Assembly: GCA_963921795.1 (NCBI GenBank)
Contig: OY997643.1
Span: 17,809,879-17,873,878 of the forward strand
Direction of reading: 5' to 3'
DNA: 64,000 nucleotides
DNA from: Nannobrachium achirus
Lineage: Eukaryota; Chordata; Actinopteri; Myctophiformes; Myctophidae
Below, piece by piece: positions 1 through 64,000 of this stretch (position 1 is its first letter; the number at the start of each line of letters is the position of its first letter). The notes below the pieces were generated by a model, which worked only from the letters and a program-made list of their open reading frames with translations, had not been told where the DNA came from and searched no databases. Position numbers and translations under genes: made by a program.

Positions 1-415
1 ATGATTATATAGAGCTTATCTCTCTCAGACAAGCCCTTTATCTGCATCTTCAGTCATCTCAATTCCTCATACATCTAGCCAGCTCATTTGTGCTTTCCAC
101 ATCAGCATCTTCTTTAGCACATCCATGTGGTTGCAGTGACTGGCTAGTCTGCTATCATGTCTTAATGGTTGTCTTATTCCTGACTTCAGTATATGGGGGA
201 CTCCACAACAGTAATTAGTATGTAAGTAACTACGACAGAGTGGCTACTTATCAGTACCAGCCAGGAGTTTATACCCATTCTAATGTGCTAGTCCCCTGGG
301 AGATGAATTGCTGAGTTGGAGTGCAACACCTACTATCAGCTACCAGTACTTATATTACCACACAGCTTGCCAGACCGAAGTCATGCTATTCATACACTGA
401 CTGATTGCAACATCG
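1..415. other. Flanking DNA, nothing recognised
   Basis: No convincing reading frame, RNA gene or recognisable repeat was seen before the LINE. The sequence is of ordinary base composition. Confidence 0.4.
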
Positions 416-3400
416 TGGTGACGTTGTGACGTGGTGACGTTGCTTCCGGAGCGCTGGTACAGGGGCTGCTCCGCCGCACAGTGTGTCGTGTATGCCTTGT
501 TTGTTTGTTTTTTGTTGTCCGTGTGCCTAAGTTATGTTGTGAGTCTTTATATGTAAGGATGTTTAAGATGAGGGCCGTGGAAATCGCTCTGCTGATCCTG
601 TGGATACACTTCTGTGGATTATGCCTGACTGTGGAGCTTCAGAATCCACGCAACAGCGACAAAAACAGCTGGCGTGGAGGGGCGCCCAGGCTCGGCTACA
701 GCTACAGCCGAGAGGAGCTGCTGGCACTACGACCAGAGCCAAGAACAACGACCGCGAACTACGTCCACCTACCGGTGTTGAATAACATCCCTGCGGAGCT
801 GATCCGAAAGCGGAGGAGGAAAAGAGGGAAGAAGGGAGGCAAAGAGAGTCGCCTCAGAAGAAGGTCGACTCGCCCCCCACTTCCCTTTATCGTTCTGGCC
901 AACGTACGAGCCATTCACAACAAGATCGGCACGATACGGACCTATGCAAGGTACAGTCATGACTTTCGTGCGGCATCGCTGTTTTGTTTCACTGAAACCT
1001 GGTTAAAGCCATCACAACCAGACTCACTGTATGAAGTCCCCGGTTTCACTCTGGTCCGGCTAGACAGAGGTGGAGGGGGCGGATACGGTGGCGTGTGTGT
1101 GTACGTGAATGATCTCTGGTGTCGAGCCATAACAATAAAAACCAGGATATGCGACGATCCCAACGTTGAAATCCTGGCTATGACTTTAAGACCTTTTTAC
1201 CTGCCCCGTGAATTCGGCTGCATTCTGCTGTTTACTGTCTATGTGCCCCCAAAAGGACCAGGAAGAGCTGCACAAGCAGCGAAGACCATTGCTGACTGTG
1301 TGCACGAACTCCAGCTGCAGTACCCAGATGCACCAGCAATCGTGCTGGGAGACCTAAACCAGTGTTATTTAGACACTGTGCTGCCGGGGTTTGAACAATA
1401 TGTCAAGGACGCGACGAGGAAAAATAATATTTTGGATAGGTGTTATGTAAACATTCCTAATGCTTATGTAGCCAAGGTTGGGCCACCTATAACGACCTCT
1501 GATCACAATGTTGTGTGTATGTGTCCAGTCTATAAGTCAAAGCTAAAGAGAAGAAAGCCTGAGAAGAAAGTAGTTAGGACATGGACTCATGAAAGCAAGG
1601 AAGAACTCAAAGCATGCCTGGACTGCACAGATTGGGACACTTTTAAGAACGGTTCATTAGATGAAACCACCACTGTTACAAATGATTATATTAATTTTTG
1701 TGTCCAGTTGGTTGTCCCCACAAGGGAGATAAAAATCTACCCGAATGATAAAGCTTATGTGACCAAAGACATTAAAGGATTGATAAATGAAAGGAAAACA
1801 GCCTTCACAAACAAAGATTTTGTGGCATTGAAATTAGCTGATAAAAAAATTAAGATCAAAATGAGGCAAGCAAAATTGGCACATAGACAGCGTTTGGAGG
1901 ATGCTTTTAATGCCAATAATCACAAAAAGGTGTGGGACACCATGAAATCCATGACAGGGATGTCATCCCCCACAAAACCTATTGTGGCAGATAATGAACT
2001 TAGCTTTGCCAATGACCTAAACACATTCTTTGCTAGATACGAATCATTGGACAACTCCTCAAAGTGCACTGAGATACTGAAGGCTGTAACACCTGCCCCC
2101 TCTGACCGAATTACTATCACGGAAGAGGATGTAAGGAAAGTGTTTCAGTGTACTAACACGAGGAAAGCTAATGGGCCGGACGAGTGCAGTGCTTTTCTCC
2201 TCAAAAATTTTGCATCTGAATTGGCTCCAGTGTGGCAACCAATATTTCAAACCTCTGTAGACACACACACAATTCCTCTGCCTTGGAAAACATCATACAT
2301 AAAACCACTGCCCAAAATCCAATGTCCAAAAGAACATAAGGATTATAGACCCATAGCTCTCACTTCAGTGATTATGAAATCACTTGAAAGAATACTCTTG
2401 CACCATCTTGTTAGTATGACCAAAGACAAATTCGACCCCTGCCAGTTTGCATACAAGAAAGGTTGCGGTACAGAGGATGCGGTTGTCACACTGGTCCACT
2501 TAATTACAAAACACCTAGATAAGCTAGATAAGTCTAACATGAATCATGCAAGGGTGCTGTTCTTAGACTTTTCTTCAGCTTTCAACACAATACAGTCTGA
2601 TATGTCAAAGATGGTGCAGTTGGAACTGAATCCATACTTAATACACTGGTATGCTGCCTTTCTCACCAACAGGGTACAGAGGGTGAAAGTGAACGGAACC
2701 CTCTCCTCAGCAGTAACAACTAATGTTGGGGCCCCCCAAGGTTGTGTAAGCTCAGCTATACTTTTCACCCTTTATACTGACAGCTGTCGTACTGAGGAAT
2801 GTCTGTCTGAAGGTCGTACTAAGGATCCAGACCAACACATTCTAAAGTACTCTGATGATACAGTTTTAATTTCACTCTTAGATAGTTCCAGTGATCCTGG
2901 ACTGCACCAACTCAGAGTGAATAAGGTCGTTGAATGGAGTGATAACAACGCTCTCATCATTAACACAAAAAAGACAGAAGAGATTGTTTTTGGTGCACCA
3001 CCAGATACACACAGAACTTCCATTACTATTCATGGTGAACAGATCAACCAGGTATTTTCGTATACGTACCTCGGAGTAGTAATAGACCATCTTTTGTCAT
3101 GGAAAGATCAGATTGAATCTGTGTGTAAGAAAACAAAGCAAAAAATCTACTTCCTTCGCCGTTTAAGATCATTTGGTGCTAGTAGACAGATTCTTCTTAT
3201 GTTTTTCACGTCTGTCATTATGAGTGTTCTTCAATACTGTAGTACCACCTGGTATGGATGCTTGTCTGCAGCCCTAAAGTCACAACTGCTGCAACAACTG
3301 AACATTTGTTCAAAGATAGTTGGACAACCACTTCAGAGGCTATATACGACTACGTATGATAACAGCATTCTAAGGTTGGCAAGAAATATTACCTCTAATA

Positions 3401-3733
3401 GTAGCCATGTGTTGCGTAGAGAATATAGGTTGCTGCCTTCAGGAAGGAGATATGGTGTTCCAGAATACAATAAGGTCAGACTAAAAAGGTCCTTTGTCCA
3501 TCAGTCGACTTTAAGGCTTAATCAGGAGCTTGGCCATAGGTAGGCTTGGCGGTGGACACTGCTCTTGTCTATATTGTCCTTATGTATGTAAACCTGTCTT
3601 GTTTTTCTTTGTTACATGTGTTAAAATGTTTGTTTATATGTTATGTGTCGCATACATGACGTGCTGTGTCGCAAGACAAATTTCAGTGTGAACTGACAAT
3701 AAAGTACTATATCATATATATATCATATATTTA
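416..3733 (+). mobile_element. L2-like non-LTR retrotransposon (LINE), near full length
   Basis: A GC-rich leader with repeated GTGACGTTG motifs (about 416-480) precedes one long open frame. The frame is followed by a short 3' UTR ending in ACTGACAATAAAGTACT and an AT-rich tail (about 3695-3733). The same tail recurs at about 41968-42000, which marks this as the 3' end of a repeated family. The layout (EN-RT ORF, no LTRs, simple 3' tail) is that of L2/CR1-group LINEs. The true 5' boundary and target-site duplication were not identified. Confidence 0.8.
559..3543 (+). CDS. LINE ORF2: endonuclease + reverse transcriptase
   Basis: An open frame of about 994 codons from the first in-frame ATG; the frame is open back to 481 without an ATG. 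It begins with a hydrophobic and then basic leader. The apurinic-type endonuclease follows: FTETWL near frame residue 170 counted from 481, GDLN in the middle, and SDHNVV near 340 (catalytic E, D/N and SDH). The reverse transcriptase spans about residues 560-830 with APQGC and a YSDD catalytic box near 790 (most LINEs have YADD or FADD). The C-terminal LLPSGRRYGVP block is typical of fish L2 elements. The protein would nick genomic DNA and copy its own RNA at the nick. There are no stops or frameshifts, so the copy is young. The L2 assignment comes from motifs only. Confidence 0.85.
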   Translation: MFKMRAVEIALLILWIHFCGLCLTVELQNPRNSDKNSWRGGAPRLGYSYSREELLALRPEPRTTTANYVHLPVLNNIPAELIRKRRRKRGKKGGKESRLRRRSTRPPLPFIVLANVRAIHNKIGTIRTYARYSHDFRAASLFCFTETWLKPSQPDSLYEVPGFTLVRLDRGGGGGYGGVCVYVNDLWCRAITIKTRICDDPNVEILAMTLRPFYLPREFGCILLFTVYVPPKGPGRAAQAAKTIADCVHELQLQYPDAPAIVLGDLNQCYLDTVLPGFEQYVKDATRKNNILDRCYVNIPNAYVAKVGPPITTSDHNVVCMCPVYKSKLKRRKPEKKVVRTWTHESKEELKACLDCTDWDTFKNGSLDETTTVTNDYINFCVQLVVPTREIKIYPNDKAYVTKDIKGLINERKTAFTNKDFVALKLADKKIKIKMRQAKLAHRQRLEDAFNANNHKKVWDTMKSMTGMSSPTKPIVADNELSFANDLNTFFARYESLDNSSKCTEILKAVTPAPSDRITITEEDVRKVFQCTNTRKANGPDECSAFLLKNFASELAPVWQPIFQTSVDTHTIPLPWKTSYIKPLPKIQCPKEHKDYRPIALTSVIMKSLERILLHHLVSMTKDKFDPCQFAYKKGCGTEDAVVTLVHLITKHLDKLDKSNMNHARVLFLDFSSAFNTIQSDMSKMVQLELNPYLIHWYAAFLTNRVQRVKVNGTLSSAVTTNVGAPQGCVSSAILFTLYTDSCRTEECLSEGRTKDPDQHILKYSDDTVLISLLDSSSDPGLHQLRVNKVVEWSDNNALIINTKKTEEIVFGAPPDTHRTSITIHGEQINQVFSYTYLGVVIDHLLSWKDQIESVCKKTKQKIYFLRRLRSFGASRQILLMFFTSVIMSVLQYCSTTWYGCLSAALKSQLLQQLNICSKIVGQPLQRLYTTTYDNSILRLARNITSNSSHVLRREYRLLPSGRRYGVPEYNKVRLKRSFVHQSTLRLNQELGHR

Positions 3734-6640
3734 GAGATGCCCTGGGTCGAAGCCATGATCTTGTGGCATTTTCACATATCTGCCATCATAGACATATGCA
3801 AATTAGGTGTCCAGACACGCCCATTCGTAAAGATATGTATTCCTAATGTTTCTAATAGTCTAGTCTGGAGCTATTTGCATTGAAACGTGGGCTGCCCAGT
3901 AGGGGGCGTCCAGAGTAGTTGTTGCACCATGTAAAATGTTACGGTAGGAAACCTCTACCGGGAAGTGGGAACGTTCCTGGCTCCTAACAGGGTCGCTGCA
4001 ATATAAATAAACCGAATCTACGTTGACCATTCAAATAACCCAATCCATTAACATGTTTAGACATATGGATATTATAATAAGGGCTCAACGATTTCAAATA
4101 ATGTTGTTTGTGTCGTGGTCTAGCTGAATCTTGTGCATTTGACTGCAAATCACCACCATAGATTACACTATCATGTTGCATTAATCATTGTATTGTTTTA
4201 AGTCTAGTGCAGCGTGCATGTATGTTACAAAAATGGCATATAAATAGGCTAAAGCTCACCTTATTGTCAGCAAGCAATGCCGAGTACCGACAGTCGTTAA
4301 CGCATTAGTCCCGACATTTAGCATAATAATACACTGCCGTCTCACCAGTCTGATTGTCAAGTAGCAGAATCTGAGTTCCCAGAATAAGCAACAATGGAAA
4401 GATACCGTGAAAATAGCTAGCCTACATCAAAACACCACCAAAGTGGCTTGAGTTGTTTTTACAGCTCTGTGGTAGTAGCCTACTAACATGTAATATTAAA
4501 CACGAAACCCATGAAATCCCATAGTAGGCTATGGCACCAACAATAATACTTATTTATTATTTACCCCCCCCCCTTTTTTTCTTACTTCTTTGTAACTTGT
4601 GACGTTTAACTGCTGTGCTGCCTCTGGGACTGGGCAACTGAATTTCCCCAGTGGGATAATAAAGGTATCTATCTATCTATCTATCTAATATTCCATTACC
4701 TAAATTAACCAAATCAGTAGGCTTACATCTCTAACATAAAGCCCTCCACTATTTTTCACAGAAATACCAGACTACTTCCAAACAGCATCCTTGCAAATTC
4801 TATGTCGTTTTAGAAATGTAAATGAAAATCCCAAACAGCTTAATGTGTGCCTAGAGCCCATTTACACATTCTCTCAATCATTAAACATAATTCTATAGAC
4901 GCCATTCCATGTAGATGGGATTGCATTTGAACAAAAACACCATGCCTGGGAACATTAAATAGGTCTAAAGTGGCACACCAATGTCAATGTATAACTTGCA
5001 GATTGTTAAGTAATGCTATAAATAACATGAAATCTAAATCAATGAATTAAAATCAAATCTAAATCAAATGTAATATCCAATGGCAGAGATATTGTAGATT
5101 TATAGTAATACAGCACTTTCCCACAGCACAGGTAATTAAGCCAGGTTGAAAATAGTAAAACATTCTACATAATGCATATCAACAACAACAAAAAAGTCCA
5201 GGCAAGTATAATAACAGGCTTTATTTGTACACCCAGAGGTTGTATTTGAGAAGTCAAGTGTGTCCAACACTCCCTAAGATGCCAACACGATGGAAGTCAC
5301 AGCTCTTCTCTTCAACCAGTCCATGTCAAAAGGAACTTCTGTCTCTGGCTGCTGCAGGCTGTGTGAATGAAGTAGAAAAACAACACATCACAACACTGAA
5401 ACAACAATAATGATTGAGCTGGTTTTGACTTCTACATATTTACAATTAGAAATGAGCCAATATTTATAAACGTCTCTTTATTTAAATAATAAAATGGTCA
5501 AGTAGCCAACAATGTGTGAGTGTCTGACGTACTGTTTTGTACAGCAATCTTTGTATTGCTATCAAAATATCAATGGCGATCATTAGTAGGCTATGATACC
5601 GTTAATTTTACATAAGGACAAAACATCTATTGTCTAAAGTACTCGGAATGCCAGGAACACACCTAGTCTACTTAGCACCTTATAATCTAAGGCTCAATGT
5701 GATTATCAGCAATCATATTGGCCGATTCTATTGTATTGCAAAGTGATGGCTGGTGGATGGCCCCTTTTAAAACGAGCTTTAGATGGGCTATTTTTTAAAT
5801 AGCCTAGGTATAAAATAAGGCTAAAGTGTTCTATGTATGTTTTATAATATAATGTATATGCTAAGTAACTAATAACTCAAGTTGTCAAATAAGTGTAGGA
5901 TAGTGGAGTAAAAATACAATATTTGGATCCGAGATGTAGGGTGTGTAGGCCTACTGGAAATACTAAAGTACAATACTTTTAAATGTACTGTAGTTACTTG
6001 GCCATATCACGCCAACAAAAACTGTGTAGGCTGTTTGAAAATAGCAGATCTGCAAGCGTCGTGTTGCTGTAATAAAGTCAATTTAATTCCGGACTTTTAC
6101 TTTAGACAGTACTGTTATGCATTGCAGTACTGTATTGATACTTTTACCTAAGTAAAAAGGTACATTTTCCAACACTGCCAGACATGCATATACCCTGTAA
6201 GACAGTAAATAATATAGCTTACCAATCGACAACATGCCTTTAGCTTCGATGTAGCTGGATGCTAGTGAATCCGGTGAAATAAAAACAAATGTTCCAGTAT
6301 AGCCCTCAGGGATTTAGGTCCGTTTTCTTGTCCATTCCAACATAAGTAGCGACCGTGTTGATGCTAAAACAAAGTCATCAGTACACTAAGTCAACAAATG
6401 CCCCTTTTACCTTTCTTTTTTTTAACAAAACGTTTCGTTCACTGTGTAGTGTGTGTGTGTGTGTGTGCCTCGCATTGTTGTACTCGGCTCGGAACATTTC
6501 ACAAGTAACACATCCGGTACGGCCGGGATGTGACGCGACCATACACAGAATCTGTGCTGGGATGACGCGGAAGCCCAGGGATCCTCCCATCTTGGCCCAG
6601 AGGTTAATTTTCAGTTTTCGCCACCTAGTGGCGGAAAAAA
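3734..6640. other. Intergenic, AT-rich, no gene seen
   Basis: Only short chance ORFs are present. A LINE 3' tail lies at about 4600-4688 and a lone half of the dispersed hairpin module (AATAGCAGATCTGCAAGC) near 6042. Nothing else was recognised. Confidence 0.5.
4600..4688 (+). mobile_element. Truncated LINE 3' tail with (TATC)n
   Basis: The stretch reads CAACTGAATTTCCCCAGTGG, then ATAATAAAGG and a TATC microsatellite. This is a common fish LINE 3' end. Related tails occur at about 51600-51771 on the plus strand and at about 44990-45035 and 20135-20180 on the minus strand. It is a 5'-truncated copy with no coding potential. Confidence 0.65.
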
Positions 6641-6860
6641 TTACCTCTGGGAACTCAGATTGCTAATAGTCAAACAACCTGAAATAGACACCAAGTCTGC
6701 ATTTGTAGATCATCTGGTTCAAAGTTTATAACAAAAAATATTTTTCAGGTGGCGGCCATATTGGACTTGGCAACTATGTGACCCCAAAGGACACTGGCTT
6801 GGGTACCATAGCTAAATCATTAGATCATGCCCTGGACTACATCTGGGCAATATTTGGTGT
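6640..6860. repeat. Dispersed repeat, copy A
   Basis: The segment containing GAAATAGACACCAAGT and GGCGGCCATATTGGA, followed by TAAATCATTAGA, is matched at about 46838-46985 inside OlfC gene 2. It is a dispersed non-coding repeat of unknown class. Confidence 0.5.
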
Positions 6861-7261
6861 TTTTAGACTGATTGGCGTGAAATATCCCTAAGGGCGTGGA
6901 CTATGGTTATTTTTCACAATATAAATGATATAGCCTAGAAGTGGGTCCTTTACAATTGATCTTAAATCAGAATATTTCATTGTATTCCCCATGTATGAAA
7001 ATATAAAAAATGACATTTCAGTCAATTTTCTACATTGTTTAGTCAAACATATATGTGTTTTATTATGTTTCATCATAGTGATGGCCCGTTTTGAGGGCTT
7101 AGCTGCCATTTTTGAGCTTGACATACAGCAGATTTGGATTCAGCAGCCCTTAATACCCCTAGAAAACATGTATGTCATGAATTAGCACTTTAAATAAGCA
7201 CCTTTTCTGAAATCCAGCCTAGACTACTTGTGCATCTCTCTGCACAGAAGGGGCAAAGAGA

Positions 7262-7333
7262 GGCATTACCTTTGGTGGCACATTACGTAATGGCATAGGG
7301 TGGCACAAGGGATAGCCTAGCACTGTGTATAAA
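7262..7333 (+). promoter_or_regulatory. OlfC gene 1 core promoter with TATA box
   Basis: A TATAAA at 7328-7333 lies 62 nt before the ATG. It is preceded by ACGTAATGGCATAGGGTGGC and ACTGTGTATAAA. The same arrangement precedes OlfC gene 2, where the TATAAA is 64 nt before the ATG. Conservation between paralogues whose surroundings are otherwise unalike supports a real promoter. A start site about 30 nt downstream would leave a 5' UTR of only about 30 nt (inference). Confidence 0.65.
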
Positions 7334-7389
7334 ATGTAACAACTGGGCAGAGGAGTTGGGAGAGGGGGGTTAGGCGGGGGAGGACAGTC

Positions 7390-21140
<13,751 letters not shown>

Positions 21141-21615
21141 AATCAGAAATGTATTTTATATTTTTACAATATGTTTGTAATTGGAAACTAAGCCCAGTTG
21201 GTTAAAAGTTGTCTGTACTCCTTTAAAGAAAAGTAATTTTAGATCTGTATAAAGAAGAACAATTTTAACTTCATTCTTTGTGGGTCAAAGCGCTCAAATG
21301 TACCCCTTTAGCTGTATTTCAACATCCTTTTTGAGGCCTCTGGTTTCAATGGGTTAAAGCTTTGTGTGATATTTTAATGGTCAAAATACTTATAAAACAA
21401 TATTCTCAATATTCTCTAACAAGTGTTCAACTGCTGGCTCAACTCTATAAGTGTCCTTGTTGCTCACCCCTCCCATACCCTTGCTTCCCACTATGGTTGG
21501 TTATTCAGTTAATTGTGCTTTCAATCCAATTACAGTACAGGTTTTTGGCTTGGTGAGTGGTTGAGTCTTAAAACTTGTTAGAGTACTGACAAGTACAGAC
21601 TATATATATATATAT

Positions 21616-22653
21616 TAGGACTGGGATTTTAACGGATTAATTGCGATTCATTAATTACAGAAAATTAACGCAATTAAAACAAATAACACATTTTAATCGC
21701 ACTTAGTTTTTGCACCACAGAACCTTCAGTTTCGGGCATACTGATCATAGTGATGCACCAACCAAGAAGAGACAACAAACACAAAGGGAGAAGTAGCCGA
21801 TCAGAGCGCTTTTCTTGCGAAATTTAGATTTAACTCTTATTGTGCCGATCCCGAACAAGTTCGGCTTTATTTCAATCCAATACAATTTTTTTTTTATTAT
21901 TTTACTTACCCTGAGCTGCTTGTAGAGCCGTGGGTGGTCCTGGCTCGTCCTACGCTTTCCAGCAAGCCATTTTACATGGTCCGACGATATATTCCATTAA
22001 AAATGGTTTAAAATACATTTTTGAGCCCCCCAATGTTCACCAAATGTTCGGCGCCGCCGGCGGCACGACGTCCAGTGTGCCGATCCCGAATTAATGCGGC
22101 TTTTTTAATGATCCGAGGCCTACTGAAGCCCCGGCCTAAATTTTCCATCCAGTGACCGAGTTCCGGCCGCCCGGAACGAGTAACGCCGCCGCGAATCGCC
22201 GCCGAATCCAATGCAAACCCACATCTTTGAAGGTCATTTTCTCTGGATTGTGTTCTTAGGGAGGCGGCGCAAGGTTTATTTACGGCGAAATCGCCGAAAA
22301 ATGATCTTTTAAATGAGAAAAAGCTAATAGCTATTTTGTAGCCATTTTCATCCGGGACCTTTTCATGACGTGCACGAACGTGAGCACGCGCGTCACTGCA
22401 CCGTGAGTCCCCGGATGCTAATACGCTCGCCTATGGGAGATACCCTGGCATTCTTTGGCGCCCTCTAGGGGCTGGCACTGGAAGGGTTAAAAAACTCACT
22501 TGTTGATTACCTCGTACAACAAAATGTGTTTTACTTGAAAAAAATGCTTCTCAGGTCAAATATCGATGTGCGATTAAAATGCGATTAATTGCGATTAATT
22601 AATCACAGAGCCTGTAATTAATTAGATTAAAAAAATATAATCGCATCCCAGCC

Positions 22654-22656
<3 letters not shown>
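21616..22656. mobile_element. hAT-type MITE, host of a nested insertion
   Basis: Ends TAGGACTGGGATT...ATCCCAGCCCTA, flanked on both sides by ATATATAT (consistent with an 8-bp duplication, though in a microsatellite). The interior is rich in GATTAATTAATTAC motifs. Relatives lie at 43542-43909 and about 56613-56981. It is enlarged by the element at 21834-22486. Confidence 0.75.
21834..22486. mobile_element. Nested piggyBac-type non-autonomous element
   Basis: A 653-bp GC-rich insertion flanked by TTAA on both sides (21830-21833 and 22487-22490). The termini are imperfect inverted repeats, CTCTTATTGTGCC and, on the other strand, CCCTTCCAGTGCC. The homologous repeat at about 56806-56825 shows the unoccupied site. 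No transposase frame. Confidence 0.75.

Positions 22657-22658
<2 letters not shown>

Positions 22659-22708
<50 letters not shown>
22659..22708. repeat. (AT)n microsatellite
   Basis: Pure AT run between two mobile elements; a second AT/AC run lies at about 22884-22920. Confidence 0.95.
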
Positions 22709-22710
<2 letters not shown>

Positions 22711-22884
22711 ACAAGTTTCCCCGGGAGTTTACTGGAGACTATCAGGACCAAACTTCCGGGTTTAACAGCAGACATACAAGCTCACGTCGCGTCGCAGATG
22801 CAACCCGTTGTGAGCTTGTAAATCGGCGGCGGAAGCTCGGTGCAGACGTCTGTGCAATGCACTATGGGGCGTTGGAAACTCGTG

Positions 22885-22886
<2 letters not shown>
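22708..22886. mobile_element. MITE with terminal repeats ATCCACRAGTTTCC
   Basis: The left end ATCCACAAGTTTCC and right end GGAAACTCGTGGAT are inverted repeats, with AT repeats on both sides. The hairpin module (about 22762-22826) occupies its middle. An inverted relative lies at about 55683-55892. Confidence 0.65.
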
Positions 22887-22920
<34 letters not shown>

Positions 22921-23980
22921 GAATTCTCAAGTGACCACTCAGGAGAGAAAACCAGAGTGAAGCCTAACACATCTTCTACTCACCAGTTGTGTCCCAAATG
23001 ACTGTCCCTAAGCTGAGTGATGTCATCTGCCAGGCAGCTCCGCACACACGCACACATGCACATAAACAATGTTGTTATTTAACATCTACCCGCAGGCCTT
23101 AGAGGCCATTTAAGAACCACAAGGTTGAAACATACTGTATACGTACAATAACAGTGCAATAACACATGGGTCAATGCCTCGCTTGTATAAGCAGTTCTGC
23201 TCAGTGACGGCTCCAGAGAATTGTGACAGGGGGGACTTTTTTCGGGGGCTAATGAATTTTGACAACAAACAATAATGAATAATACTAATACGACAAAAGC
23301 GATTCTGTCGCTTAGGGTATTGATAACTGAACAGACCAGATCATTGGCAGATACCAGCTCCAAATCTGTGTACTGTAGGTGATCGGATACGGTTTTTGTG
23401 AGGCTGAAGACGCTTTCCAGCATAGTGACATGCAAACAAACTGTCCATATGGTCAGTCAGTTGTCTTTCACATAATTAATTTATTTATTCCAAAAAAATC
23501 ACGATTGTCTTCATGGGGAGGGGGGCTTACGGGGCTTACGGGCTAGACGGCTAGTACTTCACCAGTGGGGCTAAAGCTGTCCCAGGGTCTCAGTAAATGG
23601 TCTCAGTGATATAGATTTTCAGGTGAATGGCATTTAATCACTTAAAGGCCATTCACCTGTAGTCGGAGGCCTTAAGGTTTTTTCGCGCTAATCAGTCTAA
23701 AAAATACTTTTTTTGGTATTTAAGTAGGATGTGAGGGGTCTAACTAGGGGTTTGTCATGATGCTGAATCCATTACGAGCAATTGTTTGGCAAAAAACAAA
23801 ACAAAAAAAAACACCAACATGCCTGGCATGTTGGTGGTTTTTTCTTCTTTTTTTGTGCTTATAATGCATGACAAATATTTGCAACTTTTGGTCCATTCTA
23901 TTCATGTTACTTTTTTTCCTATCACTTTTGTCAACTTTAAAAATGATGTGGAGAATATAAAAACATACACTTCTGGATGA
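22887..23980. other. Intergenic, no gene seen
   Basis: Holds AC/AT simple sequence and degraded repeats; a 118-codon minus-strand frame near 23079-23435 shows no family features. Confidence 0.4.
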
Positions 23981-23986
23981 AAACAG

Positions 23987-24058
23987 GGTTCCATGGTGTA
24001 ACGGTTAGCACTCAGGACTCTGAATCCTGCGATCCGAGTTCAAATCTCGGTGGAACCT
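23987..24058 (+). tRNA. tRNA-Gln (CTG)
   Basis: 72 nt with a full cloverleaf. The acceptor stem GGTTCCA pairs with TGGAACC. The anticodon arm CAGGA-CTCTGAA-TCCTG gives anticodon CTG, and the T arm is CCGAG-TTCAAAT-CTCGG. The A and B boxes are intact, and there is no intron. Confidence 0.95.
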
Positions 24059-24306
24059 ACGTTTGAATACTACCTAGAAGCTACTATTTCTCACATATAT
24101 AGATAGTAGTTCAGTGAAGACTGCTGTAGATTAACAACATTGTAATAAGCGACATGCTTTCCCCTTCGAGTGTGATCACAGTTTATAACCTAAACTGACA
24201 TACAATAGGTTTATTCATATTTATTGCTGATAATTAATGTTATTCTTCATGATTACATCACGTTTCTTCCAAAAATGGGAACACACCCATATTGTAATCA
24301 AAACGG

Positions 24307-24378
24307 GGCCCTGTGGTGCAATGGTGAGCACTTTGGACTTTGAATCCAGAGATCCGAGTTCAAGTCTCGGCAGGACCT
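24307..24378 (+). tRNA. tRNA-Gln (TTG)
   Basis: 72 nt in the same orientation, about 250 nt downstream of the first. The anticodon loop CTTTGAA gives TTG, and the T arm CCGAG...CTCGG is intact. One acceptor-stem mismatch (third pair C/A) and a G at the base of the D loop make it less canonical. It may be a functional isodecoder or a decaying copy. Confidence 0.8.
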
Positions 24379-24689
24379 TACATTGAGGAGCATATACCTT
24401 GTTAAGCTCGAAATATGTTGTCTGGCTTGACTTTGACACAATGCCGTAGTAGTCTAGTGGAATTTCTGAAAAATGTGATTGTTAGAGGCATTTTGGGGTA
24501 AAAGTTGGGAACCAGTCTATTTTACACAATTCAAGGGTGCTGAATCTGAAAAAAATGGTTCCCAAGCAAAATTCTTAGTTTTTGACCTTCTAATTTGCAT
24601 AACAAAATAGCTGCCGAATTGTCAATTTTAAACTATTACTTCAAGGGATATTTCACTTTCAAAAAACCTTTAGTAATTTTATCGTCTAA

Positions 24690-25000
24690 TCAAGCTTTTG
24701 GGAACACCCAGGACAGTTAACACATGCTTAATAAGGTCCTAATAAACAATGGCAATGTGTGTTATTAACACCAATAAAACCTTAATAAAGCATTTGTTAA
24801 CACTTTAAAATAGGGAGTCGCAAATTGCATATTCTAAAGTGGGAACGTGTCGTATAAATGTTAATAAATGCTTAATAAAGTCTTTTAAACAATAGAGCTG
24901 TGTCTTATTAATATCAACAAACGTTTATTATGCATCCATCAACATGCATCCATATACGTTTTACAACTAGGTCTGTGTCTCTTAGGAGAGCTGCAGGCAG
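24690..25000. repeat. AT-rich dispersed repeat, left of LINE 2
   Basis: Recurring CTTAATAAAG, TTAATAAA and AACACTTTAAAATAGG motifs. Similar sequence resumes right of the LINE at 28237-29135, as if the LINE had landed in a pre-existing repeat. Confidence 0.5.
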
Positions 25001-25061
25001 TTCAGAATCTCATCCACCAGTGACATAATCGTTAGGCAGATTATATTTGAAGTGATAGATG

Positions 25062-28000
25062 TGATTGATTGATTGATTGAAGAATTTATTAGAAGTTTGC
25101 AATAGAAAAAAGTACAGTTTCATGACAGTACAAATCACTGGTACAAGGTCAACTAAAAGGAGATCCTAGAAAGCCGAGGCTTATTTCCACAGGAACCACA
25201 CTTTAAGTATCTCATATAACATTGAAAGACAGACGGATAGAACATAGTACTTTATCTAGGATAATATCAGTTTCAAAAGCATAACATCAAATACAAAAAG
25301 CAGAATACAAAGAAAAAGGGGGGGGGGGGAGCATGGGGGCTTAGTCTATTTACAAGTCACGGGTAGCTGCTGTCTGAAGGTGACTTTTTATACCAATTTT
25401 GAAGGAGGCTAGGGATTTGCTCTCCTTTAGGGCTTGTGGAAGGGCGTTCCACATGTTGATGGTATAGCAGGAGAACGAGTTAGCGCCTTGTTTAGTGTTA
25501 AATCTACGCTGATGATGATTAGTGGAGCTGCCTCTGGTGTTATGATCGTGAACATCCTTGACCTTTAAGAAGTAGTTTGTCAGGTACATGGGAATCTTGG
25601 AGGTGTAGTGTATCTTGTACACCAGGCCCATTGCAAGATGCTGTACTCTGTCAGCTACTTTGAGCCACCCCACGCTTTCGTGGTGATGCTCGGTAAGGTG
25701 GGTCAGAGGAGGGAGACCAAGCACAACCCTAATTAGTTTGTTTTGGGCTGTTTGGAGCTTTAGCTTTAAGGCAGCTGGGGCGTCGCGATACCAGACAAGG
25801 ACTCCGTAATCAATGAGGGGCCCAATAAGAGCACCTCCTAGTGTCTTTCGGGATTTAATATTGATCAGTGGGGCAACTCTTTGCAAGAAGCGAATTCGTT
25901 GATTGACTTTATTGATTACCTTGGTGGTCATTTTTTCACTGGATAGGTTAGCCTCCAGGATGCAACCCAGGTAGCAGATGTGGTTTTTTCTTTCTATCAC
26001 AGTGTCACCTACTTTAATTGTGAAGTTCTCAACTAGGCTAAGTTTCTGACTAGATCCAAAGAGGATACATTCAGTTTTGCCTAGGTGAATTGAGAGTCTG
26101 TTGTCATTGAGCCAGGTGCAGATCTTGTTAAGTTCACAGTTAAGGGCCTTTTCAACCTGCAAAATGTCTCTGCCTGAGACTAGGAGAGCCGAGTCATCCG
26201 CGAACAGAAACAGATTGCAGTCACAAGCAGATGACATGTCGTTTACGTATATTAAGAACAACAGTGGTCCTAGTATACTCCCTTGAGGTACTCCACAGTT
26301 TACTGGGAGGGGGGGGGACAGGGTTCCGTTGACTTCCACCATCTGTTCCCTCCCCACCAAGTAAGAGTGCATCCATCTCACTGCTGTGCTATCAAGACCA
26401 ATAGCTTTGAGTTTTTCGATCAGAATAGAATGATCGACGGTGTCAAATGCCTTCTGGAGGTCCAGCATGACCATGCCACAATATTTGCCATCGTGAATTT
26501 CACGTTTGATGTAATCATTCAAATAGATGAGGCATGTATCTGTGGAATGGGACTCTCTGAAGCCAGACTGGAACTCGTAGATCAGTTTATTCTCTTCAAG
26601 ATATTTAGCCACCTGTTCATAGACAATTTTTTCCATTACCTTAGAGATGGAACTAAGGATTGAGATTGGCCTGTAGTTGCCAGGGTCAAGTTTACTGCCT
26701 TTTTTGTGCAGGGGGGTTACCTTGGCTAATTTGAAGTCCTGGGGGACATAACCCTGCTTGATAGATAGATTAATAATATGGGTAATGATTGGGGCAATGG
26801 TGGCAGCTGAGTCTATGAGAAATTTGGGGGCAATTTTATCATGGCCAGCGGCCTTGAATTGAGGTAGGGTGCGCAGTTTTTTAAACACTTCATCAGTTGA
26901 CACCGTGGCAAGTTTAAAGTTGTCTTTGCATACCCCAAGGTTCCTGTAGAATTTCAAGATGTGCCTAACACCAAACAGCCCAGATGGAGCGGGCAGTTTA
27001 TTGACCAGATTTTTGGCCATGGAGGTGAAGTAGATGTTGAGATTTTTGGCTACATCAAGACTATCCGTGAGGAGGGTTATGGGAGTTTGGATGGATATGT
27101 TGCTGGCTATGGATCTGAGTTTAGCACCACAGCCTAGCTGGGTTTTAAATAGCTTCCATAGGTCTCGTGGTTTGTGGATGTTTTCCTCAACTTTCTCATC
27201 CAAGTAGTTTTTTTTGGCAGAAAGGATTAAGGAGGTTGTCCGATTTCTCAGTTTATTAGCCTCTAAACTGACTATTTCTAATTTGGCTTTAAGGTGTTTA
27301 TTGGGGCCTTTTTTGAGTTTGTGATTATATTTGCGTTTCTCAGAGTATTTTTTGTCTCTGAGTTTCATTGATTCACAGATTTCCGAATTCCACCATGGCT
27401 GTGAGCGGGCTTTAACCCTGACCCTACGCAAAGGAGCCACTTCGTCTAGGGTAGTGTTGAAAATGGATTTAAAGCCTAGCCAGGCTTCATCGACCTGAGT
27501 GCTAGCTAGTACTGGGGACCAGTCCGATTTCTCCAGTTTGTGGTTAAAGGCTTCGCTAGAGTAGGTTTTGAGGTTTCTAGCTTCAACTGTTTTGTGGCCG
27601 TCAGCTTTGGACTTATGTATTTTGCGGGTGCAGTAAATGATATCATGGTCGCTTAGACCACCACATTCAATAGTCCCACTCGCGGAGACTTTAGATTTGT
27701 CTGTGGTTACAATGAGATCTATGGTGGTTTGAGAGTTATCTGTAACCCTAGTTGGCTTGGTGATGAGCTGAGTGAAACCCTGTTGATTACATAGCTTATT
27801 GAACTTTTTGAATAGAGGAGCTTCTTTACGAAGCATGTCTGTGTTCCAATCGCCAATAATGTATTTTTCAACATTGTCCACCGGTGCAAGGCTCTCCTCC
27901 AGTAACTCATAGAAATCATTTTGGTCGGGCGGTCTATAGATGGCACCGATTAGTATGTTTTTAGCTTTCTTAAGAATCACTTCCACCCATACAGTTTCTA

Positions 28001-28237
28001 AAGAGCTGTGTTGTAGGTCAGGGCGGGGGATATACTTAATACAGTTATGAACATACATGCATACACCACCACCAAATCTGTTTCTATCATTTCGGATGAC
28101 CGAGTAGTTGTCAATTTCGATCTGAGAGTCAGTGATAGAGTCATCAAGTTTGGTCTCTGAGAAGGTTAGAAAATGGACCTTACCTTCGTGAACCATATGC
28201 TTGATTTGTTCAAATTTAGCAAACAAACTGTTAATGT
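25062..28237 (-). mobile_element. Second non-LTR retrotransposon (LINE), 5'-truncated
   Basis: Read on the minus strand it ends with a 3' UTR and a (TCAA)n tail at about 25062-25082. The 5' end stops abruptly near 28237, inside the start of the endonuclease domain, next to CACTTTAGAATAGG repeat sequence. A second 3' fragment of the same family lies on the plus strand at about 38400-38656. Truncation at the 5' end is normal for target-primed insertion. Confidence 0.85.
25350..28226 (-). CDS. LINE 2 endonuclease + reverse transcriptase, lacking N-terminus
   Basis: A 958-codon open frame without an initiator ATG at its start. Endonuclease: FSETKLDD, YIIGDWNTD and GGLSDHDI. Reverse transcriptase: HKKGSKLDPGNYRPISIL, LDLQKAFDTVDH, GVPQGSILGPLLF and FLFADDSALL, followed by thumb and C-terminal regions. 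It differs from the first LINE (FADD instead of YSDD) and belongs to another Jockey/CR1/L2-group family. It has no stops or frameshifts beyond the truncation. Without its first residues and promoter it is presumably not autonomous. Confidence 0.85.
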   Translation of the reverse strand: MFAKFEQIKHMVHEGKVHFLTFSETKLDDSITDSQIEIDNYSVIRNDRNRFGGGVCMYVHNCIKYIPRPDLQHSSLETVWVEVILKKAKNILIGAIYRPPDQNDFYELLEESLAPVDNVEKYIIGDWNTDMLRKEAPLFKKFNKLCNQQGFTQLITKPTRVTDNSQTTIDLIVTTDKSKVSASGTIECGGLSDHDIIYCTRKIHKSKADGHKTVEARNLKTYSSEAFNHKLEKSDWSPVLASTQVDEAWLGFKSIFNTTLDEVAPLRRVRVKARSQPWWNSEICESMKLRDKKYSEKRKYNHKLKKGPNKHLKAKLEIVSLEANKLRNRTTSLILSAKKNYLDEKVEENIHKPRDLWKLFKTQLGCGAKLRSIASNISIQTPITLLTDSLDVAKNLNIYFTSMAKNLVNKLPAPSGLFGVRHILKFYRNLGVCKDNFKLATVSTDEVFKKLRTLPQFKAAGHDKIAPKFLIDSAATIAPIITHIINLSIKQGYVPQDFKLAKVTPLHKKGSKLDPGNYRPISILSSISKVMEKIVYEQVAKYLEENKLIYEFQSGFRESHSTDTCLIYLNDYIKREIHDGKYCGMVMLDLQKAFDTVDHSILIEKLKAIGLDSTAVRWMHSYLVGREQMVEVNGTLSPPLPVNCGVPQGSILGPLLFLIYVNDMSSACDCNLFLFADDSALLVSGRDILQVEKALNCELNKICTWLNDNRLSIHLGKTECILFGSSQKLSLVENFTIKVGDTVIERKNHICYLGCILEANLSSEKMTTKVINKVNQRIRFLQRVAPLINIKSRKTLGGALIGPLIDYGVLVWYRDAPAALKLKLQTAQNKLIRVVLGLPPLTHLTEHHHESVGWLKVADRVQHLAMGLVYKIHYTSKIPMYLTNYFLKVKDVHDHNTRGSSTNHHQRRFNTKQGANSFSCYTINMWNALPQALKESKSLASFKIGIKSHLQTAATRDL

Positions 28238-29135
28238 GTTACCACTTTAGAATAGGTGGCTTTAAATTGCCCAATAAAGTGTTAATAAAGTCTTAATTAA
28301 TGACTTGTTGTTGTTTATACTGTTATAATAAAGATTTTATTAAGGATTTGTTAGTGTTAATTGATCTCATAATAAGTGCATAGCAGCGGCAGCTCCTCAA
28401 TAGGTGCGCTAGTGCGCCGCACCCCCTGGTGGCCAAAGCTGGAACTGCAGCTCTCCCCCAGCTATTCCGTGAATAAACATGTCCTTCTATGTATATTTAA
28501 AATGATCAAACCAACAAGGAAACTAATATATAGTGCATAACTAGTGATTGAAATGTATAGCTTCCATTAAGCTACAAAATGCATCACTAGCTACTAGTGA
28601 TGCATTTTGCATCATCAGTGATGCGTTTTGCATCATATGATGCAAAATGCATCACTATACAAGCTGAAATACTAAAATATCTCAAAAAACAGATTGAACA
28701 CAAAAAATAACTCAGGATTGTGTTGATCGTGTCCCAAACAACAATAAAATAAGATCGGGTTGTCCCAGAGGTGAAGTGGCCCTTTAAGTTTCCCCATAAG
28801 GGGACTAATAATTATTAATTAAGTCTTATTAACCATTTATGAATCTAAATAGTATTATAATAAATTTATAACTACTAATTAAGATAGAACAAGAAACTTT
28901 TAAGCACATAACGATTGTTAATTAAGTATCTCATAAATACACTACCCCCCTTATTATTGCTTTATTAAGATGTATAAGCACATATTAAGGTTAATAAGTA
29001 TCTTATGAGTGTTTAATTAGTTGTTAATTCGTTATAATTAACTAGTTAACATTTGAATAAGAGTTAATTAATTGTTAATAAGTGCCTTATTAGCTTTTAT
29101 TGAGGTACTTCATTATAAAGTGCTACCAGTATGGT
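28238..29135. repeat. AT-rich dispersed repeat, right of LINE 2
   Basis: Many TTAATAAG, TTATTAA and AATTAATTG words. It ends in TTCATTATAAAGTGCTACC, a terminus-like sequence seen in fish DNA transposon remnants. The interior at about 28560-28660 has repeated ATGCATCACT/GATGCAAAATGC palindromes. Confidence 0.5.
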
Positions 29136-29199
29136 ATTTCTTATGTAGGCTCCTGGATTGATTGCCTTTTTAGCCATAGAATAGATGCCCGTATCTGAA

Positions 29200-30110
29200 G
29201 GAAAATGAGGGGGGAAAACCGATCTCGGCACGCAAAAAAAAGAAACGAAATCGGGCGCGCGCGCAGGTCCCCCCCCTATGATTTTCTTGATTCTGCGTGC
29301 CTGGTCATTTGTTCTTTGACCTAGTGGGAATGTGTGTGCAAAGTTTCACGGAAATAGCAAGCTGCGTTCATGATTTGAGGCATTTTGTTCAAAACTGACA
29401 AATCCTGCCAAATTTGAAAGCCAATGCTAGTTAGCCATTCAGGAAATGAAATATCGAACAGGTCCGTATTGGTCACATGACTATAGAGATAATGTGTACT
29501 GATTTGTGTGATTTTTGGATACAATCTGAAGGAGTAATATCCAAAAATGTGTTTTACATAATTCGGCCTCCTGATGGTGCTGTAAAATGCAGGGCAGATG
29601 TTTTTAATTGGCCTCTAGGGAGTGCGCATACAAAGTTTTACACTGATCAGTGGAGTTATACAGGAGGTAAAAACACAAATCAGCCTGTTATAGCGACACC
29701 ATGAGGCTGATTTGTAAACTTTTAAGTGGAATTACTTCCTTGGCCTAGTGGGACTGTGGGTGCACAATGTCACCAAAATTGCTCATGATTTGAGGCATTT
29801 TGTTCAAAATGGACCAATCCTGCAAACTTTGGAAGCAATCTTGGCCAATCAGGATGGAATATGGTAAATCAGACAGATCCCTGTTGTGCACATGGCGACT
29901 GTAGAGATACTGTCTACCGAATTTGCGTGATTTTTGGACAAAATCTGTAGGAGTACTGTCAAAAAATAAGTTTAGCAAAAATCGGCCTCATGGTGGTGCT
30001 AGAACAGCCCCATGTGAAAACTGTGGGGCAGAGGTTCTGAAATGGCATCCAGGAAGTGTGTGTGCACAGTTTGGCCGCGACCGGGCCAACGGCGCCAGAG
30101 ATTAGCTGGT
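29200..30110. repeat. Dispersed repeat with 'AAAATCTGTAGGAGTA' words
   Basis: Carries GTGATTTTTGGACAAAATCTG, ATCGGCCTCATGGTGGTGCT and TTTGAGGCATTTTGTTCAAA. Relatives occur as a 130-nt tandem array at about 53290-53930 and in inverse orientation at about 58400-59320. A non-coding fish repeat family. Confidence 0.6.
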
Positions 30111-30148
30111 AAGGGACGGACGGACAGACAGACAGACAGGGTGTAGAA

Positions 30149-30360
30149 CATAAGCCGCTTTCCAATCCGAGGGATTCACACTTTAAAGTGCGCATTTCAA
30201 GGGCTATGACGTCACTGGGCCGCGCCAAATAGCGTATCTACAAGCTCACAATGCGTTGCGTTGCAACGCATTGTGAGCTTGTAGATCTGTGACCAGTGAC
30301 GTCATAGCCCTTGAAATGCGCACTTCAAAGTGTGAATCCCTCGGATTGGAAAGCGGCTAT
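30149..30360. mobile_element. Palindromic MITE, about 210 bp
   Basis: The two halves are reverse complements over almost their full length, from AGCCGCTTTCCAATCCGAGG to its complement. They contain TATGACGTCAC in each arm and the hairpin module at the exact centre (about 30234-30288). Confidence 0.8.
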
Positions 30361-30652
30361 TGTCTCCCCACGCCTTTGGCCTGGCAAAAAACGAAACAAA
30401 AAAACGAACAAAACTAAAGAAACATCAAATACAGTGCTGAATCAAGTTTTAAATAGATAAATACATAAAAACAAACATCACTCAGTTCCCAGCTGTATCA
30501 CCAGGTGGGCAGGTTCTACATTGAATACAGGTTATTACACTCAGCCTGTTCTCCCGGCTGCTGCTTCATGAAGAATTCAGCCAGCATGGAGACGCCATCA
30601 TCACTCTCAACACCCATGACAGAGTACCTCCAGCGTACTCTTTACCAGGTCT

Positions 30653-31530
30653 CTAAAACCTCCAGCACTCTTTTTGCAGAAACCTTACCGCCTCCTTCCT
30701 GCGTGCTTGCTGTCCTCCGCCTGGCTCTCGTTCCTTGCAAGAAGCTCCATCTCGACCAACGAGCCCCACCAACTGTATGTCCGGGCGGGGCCGGTGGTTG
30801 ACCCGGGGCTGGGAATGGTTCACTCCCGGGAGGTCCCGGGAGGCCCCCATGCAAGGCTCTCTAGGATCTGCCGAGCCTGCCCTACGAGGCCCTCGCTCCA
30901 CCTCGCCACCACCTCCTCTGCAGAAGAGTTCCTCTGGAACCGGTTCCATTTGCCTGTAAGGGCAGTGCTGGGACACCCCACGGGACACGCCCTGGGAGGC
31001 TGCTCCCAGGCCATGCCTGGGATTTGCTTGAGGAGGGGCCAGTTGATATCCAGAGCCTGCCCCACCATCTCCTCCACCTCTACTTGGCTCTTGCTCATCT
31101 CTACCACATCCTCCTCCGCTGAGGAGCTGCTCTGGAAGCGGTTCTATTTGAATGTCCTGGCTGGGCCAGGGTGCTCCACAGAGACCACACAGGCCCTGGC
31201 TGGCTGGGCCCGGGCCAAACCCAGGAACTGCATGTTGAGGGGCCGTTTGATCTCCAGGGTCTGCTCCACTGGTATCATCATTATCATCTTCAAGTCCACA
31301 TGGCTCAGCACCACCACAAGTGGTGTGGTGAGCTCCTTCGAGCTGGGCCTGGACACTCCATGGAGGCTCCGTCATCTCTTCCACCTCCACGTGTCTCTTG
31401 CTCTTCTCTGCCACAAAAGCGGTGACCTCCTCTAGAATGGGTTCTATTTGCTTAACTGGGCTGGAACTGGTCACCTCACAAAGGCTCCAGGAGTCTGCAT
31501 CCAAGCAAAGCCCAGAATCTGTTTGTGGAG
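30653..31530 (-). repeat. Triplicated coding segment at the 3' end of TRIM-like gene A
   Basis: Three diverged units within the reading frame, each starting near GGQMAPP, GDQTAP or GYQLAPPQ. Each continues to QIEPILEE, QIEPLPEQ or QMEPVPEE and an acidic tail. They lie at about residues 426-485, 525-585 and 595-655. In gene B the frame stops right after the first such motif. Confidence 0.6.
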
Positions 31531-32821
31531 GGGCCATTTGACCTCCATGTTCTGCTCCAGTATTGTCATATTCTTTCATTTCACTGATCTTCCTTGATAA
31601 TATCTTCAAAGGTTGACTTTCACGATTATAAATATATGGAAAGAGTGCCTCAGTGAAAGTGTGAGAGAAGGTGTGTATGTGTGTGTCAGTATCAGGATCA
31701 GAGAAGGTCAGCTTCCCTCCGTTCCAGTCCAGTTCAACTCTGATCCTCCATGGATTGTGCGTCACTGATGGAAGATCAGTGTAGCCTCCTGTTTGGCAGC
31801 GTGCCATGTATCCACCATCAGCAAACATCACTCTCCAGAAATTACCCCCTCTTTCTCCCTTCCTCTGGAAAGACGCTTCTTTTACACCTATTGACCAGCG
31901 GGTATTTTGCCCAACCCCAACATCCCAGCTGTGAATTCCTGAGTTAAAGCCCTCAGAACCCAGGACATGGTACCAGTAGTCAAACCTCTCTGGGTTGTCA
32001 GGAAGCTGCTGTTCCCAATCTCCTCGTGTCACACTGGTCAGATCAGCAGACAGGATGCATATTGGATGGACAGTGTTGGGGTCCAGGATAACAGGAGTGT
32101 AGGGGACAAAGTCCTTCATCTTGTCCCACACTTTGAAAATCAGGTTGCCCCGGTGTTTGACCTCGTCTATCAGTCCTCCCGGGACCATCTGTGGGTCCTG
32201 CAGTGGAAGCAGGTCTCTTTCCACTTTGGCCTTGTGGTCCTGCACGACTGAGATGCGTTCAACTCTCAGCTTCTTTTCTGTCGCTTTAACTATTTTAGAA
32301 AGTGTTGATATATCTCTATTCAGACTCTTGATCTTCTCCTTCATAATGTGACTCTTCTGCTGCTCTTCCTCCCTCAGTGCAGTGATCCTAGCCTCCTCTT
32401 CCTCATAAAGATACTGATGAATCCTCTTAAACTGTTCCTTAATCTCTCTCTCTGTGTTCTGGGTCTGGACCTTAATGTGTTCTGCTGCTTGCTCGTAGTT
32501 TGATTTACTTTCACGAAATACATCTAGTTTCCTCTCTAAGCTTGTCAGTAATTCCTGGACTACCTCCTTGGGTTTGACTTTCTGATGTGTCTCTGGTGAG
32601 AAGGCCTCACACAGGTTCTTCAGAATCAGGTTACATGGTGGATCATCCATTGAAGACTTTTTCTTGCAAACTGGACAATCCTTCTTTCCCCTGCGTGTCC
32701 ACCATTCCCGCAGACAGGCTTTACAGATGCTGTGGCTACATGACAGGAGAACAGGATTTGTGAATATATCCCGACACACGGGACAGGAAAAATCCTCTTC
32801 TGAAAAAGGCCGGGAAGCCAT
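30653..32821 (-). CDS. TRIM-like protein A: RING, coiled coil, PRY-SPRY, long C-terminal extension
   Basis: 722 residues in a single open exon. RING with complete C3HC4 ligands (C13, C16, C28, H30, C33, C36, C49, C52). No B-box between the RING and the coiled coil (about 85-205), where TRIM35/zinc-binding-protein-A33-like relatives have one. PRY begins near LDPNTVHP (246) and SPRY runs to about 410 (GFNSGIHSWDVGVG, WRIRVELDWNGGKLTFSD). Likely a cytosolic E3 ubiquitin ligase; fish relatives are often linked to innate immunity (family knowledge). Residues 425-722 are an extension of three imperfect repeats (Q.APPQ...(I/M)EP.PEEL) that paralogue B lacks. It is GC-rich and Gly/Pro-rich. Being intronless suggests a retrocopy origin. 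Confidence 0.82.
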   Translation of the reverse strand: MASRPFSEEDFSCPVCRDIFTNPVLLSCSHSICKACLREWWTRRGKKDCPVCKKKSSMDDPPCNLILKNLCEAFSPETHQKVKPKEVVQELLTSLERKLDVFRESKSNYEQAAEHIKVQTQNTEREIKEQFKRIHQYLYEEEEARITALREEEQQKSHIMKEKIKSLNRDISTLSKIVKATEKKLRVERISVVQDHKAKVERDLLPLQDPQMVPGGLIDEVKHRGNLIFKVWDKMKDFVPYTPVILDPNTVHPICILSADLTSVTRGDWEQQLPDNPERFDYWYHVLGSEGFNSGIHSWDVGVGQNTRWSIGVKEASFQRKGERGGNFWRVMFADGGYMARCQTGGYTDLPSVTHNPWRIRVELDWNGGKLTFSDPDTDTHIHTFSHTFTEALFPYIYNRESQPLKILSRKISEMKEYDNTGAEHGGQMAPPQTDSGLCLDADSWSLCEVTSSSPVKQIEPILEEVTAFVAEKSKRHVEVEEMTEPPWSVQAQLEGAHHTTCGGAEPCGLEDDNDDTSGADPGDQTAPQHAVPGFGPGPASQGLCGLCGAPWPSQDIQIEPLPEQLLSGGGCGRDEQEPSRGGGDGGAGSGYQLAPPQANPRHGLGAASQGVSRGVSQHCPYRQMEPVPEELFCRGGGGEVERGPRRAGSADPREPCMGASRDLPGVNHSQPRVNHRPRPDIQLVGLVGRDGASCKEREPGGGQQARRKEAVRFLQKECWRF

Positions 32822-32916
32822 TGAGTCTGAGGGAAGCGCTCCCCGTCCGCTACAACGTTCCCTGGAGTTACTTTCAATTTAAACCCCCGATTCTCTAGAA
32901 ATAGTTGGAGTGGACG

Positions 32917-32924
32917 ATGACGTC
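32917..32924. promoter_or_regulatory. CRE-like TGACGTCA upstream of TRIM-like gene A
   Basis: A perfect CREB/ATF palindrome 96 nt before the ATG. It lies in a block (TTCTCTAGAAATAG, GATGACGTCACTGCAGTG, TGTCATGG) that is repeated upstream of gene B. There the site is TGACGCCA at 37751-37758. TTCTCTAGAA in the same block fits a STAT6-type TTC-N4-GAA site. Function is inferred from motif and conservation. Confidence 0.45.
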
Positions 32925-33182
32925 ACTGCAGTGTTGTCATGGTACAAGAGGTCAATCAAAAACGCTTTCATTTTTTACTTTAATTGGCACTTATATACAG
33001 GTAAGCAGCTAAGAACAACAATTGAGGCATTAAGAGGATTAAAACACACTTTTCATTGTCCATGAAACTCATTATTTATCTTCCTTTCCGATGAATGCAG
33101 TGCTAAATCAGTATTTCACCACAGAAAATTCTGTTTAGTTAGAAGATGATTTTCAACCTATCTTCATATGATTGGTCCACAC

Positions 33183-34011
33183 TAGAGGTCTTCACGCGTT
33201 CAATTTGACCTCCTCGAACCCAAATGGACCCGCGAGATATGTACCCAGAACCGAATGGACCAGCCTATAATTCGAACGGACACGGCTCTTAATTAGAAAT
33301 ATAATATGAGTTCCGTCCCCGAGCAGCACGGAGCAACTCTGACCGTAGCCGTACGAAACCTGCAGCCCCGAAATGACCGAATTCCAATGTTATTATTAAG
33401 AGTTGTAGCTTCTAGATATGACTTCTTTCTTACATAAACGTCACCCTGGTTGTTGCTGCAGCTGCTGGTAGCAGCGCAGCTCCCCTGGTCATAACATGAT
33501 GTATTCCCAGATCAGTCAATCAATGCAGACAGTTTGTAACTAAAAATAAGTAATTGTTTTCTTTAATCCTTCTTATGGGGTGCATCTCTCCATTCCGACA
33601 TGTCTCCTTTTCGACAGATACTAACCCTATATCTCTTACCCTAACCTTAACCTCTATGGACGTGTTGCCACTCCGACAATAAGAAGTCACTGTCGGAGTG
33701 GCGACATGTCAGAAAGGAGAGAGCCCCCCCTTCTTATGCTAGCTGTTGCTAATGCTAATCATACGTTTTTTTTGTCGCATGTGGTGTTTCTTGTTTATCA
33801 TCTGCTTTGCATAGCATATACCGGTGACAACACGCTATGACAACTCGATGGTTTTACAATTGTGAATCATTAATCAAGATGTCAGCTACGTTATGTTAAT
33901 ATCAACAATCTTTGATAACTGCCCAAGTGCCCTGACTAACTTTATTTCACCGTCAAGGCATCCGTTGACAAGTGCTCGGTACAGGGTCGGGCCTATTCCC
34001 GAAGACCTCTA
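33183..34011. mobile_element. hAT-type non-autonomous element with 8-bp target duplication
   Basis: An 829-bp element with inverted ends TAGAGGTCTTC...GAAGACCTCTA. It is flanked by a perfect direct repeat GTCCACAC (33175-33182 and 34012-34019), as produced by hAT transposases. It contains a small internal inverted repeat around 33590-33722 (GACATGTC motifs). No transposase frame. Confidence 0.85.
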
Positions 34012-34227
34012 GTCCACACTGATGCTCATCATAATGTTGTAAACTTATCGTCTTCCCGGTTTGTGTCTCATTCCGGTGAGTCTGTGGATCGTTCAGAAAC
34101 CCTCCTACCAGTGACATCATCAATGGGGAATCCAAGCTAATATAAATGGCAGATTTTTGAGCGGTGGTAAACCGCTCCATAGAGTGGCTGTGCGTGTGTC
34201 TGTAGCAACTCTTCCTCAGCGTTTTGC

Positions 34228-34351
34228 CATAGCAATGTGTTTTCCTCAGTGTTTTACCATAGCAATGTGTGTTTGTGTAGCCTGTATTACATCACCAATT
34301 ACATCCTAGACCTATCTGTAGCCACTTTTTCCTCAGCGTTTTGCCATAGCA

Positions 34352-34421
<70 letters not shown>

Positions 34422-34470
34422 CCTGTATTACATCACCAATTACATCCTAGACCTAAATCCTAGTCTGCTG
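34228..34470 (+). repeat. Imperfect tandem duplication with (GT)n
   Basis: GTTTTGCCATAGCAATGTGT is repeated three times, and TAGCCTGTATTACATCACC through CATCCTAGACCTA twice. A GT run at 34353-34419 expands one copy. Confidence 0.8.
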
Positions 34471-34774
34471 ACGTTATGCAAGCACGACCACCTTCACATT
34501 GGGTGTGATTTTTCTATTCCTGGTAAGTTAGCATGCTATAATCATTATAGTATAATAATGGAAGCCATTGTTCTCACATTAATGAAAGCTAAATCCTCAC
34601 CCATCCTAAGGGATCCTTACTCGTCTTTACCTGTCCGATATCGGGCCGCTCACATCTCTCAGATAAACAGAATACATTCCTGTATGCCTTGATATTATGA
34701 TGCCACCCTTTGCCCCTCTCTGATTGGCTACAGACATACACGGCCCATGGCCCATGATTGGCTACGGGCGTAAA

Positions 34775-34775
34775 C

Positions 34776-34834
<59 letters not shown>

Positions 34835-34880
34835 TAAGTTCTGGACTTTATAGATAGATAGATAGATAGATAGATAGACA
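34775..34880. repeat. (ACAG)n and (GATA)n microsatellites
   Basis: About 59 nt of ACAG followed by TTCTGGACTTTATAG and seven GATA units. The linker resembles the complement of a LINE 3' tail. Confidence 0.9.
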
Positions 34881-35359
34881 ATAAGAAAGAATTTGATCTT
34901 ATAAAAAAAGTTTAAAAAACAACAGCAACAACTGCTTAACAATGATGGGTGGGTTTCTGAAGTGCCTACAGCTAGGCTATCCTATGACACACAGAGTAGA
35001 TTTTCTTTATTAATATTTTTACCATTTTATCATGACCATTAGTGAGGATCAATTATATGATCATCCTGTAACTGAAATAAAAAATCTAAAATAGTCTTTA
35101 CAAAATTTGAACTAACTGAAACTGTATTGTGTGTGTATTAACTAAGCTGAATTAAAAAAAGAAGAAAATGTTCTTAGTCTGTAGCCCAAATAGCAGATCT
35201 ACAAGCATGCATTTCTGTTAATAACAAAAAGTAAATGGGCACATTCAAGGACAAGCTGGTAAAACATGTATTACGGATTCATTGTTATATATATATTTGC
35301 ATCCTACAGTGTAACAGTGTTAATTATAAACATTATACTAGAAATACTGTTCCTACGAA

Positions 35360-35935
35360 ACAGTGTGGGCTCGCTCGTGACTATATTCTGCAGCGTGCTA
35401 ACTGTGCTAAGCTCAACCAATACTCCAGCTAACACCACTCCCAGATTTTCCACACCTCAATTGCACCTCAATGGCTAAGGGCCCTGCCTTTGTACTGTCT
35501 GCGACGGAACTCACTATATAAATAACTGCCTTTATACTGTCTGTGACGGAACTCACTACATTATATAAATAATGAAGATAACATAGTGTTCTCGCCTTTC
35601 AGGCGATCCCACAATAATGAGGATAACATTGTGTTCTCGCCTTTCAGGCGAGCCCACAACAATAACTAAAATAAAAACTGTTAATCAAATTGTTCTTCAT
35701 TTATTATGTTTGCCAACGCGACTATATTCTCCAGCGTGCTAACTGTCATGTGAAGCTCAACCAATACTCCAGCTAACACCACTCCCAGATTTGTTTCCGC
35801 CAATTGCGCCTCATTGGCTAAGGGCCCTGCCTTTGTACTATCTGCGGCACAAATATGTGGCAGAACTCACTTTATATATAAATAATGAGGAAACATAGTG
35901 TTCTCGCCTTTCAGGCGAGCCCACAATAATTACAC
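35360..35935. repeat. Tandem duplication with CTCGCCTTTCAGGCGAG hairpins
   Basis: Two diverged units (about 35360-35660 and 35705-35935) share CTATATTCT.CAGCGTGCTAAC, CAATACTCCAGCTAACACC and GGCTAAGGGCCCTGCC. The hairpin CTCGCCT-TTC-AGGCGAG (imperfect in the first copy) followed by CCCACAA occurs three times, near 35590, 35635 and 35905. Confidence 0.65.
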
Positions 35936-36271
35936 AAAATGTCATACAAATAAGTGCTTCTACCTGACTCCTTTCTCCATAGTACATAGTACAGTACATT
36001 AGTGGTCTCCTCCTTCTGTCCTCTGTGTCCTGCACCTCCCCTTCCTTCTGTGTTTCCGTATTGAACGAGAAAAAGGAGTTCCTGCTGCGCTAAAACCACT
36101 GACTTGGAGACGTGTGTTTTGTCAGTATTAAAAGGAGATTGTCTCCAAACAGTCCTGGGTCTGTCTACTTCAACACAACCAAGAAATCAAAGCTAAGCTA
36201 GTGTCCAGTGATAATCATTATACCAGTAGAGGGTGGTATTACACTTAATCTCTTGATATAGTCTGATCGTC

Positions 36272-37594
36272 TCACAGTTTCTTCACAGTTGTGTGTGGAG
36301 GGGCCATTTGACCTCCATATCCTGCACCACCAGCATGGTCATATTGTTTCATGTCACTGATCTTCCTCGATAATATCTTCAAAGGTTGACTTTGACGATT
36401 GTAAATATATGGAAAGAGTGCCTCAGTGAAAGTGTGAGAGAAGGTGTGTATGTGTGTGTCAGTATCAGGATCAGAGAAGGTCAGCGTCCCTCCGTTCCAG
36501 TCCAGTTCAACTCTGATCCTCCATGGATTGTGCGTCACTGATGGAAGATCAGTGTAGCCTCCTGTTTGGCAGCGTGCCATGTATCCACCATCAGCAAACA
36601 TCACTCTCCAGAAATGACCCCCTCTTTCTCCCTTCCTCTGGAAAGACGCTTCTTTTACACCTATTGACCAGCGGGTATTTTGCCCAACCCCAACATCCCA
36701 GCTGTGAATTCCCGAGTTAAAGCCCTCAGAACCCAGGACATGGTACCAGTAGTCAAACCTCTCTGGGTTGTCAGGAAGCTGCTGTTCCCAATCTCCTCGT
36801 GTCACACTGGTCAGATCAGCAGACAGGATGCATATTGGATGGACAGTGTTGGGGTCCAGGATAACAGGAGTGTAGGGGACAAAGTCCTTCATCTTGTCCC
36901 ACACTTTGAAAATCAGGTTGGCCCGGTGTTTGACCTCGTCTATCAGTGCTCCCGGGACCATCTGTGGGTCCTGCAGTGGAAGCAGGTCTCTTTCCACTTT
37001 GGCCTTGTGGTCCTGCACGACTGAGATGCGTTCAACTCTCAGCTTCTTCCTTGTCATTTTGACTGCTTTTGAAAGTGTTTTTATATCTCTTTTCAGACTC
37101 TTAATTTTCTGCTTCATCATCTGACTCTTCTGCTTCATTTCCTCCCTCAGCGCAGTGATCCTAGCCTCCTCTTCCTCATAAAGATACTGATGAATCTTCT
37201 TAAACTGTTCCTTAATCTCCCTCTCTGTGTTCTGGGTCTGGACCTTAATGTGTTCTGCTGCTTGCTCACAGTTAGTTTTACTTTCACGAAATACATCTAG
37301 TCTCTCCTCTAAGTGTGTCAGTAGTTTCTGGACGACCTCTTTGGGTTCGACTTTCTGACGTCTCTCTGGCGAGAAGGCCTCACACAGGTTCTTCAGTACC
37401 AGGTTACACGGTGGATCATCCGTTGGAGATTTCTTCTTACAAAGTGGACATTCCCTTTTCCCCTTTCGTGTCCACCATTCCCGCAGACAGACCTTACAGA
37501 TGCTGTGGCTACATGACAGGACAACAGGATCTGTAAATATATCCCAACACACGGAACAGGAAAAATCCTCTTCTGAAAAAGACCGGGAAGCCAT
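36272..37594 (-). CDS. TRIM-like protein B: RING, coiled coil, PRY-SPRY
   Basis: 440 residues, single exon, same strand as and about 3.5 kb upstream of gene A's ATG. The RING ligands occupy the same positions as in A. The B-box is again missing, the coiled coil covers about 85-205, and PRY-SPRY ends near 410. It ends with a short tail (GGQMAPPHTTVKKL) at the point where A runs on into its repeats. SPRY-coding DNA is nearly identical between A and B, while the RING and coiled coil differ more. Role as for A: a probable E3 ligase whose SPRY domain chooses the target. Confidence 0.85.
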   Translation of the reverse strand: MASRSFSEEDFSCSVCWDIFTDPVVLSCSHSICKVCLREWWTRKGKRECPLCKKKSPTDDPPCNLVLKNLCEAFSPERRQKVEPKEVVQKLLTHLEERLDVFRESKTNCEQAAEHIKVQTQNTEREIKEQFKKIHQYLYEEEEARITALREEMKQKSQMMKQKIKSLKRDIKTLSKAVKMTRKKLRVERISVVQDHKAKVERDLLPLQDPQMVPGALIDEVKHRANLIFKVWDKMKDFVPYTPVILDPNTVHPICILSADLTSVTRGDWEQQLPDNPERFDYWYHVLGSEGFNSGIHSWDVGVGQNTRWSIGVKEASFQRKGERGGHFWRVMFADGGYMARCQTGGYTDLPSVTHNPWRIRVELDWNGGTLTFSDPDTDTHIHTFSHTFTEALFPYIYNRQSQPLKILSRKISDMKQYDHAGGAGYGGQMAPPHTTVKKL

Positions 37595-37750
37595 TTAGTC
37601 TGAGTGAAGCACTCCCCCGCCACTAATGTTCTCTAGTTACTTTAAATTCTAACCATTGTTCTTTTTGAAGTCCCTGGAAGCTAAGAGAATTGTCTGGTTT
37701 TGCTGTGTTCTTGTTTCCGATTCTCTAGAAATAGACTGTGGACTGGAAGA

Positions 37751-37758
37751 TGACGCCA
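37751..37758. promoter_or_regulatory. Diverged CRE-like site upstream of TRIM-like gene B
   Basis: TGACGCCA within the block shared with the gene A upstream region (TTCTCTAGAAATAG and CACTGCAGTG are retained). One base off the CRE palindrome, so perhaps weaker. Confidence 0.3.
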
Positions 37759-38090
37759 CTGCAGTGATGTCATGGTGCAAGAATGTAGAATCACGTGAAT
37801 CAAAGGTGCTTTGATTGCCACTCACTTATACAGGTACAAGCAGAGGATGTTGGTGACTTTGTCTGTAATACTGTGGAGCAACATAAATAGGGATAAAGTT
37901 GCCAAGCAGTGAAAAGCAAAAGAAAGCAGCAAGGGAAAAGGATTATGGACAAATTGTATCATATAGTTAGGGTCATGATTCATGTTGTGTCATATAACCC
38001 TATAACCGAATGTCTGATACTGTCTCATACGGGGAACAATAGCAGTCTGTTAGTCTGTTATATACTGTATTGAACATGTCATTTTTAACT

Positions 38091-38199
<109 letters not shown>

Positions 38200-38399
38200 A
38201 GTGAATGAGATTCCTTGAGATAGTGTGAAATTGTAACATCCTTTGAAGAAAGGCATCATAGAAATGCACTATTTAGATCATTGCTTCTCAATGTATAGTC
38301 CATCAGCGGTGCAACCCTTACAGGTCTGTAACTCTCAGAGTGTACAAATGGAACCAAATGTACCCTTACATGTCTGTAATTCTGAGTGTACAAATGGAC

Positions 38400-38656
38400 C
38401 TTTACAGGTTATTGTAAATGTCTACTGTATGTATTTTTGCACTGTTATTTTGTTTTTATTTCTGACAATATCTACTGCATAGTACTGTGTTCTATCCATC
38501 TGTCATTCAATGTTATATGAGATACATATAAGGTTTCCTGTGCAAATAAGCTGAAAAGCTTACTAGGATCTCCTTTTAGTTGACCTTGTACCAGTGAACT
38601 GTACTGTCATGAAACTGTACCTTTTCCTATGCAAACTTCTAATAAAGTCTTCAAAA
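38400..38656 (+). mobile_element. 3' fragment of the LINE 2 family
   Basis: ATGTTATATGAGATAC, AGGATCTCCTTTTAGTTGAC and CAAACTTCTAATAAAGTCTT match the complement of 25090-25270, the 3' UTR of the minus-strand LINE. A 5'-truncated, non-coding second copy. It is preceded by tandem words GTCTGTAACTCTGAGAGTG, which also follow it. Confidence 0.8.
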
Positions 38657-38837
38657 CAGCTCTGTAACTCTGAGAGTGTACAAAGGGAACCAAATGGACC
38701 TTTACATGTCTGTAACTCTGAGAGTGTTTTACTGCCCCCTAGTGGTCCCCAGACCAGCTATTGATTAACAGTCCCTTAACTGAGTGATGCAATATGGAAG
38801 CTTCACAAACGCACAACAATGTTGTTTTTAATGAAAC

Positions 38838-38853
38838 ACGCGCGCGCACGCAT

Positions 38854-38884
<31 letters not shown>

Positions 38885-38886
38885 TG

Positions 38887-38927
<41 letters not shown>

Positions 38928-38945
38928 ACACGCACACACACAGAG
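38838..38945. repeat. (CGCA)n/(CA)n microsatellite
   Basis: ACGC units followed by AC units, about 100 nt. Confidence 0.95.
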
Positions 38946-39225
38946 TGATACTAATTAAGCCTTGGAGGCCAATCTTTACAATAACACTAATTAAACGTCA
39001 CATGGCTCACTGCCTCGTTAAGTCATCTATTAACATTTATTGTTTATTTGAGCAGATTGTTAGAAGTGTCAGTTTAATATCTTTATAAACATAACATTTA
39101 TATCTTTATACAGATATATATATTCTACAATGACGTGACGGTGACATAGGTGTAATTTTACATAAAAACACCAAATCATGTGTTGTTAATTCATGTAGAT
39201 GTGTTCAAGTCAACACACATGGACA

Positions 39226-39229
39226 CACG

Positions 39230-39278
<49 letters not shown>

Positions 39279-39328
39279 ACGCACACGCACACGCACGCAC
39301 ACACACTCACCTCACACTCACACTCACA

Positions 39329-39412
<84 letters not shown>
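39226..39412. repeat. (AC)n compound microsatellite
   Basis: AC with CGCACA and TCACAC variants over nearly 190 nt; all frames across it are low-complexity artefacts. Confidence 0.95.
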
Positions 39413-39414
<2 letters not shown>

Positions 39415-39837
39415 ACATCTTTATTTGCATTCACATTTAACAATAAATTCTTGAACACAAACAATGGTAGATGCACAAACTTGGGAAACTCAACAACAAT
39501 ATTCCTGAGATACAGATCATGAGTAGAGGAAGCATGGCTTCCTCCATATATGGCGACTGCCAATTATCACAGACACTGAATAGAATTTTGCCAATGCCTT
39601 ATGAGCTCTTGTCTCGAGCATTCCTGCAATTTGCAGGCCTCTCACAACTGATTTATGGACGAGGCTTCCAAATATGAACACAAGCAGTTTACATTTGTAA
39701 CCGAGCTGAATAATAGCATCCTTAAGACGTCGGATCTGGTGTATTAGCTGAGACATCTGAAAAGGCATCATTTTCATTATTGAACTTAAACATGGCAGTT
39801 GAAACACAAGAGTGCTTATAGATTCTGGCAGACTATA

Positions 39838-40320
39838 GCCATGTTTCCATAAACGTATTCGAATCAGGGAAGCGAATTATCAGAAATGTGTATTAAGACA
39901 ACGCGAATTTAGCCTGTTTCCATTAAACTGATGAAATGCGATTCTGGCAGATCCTGCCTGGGTCCGTCTGACCGACGTGCTGTAAATACTTCCCGCGGGC
40001 TTGCACACAGTGCACAGAGCTGGGATGGGGCTGATTTTTTCAGACCGAGAGACGTGAGCACTGCTGTGACTCGCTGCACACTCTTCCTGACCCAGAGCCG
40101 GTCGTGACGCACCGCCGCGGAGAAAGTGCGCCCGGCGGGGGCACAGAGCAAGCGACCCCCACCGGGGTCGGCCACCACCTCCAAGCGGATATTTTTTTTT
40201 TTGCGGATAATGAAAGTGTATTCGCATTTTGAAGTGTTTCCATAAAAAGGTTTTGCGAATAAGCCTTAAATGCGCATTAAGAGGCTTTATGAAAACATTG
40301 TGAAACATATATGAACTTAT
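39838..40320. mobile_element. MITE-like element (Harbinger-style ends, tentative)
   Basis: Starts CATGTTTCCATAAACG with an inner GTTTCCATTAAACTG. It ends with GTGTTTCCATAAAAAGG and TTTATGAAAACATTG, so the halves are imperfect inverted repeats. The centre is GC-rich (GCCCGGCGGGGG). Confidence 0.45.
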
Positions 40321-40324
40321 GTCC

Positions 40325-40949
40325 TTAAAGGGATATTACACTTTCAAAGTCATTTTATCGTCTAATCAGGCTTTTATGAACACCCTGAACAGTTTTTAAT
40401 TTGCTTGATTCAATATTTAGATATTTGATGTAAATGTTACCAGGCCCGACACGCCCAGGCCCTCTCCACATACACACCCATTGTAACTTCAAACTCCATT
40501 TTAACCATGATAGATTCATTAAAAACACCCGTTGTTTTTTCTGGTGACTCATAATACCCTCCTAATACGTGAGCAGGCCGTGTTTTTTTGATAACTTTTT
40601 TCATTAATTTTTAATAATTATTTGGGAAAATGAAAAATATTTAATACAAAAATGGATTATTAAAAATAAATGAAAAAAGTTATCGAAAAAACACGGCCTG
40701 CTCACGTATTAGGAGGGTAGTTTGAGTCACCAGAAAAAATAATGGTTGTTTTTAATGAATTTATCACGGTTAAAATGGAGTTTGAAGTTACAATGGGTGT
40801 GTATGTGGAGAGGGCCTGGGCGTGTCGGGCCTGGTAACATTTACATCAAATATCTAAATATTGAATCAAGCAAATTAAAAACTGTTCAGGGTGTTCATAA
40901 AAGCCTGATTAGACGATAAAATGACTTTGAAAGTGTAATATCCCTTTAA
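40325..40949. mobile_element. Fold-back element with TTAA ends, about 620 bp
   Basis: Two arms of nearly 300 bp are reverse complements with few differences. The element starts TTAAAGGGATATTACAC and ends GTGTAATATCCCTTTAA. TTAA at both outer ends fits piggyBac-type insertion. Arm fragments recur at about 42838-42942 and 24640-24715. Confidence 0.8.
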
Positions 40950-40974
40950 CTAGTAGGTCAAAAACTCTGTTGTG

Positions 40975-41320
40975 TGTACTAGACATTCAACTCAACTAAG
41001 TCAACTCAAGCTTTATTTATATAACACATTTAATATGACAAGTCAACCAAATAAAAAGTGCTGTACAAGTTAAAAACAAAGAGCAAACAATGCAAAAACA
41101 AAACAAAACAAAAACAATGGCATACAATGAAATAAGCGCAAACAGACAAACATTAGCACCAGCGAGGGAAAACCCCAGGCTACATCAGGTGTTACTAAAG
41201 GCCAGGGATAAGATGTACGTTTTTAACAGGGATTTAAAAGTAGCTATCGACTGGGTGGCTCTGATGTGTATGGGCAAATTATTCCAGAGCCAACCTCAAG
41301 GCTCTGGCTGGTGAGTAGTC
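40975..41320. mobile_element. Truncated retroelement-like repeat
   Basis: CTTTATTTATATAACACATT, AAAGTGCTGTACAA and GATTTAAAAGTAGC resemble the 3' region of a common fish LINE/SINE in reverse orientation. Short frames only. Confidence 0.4.
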
Positions 41321-41639
41321 AGAGTTTTTAATTGTAAAAGCATACATTAAAATCAATTCGGAAGCGGACATTCCCTTCCCACATAGGGACATGAATACAT
41401 ACACACTGAGTCAAACATGGTTTAGCGGTTTGCAGCACTCAGAAACCAGGTCACTAGCATGTTTTGCATGCTAGGTGAACGTTGGAGAAGAGATGTTGAA
41501 TCCTTTCCTATCCTCAATCTGGCTAATAGCCTCCAACATCATCAGCAGTGGCAGTGGTGAAGCGATCGGAACTCAATCAGGTTCAGCCTATAGCTGTGAT
41601 CTTATCACGCAGATACTACTAAGACGCCTCAGGGTGACA

Positions 41640-42000
41640 TATGCGACCTCGCCCGCCATGTCTTGGCCATCTGGCTTGGCCTAACCCTAACCCATATATG
41701 GAGATACATGTACTGTATATGGAGATATGCTGTGAGAGCCCAAACATGATTACTCAGTTATTTGTTATGCGAAAGTCCTATGACGTCTAGACATCTGACA
41801 TCATACATACAATCCCTTGTATGCCCATACATGGAGATCCCGGCTGTCTGTAGAACCATCCACACAGATATGGGCTGTCTTGGCCATCTGTCTTTGCCAT
41901 ATATGGATTCTGTTAGTGTGGTATGTGGCCGATGTGGCCTCCACATATGGGCATTCCCATATGAAGTCTGACAATAAAGTACTGTATCATATATATCAAT
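41640..42000. repeat. 'GCCCATATATGG' repeat cluster plus LINE 1 tail
   Basis: Repeats of the 12.6-13.5 kb family, followed at 41968-42000 by TCTGACAATAAAGTACTGTA and ATCATATATAT. The latter is a minimal 3' end of the first LINE's family. Confidence 0.55.
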
Positions 42001-42244
42001 CCAATATAATTAATTCCCTTCTGCAAGATGAAGTTGTACGTTTGTTGTATATCCTACAACTCCTTTACATTCAATTTGTTTTCAGTCCTAAATATACTGT
42101 AGGCCTAATACTTTAACTGTTGTTATTGTTATATGTTTCATGTTTCATTCATGCATTAAAATGATTATGTCCGCTATTTTGTTATCAGATGTCCGGTCAA
42201 TTTGAATCATTCCGGACATTGTGACGGGCAAATCCTAGTGCGAC

Positions 42245-42373
42245 CTCTGATGTAAGGTGGCACAGGGGATGGCATTGTACTGAGGTAATCCCGTACAGGT
42301 GGCACAGGGGATGGCACAGCACTGACGTAATGCCATAGGGTGGCACAGGGGATGGCACAGTACTGTGTATAAA
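42245..42373 (+). promoter_or_regulatory. OlfC gene 2 core promoter with TATA box
   Basis: TATAAA at 42368-42373 is 64 nt before the ATG. GGTGGCACAGGGGATGGCA occurs three times, and GACGTAATGCCATAGGGTGG matches the gene 1 promoter. Amplification of the GGTGGCACAGGGGAT word is specific to gene 2. Confidence 0.65.
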
Positions 42374-42431
42374 GTAGTATCACTGCTGGACAGCGGCTTT
42401 GGAAGGGGGGGGAGTGTAGACAGAGTCAGTC

Positions 42432-42658
42432 ATGTCTGCAGACTCATATCTGTTCTTGTGTTTGACATTGTTGTGTTCATTGTGTGCCTCCTCCTCTTCC
42501 TCTTCCCCCTCTTCTTGTCATTTACAGGCTCATGTTGATCTCAACTCCATGTCTCAGGAAGGAGACTTCATTCTGGGAGGTTTGTTTGCCTTGCACGTCA
42601 GAGGACGTTTCCCTGTGCTCAACTTTACTGCTCACAGACTGGGACCCACTTGTAGTCG
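42432..42658 (+). CDS. OlfC gene 2 exon 1
   Basis: Signal peptide followed by [12 protein letters not shown] and [12 protein letters not shown]. The donor chosen is CG|GTTGGT, because it gives the same phase (two bases over) as gene 1 and leaves Cys-Ser-Arg before exon 2a. The donor is weak, and GTATCA a few bases on is an alternative of another phase. Confidence 0.75.
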
Positions 42659-45600
42659 GTTGGTATCACATACTGTACATAATGTATCTATATCTATATC
42701 TATATCTATATCCAGGGGCGTCACAAGGGGTAGGAAAGTGGGACTGAGTTACTGGGGCCCAAGGTGGAGGGGCCCTAATAACTTTATCTATTGAAAAATA
42801 GCAGATATACAAGCTCTTGTAGATCTTAATTTTAACCATCTATCATGGTTAAAATGAAGTTTGAAGTTACAATGGGTGTGTATGTGGAGAGAGGCCCTTC
42901 CACTGCTCCCTGTTGAAAGTGGAATATCCCTTTAATTAATCAAGATTAGTCGCATGTTTAATCGCATATAAACATTTCATCTGAGAAGCAATTTTATTTC
43001 AAATAAAATGCATTTTGGTATATGAGTGAGTTTTTTAAATCAAAAAAATTTAATCACGTTAGTTTTCTGCAATTAATTAAGCGAAGTTAATCAGTTAAAG
43101 TCCCAGCCCTAATAATTATAATAAAAACAGCTGTTACAATTTCAAACATGCAAGCATGACCCACTTTAGTCTATTAGTAGTTTAAGGACTAGTCTGGTAG
43201 TCTTTTTTATGTCCAATGTATTTGTTTTCAAGTTCATAAAGAACACATAAATGCATTTGAAATTTGTTTTTTTACTGTATATGCATTGTGGCCCTCTGGA
43301 GTGAAATCAAAGTTGTTCACCCCTGATTTATAGGATCCTCTCAGTCCTGGACTATAAATAAATCCTATAAATAACGTCACACAGTTATTTATATCTGCCG
43401 GTTTTTATAGTAAACTATAATAATATACCGGTAATAGTAATAGTTTCAGATTAATAGGGTTCAGATGCTCTCAGTCCATGGTGTTTGTCATCAAATATCA
43501 TCAGATAGTATGTTATATTATGTAGGCCTATATGTATTAATTAGGGCTGGGATGCGATTAAAAAATGTATCAAATTAATTTTCAGGCTTTGTAATTAATT
43601 AATCGCATTTTAATCACATATTAATATTTTACCCGAGAAGCATTTTTTTCAGGTAGAACACATTTTGTTGTACGAGTGAATCAACGAGTGAGTTTTTTTT
43701 AAATCTAAATTTCTCATCCACTGGGCCAAGCAAAGCGCTCTGATCGGCTACTTCTCCCTTTGCGTTTATTGTCTCTTCTTGATTCGTGCATCGCTATGAT
43801 CGGAATGCCCGGAAATGAAGGTTCTGTGGTGCAAAAACTAAGTGCGATTAAAATGCTTAATTTTCTGTAATTAATTAATCACAATTAATCTGTTAAAGTC
43901 CCAGCCCTAGTATTCATATTTATAATATTATAGTTTCAGATTAATATCCTTCAGGAGGGCTCAGAGGATGGTGTTTGCCATCCACCACATAGTACAGTTT
44001 ACAGTTTAGGCATTTAGCAGACGCTTTTAATCCAAATCGACTTACACTAAGCAGGTAATACTTCAATATAATAAGCAAGATAATAATGTCAGTACATTAA
44101 CAACAATATAACAAATGCATAGGAATATCAATCTCGAAAAACAATATCATAGGTAGACTTCTAAAACCTAAAAATGCTATCTAGCTTCATGTATGGTCAT
44201 TGAGGGAAGGGGAGTGTTACAGTAGTGCTATGGGTTTAGGTGGAGTCTGAAGAGGTGAGTTTTCAGACCACGCGGCGAAAGCTATAGGAAGTGAGTCTGT
44301 AGTTCTAATGGAAGCTCGGGAGTGAGTCTGTAGTTCTAATGGAAGCTAGGGAGTGAGTCTGTAGTTCTAATGGAAGCTAGGGAGTGAGTCTGTAGTTCTA
44401 AGTGCGACAGGGAGTTTATTCCACAGTTTGGGGGCCAGAAGGGCAAATTGTTTAGGACGAGTGGATTGTTATCCTGGGGTTTTTAGCGAGGGTTCTGTCA
44501 GCATCCATGTGTTGGCTGATCTGAGTGAACGGGTGGGGGTTGCGATAGGGAGAATTTACTATGGAACCGGGCAGAACCTCGGCCGTCAGGGGTAGGTAGG
44601 TAACGCCTCAATGTCTAAAGCTGACCTGACATCATATTGTTGACGAGGTCTCTTTTCGCCCTTAAGGCGTCTTACTGGTTAATATTAATATGTATTAATA
44701 TATAGTTTCAGACTGACAGGCTTCAGGAGGGCTCAGACCATGGCATTTGCCATCCAACAGGTAGTATTATATGTTATTAATATTATGTATTATGTATTTG
44801 TATTAATATGTATATCTATTAATATGTTCATTAATGTGTATTAATATGTATATGTGTATTAATGTGTGGTGTTTGCCATCCGTTAGATAGTATATGTATT
44901 AATATTAATAGTGTGTTATCTATATATATTAATATTATGTTATATCTATATGTATTCTTATTAATAGTACCGTATGTTATATACCTTTATTATCCCACGG
45001 GGGAAATTCAGTTGCCCACAGGCAGCACAGCAGTTATAGTAGAGGACCTGGGTAAGATATGTATGCGCTTAACTTAGGAGAGAATTTCTCAACTGTTACT
45101 GTTATGACTAATATGACCCCTGGGAACAACGTCAGAACTTTGCGAAATTCTCTATCCGGGGCGAAATACCCCAAAATGACCACGCCCTTTTAAAAATGAC
45201 CACAACTTCCAACATGGCTTTATCTTCTAAACCGTTGGAGCTACACATTTTCTGAAGTGCTCAACATGTTCAGAATACCAATGTTTAGGGGGGCATATAC
45301 GTGTGTAACATTTCTAATTTCGATAGTTTATGACACATAGGTTGTTTGTTATCTCCAGTTTTAACTCACTCCTAGAACTCTACACTCAATCTGGATGAAA
45401 CTTTATGTTACATAATGATACATGTAATAATGTATCACGATGATGTCATGAAGGTCGTAGTGTAGTATGTGAAACGGCACATGCTAACTCCATCCATCTG
45501 GAGGTGTGGACATCTGGACGTGTACACTTTTTTACGGTCTATGGGTTTGCCGCTCTGACATAATTCTCTGACATCACTGTGCAGAGGAACCACTCTAACA

Positions 45601-46550
45601 GAATGGCTTTGCTGCTCTGACGTCACAGCCTGGCTTCAGTGTGATGTCACACAAACAGAGTCCCTTTTATGCCCATATATGGAGTTCCCTGATGTCATCA
45701 ATATTAAGCCCATAATAAGTTGCCTGGCGGTGCCAGCCTCTATCACACACTTCACTACCGCAGGGGGTGGTGTTGAGTGCAGTCTGGTTTATTAACCAGG
45801 CAACATAATAAGGACTTCACAGGACTTCATATGGGAATGCTCATACCCATGCCCATACAGTATATGGAGGCCACATCGGCCACATACCACACTAACGATC
45901 CATATATGGCCAAGACAGATGGTCAAGCAGCCCATATCTGTGTGGCTGGTTCTACAGACAGGGATCTCCATCTATGGGCATAAAAGGGTATGATGTCAGA
46001 TGTCATAGACATCATAGGACTTTCACATAACAAATAACTGAGTAAGCATGTTTGGGCTCTCACAGCATATCTCCATATAAAGTACACAGGTCTCCATATA
46101 TGGGTAACTGGTCGATATACATCAGTGGCCAGATGGCCAAGACATCAGTGGCCAGATGGCCAAGACATGGCGCGACCTCGCCCTTTAGGGTGAGGTCGCT
46201 TGTCGCCCTGAGGCATCTTACTAGTAATAAGAGTGCTCTAGTGCTCTACCTTTGTGTTTCCAATGCTCAAGAAGCATATAATAGACACAATGTTTGCTAA
46301 AATGTGGCAAAGATTAAGTAAGGTACAGTAAAATACATTTTCAGATACACGTCATCTTTGAAATATGTTGAGATACACCCAGACATAAAGACAAGCATTC
46401 CAACATGTTTCTAATGGTCAAAAAAATCTAACCTCGGTTCGAATAGTGAAGCGGTGAATTTGAGCAGTTCCAGATCTGATTTTATTCTATGTTTTGTGTG
46501 CAGCTCGTTTTGTGTGATAACGGCACTGATCACACAAGTGCATGCGTGGA

Positions 46551-46624
<74 letters not shown>

Positions 46625-49246
46625 GTTTTCTCCGTGCCGTTTGTAAGTTTCACTTTCGGTTTAGAAATCAGCATCGCTCGCTCTGTCTGGCTCTCTCTCT
46701 CTCTCCCCATCTCTCTCTCTCTCTCTCTCTCTCTCGCCCGCGCATGCGCAGATCCTGTTCATACTGGTGACTGGTGAGACGACGGTCGGCAACAGACAAT
46801 TCTGTATAGGCCTATTGGAAGCGTCACCGCTTCAAAAACATGAAATAGACACCAAGTTTACATTTAGCTCATCTGGTAGTTATAGCCAAAACTGTTTTGA
46901 GACGGCGGCCATATTGGATTTGGCCACAATGATGACCCCGAAGAGTCGCTGGGCACCCTTCCTAAATCATTAGAGCATGCTCTGGGTTCCCTAAGGCCCT
47001 GGACAATAAGAAGTTGACCGTTTTTACCGTTTCTTAGTTGTTTTGTCATAAACTATCGAAATTAGAAATGTTACACACGTATATGACCCCCTAAACATAG
47101 GTATTCTGAACATGTTGAGCACTTAAGAAAATGTGTAGCTCCAACGGTTTAGAAGATAAAGCCATGTTGGAAGTTGTGGTCATTTTCAAAAGGGCGTGGT
47201 CATTTTTGGGTATTTCGCCCCGGATAGAGAATTTCGCAAAGTTCTTACGTTGTTCCCAGGGGTCATATTAGTCTAGAACAGTTGAGAAATTCTCTCCTAA
47301 GTTAAGCGCATACATATCTTACCCAGGTCCTAGACTATTAAAGGTTACAAGTTACAAAGAGGTAAGAAAAAGAAAAAGAGTACTGTTGTGTGCAGACAAA
47401 AGAAGCAAGGCACAAAAAAGAAGAACATAAACATGTGTCAAAAAAGCTGTCATAAAAAGAAAGAAGAATATATTCATGGATTGCATTTGTACTTTTTGTA
47501 GTCCTACACCAGCCATTTTGAGGACCAACACAGGTGTTTTGATTAACGTAGAACATTGGTTCTATGCCAATCAGACAAATTGAACACCTGTGTTGGTCCT
47601 CAATATGGCCGGTTTAGGACTACAAATGCAACCCATGAATAGATAAAGTGACCAAGAAACATTCAACGCTCATAAGTGACACATCACACACTAAAAAGCA
47701 ATGCTCAAAGCTCAACTTAACAGACAGCGCCAAACAAAAGTGTACATAACAGTCAATGCTAGTCACTGCAACACAAGTATCTCACCACCATATCAACACA
47801 GCAATCTATACGTATTCATATTAATAGCATGTTGTATCTATATGTATTCATATTAATAGTATGTTTTCCATCCATCAGATCAACAACAACACCAAACTGC
47901 TGCCCAACGTAACTCTGGGATTCCGTTTCTATGACACCTGCCTCAGGTACTACGATATGTTATTAAAGTGCGGGTGCCATGATTTTTCCCCCCTCTAAAA
48001 CATGATTATCTACTATTATAATTATACTAGGAGGAAGTTTTTTTTTCCAAAAAAGTGTACAGAAAGAGTTAAAATTATGTTTTTATGTGGCCACATCCAC
48101 CAGTTAATTAGTATGCGTGGTTGTCATGGTGGGTGGTGACCCAGCTGAAGTTAGCCACACCCACGTATGTTGGGTGAATGGTAATTAGGGGAGGGGTTGA
48201 TTCTGTGATGTAATAAGTATCTGTGTTTTTGGACCGGCACGTTTGACCCCACAAGGTGGCAGCCTACAGCTAAAACCCAAATAGAAAAGCAATACATAAT
48301 TGCTCATAACAACCACACCAGGGGGTCTAATGAAGTACTGTCAACCTCCTAGACACATGAAAACCAGAAAAAGTACAAAACTATGGCACCACCTCTTTAA
48401 GTATTATTATTACTATTATTATTATTATCACCTGCCTCAGGTACTATTATATGTTATTATGTATTATTATTACTTGCGCAAGCAGAGTGCGCTAGTACTG
48501 TTTTCGGTATCTCTGTCATCATCATTAACATCCAATCAGAGACCAGCATATTATTATTATTATTGTATCCATATTTATATTATAACATTATAGTTTTTAT
48601 GACACCTGTCTCAGACTAGCTGGGGCCTACCACGGAGCCATGTCATTGGTCAGTGGCAGAGGAGAGCCATTCTCATTGGATGAGAGCTGTGTGGGCTCTC
48701 CTCCGGTGCTCGGCATTGTGGGTGATGGGTTCTCCACAAATTCTATGGTCATCTCCAGTGCTTTAGGATACTACAGGATACCTCAGGTAAGATTATATAA
48801 GCATGAATATATCCATAAATATATCCATAAATATATCGGTGATAGACCGGTGATTTTCACTATTTCGTAAAAGTTTTGAATACTAACTATTGTACTGTAC
48901 ATTAGATCCATTGGAACGAGCAGGGAGCCTACTACAGTAACTACTATACTTTAATATGTACTTGCACCAGCAGAGCGTGCAAGTACTGCGATCGGCTGGC
49001 TATGTCGGTGTCCTCCCCAATCAGGGACCAGCATTTCTGGCAACGTCATCCTAGGGATGTGAAAAAATCGAAAATCGAAAATCGACTCATGCTCATCGCG
49101 ACTCAAAAAGTATGAGTCGAAAAATCGAAAAAAGTTTTTTTTTTCTTTTTATTATTATTATAATTTTTTTCTAAAGTTTTTCCCCCAAAAATGTTTTAAT
49201 CGCTTGTTCGTTATAAGCGTCAATGTTTTCCAAATGTGAGCGGACC

Positions 49247-49330
<84 letters not shown>

Positions 49331-51713
49331 GGGGACGAGTGAATGTCTGTGTTGCATGCATGGATCGCAGATTCGCATGCATGCGGCGCTGGTCAGGTCC
49401 GCGGACTACTGGTTGAGAAACACTGCTGGTCTGTTCGTGTGCACGCGTCATAGCAGTGCGCGCTGACTGCATGTGTTTTGTTTACCTCCTGCCTTTGCAT
49501 GCATGCTTGACACGAAAGCTCGCACAAAATAAATATACTACTCGCCGTTAATGCGACACACCCGTGGACATGGTCGGGGAGGGAGAGCGAGCCAGCGAGG
49601 CAGACCAAACAAAGCTCCACATTTGATACACTATTCTGGAGTGCCAGCCTGAGCGCTCCCACAACGGAACGGTTCCATGGATTTTGTCACTCCGCTTCTA
49701 GTCTATAGAGAACAGACTCCATGCTAACGCAAGGAAAAAGAGCAATTGTTTATTATAATTATTATTAGGGCTTTGATGCAAGTTCTGGTGGGTGCTGCTG
49801 CAAGTTGTGTTGCTTAAAGTAATGCGCCGTTGTGGTCTCCTCTCAGCTGCAGCTTAGCGGGGGGAAAAAAAGTGAAAAAAGTCGATCGACTCGTCGATTT
49901 TCGTCCGCGACGCGTCGATTTGAAAATAATGCGTCGATTAACATCCCTAATTAACAGCCAATTCACCCTATTCACGCCCCGCCCACTCAGCAACTTCCTG
50001 GTGCTGACGTCACGCTTTGAAGGGGAAACCCTGCTAAAAGCCCATAGAGTTAACACAGAAATCGAAAATTTTATGCAATTTCCGAATAGTAAATTATAAA
50101 ATACGGCTATCATGATCAAGAACACAAGATAGTGAAAGGAACAAAGCATTATAATTTACTTTACCGTTCAAAATAATGATTTGTTGGCTTTAAGTCCAGC
50201 GATTTCTGTGTTAACTCTATGGGCTTTTAGCAGGGTTTCCCCTTCAAAGCTGACGTCAGCACCAGGAAGTTGCTGAGACATTTGTTGAGAGGGCGGGGCG
50301 TGTCCATGAGGGACCAGCATTCCTGGTGATGCCAGTGGTGATGTCACTGGCATTGCCAGTGGTGATGCCAGTGGTGATGCCAGTGGTGAGCTAAAGTTGT
50401 AGTTACTATTGTTGGCACCTGGACAGATCCAGTTAATATTGTAGTATTCTAACAGGTGAGCTACATGGCAACCTGTCCCTGTCTGAGTGACCGCAACAAG
50501 TTCCCTGCTTTCTTCAGAACCATCCCCCATGATGGATTTCAGGTACTTGAATACTTTAATACTTTAATACTCTTTCTTCAGAGCCATCCCCCATGATGGA
50601 TTTCAGGTACTTGAATACTTGAATACTTTAATACTCTTTCTTCAGAACCATCCCCCATGATGGATTTCAGGTACTTGAATACTTTAATACTTTAATACTC
50701 TTTCTTCAGAACCATCCCCCATGATGGATTTCAGGTACTTGAATACTTGAATACTTTAATACTCTTTTTTCAGAACCATCCCCCATGATGCATTTAGGGT
50801 ATACTTTAATACTTGGGGTTAGGTTTATTTATGTTTGTTTATGCAGTTTTTAGTCTTGGTCTTTCTATGTTTCTTATGTAGGCTTGATGTTTTGTGGTGT
50901 ACTGCAAGTGACTGAGATCCAACGATGTTTCATTTTCTACATGGGGAAAGTGACAAATAAAATGATTCTGTTTCTGATCTGTCCATTGTTTGTCCAATCA
51001 GGTGTGAGCTGTATCTTACCTGTCCATTGTTTGTCCAATCAGGTGCGAGGAATGCTGCAGATTCTGAGGCGGTTCGGATGGACCTGGGTCGGCATGGTGA
51101 TCTATGACGATTCGTTCGGTCACCAAGCTGCCAAGGCCATGCAGGGGGAGCTAGAGAGCTCTGGCTTCGGCTGTCTGGCATACGTTGAGGTAATATTAAT
51201 TAGTGCGGCAGTAGGGCAACAACACTATTGTCCGGCAAAAGATTATTACGGTCAACATAGCCAATCAGGAAGCAGCACAATTATTATGGTCAACATAGCC
51301 AATCAGGAGCAGCATTCTCGGTGACGTCACCATTATATAGAGTAAGTCTGATTGTGAGACCCCAGACATGCGTCTGTGCGTGTCGATATCTCTCAATGTC
51401 TCTCAGTCCTTGTCCCCTTTTATGGGCATAAAAGAGATTATATTGGTGCGGTTGCCCTAAAAGGGCATCATCTGGAAATCAGATGTAGAGGTCAGCTCCA
51501 TATATGGAGATCTAGGTGATGATCGAGTCGTCTCCATGTATGGATATCCAGGGTTTGAACTTTGATGAGGTGATGTCACATGATGTCACGTGATGTTGTG
51601 TTGTATTACTCATCTTAGCTGTATCTTACTGTACTTTTTTTCATCATGTATATCTGTACTTTAACTGCTGTCCTGACTCAGTGGCAACTGAATTTCCCCA
51701 CTGAATCAGTAAA

Positions 51714-51771
<58 letters not shown>

Positions 51772-51918
51772 GCAGGTTTTCCGCAGACACTATAAACCAT
51801 GGGAACTTCAGAAGATTGTCTCTGTTATGAAGAATTCCACGTCTCGAGTCGTCATTACATTTACCCAATATATGGTACCTCTGCTTAGAGAGGTCATTAT
51901 ATACTTATATATACTTGC

Positions 51919-51978
<60 letters not shown>

Positions 51979-54141
51979 AATCTATAAATTAGCCAAATCT
52001 ATGTCTGTGGGCTCTATTTTGATTATCTTAAGTAGCAGCTTTTATGCCTTAACTTAAAGGCCTGTACATGTCCATACTGTCTCCGACCACTGAGCTTTTT
52101 GTCGTAAAGGTCCGGATCAACTACAAAATGACGCCACTCGCATCTTCTGAAAAGCATTACCACGAATTAGAGTTCGGAAAGCTGCATGTCAGAAAGTTGG
52201 AACGCTCATTTTCACGGGTCAACACATTTGTTGCAATCTAAAACATCTCTTTGAAGGTCCAAGCTGCCAAGGCTCCATAGACTTCCATGTAATTCATAGT
52301 GCACGGATCATGCACGCCCATGCCTAGATCATGCACCATGTGTGTGCACGCTCTTCACAGCTTTCAAACAAAAATATCCGCTTGGAAATCCGTTCAGGCA
52401 TTCATGATATAGCAGCCATTATGTTTTCTTCAAATGCAAACAAACATGACTATGACAAACATGACAAAACAAGACTCAGAACACCTGCTGCAGTCAAGCT
52501 GCACTGCGTGAATCTTGTGCTGTATCCAACATGTTAGCCATGTAAACAAACACACAGCGACATTTAGAACTAAACGTTGCTCTCAAGAAAGTTTTTAAAA
52601 ATATTTTTTGAGCGAGAAATAGACGACGTAGTATCAGAAAATGGATTCTATCTAATCAGCACTTCCTTGTTTTCTAAGGCGACCGTGTCGCGCTAGGGGG
52701 ACACCCAGCGCAACATTTGCTGTGGAACACTTCCAGCCGTCTGTAAACAAGGAAATACTTTGTTTTGTTTTTAGTTTTGAGTCAAATTATTAATTTTATT
52801 TAGTAGGCGGGTAATAAGCGTGATAATGAATGGCTCCTTGGTGAATGACGATATATAACATCCCCTAACAAACTCCTTCTAGGGGAATAATCGGATCAAC
52901 GTCAAATTCGCTCAGCATACACAAGACAGCTTAACGATGAAAAGTCATCAAAATCGCGAGTTTTCCTAAAACGGCGTGACCTTGAGAAGAGTCAAACTTC
53001 CTTCGCCAAACAGGAAGTGCCCCCTCTTCTGATTGGTCGATACTTGATTGTTCCTTTTTTTGGCTATAACTCATCAACTGTTTGTCGAACAAACTTGTGA
53101 GTGGTGTCATTTGACTTGGTTCAGAATCCTTGTTCTTCATTGGTGTAACTTATAGCCCCGTCCTCACTGCTTAAAGAGGTTAGATATTGATTTGTTAGTT
53201 ATATAGGTATACCTATATAGCCTAAGTAGATAAAGAGACAGAGACAGATAACTAACCAGTAAGACTCCCTAATCGGGAGATAATCGACCGTCAGGTCACA
53301 GTGTGATTTTAGGCCAAAATGTATAGGAGCAGTGTCCAAAAATGTGTTTGAAAAAATCTGCCTGATGGTGGCGCTATATGGGACAGATGCATGTTGATGA
53401 AATGAGTGTAGACATACTGTGTAGTACCGATTTGCGTGATTTTAGGGCAAAATCTGTAGGAGCATTGTCCAAAAATGTGTTTGAAAAAATCGCACTGATG
53501 ATGCCGCTATATGGGACAGATCCATGTTGATGACATGAGTGTAGACATACTGTGTACCAATTTGCGTGATTTTAGGGCAAAATCTGTAGGAGTAGTGTCC
53601 AAAAATGTGTTTGAAAAAATCGGCCTGATGGTGGCGCTATATGGGACAGATCCATGTTGATGACATGAGTGTAGACATACTGTGTAGCGATTTGCGTGAT
53701 TTTAAGGCAAAATCTGTAGGAGTAGTGTCCAAAAATGTGTTTTAAAAAATTGGCCTGAAGGTGGCACTAAATGGGACAGGTCCATGTTGATGAGATGAGT
53801 GTAGACATACTGTGTACCGATTTGCGTGATTTTAGGGCAAAAATTGTAGGAGCAGTGTCCAAAAATGTGTTTTGCAAGAATCTGCCTCATGGTGGCGCTA
53901 GAAGAGGGCCATGTGAGAATTGATGGGTGGAGGTTGTGGTTTGGCAGGCAAGGAGTGTGTGTGGAAAATGTCACATGAACAGAGGCAACGATGGCGGAGA
54001 TATGAGCAGGGCAAAAGTGTGACGTGACAGACAGACTAACTGACTGACTGACTGACTGACTGACAGACGGTGGAGGTTTTGATAGTAAATGCGACCTGAC
54101 GGTCGCAATGAAGCATGGACCTGCATGTACTGTATACTGAG

Positions 54142-54179
<38 letters not shown>

Positions 54180-54554
54180 ACGGAGGCGATCCGAACCTCC
54201 CCACCCGGCTTCGAACCCGGGTCTCCCGCGTGAAAGTCCAATACCTTAACCATTACTCCAAAGGGATATCCCTATGGAACGAGAGCAGATACTAGACTTT
54301 TGAGGCTTCAGGCTGGGGCTGCGACTCTCTCCGCCACACTCACCCCCCTTTGACCTCCTCCTACGGGGAAGCCCGGATCCGGGTCACGGCACCAATGTAA
54401 CGGAGGTGATCCGAACCTCCCCACCCGGCTTCGAACCCGGGTCTCCCGCGTGAAAGTCCAATATCTTAACCATTACTCCAAAGGGATATCCCTATGGAAC
54501 GAGAGCAGATACTAGACTTTTGAGGCTTCAGGCTGGGGCTGCGACTCTCTCCGC

Positions 54555-54591
<37 letters not shown>

Positions 54592-56119
54592 TATATATAT
54601 AATCTCTAGGTAAGGAGACAGAATGTAACGGGTCTACAGTGGATCACTAATGACGCATGGGCCATGTACTGTGTATACTGAGTAAATATATGATATAATA
54701 TATATACTGTATATATTCCCTAGGTAAGGAGACAGAATGTAACAGGTCTACAGTGGATCACTAACGACGCATGGACCATGTGGCCTCCTCTTTACTCTCT
54801 GGCCAACATGCCGTATCTTGGAGGAAGCCTGGGCCTGGCCATCCGTCGAGGAGAGATAGACGGTCTGCAAGACTTCTGGTTAAAAATACACCCTAAAAAT
54901 TATCCCAACAACACTATAGTGAGTCTTTTATTAATGGTTAAAAATGAACCCTGATAATGAGCCCAACAACACTATAGTGGGTATTTTATTAATGATTAAA
55001 AATACTCCTTGATAATGATCCCAACGACACTATAGTGGGTCTTTTATTAATGGTTAAAAAAAACTCCTTGATAATGATCCCGAGCCCGAAGGGCAGCAGC
55101 ACCTCATGAAAACTGCTAGTCTGGCGGGCCATCACTGATACTGCGTTCACTCATTCCTTCCCCAGTATCAGGTCTGGACTTTGGCGTATAGGCAGCGAGT
55201 ATGAGAACTTGGCCCCTATCATTTTCTGATCGGGGCCAATCGGTGACTGCGTTTCAACTGCTGTGATGACAACAAGTGATGGTGACGTAGATGCATGCTG
55301 CAGCATTTTCAAAACAACATGGCTGCCCTCGATGCAACAAGTGTAACAGTTAACGCTGAAACGATAAAACAAGCAATAAGTGAAGTTATTTCAGAGTTGG
55401 AATCAATTACAACAATTAAAAAACAGGAGTATGCGCTAGTGGAGTTCATCGGCCCGAAAACACGTGTTTGTTTGCCGCTCTTCCGACTGGCTGTAGCCAT
55501 AAATTATAACTCCTGTAGAGGGTTTATTTTGAAGACGTTGAGAGAAAACGTCTTCCAAATAAAAGCACTCTACAGTAGTTATAATTTATGGCTAGACTGG
55601 CTGCTCTGTGATGACAGACGTTTTGCTACGTTGATTGTTTAGAGGAGTCTGTCTGTCAAGGCAAGTACTCCCTCCCAATTTTCAAGCTGCCTATCCACGA
55701 GTTTCCAACGCCCCATAGTGCATTGCGCAGACGCTGTACCGAGCTTCCGGCGCCGCAGCCTTGTGTGATTTACAAGCTCACAACAGGCTGCATCTGCGAC
55801 GCGACGTGAGCTTGTATGTCTGCTGTTAAACCGGAAGTGTGGTCCAAACAGGTCCAAATAATCTCCAGTAAACTCCCGCGGAAACAGGTGGATAGGCCAA
55901 AGCCAGACTCATATTGTGGGAAGGAACGGGTGAGTGAATGTGAATGCACAGTATGAGGCTGGCTGGTCAGGCTAGAAAACTGCTAGCATAGCCACTTGCA
56001 TAGTGCTTAGACTTTGCAAGACTCTTAGACTCTTTGATTGATGAGACTGTTCCATAATGCTGAATATAATCACGGGTAGATAGCTATTTCAACCAATCAG
56101 ATTGCTTCGCTAAGTGTTA

Positions 56120-56207
<88 letters not shown>

Positions 56208-56208
56208 A

Positions 56209-56306
<98 letters not shown>

Positions 56307-56977
56307 CAGGTCAGGGAGTTCTGGGAGAAGATGTTTAAGTGTAGCTTCAGAGCCAGTGCAGGAAGTCGTTGTAACGGTTCAGAGGATCTGGGGACGGTGA
56401 AGGACTCATATCTGGGCGTGTCGGACCTCAGAGAGGATTACAACGTGTACAAGGCTGTGTTTGCTCTGGCTCATGCCCTGCACGACCTGATGCACTGTGT
56501 CCCAGGGAGAGGCCCTTTCCCTGGGCACAGCTGTGCCCGTCTGAGCTCCGTACAACCATGGCAGGTATACGTGTGTGGCAGGTATACGTGTGTATGCGTA
56601 TATATATATATTAAGGCTGGGACTTTAACTGATTAATTGCGATTAATTAATTACAGAAAATTAACGCGATTAAAAAAATTAACGCATTTTAACCTTCAGT
56701 TTCAGGCATACTGATCATAGCGATGCACCAACCAAGAAGAGACAACAAACGCAAAGGGAGAAGTAGCCGATCAGAGCGCTTTGCTTGGCCCAGTGGATGC
56801 GAGATTTAGATTTAAAAAACTCACTTGTTGATTCACTCGTACAACAAAATGTGTTTTATTGAAAAAAGATGCTTCTCAGGTCAAATATCGATGTGCGATT
56901 AAAATGCGATTAATTGCGATTAATTAATCACAGAGCCTGTAATTAATTAGATTAAAAATTTTAATCGCATCCCAGCC

Positions 56978-57025
<48 letters not shown>

Positions 57026-60000
57026 GGCTGGGATTCGATTAAAAGAATTTATCAAATTAATTACAGGCTTTATAATTAATTAATTGCAAAATTAATTAAT
57101 TGTACCTGCATTTTACCTAAGTAATTAATCAAGTAGTTAATCACGTACTGTACATTATGTAGGCGCGTGTGCAATCCGTGCATGTGGTGTAATTAGAAAA
57201 AAAACCTTGTATGCTAACATCATTGTACTGAGTGTAAACTTGTAAATCAGTGTTTTGGGTACTGGGTGCGAGCATCAACCGGGAGCCAATGACGGGAGAG
57301 GAAAAAGGAAGGTGACCTCTCATGTTGATTCATAAATAACATCCATCACGATCTCCATCTCCAGTTCGTCTATTATCTGCAGAAGGTCAAGTTCACCACA
57401 TCGTTCGGCGATGACGTTTCGTTTGATGAGAACGGCGACGTATACGGTCATGACGTCATGAACTGGGTGCGGCTTCCCGATGGGAGCGGGAGGCCTCAGC
57501 ATGTGGGCGTGGTCAAAAGGTCCGCCTCCGGGGAGGAACAACTTCTTATGGATGAAGACAGAATCTTCTGGAACTCAGACTCCAAAAAGGTCTCTTCAAG
57601 GAAGTCTCATGACACGCTGTTTTTACAAAACATAAGTCTTTATCACAAAGGTCTTCAACAGGTCCGGGACCCCTAGGGGGTCCTCAGAATTACTACAGGG
57701 GTTCCTCCAAATCTTTGAGTGATAGAAACCTTTCCCCCCTTTTTCATATTAACCACTTGGAGCCTATAGTGTTCATATTCTCAGAACTTTAGCCAAAAAT
57801 AGCAGATCTACAAGCTACAATGCCTTGTGCTGCGAGGCGTTGTGAGCTTGTAGATCGTCTATTTTCCGTAAAGAGGTTTGGTGTAGAGGGGAAAAAGAGC
57901 AGACTAAGTACAGAGTGAAAGGTCAAGTTTATTAAGTATTGACGGTTCAAGTGGTTAAATATCTGAAAACGCAAATTGACATGAATCCAAAATACTTGTG
58001 GGGGGTCCCTGCTTCATCTCTCTCTCAACTAAGGGATCCTGGGCCTGAAAATGTTGAAGACCCCTGCTTTATTATGTATTAAAAGGTTTTAACTGAAAAC
58101 ATGGCTCCAGTGAGCCATGGCAGGTTTTTACCACCTGGAGTGCCTAACGCGTTCCCACGTGTGTTAACTATTATGCCAAATGGTATTGTGTTTGTTGTCT
58201 CCACCAGCCGAAGGCATGGGGGAGAGTATGTTTTCCCCTCCGTCCGTCCGTGTGTCCGTCCGTCCGTGCGTGCGTCCGTCCGTCCGTGTGTGTGTGTGTG
58301 TCCTCGCAGTTTGTGTGCAGCTAATCTCAGTCGCCGTTGGCCCGGTCGCTGCCAAAGTGAGCACACACATTCCCTGGATGCCAATCTAGAACCTCTGCCC
58401 TAAATGTTTCAAATGGGCCTTTTCTAGCGCCACCTAGTGGCCGATGTTCGCAAAACACATTTCTGTGCACTACTCTTACAGATTTTGTCCAAAAATCCTA
58501 CAAATCGGTAGGCAGTATCTCGACAGTCATGTGATCGACACGGATCTGTCCGATTTTGCATATTCCATCCTGATTGGCTAAGATTGGCTTCCAAAGTTTG
58601 TAGGATTGAGCCGTTTTGAACAAAATGCCTCAAATCCCAAACGCAAAGTGCAATTATCATGAAATCGCACACACACGTTCCCACTAGGTCGAGGAAGAAA
58701 TGCCACTTCACATTTTTTAAATCAGCCTCATGGTGGCGCTATAACAGGCCGATTTGGGGTTTTACCTATAACTCCACCGATCAGTTTCAAACTTTGTAAG
58801 CGCACTCCCTAGAGGCCAAGGAAAAACCCTTTCCCTGCATTTTTCACATCAGCCTTTTCTAGCGCCACCAGGAGGCCGACTTATGTAAAACAATTTTTTT
58901 CCTATTATTCCTTGAGATTTTATTAAAAAATCATGCAAATCGGTACACAGTATCTCTATAGTCATGTGATCAAGTCCGATCCGTCTGATATTTCATATTC
59001 CATCCTAATTGACTAATATTGGCTTCCAAAGTTTGCGGGATTGCTCAGTTTTTGAACAAAATGCTTCAAATCATCAACGCAGTTTGCGATTACCGTGAAA
59101 TTTGCCACACATGTTCCCACTATGTCAAGGAACAAATGCTACCATTTTCATGTTGGCCTTTTATAGCGCCACCAGCAGGTAGACTTTAGTAAAACACATT
59201 TTTGGAACACAATGCCTCAAATCATGCATGCAGTGTCCGATTGCCATGAAAGGTCTAAGGTGAAGAACATATTCCAGCCTTTTTACATTGGCCTATTATA
59301 CAGTAGCACCACCAGGACGCATGGTCTGGTGGAGACCTGTGCTCGGAAGAGCACTGCTTCTAGTTATCGTTGATTTGTCACCTTTACAACAAGCCAGGTA
59401 CAGACTGTAAGTATCTGGCATTCGTGGAATGAGCACCACAGCCAAACGTGTGGGTAGCGGCCCTCCAAAATGGTCAAAATGGCCTGGCAGACCTGCAATA
59501 CTGTTCTTTTGGTGTTCACCTTTGTTGCTTGGTGCATTGAATGATTGCACTCTCCCACAGTAATAAGGAAAAGAAAAAAAAGAACACATAGGCCTGTTGG
59601 CCATTTTACACTTTGTTGATGTTAAGCTCAGTGTCAGGGAAGCCCAAAACGAGAGTAAAGCTGGTTGCACACTGCACTGTGTTTTCGTTGCGTTTTGGAA
59701 ATCCGAAATCTGTAGTCCAGGGAGAGAGAGAGGAAAGAGAGAGAGAGCAAGTGACTCAGTGCGACAGCTGCGAAAATCGTAAAAAATCAACCCTGGTTCG
59801 AAAATAAATATGAAACGGGCGGCAGTGTGCAAACGTGATTGACATAACGTGGGGTAGATTTTTTTATTTTCATGCTCCGAAATTCACTCCGATATTCGTC
59901 CCGAAAAACGCAACAGTGTGCAAAGACCTTAAATGCTAGCAGAACATCATTTCAAGCCATTTTGGCAACATTTTGGTCGGCGCTACCCACACGTTTGGCT

Positions 60001-61497
60001 GTGTAGCTCATGCCTCGAATGCCCCATGCTTACAAGCTGTACCTTGTTGTAAAGGTGATGAATCAACGATAAAAATGGTATATGGTAAAGGGGAGATATA
60101 ACGGACGTGAGTCAAGTTTCCTTTCTTTTTGTGCTGAGTTTATATGTATAAATTATAATGTTATTCAGCCTCCTACGTCAGTGTGCAGTGAGAGCTGTTC
60201 TCCTGGAACCCGTGTGGCCAGAAGGAAAGGAGAACCTTTCTGCTGCTTTGACTGCATCGCTTGTTCTGAGGGAGAGATCAGCAATCAGACTGGTTGGTTA
60301 ACATTACTGATAGTTAGTAAACAATGAGACTGGTTAGTTAACATTACTGCAAGTTAGTTAACAATGAGACTGGTTGGTTAACATTACTGCTAGTTAGTTA
60401 ACAATGAGACTACTGTTAGTCAGGGGTGTAGTGGAGCGGGAACAAATTTAGTTTGTTTTCATATTACATGAGATTGGTTGTTATATCGCAAAACCAGCTG
60501 AATACACTTGCTCTCTTACCGTTCGTCAGTAGAGTTGCAGCTTAATTCCATGTATTAGATTCATACACATTCATATTACATCTGCATGTTTTTATAGTGT
60601 GTGCATGTCTGAACATGCATGTGAATGTGTGTGCATTTGCTTACGCACGTGCATTGTGAGGCTCTCCCAGACACCTAAAAATAGCACTAACACTGCTGCT
60701 AGTTAGTTAACAATGAGACGGGTTAGTAACATTACCACTTAGTTAACCCCATTTCCACTGTAGGGCCGACCCAGAACTAGAACCAGAACTTTCCAGAACC
60801 AAGAACTTTCAAGAACCTGTGAAGTTCCGGGACCAAGTTCTGCTTACGTTTCCATATAACCAGAACTAACCGGGAAGGTTCCAAAAAAGAGCAGCAGCAT
60901 TGCTGGCCCCAACCTTAGGTTCCCAGAACTCAAGTTTAGTTCTACCTCAGGAGCAGGACCGAAAAAAGGTTCCAGGAACCTCGTCTGAAACCGGGCTGTG
61001 TGCAATGGAAACAAAACCAGAACCAAAAAAATAGTTTCAGGTTCCACCTTTCAGTGGAAAGGGGGCTATAGAGACTGGTTAGATTACATCACATCACTAG
61101 TTAGTTAGTTTACATTAGTGGGTTTGTCTGATCAGGGCCTTAGTGGCTGTGCTGCTTTGCTGTGCGCTATAGCGTTAGGGTCAGGGTTAGAGTCCTAACC
61201 CTAATAATCCTACTGTACAACATTGAGTCAGCTCTCTGTCTCTCTCTCTGTCTGGTGGTGTTTGTGTTGAGTCCAGGTCCCGCATGCTGCCATAAAGAGG
61301 AAAGCTCAATTAAACATTTGAAAACAACGGCCAATCAATTAACGCCAGCATTGATCCTGTGAGTCACTCCCCTTGTTTCCACCCACAGCAGTCTGAATTG
61401 AGTGACAGATTAAAATCACAATGCAAGTAAACAGAATACATTTTAATGTTAATAAACAGAAGACAAGTCCTAGTTAACTCACTGAGGAGAGACATGG

Positions 61498-61570
<73 letters not shown>

Positions 61571-62539
61571 GGGATTTCTTTAATATCGAGGTCCCTTGGC
61601 CTTAAACCATGCTGTGTTTGTCCAGACTCTACAGAGTGCACCAGCTGTCCAGAGGACTTCTGGTCCAGTCCCCAGCGTGACCACTGTGTCCCCAAGAGCA
61701 TCGAGTTCCTCTCTTTCCACAAGGCTCTGGGGATCTCCCTGACGACCATCTCGTTGCTGGGCACCGTTTTCTGCGTCGTCGTCCTGGGGATCTTCATCTA
61801 TCATCGGGACACGCCCATGGTGCGCGCCAACAACTCAGAGCTAAGCTTCCAACTCCTGTTGGCGCTCAAACTGTGTTTCCTGTGCTCTCTTCTGTTCATT
61901 GGTCGTCCCAGAATGTGGACCTGCCAGCTGAGACATGCAGTGTTTGGCATCAGTTTCGTTTGGTGTGTCGCTTGCATTCTGGTAAAGACTATGGTGGTGT
62001 TGGCCGTGTTCAGGGCCTCCAAGCCTGGAGGAGCAGACATTATGAAGTGGTTTGGTGCTGTGCAGCAGAGAGGAACAGTTCTGGTTCTTACCTCCATCCA
62101 GGCTGCTGTGTGCGTCACATGGCTTGTGTCTTCCTCACCAACTCCTCATAAAAACACACAATACATCAGTGATAAGATAGTCTATGAGTGTGATGTGGGA
62201 TCAACGGCTGGTTTTGCAGTGTTGCTGGGTTATATTGGTTTACTGGCTCTCCTTAGCTTCGTCTTAGCATTCATGGCAAGGAATCTTCCAGACAACTTCA
62301 ACGAAGCCAAGTTCATCACGTTCAGCATGTTGATCTTCTGTGCCGTGTGGATAGCCTTCATCCCGGCATATATCAGCTCTCCAGGCAAATATGCAGATGT
62401 TGTGGAGGTGTTTGCTATTTTAGCGTCTAGTTTTGGCCTTTTGGTGGCGCTGTTTGGACCAAAGTGTTATATAATCCTTTTGAAACCTGAGAGAAACACT
62501 AAGAAGTCCATCATGGGTCGCGGTGCCAACAAGACCTAG
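42432..62539 (+). CDS. OlfC gene 2: V2R-like class C chemosensory GPCR (12 exons)
   Basis: Twelve exons (42432-42658, 44712-44760, 47879-47946, 48615-48786, 50456-50542, 51043-51189, 51776-51892, 54724-54918, 56310-56564, 57365-57589, 60169-60292, 61626-62539) join in frame to 2580 nt, 859 residues, all GT/AG. It has the same domain order and expected role as gene 1. The hinge motif is NDAW, so an acidic residue is kept there. Ancestral exon 2 is in three pieces (289 nt total, equal to gene 1) and exon 3 in five (801 nt). Exon edges with splice sites are tandemly duplicated at many junctions. The 20-kb span is due to repeat-filled introns. The least certain call is the exon 1 donor (GTTGGT). 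Confidence 0.87.
43542..43909. mobile_element. hAT-type MITE with near-perfect 8-bp duplication
   Basis: TAGGGCTGGGATGCG...GTCCCAGCCCTA with flanks GTATTAAT and GTATTCAT (7 of 8 identical). Member of the family at 21616-22656 and 56613-56981. Confidence 0.8.
43995..44600. repeat. SINE-like repeat with 36-nt tandem units
   Basis: CATTTAGCAGACGCTTTTAA and CCAAATCGACTTACACTAAG is a very common fish repeat end. GAGTGAGTCTGTAGTTCTAA with TGGAAGCT occurs three to four times at about 44289-44402. Confidence 0.55.
44712..44760 (+). CDS. OlfC gene 2 exon 2a
   Basis: 49 nt coding for [16 protein letters not shown], between TTTCAG and GTAGTA. It is unambiguous by alignment with gene 1 exon 2. Degenerate copies of this exon with its flanks lie upstream (about 43443, 43929) and downstream (about 44862, 47862). 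Confidence 0.82.
45036..47338. mobile_element. 2.3-kb element with about 290-bp terminal inverted repeats
   Basis: AGGACCTGGGTAAGATATG at the left (about 45044) through TTTCGATAGTTTATGACAC (about 45336) is matched as reverse complement at 47043-47332. The outer ends read ATAGTAGAGGACC and, on the other strand, ATAGTCTAGGACC. The interior has GCCCATATATGG repeats, a CT microsatellite and the dispersed repeat of 6.7 kb, but no transposase. It lies in the intron between exons 2a and 2b. Confidence 0.7.
46553..46735. repeat. (CT)n microsatellites
   Basis: CT runs at 46553-46620 and 46689-46735; open frames across them are low-complexity. Confidence 0.95.
47472..47640. mobile_element. Small palindromic MITE
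   Basis: Arms ATTGCATTTGTA...TAGTCCTAC..CAGCCATT and GAGGACCAACACAGGTGTT are mirrored by AACACCTGTGTTGGTCCTC, AGGACTACAAATGCAAC and CATGAAT. About 170 nt. Confidence 0.65.
47879..47946 (+). CDS. OlfC gene 2 exon 2b
   Basis: 68 nt coding for [20 protein letters not shown] plus CL, ending with AG of a split Arg codon at GTACTA. The acceptor CCATCCATCAG is itself a near copy of the end of exon 2a (CCATCCAACAG). Confidence 0.82.
48615..48786 (+). CDS. OlfC gene 2 exon 2c
   Basis: 172 nt coding for [34 protein letters not shown] and GYYRIPQ. The 16 nt before it (ATGACACCTGTCTCAG) repeat the last 16 nt of exon 2b with one change, and the shared AG is the acceptor. Confidence 0.87.
49052..49949. 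mobile_element. hAT-like element with TAGGGATGT ends, containing (GT)n
   Basis: TAGGGATGTGAAAAAATCGA at the left and GTCGATTAACATCCCTA at the right are inverted. ATCGAAAATCGACTC motifs lie inside. A GT run fills 49249-49329. No target duplication could be made out. Confidence 0.6.
49985..50275. mobile_element. Fold-back MITE
   Basis: CAACTTCCTGGTGCTGACGT with AAGGGGAAACCCTGC and AGAGTTAACACAGAAATCG at the left is mirrored at the right (about 50200-50273). About 75-bp arms around an AT-rich centre. Confidence 0.75.
50456..50542 (+). CDS. OlfC gene 2 exon 3a
   Basis: 87 nt, the same length and borders as gene 1: [12 protein letters not shown] to [10 protein letters not shown]. Acceptor CTAACAG, donor GTACTT. 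The end of the exon with its donor is repeated four more times downstream. Confidence 0.9.
50511..50815 (+). repeat. 64-nt tandem repeat of exon 3a end plus donor
   Basis: CATCCCCCATGATGGATTT starts at 50521, 50585, 50649 and 50713, and with one change at 50777, an exact 64-nt period. Each unit has TTTCTTCAG, 25 nt of exon copy and CAGGTACTTG; the last unit has lost the donor. Confidence 0.97.
50980..51042 (+). repeat. Duplicated acceptor region before exon 3b
   Basis: TGTCCATTGTTTGTCCAATC followed by AGGTG occurs twice, 41 nt apart. The first AG is followed by GTGTGAGC, the second by the exon's GTGCGAGG. Confidence 0.9.
51043..51189 (+). CDS. OlfC gene 2 exon 3b
   Basis: 49 codons, [17 protein letters not shown] to FGCLAYVE, with the YDDSFG motif. 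The donor GTAATA follows GAG. Gene 1 has no intron here. Confidence 0.87.
51600..51771 (+). mobile_element. LINE 3' tail with (TGTC)n abutting exon 3c
   Basis: TTTAACTGCTGTCCTGACTC and GGCAACTGAATTTCCCCACT are followed by AGTAAAG and about 14 TCTG units. It is the same tail family as at 4600. The TCTG run becomes the pyrimidine-rich tract of the next acceptor (TGCAG at 51771-51775). Confidence 0.75.
51776..51892 (+). CDS. OlfC gene 2 exon 3c
   Basis: 39 codons, [20 protein letters not shown] to VPLLRE. It is homologous to the second half of gene 1 exon 3b. The donor GTCATT is non-consensus. A second TGTC run (51921-51977) starts 28 nt into the next intron. Confidence 0.82.
52060..52990. other. 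OlfC gene 2 intron, no gene seen
   Basis: No exon-like or clearly repeated sequence recognised; ORFs are short. Confidence 0.4.
53018..53160 (+). repeat. Single unit of the 129-nt repeat
   Basis: CCCCCTCTTCTGATTGGTCG, AACTGTTTGTCG and GTGTCATTTGACTTG match the array at 19378-19840. Confidence 0.75.
53290..53930 (+). repeat. 130-nt tandem repeat, five units
   Basis: AAAATCTGTAGGAG.AGTGTCC recurs near 53318, 53449, 53579, 53709 and 53839. The units also contain ATGGTGGCGCTATATGGGAC and GTGTAGACATACTGTGTA. Confidence 0.9.
54105..54664. repeat. tRNA-like 219-nt duplicate within copies of the exon 3d edge
   Basis: Two 219-nt units (about 54177 and 54396) carry, on the minus strand, TGGAGTAATGGTTAAGG and GGGTTCGAAGCCGGG, like A and B boxes of a tRNA-Glu-type gene. 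The stems do not pair properly, so it is a tRNA-derived repeat. AT runs flank it. TGTACTGTATACTGAGTAAA at about 54127 and a copy of the first 50 nt of exon 3d at 54610 enclose it. Confidence 0.7.
54724..54918 (+). CDS. OlfC gene 2 exon 3d
   Basis: 65 codons with [16 protein letters not shown] and [14 protein letters not shown], from TTCCCTAG to GTGAGT. A decoy copy of its start lies 114 nt upstream, and copies of its end lie 58 and 116 nt downstream. Confidence 0.87.
54876..55078 (+). repeat. 58-nt tandem repeat of exon 3d end plus donor
   Basis: CACTATAGTG occurs at 54912, 54970 and 55028, with GGTTAAAAAT and TTTTATTAATGG in each unit. A fourth, partial unit follows. Exact 58-nt period. Confidence 0.97.
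55106..55982. mobile_element. Element with imperfect inverted ends, containing nested hairpins
   Basis: AAAACTGCTAGTCTGGC...TTCACTCATTCCTTCCC at the left is mirrored at about 55915-55982. Inside are a 100-nt palindrome (55496-55597) and the inverted relative of the 22.7-kb MITE (about 55683-55892) with the hairpin module (55766-55827). A 115-codon frame (55295-55642) shows a weak QEYALVEFI motif reminiscent of RecQ-like helicases but breaks off at the palindrome. Confidence 0.5.
56122..56306 (+). repeat. (GT)n microsatellite ending at a splice acceptor
   Basis: About 185 nt of GT with one CACACG interruption. It stops directly before TTCAG at the start of exon 3e, so the repeat is the acceptor's upstream tract. 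Confidence 0.97.
56310..56564 (+). CDS. OlfC gene 2 exon 3e
   Basis: 85 codons, [13 protein letters not shown] to [13 protein letters not shown]. It corresponds to gene 1 exon 3d with a small deletion. The donor GTATACGTGTG is duplicated 17 nt downstream with the preceding GGCAG. The length is a multiple of three. Confidence 0.9.
56613..56981. mobile_element. hAT-type MITE, uninterrupted copy
   Basis: TTAAGGCTGGGACTTTAAC...ATCCCAGCCCTA. It shows the intact form of the element interrupted at 21834-22486. A partial further copy follows the AT run at about 57023-57105. Confidence 0.75.
57365..57589 (+). CDS. OlfC gene 2 exon 4
   Basis: 75 codons, [20 protein letters not shown] to WNSDSKK. Acceptor CATCTCCAG, donor GTCTCT. 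Lacks the acidic duplication of gene 1. Confidence 0.88.
57797..57866. repeat. Hairpin module, copy e
   Basis: AAATAGCAGATCTACAAGCT and its complement around a CTGCGAGGCG centre; imperfect on the left arm. Confidence 0.7.
58235..58300 (+). repeat. (CCGT)n simple sequence
   Basis: CCGT/GCGT units with a short GT run. Confidence 0.9.
58400..59320. repeat. Dispersed repeat, inverse orientation to 29.2-30.1 kb
   Basis: AGCGCCACCTAGTGGCC, ACAGATTTTGTCCAAAAATC, GGCAGTATCTCGACAGTCAT and AACAAAATGCCTCAAAT recur two to three times, complementary to the 29.2-30.1 kb and 53.3-53.9 kb repeats. Confidence 0.6.
59362..60078. mobile_element. MITE with about 110-bp inverted ends
   Basis: ATCGTTGATTTGTCACCTTT and CAGCCAAACGTGTGGGTAGC at the left are mirrored at 59960-60075. 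A second nested pair of ends (GTTGCACACTGCACTGTG and CAACAGTGTGCAAAGACC) lies inside. Confidence 0.7.
60169..60292 (+). CDS. OlfC gene 2 exon 5
   Basis: 124 nt, cysteine-rich domain, nearly identical to gene 1 exon 5. It ends in one base of the split Asp codon. The donor GTTGGT is weak, and the exon end with its donor is repeated downstream. Confidence 0.92.
60283..60420 (+). repeat. 40-nt tandem repeat of exon 5 end plus donor
   Basis: AAT(C/G)AGACTGGTT starts at 60283, 60323 and 60363, and AATGAGACTACTG at 60403, an exact 40-nt period. Each unit has TTAACATTACTG and AGTTAGT. Further relics lie at about 60704-60752. Confidence 0.97.
60736..61068. mobile_element. MITE-like element rich in CCAGAAC words
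   Basis: CCCCATTTCCACTGTAGG at the left and CAGTGGAAAGGGGGC at the right are inverted. The interior repeats CCAGAACT and GGTTCC motifs on both strands. Confidence 0.65.
61498..61570 (+). repeat. (GACA)n microsatellite before exon 6
   Basis: About 18 GACA units ending 55 nt before the exon 6 acceptor. Confidence 0.97.
61626..62539 (+). CDS. OlfC gene 2 exon 6: seven-transmembrane domain
   Basis: 914 nt to TAG 62537-62539, the same length as in gene 1. [52 protein letters not shown] and GPKCY are all present. Long stretches are identical at the DNA level to gene 1. Acceptor TGTTTGTCCAG. Confidence 0.95.
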
Positions 62540-62576
62540 AAGCAGAAATTCAATAATACAGTTTGTAGTTTATAAC

Positions 62577-62582
62577 AATAAA
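62577..62582 (+). terminator. Polyadenylation signal of OlfC gene 2
   Basis: AATAAA 38 nt after the stop codon, giving a very short 3' UTR. A MITE begins only a few bases further on. Confidence 0.6.
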
Positions 62583-62588
62583 ACATGG

Positions 62589-62849
62589 ATATCGTCGTTG
62601 TCAGGTGGAAACCTCGTATCTTCAAGTTTCAAATTTGTATGTTCTTTTGCAAATTAAAGCCCTGCTTCATCGTACAAGGCCGTCGCACAGAAGTAGTGAA
62701 AACAGCAGATCTACAAGCACACAACGCGGGCGCGAGGCGTTGTGTGCTTGTAGATCGTCCGTTTTCACTATTTTAAATCATTTTTAAAATGAAAAATGCA
62801 AAACAAACGTTTTTGGACATAAAAGGTTTTCACCCGACAACGACGATAT
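62589..62849. mobile_element. MITE with ATATCGTCGTTGTC ends
   Basis: Inverted ends ATATCGTCGTTGTC.GGTG and their complement. The hairpin module (62708-62756, arms GATCTACAAGCACACAACGC) lies in the centre. A second copy is at about 63468-63715. Confidence 0.75.
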
Positions 62850-63467
62850 ATTATATGTTGTGTATTGTCTATGTGTTGCATAATCGACATACATATTTAC
62901 TCTTGGGCGCTCCCAAGAGGATCCTCGCAGGACGGAATTTGATTCCAGTTAAGGTTGGTTGTTTAAGTTGGACAAAATGTGGACAAAATATTTTCCCAAA
63001 TAGGGATATGACTGACGTCTGACATCATAGATGTCATACAGTATGTTATAGACCGCATGAGACTTACACAATATGTCCATATACTGTATGGGCATTCCAA
63101 GCTATGGGCTTAATATTGTTGACATCAAGTTGTGACGGTTTTCGTAGTTAACTGAGACCTATGGTTGCAATAAATCCCCCTTGTTTTGCGGTTTTCAAAA
63201 AAGAAAATCACAGATTCAAATGTTTTATGGTCATGATTCACCATGAGTCCTGGATGGCTTGGTTCTAGACTTAAAATAATTGATATTAATATGCTTGGAA
63301 ATCTGTATGGGGAAAAATGAATGGGCTTTGGATCAGCAGGGACGTGCTGGCCATTGGGAAAAGCTGGTTCATTCCCGGCCGCCCAGGCCGGCCATTAGGA
63401 AAAAAAATTAAATAAAATGACGGCTTCTTCGTTCCATTTTGGGGGCTGGACGGCCAACAGAGTAAAT

Positions 63468-63715
63468 TGTCACTGTCGGGCAGAAACCTCGTATCTCTAA
63501 GTTTCAAATGTATGCATTTTTTTGCAAAGCAAAGCCCTGCTTCATCATACAAGGCCATCACACAAAAGTAGTGAAAACAGTAGATCTACGGTGCGAGGCG
63601 GTGCGAGGCGTTGTGTGCTTGTAGATCAGCTGTTTTCACTAGTTTAAATCATTTTTAAAATGATAAATACAAAACAAACGGTTTTGAACATACAAGGTTT
63701 CCACCCGACAACGAC
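63468..63715. mobile_element. Second MITE of the ATATCGTCGTTGTC family
   Basis: CAGAAACCTCGTATCTCTAA to CCACCCGACAACGACGA, matching the element at 62589-62849. The left arm of its hairpin module is partly lost (about 63579-63632). Confidence 0.7.
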
Positions 63716-63786
63716 GAAATATAACTCATGTACAGTAATTGGCCCACTGGCTTGTCACTTGTCATGATCTGAAATGAGTAGCAGCA

Positions 63787-63818
63787 GCGCTATAGAGAGA
63801 GATCTCTCTCTATAGCGC
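63787..63818. repeat. Perfect 32-bp palindrome
   Basis: Half-site GCGCTATAGAGAGAGA followed immediately by its exact complement, no spacer. Confidence 0.95.
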
Positions 63819-64000
63819 GCAATGAGGGCCTCTCCAACTCTTTTTCCCGGGCTGAATCAGGGGCCCAGCATGTCCCTGGGTGGAACCACTGCAGCGTCTG
63901 TCCAGACTCTCTGTTCAGCAGCTGGTGGCTCTCTGCGCCGCGGCCACTTCCTCTTCCTCTGCGCTGTAAACAGACATCTGCACCAGCGTAAACGGGTTGC

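Follow-up and report, generated by a model that had tools for sequence, protein, structure and literature searches.

Results

Gene 2 has 12 exons and looks like a working OlfC receptor gene

The window, by which we mean the whole stretch of 64,000 nt of Nannobrachium achirus DNA that was analysed, contains a gene, here called gene 2, that occupies positions 42432-62539 (Table 1). This span is longer than the 44707..60420 given by a first-pass annotation, whose division of the gene into 12 exons was borne out: GT-AG borders are present at each of the 11 introns, and the predicted spliced frame is open over 859 codons. A class C seven-helix domain, found by PF00003 above the Pfam cut-off (C6:17871587, 277 bits), and full-length homology place the gene in the OlfC/V2R family: over 95-100% of the query, its protein shares about 65-69% identity with fish proteins of comparable length. 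These fish proteins bear the source label calcium-sensing receptor-like. When gene 2 was aligned with five fish homologues, 10 of the 11 junctions were seamless; at the 1|2a join gene 2 is two residues shorter, and small alignment gaps lie a few residues off 3c|3d and 3d|3e. Ratios of dN/dS between gene 2 and its paralogs range from 0.12 to 0.40, pairwise values that are blind to a very recent loss of function, and some of the donors are weak (gttggt, gtcatt, gtctct). Judged from its sequence, gene 2 is a working-looking OlfC receptor gene.

Table 1. Features of gene 2 and its surroundings, in window positions.
Feature	Positions	Strand	Details
Exon 1	42432..42658	+	spliced frame
Decayed exon 2a copy with both flanks	43417..43521	+	71%, donor GT lost
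Decayed exon 2a copy with both flanks	43908..43994	+	81%, donor GT lost
Exon 2a	44712..44760	+	spliced frame and homologue junctions
Intron 2a|2b	44761..47878	+	3118 nt, gene-2-specific
Copy of exon 2a end with donor flank	44872..44923	+	75%, donor GT lost
Foldback element in 2a|2b	45036..47338	.	2.3 kb; inverted arms of ~300 nt, 45036-45335 and 47044-47338, 95%
Acceptor-flank-like stretch before 2b	47844..47866	+	weak match; joins copied 2a end at TTT
Exon 2b	47879..47946	+	spliced frame and homologue junctions
Intron 2b|2c	47947..48614	+	668 nt, gene-2-specific
MITE-like insertion with inverted ends in 2b|2c	47963..48400	.	fragments in two other OlfC loci
Copy B: exon 2b end and donor start	48429..48459	+	29/31 nt
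Acceptor-flank-like stretch before 2c	48565..48596	+	joins copied 2b end at GTTT
Exon 2b end copy, acceptor of 2b|2c	48593..48614	+	22 nt, 20/22
Exon 2c	48615..48786	+	spliced frame
Exon 3a	50456..50542	+	end repeated about 4.8 times, 64-nt period, 50508-50815
Exon 3b	51043..51189	+	acceptor duplicated, 41-nt period
Intron 3b|3c	51190..51775	+	586 nt, gene-2-specific, no edge duplication found
Exon 3c	51776..51892	+	spliced frame
Exon 3d	54724..54918	+	start duplicated at 114 nt, end at 58 nt
Exon 3e	56310..56564	+	17-nt repeat at donor
Exon 4	57365..57589	+	spliced frame
Exon 5	60169..60292	+	donor edge repeated, 40-nt period
Exon 6	61626..62539	+	seven-helix domain, PF00003 above cut-off

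Three introns are specific to gene 2

Zebrafish OlfC genes are described as having six coding exons with fixed phases, a stereotyped layout (PMC1764893) from which gene 2 departs with its 12. Introns 3|4 and 5|6 are part of the six-exon layout, and 3a|3b, 3c|3d and 3d|3e are common to gene 2 and the examined paralogs, so that comparison with paralogs of the same genome leaves just 2a|2b, 2b|2c and 3b|3c as peculiar to gene 2. In a census of exon 2 in this genome (150 places scored, of 190 first-look candidates), the exon runs continuously over both break sites at 147 of the 149 places other than gene 2, the two exceptions being an N-gap in the assembly (C15:52.079) and a broken copy with a stop (C5:59.92). 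The 3b|3c site was surveyed by scoring 144 of 640 candidates; among the matches listed, it is uninterrupted at 19 of 20 places of the expanded clade, gene 2 being the exception, and it is likewise uninterrupted in 12 of 12 examined paralogs, with one gene belonging to both sets. Exon 3 seemed fused in two paralogs, but C11_8.467 yielded no exon 3a and C5_59.922 does contain a short intron. These comparisons support the gain of three introns in gene 2 alone. The extra introns had all been read as gained, which stands for these three and fails for the three shared with paralogs. Absence of the intron from relatives, a mark of AGGT-type gain, was thus observed with paralogs of the same genome as the relatives.

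Two of the new introns finish with a copy of the preceding exon's tail

For both 2a|2b and 2b|2c, the 3' end of the intron corresponds to the closing stretch of the exon that precedes it. In 2b|2c this part of the intron is a copy of the exon 2b end, and in 2a|2b 13 of the last 17 nt agree with the end of exon 2a. We scored the match between exon end and intron end, over the 17 nt before NAG, for 87 family introns from 13 genes (mean 4.3, SD 2.0). Intron 2b|2c ranks first with a score of 15 and 2a|2b second with 10, followed by a score of 8; the chance of that top-two pair is 1 in 3741. Taken alone, the 2a|2b footprint is weak, and self-BLAST did not report it. The repetition is one-sided: to the left of the site 15/17 and 10/17 positions match in register, against only 2/18 to the right at both introns. 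At the exon sites themselves we found CAG|ATC (2a|2b) and CAG|ACT (2b|2c), so GT is absent from the duplicated exon stretch, and neither site has AGGT in the exon. The third gained intron, 3b|3c, has the exon site GAG|GTT and showed no edge duplication in the 24-mer edge test described below; it has no footprint. Since two of the three gained introns hold a duplicated exon end, local duplication is the likely source. The differing 3' ends of 2a|2b and 2b|2c speak against the transposition of a whole copy of another intron.

Copies of exon 2 pieces and splice flanks surround the new introns

Both new introns in exon 2 are related at their starts. A 21-nt intron-start motif, AGGTASTATTATATGTTATTA, occurs exactly only twice in the 1.66 Gb genome, at 44759 (the 2a donor) and at 48439 (copy B), and the 2b donor itself differs from it at two positions; these genome pattern counts are complete. 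With up to three mismatches the whole genome yields 164 hits versus 318 for the reversed control, that is, no excess. The foldback and MITE-like elements are internal to the introns and leave the splice sites untouched.

The acceptor sides are less uniform. Using the 27-nt acceptor flank of the exon 2a copy at 43908 (43910-43936) as the query in the window, the best match besides itself is the flank before 2c (48565-48596, score 39), followed by those before 2a (44683-44708, 34) and before 2b (47844-47866, 32). A minus-strand match at 43412-43442 also scores 32, two non-acceptor places score 30 and 29, just below the 2b flank, and the best match outside 43.4-48.6 kb reaches 28. With the native 2a flank as the query, the 2b flank scores 31, under several unrelated places, and the 2c flank is not among the listed matches. 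Shuffling gave P values of 0.003-0.10 in 8 of 10 acceptor-flank pairs and 0.52 in the other two, for AT-rich sequence and with tests picked post hoc; five pairs that included an unrelated acceptor gave 0.06-0.98. The donor flank that follows 2c, native to exon 2, shows no clear relationship to the new donors (P 0.07, 0.22, and 0.59). By these alignments, the acceptor flank of 2c appears to resemble the flank before an exon 2a copy, and that of 2b does so only weakly. Self-BLAST found exon ends and whole 2a copies, but neither 2c nor the body of 2b turned up a second time, so that the copying of exon 2 in full is a step that we infer.

Most edge repeats of gene 2 lie at older introns

Besides the copies of the 2a and 2b edges, TRF and self-BLAST confirmed the arrays at 3a, the 3b acceptor, the 3d start and end, the 3e end, and the 5 end, in keeping with the first-pass claim that exon edges recur near the junctions. 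To count them, we took the 24-mer centred on each edge and its best copy within 800 nt, and found a copy of at least 18/24 at 8 of the 22 gene 2 edges. In the control by random positions that had been suggested, placed here inside gene 2, 13-17% of positions reach this level (binomial P 0.005-0.02); at the stricter threshold of at least 20/24, 5 of 22 edges remain (P 0.05-0.12). In 12 paralogs, whose edges are automatic calls from homology and GT/AG that were not inspected by eye, only 7 of 171 edges have such a copy (Fisher P 3e-5 versus gene 2), or 7 of 156 (P 6e-5) when gene 0, which is nearly identical to gene 1, is left out. Two of those seven, both in C5_62.719, come from the two edges of exon 3a, acceptor and donor, which match one another, and four of the seven sit at the 3a donor, 3b acceptor, or 3d acceptor. 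The excess in gene 2 is therefore modest when measured against local intron sequence and strong when measured against its sister genes.

Only one of the eight repeated edges, the 2b donor, is at a gene-2-specific intron, and the 2a donor scores 17. Because most paralogs have no copy at the edges of the shared introns, the gene 2 repeats there most likely postdate those introns. The repeats at 3a, 3b, 3d, 3e, and 5 would then be later duplications over exon-intron borders that splicing tolerated, and they would have given rise to no introns. The idea that all eight repeats mark gained introns is rejected, six of them being at shared introns, and the broader view of a locus that generates introns by duplication is supported for 2a|2b and 2b|2c and not for six of the eight edges cited, which belong to older introns. 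The age of the repeats differs as well: three of the four 3a array copies are 97-100% identical and the fourth 84%, while the 2a copies are 71-81% identical, so that the equation of exact periods with recent duplication suits 3a and 3e but not 2a. Similarly, most young edge copies retain their splice sites, as had been anticipated, and the donor GT is gone from each of the three 2a copies.

Discussion

Origin of the split exon

Vertebrate genes rarely gain introns, and the traces of how a gain came about have mostly vanished. In the large family studied here, three gains occur in a single gene and in none of its relatives within the same genome, two of them with footprints, and the many sister genes act as built-in controls. 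Gene 2 thereby sets repeats that possibly made introns apart from those simply located at older ones. For exon 2, we consider it about an even chance that two introns arising from local duplication divided the exon into 2a, 2b, and 2c, the copies having lost complementary parts. A segment with exon 2, or a piece of it, and its intron flanks would have been duplicated in tandem; the copies would then have lost different parts through deletions at the short shared words TTT, GTTT, CAG, and CCTCAG. Exons 2a, 2b, and 2c would thus descend from different copies, with serial splicing restoring the old exon and the copied tail of the upstream exon now serving as the acceptor of 2a|2b and of 2b|2c. 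The route proposed is that of an exon split between its own copies. It is tempting to generalize this, rather tentatively, to exon fission by duplication, degeneration, and complementation, where tandem copies keep different parts that the spliceosome joins serially and neither a coding AGGT nor a transposon is needed. More broadly, the findings suggest that small local DNA duplications can give rise to vertebrate introns.

A less probable origin, which still deserves attention, is the repair of staggered double-strand breaks, a model put forward for Daphnia introns with short direct repeats (PMC3443670): a nearby intron stretch would have been pasted into exon 2 twice, with fill-in copying 17-22 nt of exon. 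Two events would suffice, both introns are flanked by direct repeats of the exon end, and their shared start is local sequence with no genome-wide family. This account, however, leaves unexplained why each insert begins precisely with a donor and why both stop at one and the same position within an acceptor-like flank, as well as the whole exon 2a copies upstream; moreover, by our own comparison of lengths, 17-22 nt seem longer than the repeats called short in that source. It is improbable that gene 2 is decaying under relaxed selection or has been misread through a faulty assembly or an incorrect gene model. The weak donors, the short 1|2a join, and an edge repeat load unusual for the family would fit such a state, but they are countered by 859 open codons over 12 exons, by the seamless junctions, and by the dN/dS values with the limit given above.

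Insertion of an introner-like mobile element with target-site duplication is more improbable still, although it would account for direct repeats at both ends and for related intron starts and ends, and although transposon-born introns are known in teleosts, as reported for slc26a2 of notothenioids (PMC12357937). Many related introns across the genome, the mark of an Introner, were not seen in a search by the intron start, the start motif being exact in gene 2 only and its near matches not above control, and the MITE-like and foldback elements lie away from the splice sites. A survey of 3,325 genomes, as far as its account goes, finds Introners, as far as animals and land plants are concerned, restricted to two groups and reports no vertebrate pattern (PMC9860276). 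The new introns of gene 2 are thus probably not an introner. Least credible is the one-step tandem duplication of an AGGT-holding exon stretch, the explanation originally offered for this locus: the copied end of the exon falls right at the acceptor and tandem arrays are frequent in gene 2, yet at both clear cases the sites (CAG|ATC and CAG|ACT) and the 2/18 register on the right are against it, 6 of 8 repeated edges are at paralog-shared introns, the present-day sequence already lacks the AGGT, and 3b|3c, which offers GAG|GT, has no edge duplication.

Comparison with known systems

The favoured splitting of exon 2 between its own copies shares features with several intron gains as these are described in the sources cited. 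Like the ATP2A1 intron (Hellsten 2011; via PMC4974935 and PMC3443670), gene 2 shows a new intron with the protein kept and duplicated exon sequence at the acceptor; unlike it, the gene 2 exon is without AGGT, and neither the donor nor the bulk of the intron is an exon copy. The notothenioid slc26a2 (PMC12357937) also concerns lineage-specific new introns in a fish gene, whereas there an element provides the splice sites and in gene 2 the elements lie inside the introns, off the splice sites. In Daphnia (PMC3443670), as in gene 2, direct repeats stand on either side of the new intron, but the gene 2 intron ends look like local splice flanks common to both introns. The potato RdRp intron, gained through a duplication over an existing exon border, takes its splice signals from the parental exon-intron structure and not from a coding AGGT (PMC4974935), and gene 2 appears alike in this for the acceptor only, and weakly. 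Unlike potato RdRp, gene 2 has a single exon interrupted twice, both introns finish with the tail of the exon before them, and its exon pieces appear complementary.

A predicted open gene of apparently deep lineage

The window (C6:17809879-17873878 of a 1.66 Gb genome, teleost by its genes) holds two OlfC genes. Genome-wide, the class C seven-helix domain has at least 151 matches, with 150 of 376 candidates scored. The gene 2 model has 12 predicted exons (1, 2a to 2c, 3a to 3e, 4, 5 and 6; x|y denotes the intron between exons x and y) separated by GT-AG introns, and its frame is open for 859 codons. Ten of its 11 junctions are seamless when set against five fish homologues; the join at 1|2a is two residues shorter in gene 2, and small gaps occur close to 3c|3d and 3d|3e, a few residues away. 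Against OlfC paralogs from the same genome (11 of 12), dN/dS ranged from 0.18 to 0.32 for the ligand domain and from 0.17 to 0.40 for exons 4 and 5, and was 0.12-0.18 for exon 6. The ligand-domain synonymous distance from gene 2 to every sampled paralog was 1.0-1.6, against 0 to 0.58 in the five paralog pairs compared, with a smaller contrast in exon 6 (0.27-0.50 against 0.02-0.25). Gene 2 thus looks, from pairwise distances, like a deep, single lineage.

Gene 0, another OlfC gene, is almost identical to gene 1 (ligand-domain dS about 0, exon 6 dS 0.02), and judged by sequence the pair is a recent duplication of a whole OlfC gene. Also in the window are two stop-free frames that by eye resemble LINE reverse transcriptase and, between the OlfC genes, two TRIM-like genes, one matching TRIM39/TRIM35-like fish proteins and the other judged by eye.

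Features of the gene 2 locus and of the OlfC genes compared with it
Feature	Location	Strand	Remark
OlfC gene 0	C6:17739400-17752400
OlfC gene 1	window about 7390-21140
OlfC gene 2	window 42432-62539
Clade-shared introns inside the old exon 3, example	window 8858-9268, 9539-10296, 10510-13820
Decayed exon 2a copies	window 43417-44923		three copies
Copy B	window 48429-48459		in intron 2b|2c
Uninterrupted exon 3	C8:28.12-28.16		four places
Uninterrupted exon 3	C19		one place
Uninterrupted exon 3	C9		one place, over residues 1-249
Clade member spanning 3c|3d	C12:10876855-10877322
LINE-like frame	window 430-3543	+	1037 codons
LINE-like frame	window 25350-28238	-	962 codons
TRIM-like gene	window 30653-32878	-	judged by eye
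TRIM-like gene	window 36272-37594	-	TRIM39/TRIM35-like

Introns confined to gene 2

In zebrafish, the coding sequence of full-length OlfC genes is divided among six exons of fixed phase, as described in the available part of the source (PMC1764893). Of the extra introns that the first-pass annotation had assigned to gene 2, 2a|2b, 2b|2c and 3b|3c are indeed confined to it, but 3a|3b, 3c|3d and 3d|3e are common to its clade. Breaks 3c|3d and 3d|3e are present in all 12 paralogs examined (gene 1 and eleven fetched), and 3a|3b in 11, exon 3a not being found in the twelfth; these three introns so belong to the clade around genes 1 and 2. In a genome search with exon 3 (144 of 640 candidates scored), the exon was uninterrupted at six places among the matches listed, all of them distant (34-39% identity). 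The clade-shared introns, absent from the distant C8 genes and from zebrafish as described there (PMC1764893), appear as older gains inside the old exon 3. One clade member on C12 runs in a single frame across 3c|3d (residues 29-180, among the matches listed) and, by its sequence, is a case in which this intron was lost or never present.

Exon 2 is whole at 147 of the 149 scored places other than gene 2, the exceptions being one gap and one broken copy, and 3b|3c is uninterrupted in all 12 paralogs examined and at 19 of the 20 clade places listed (C5:62.72 counted in both). On this evidence, only 2a|2b, 2b|2c and 3b|3c are gains of gene 2.

Footprints and a putative mechanism

Intron 2b|2c ends in a copy (20/22) of the final 22 nt of exon 2b, and intron 2a|2b in a copy (13/17) of the final 17 nt of exon 2a. 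Self-BLAST detected the former and did not report the latter, and these two footprints, copies of the upstream exon's end serving as the predicted acceptor, are the top scores among 87 introns of 13 genes. A 21-nt intron-start motif occurs without mismatch at the 2a donor and in copy B, which repeats the exon 2b end and donor start, and has no other exact occurrence in the whole genome; the 2b donor carries it with 2 mismatches and is identical to copy B at 29 of 31 nt. The acceptor flank before the 2c tail resembles the flank preceding a decayed exon 2a copy, that before the 2b tail does so more weakly, and both resemblances extend as far as (G)TTT, the point at which the exon tail starts. 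Intron 2a|2b contains a foldback element and intron 2b|2c a MITE-like insertion. With a synonymous distance to the paralogs near 1, the 2 differences in 22 nt at 2b|2c suggest that this intron was gained late on the gene 2 branch, its age being uncertain with so few sites.

The spacer between tandem exon copies begins like the exon's downstream flank and ends like its upstream flank. From this form of the introns, together with whole exon 2a copies upstream that include both flanks, we infer that 2a|2b and 2b|2c, with their predicted splicing, arose by tandem copying of exon 2 followed by complementary loss. Exon 2, or part of it, would have been copied with its flanks, yielding putative full extra copies, and loss among the copies would then have occurred at short words that they have in common (acceptor side, TTT and GTTT; donor side, CAG and CCTCAG). 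The main rival is that break repair with local filler made the new introns. Against tandem copying, a window search with the native 2a flank as query does not single out the 2b and 2c flanks, and the 2b flank barely outscores two places that are not acceptors. Flank comparison did not establish the origin of the donor flank.

Edge repeats at older introns

TRF and self-BLAST recovered the exon-edge repeats named by the first-pass annotation. For 24-mers centred on each edge, with the best copy within 800 nt, 8 of 22 gene 2 edges reached at least 18/24, as did 13-17% of random positions inside the gene; the edges therefore exceed the rate at random positions at this threshold, but the excess is marginal at 20/24 (P 0.05-0.12). 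Only 7 of 171 edges in the 12 paralogs reached 18/24, against about 30 expected from their own intron background, so that copies are depleted at paralog edges and enriched at those of gene 2. The seven lie at the acceptors of exons 2 (one), 3b (one), 3d (two) and 3a (two) and at the 3a donor (one). In one paralog, C5_62.719 (L055, edges 1075 and 1162), 18 of 24 nt agree between the acceptor and donor ends of exon 3a.

The view of repeated edges as marks of intron gain did not survive for six of the eight (3a, 3b, two at 3d, 3e and 5): they lie at shared introns, and most genes sharing these introns lack such repeats, so the six are most simply read as probable later duplications across exon borders. 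The proposal that copies retain spare splice sites applies to young ones, since working-looking sites, read by eye, are kept in 3 of 4 copies of 3a, in those of 3b, 3d, 3e and 5 and in copy B, but not to the three decayed exon 2a copies (71-81% identical), all with AT for the donor GT. This one small observation would fit selection against wrong splicing.

Relation to described intron gains

Among the matches listed in the open-licence literature (titles and abstract starts), we found no description of intron gain in OlfC/V2R genes or of an exon split by tandem duplication. For cichlids and an anchovy, extra introns are reported in main olfactory receptor genes, in accounts whose available parts do not report them for OlfC (PMC4122780, PMC5387026). 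More broadly, the available parts of the intron-gain literature cover the AGGT model, a potato case and a list of mechanisms (PMC4974935, PMC3443670), as well as introners (PMC9860276) and gains in humans (PMC12124190) and in teleosts (PMC12357937, PMC3151243).
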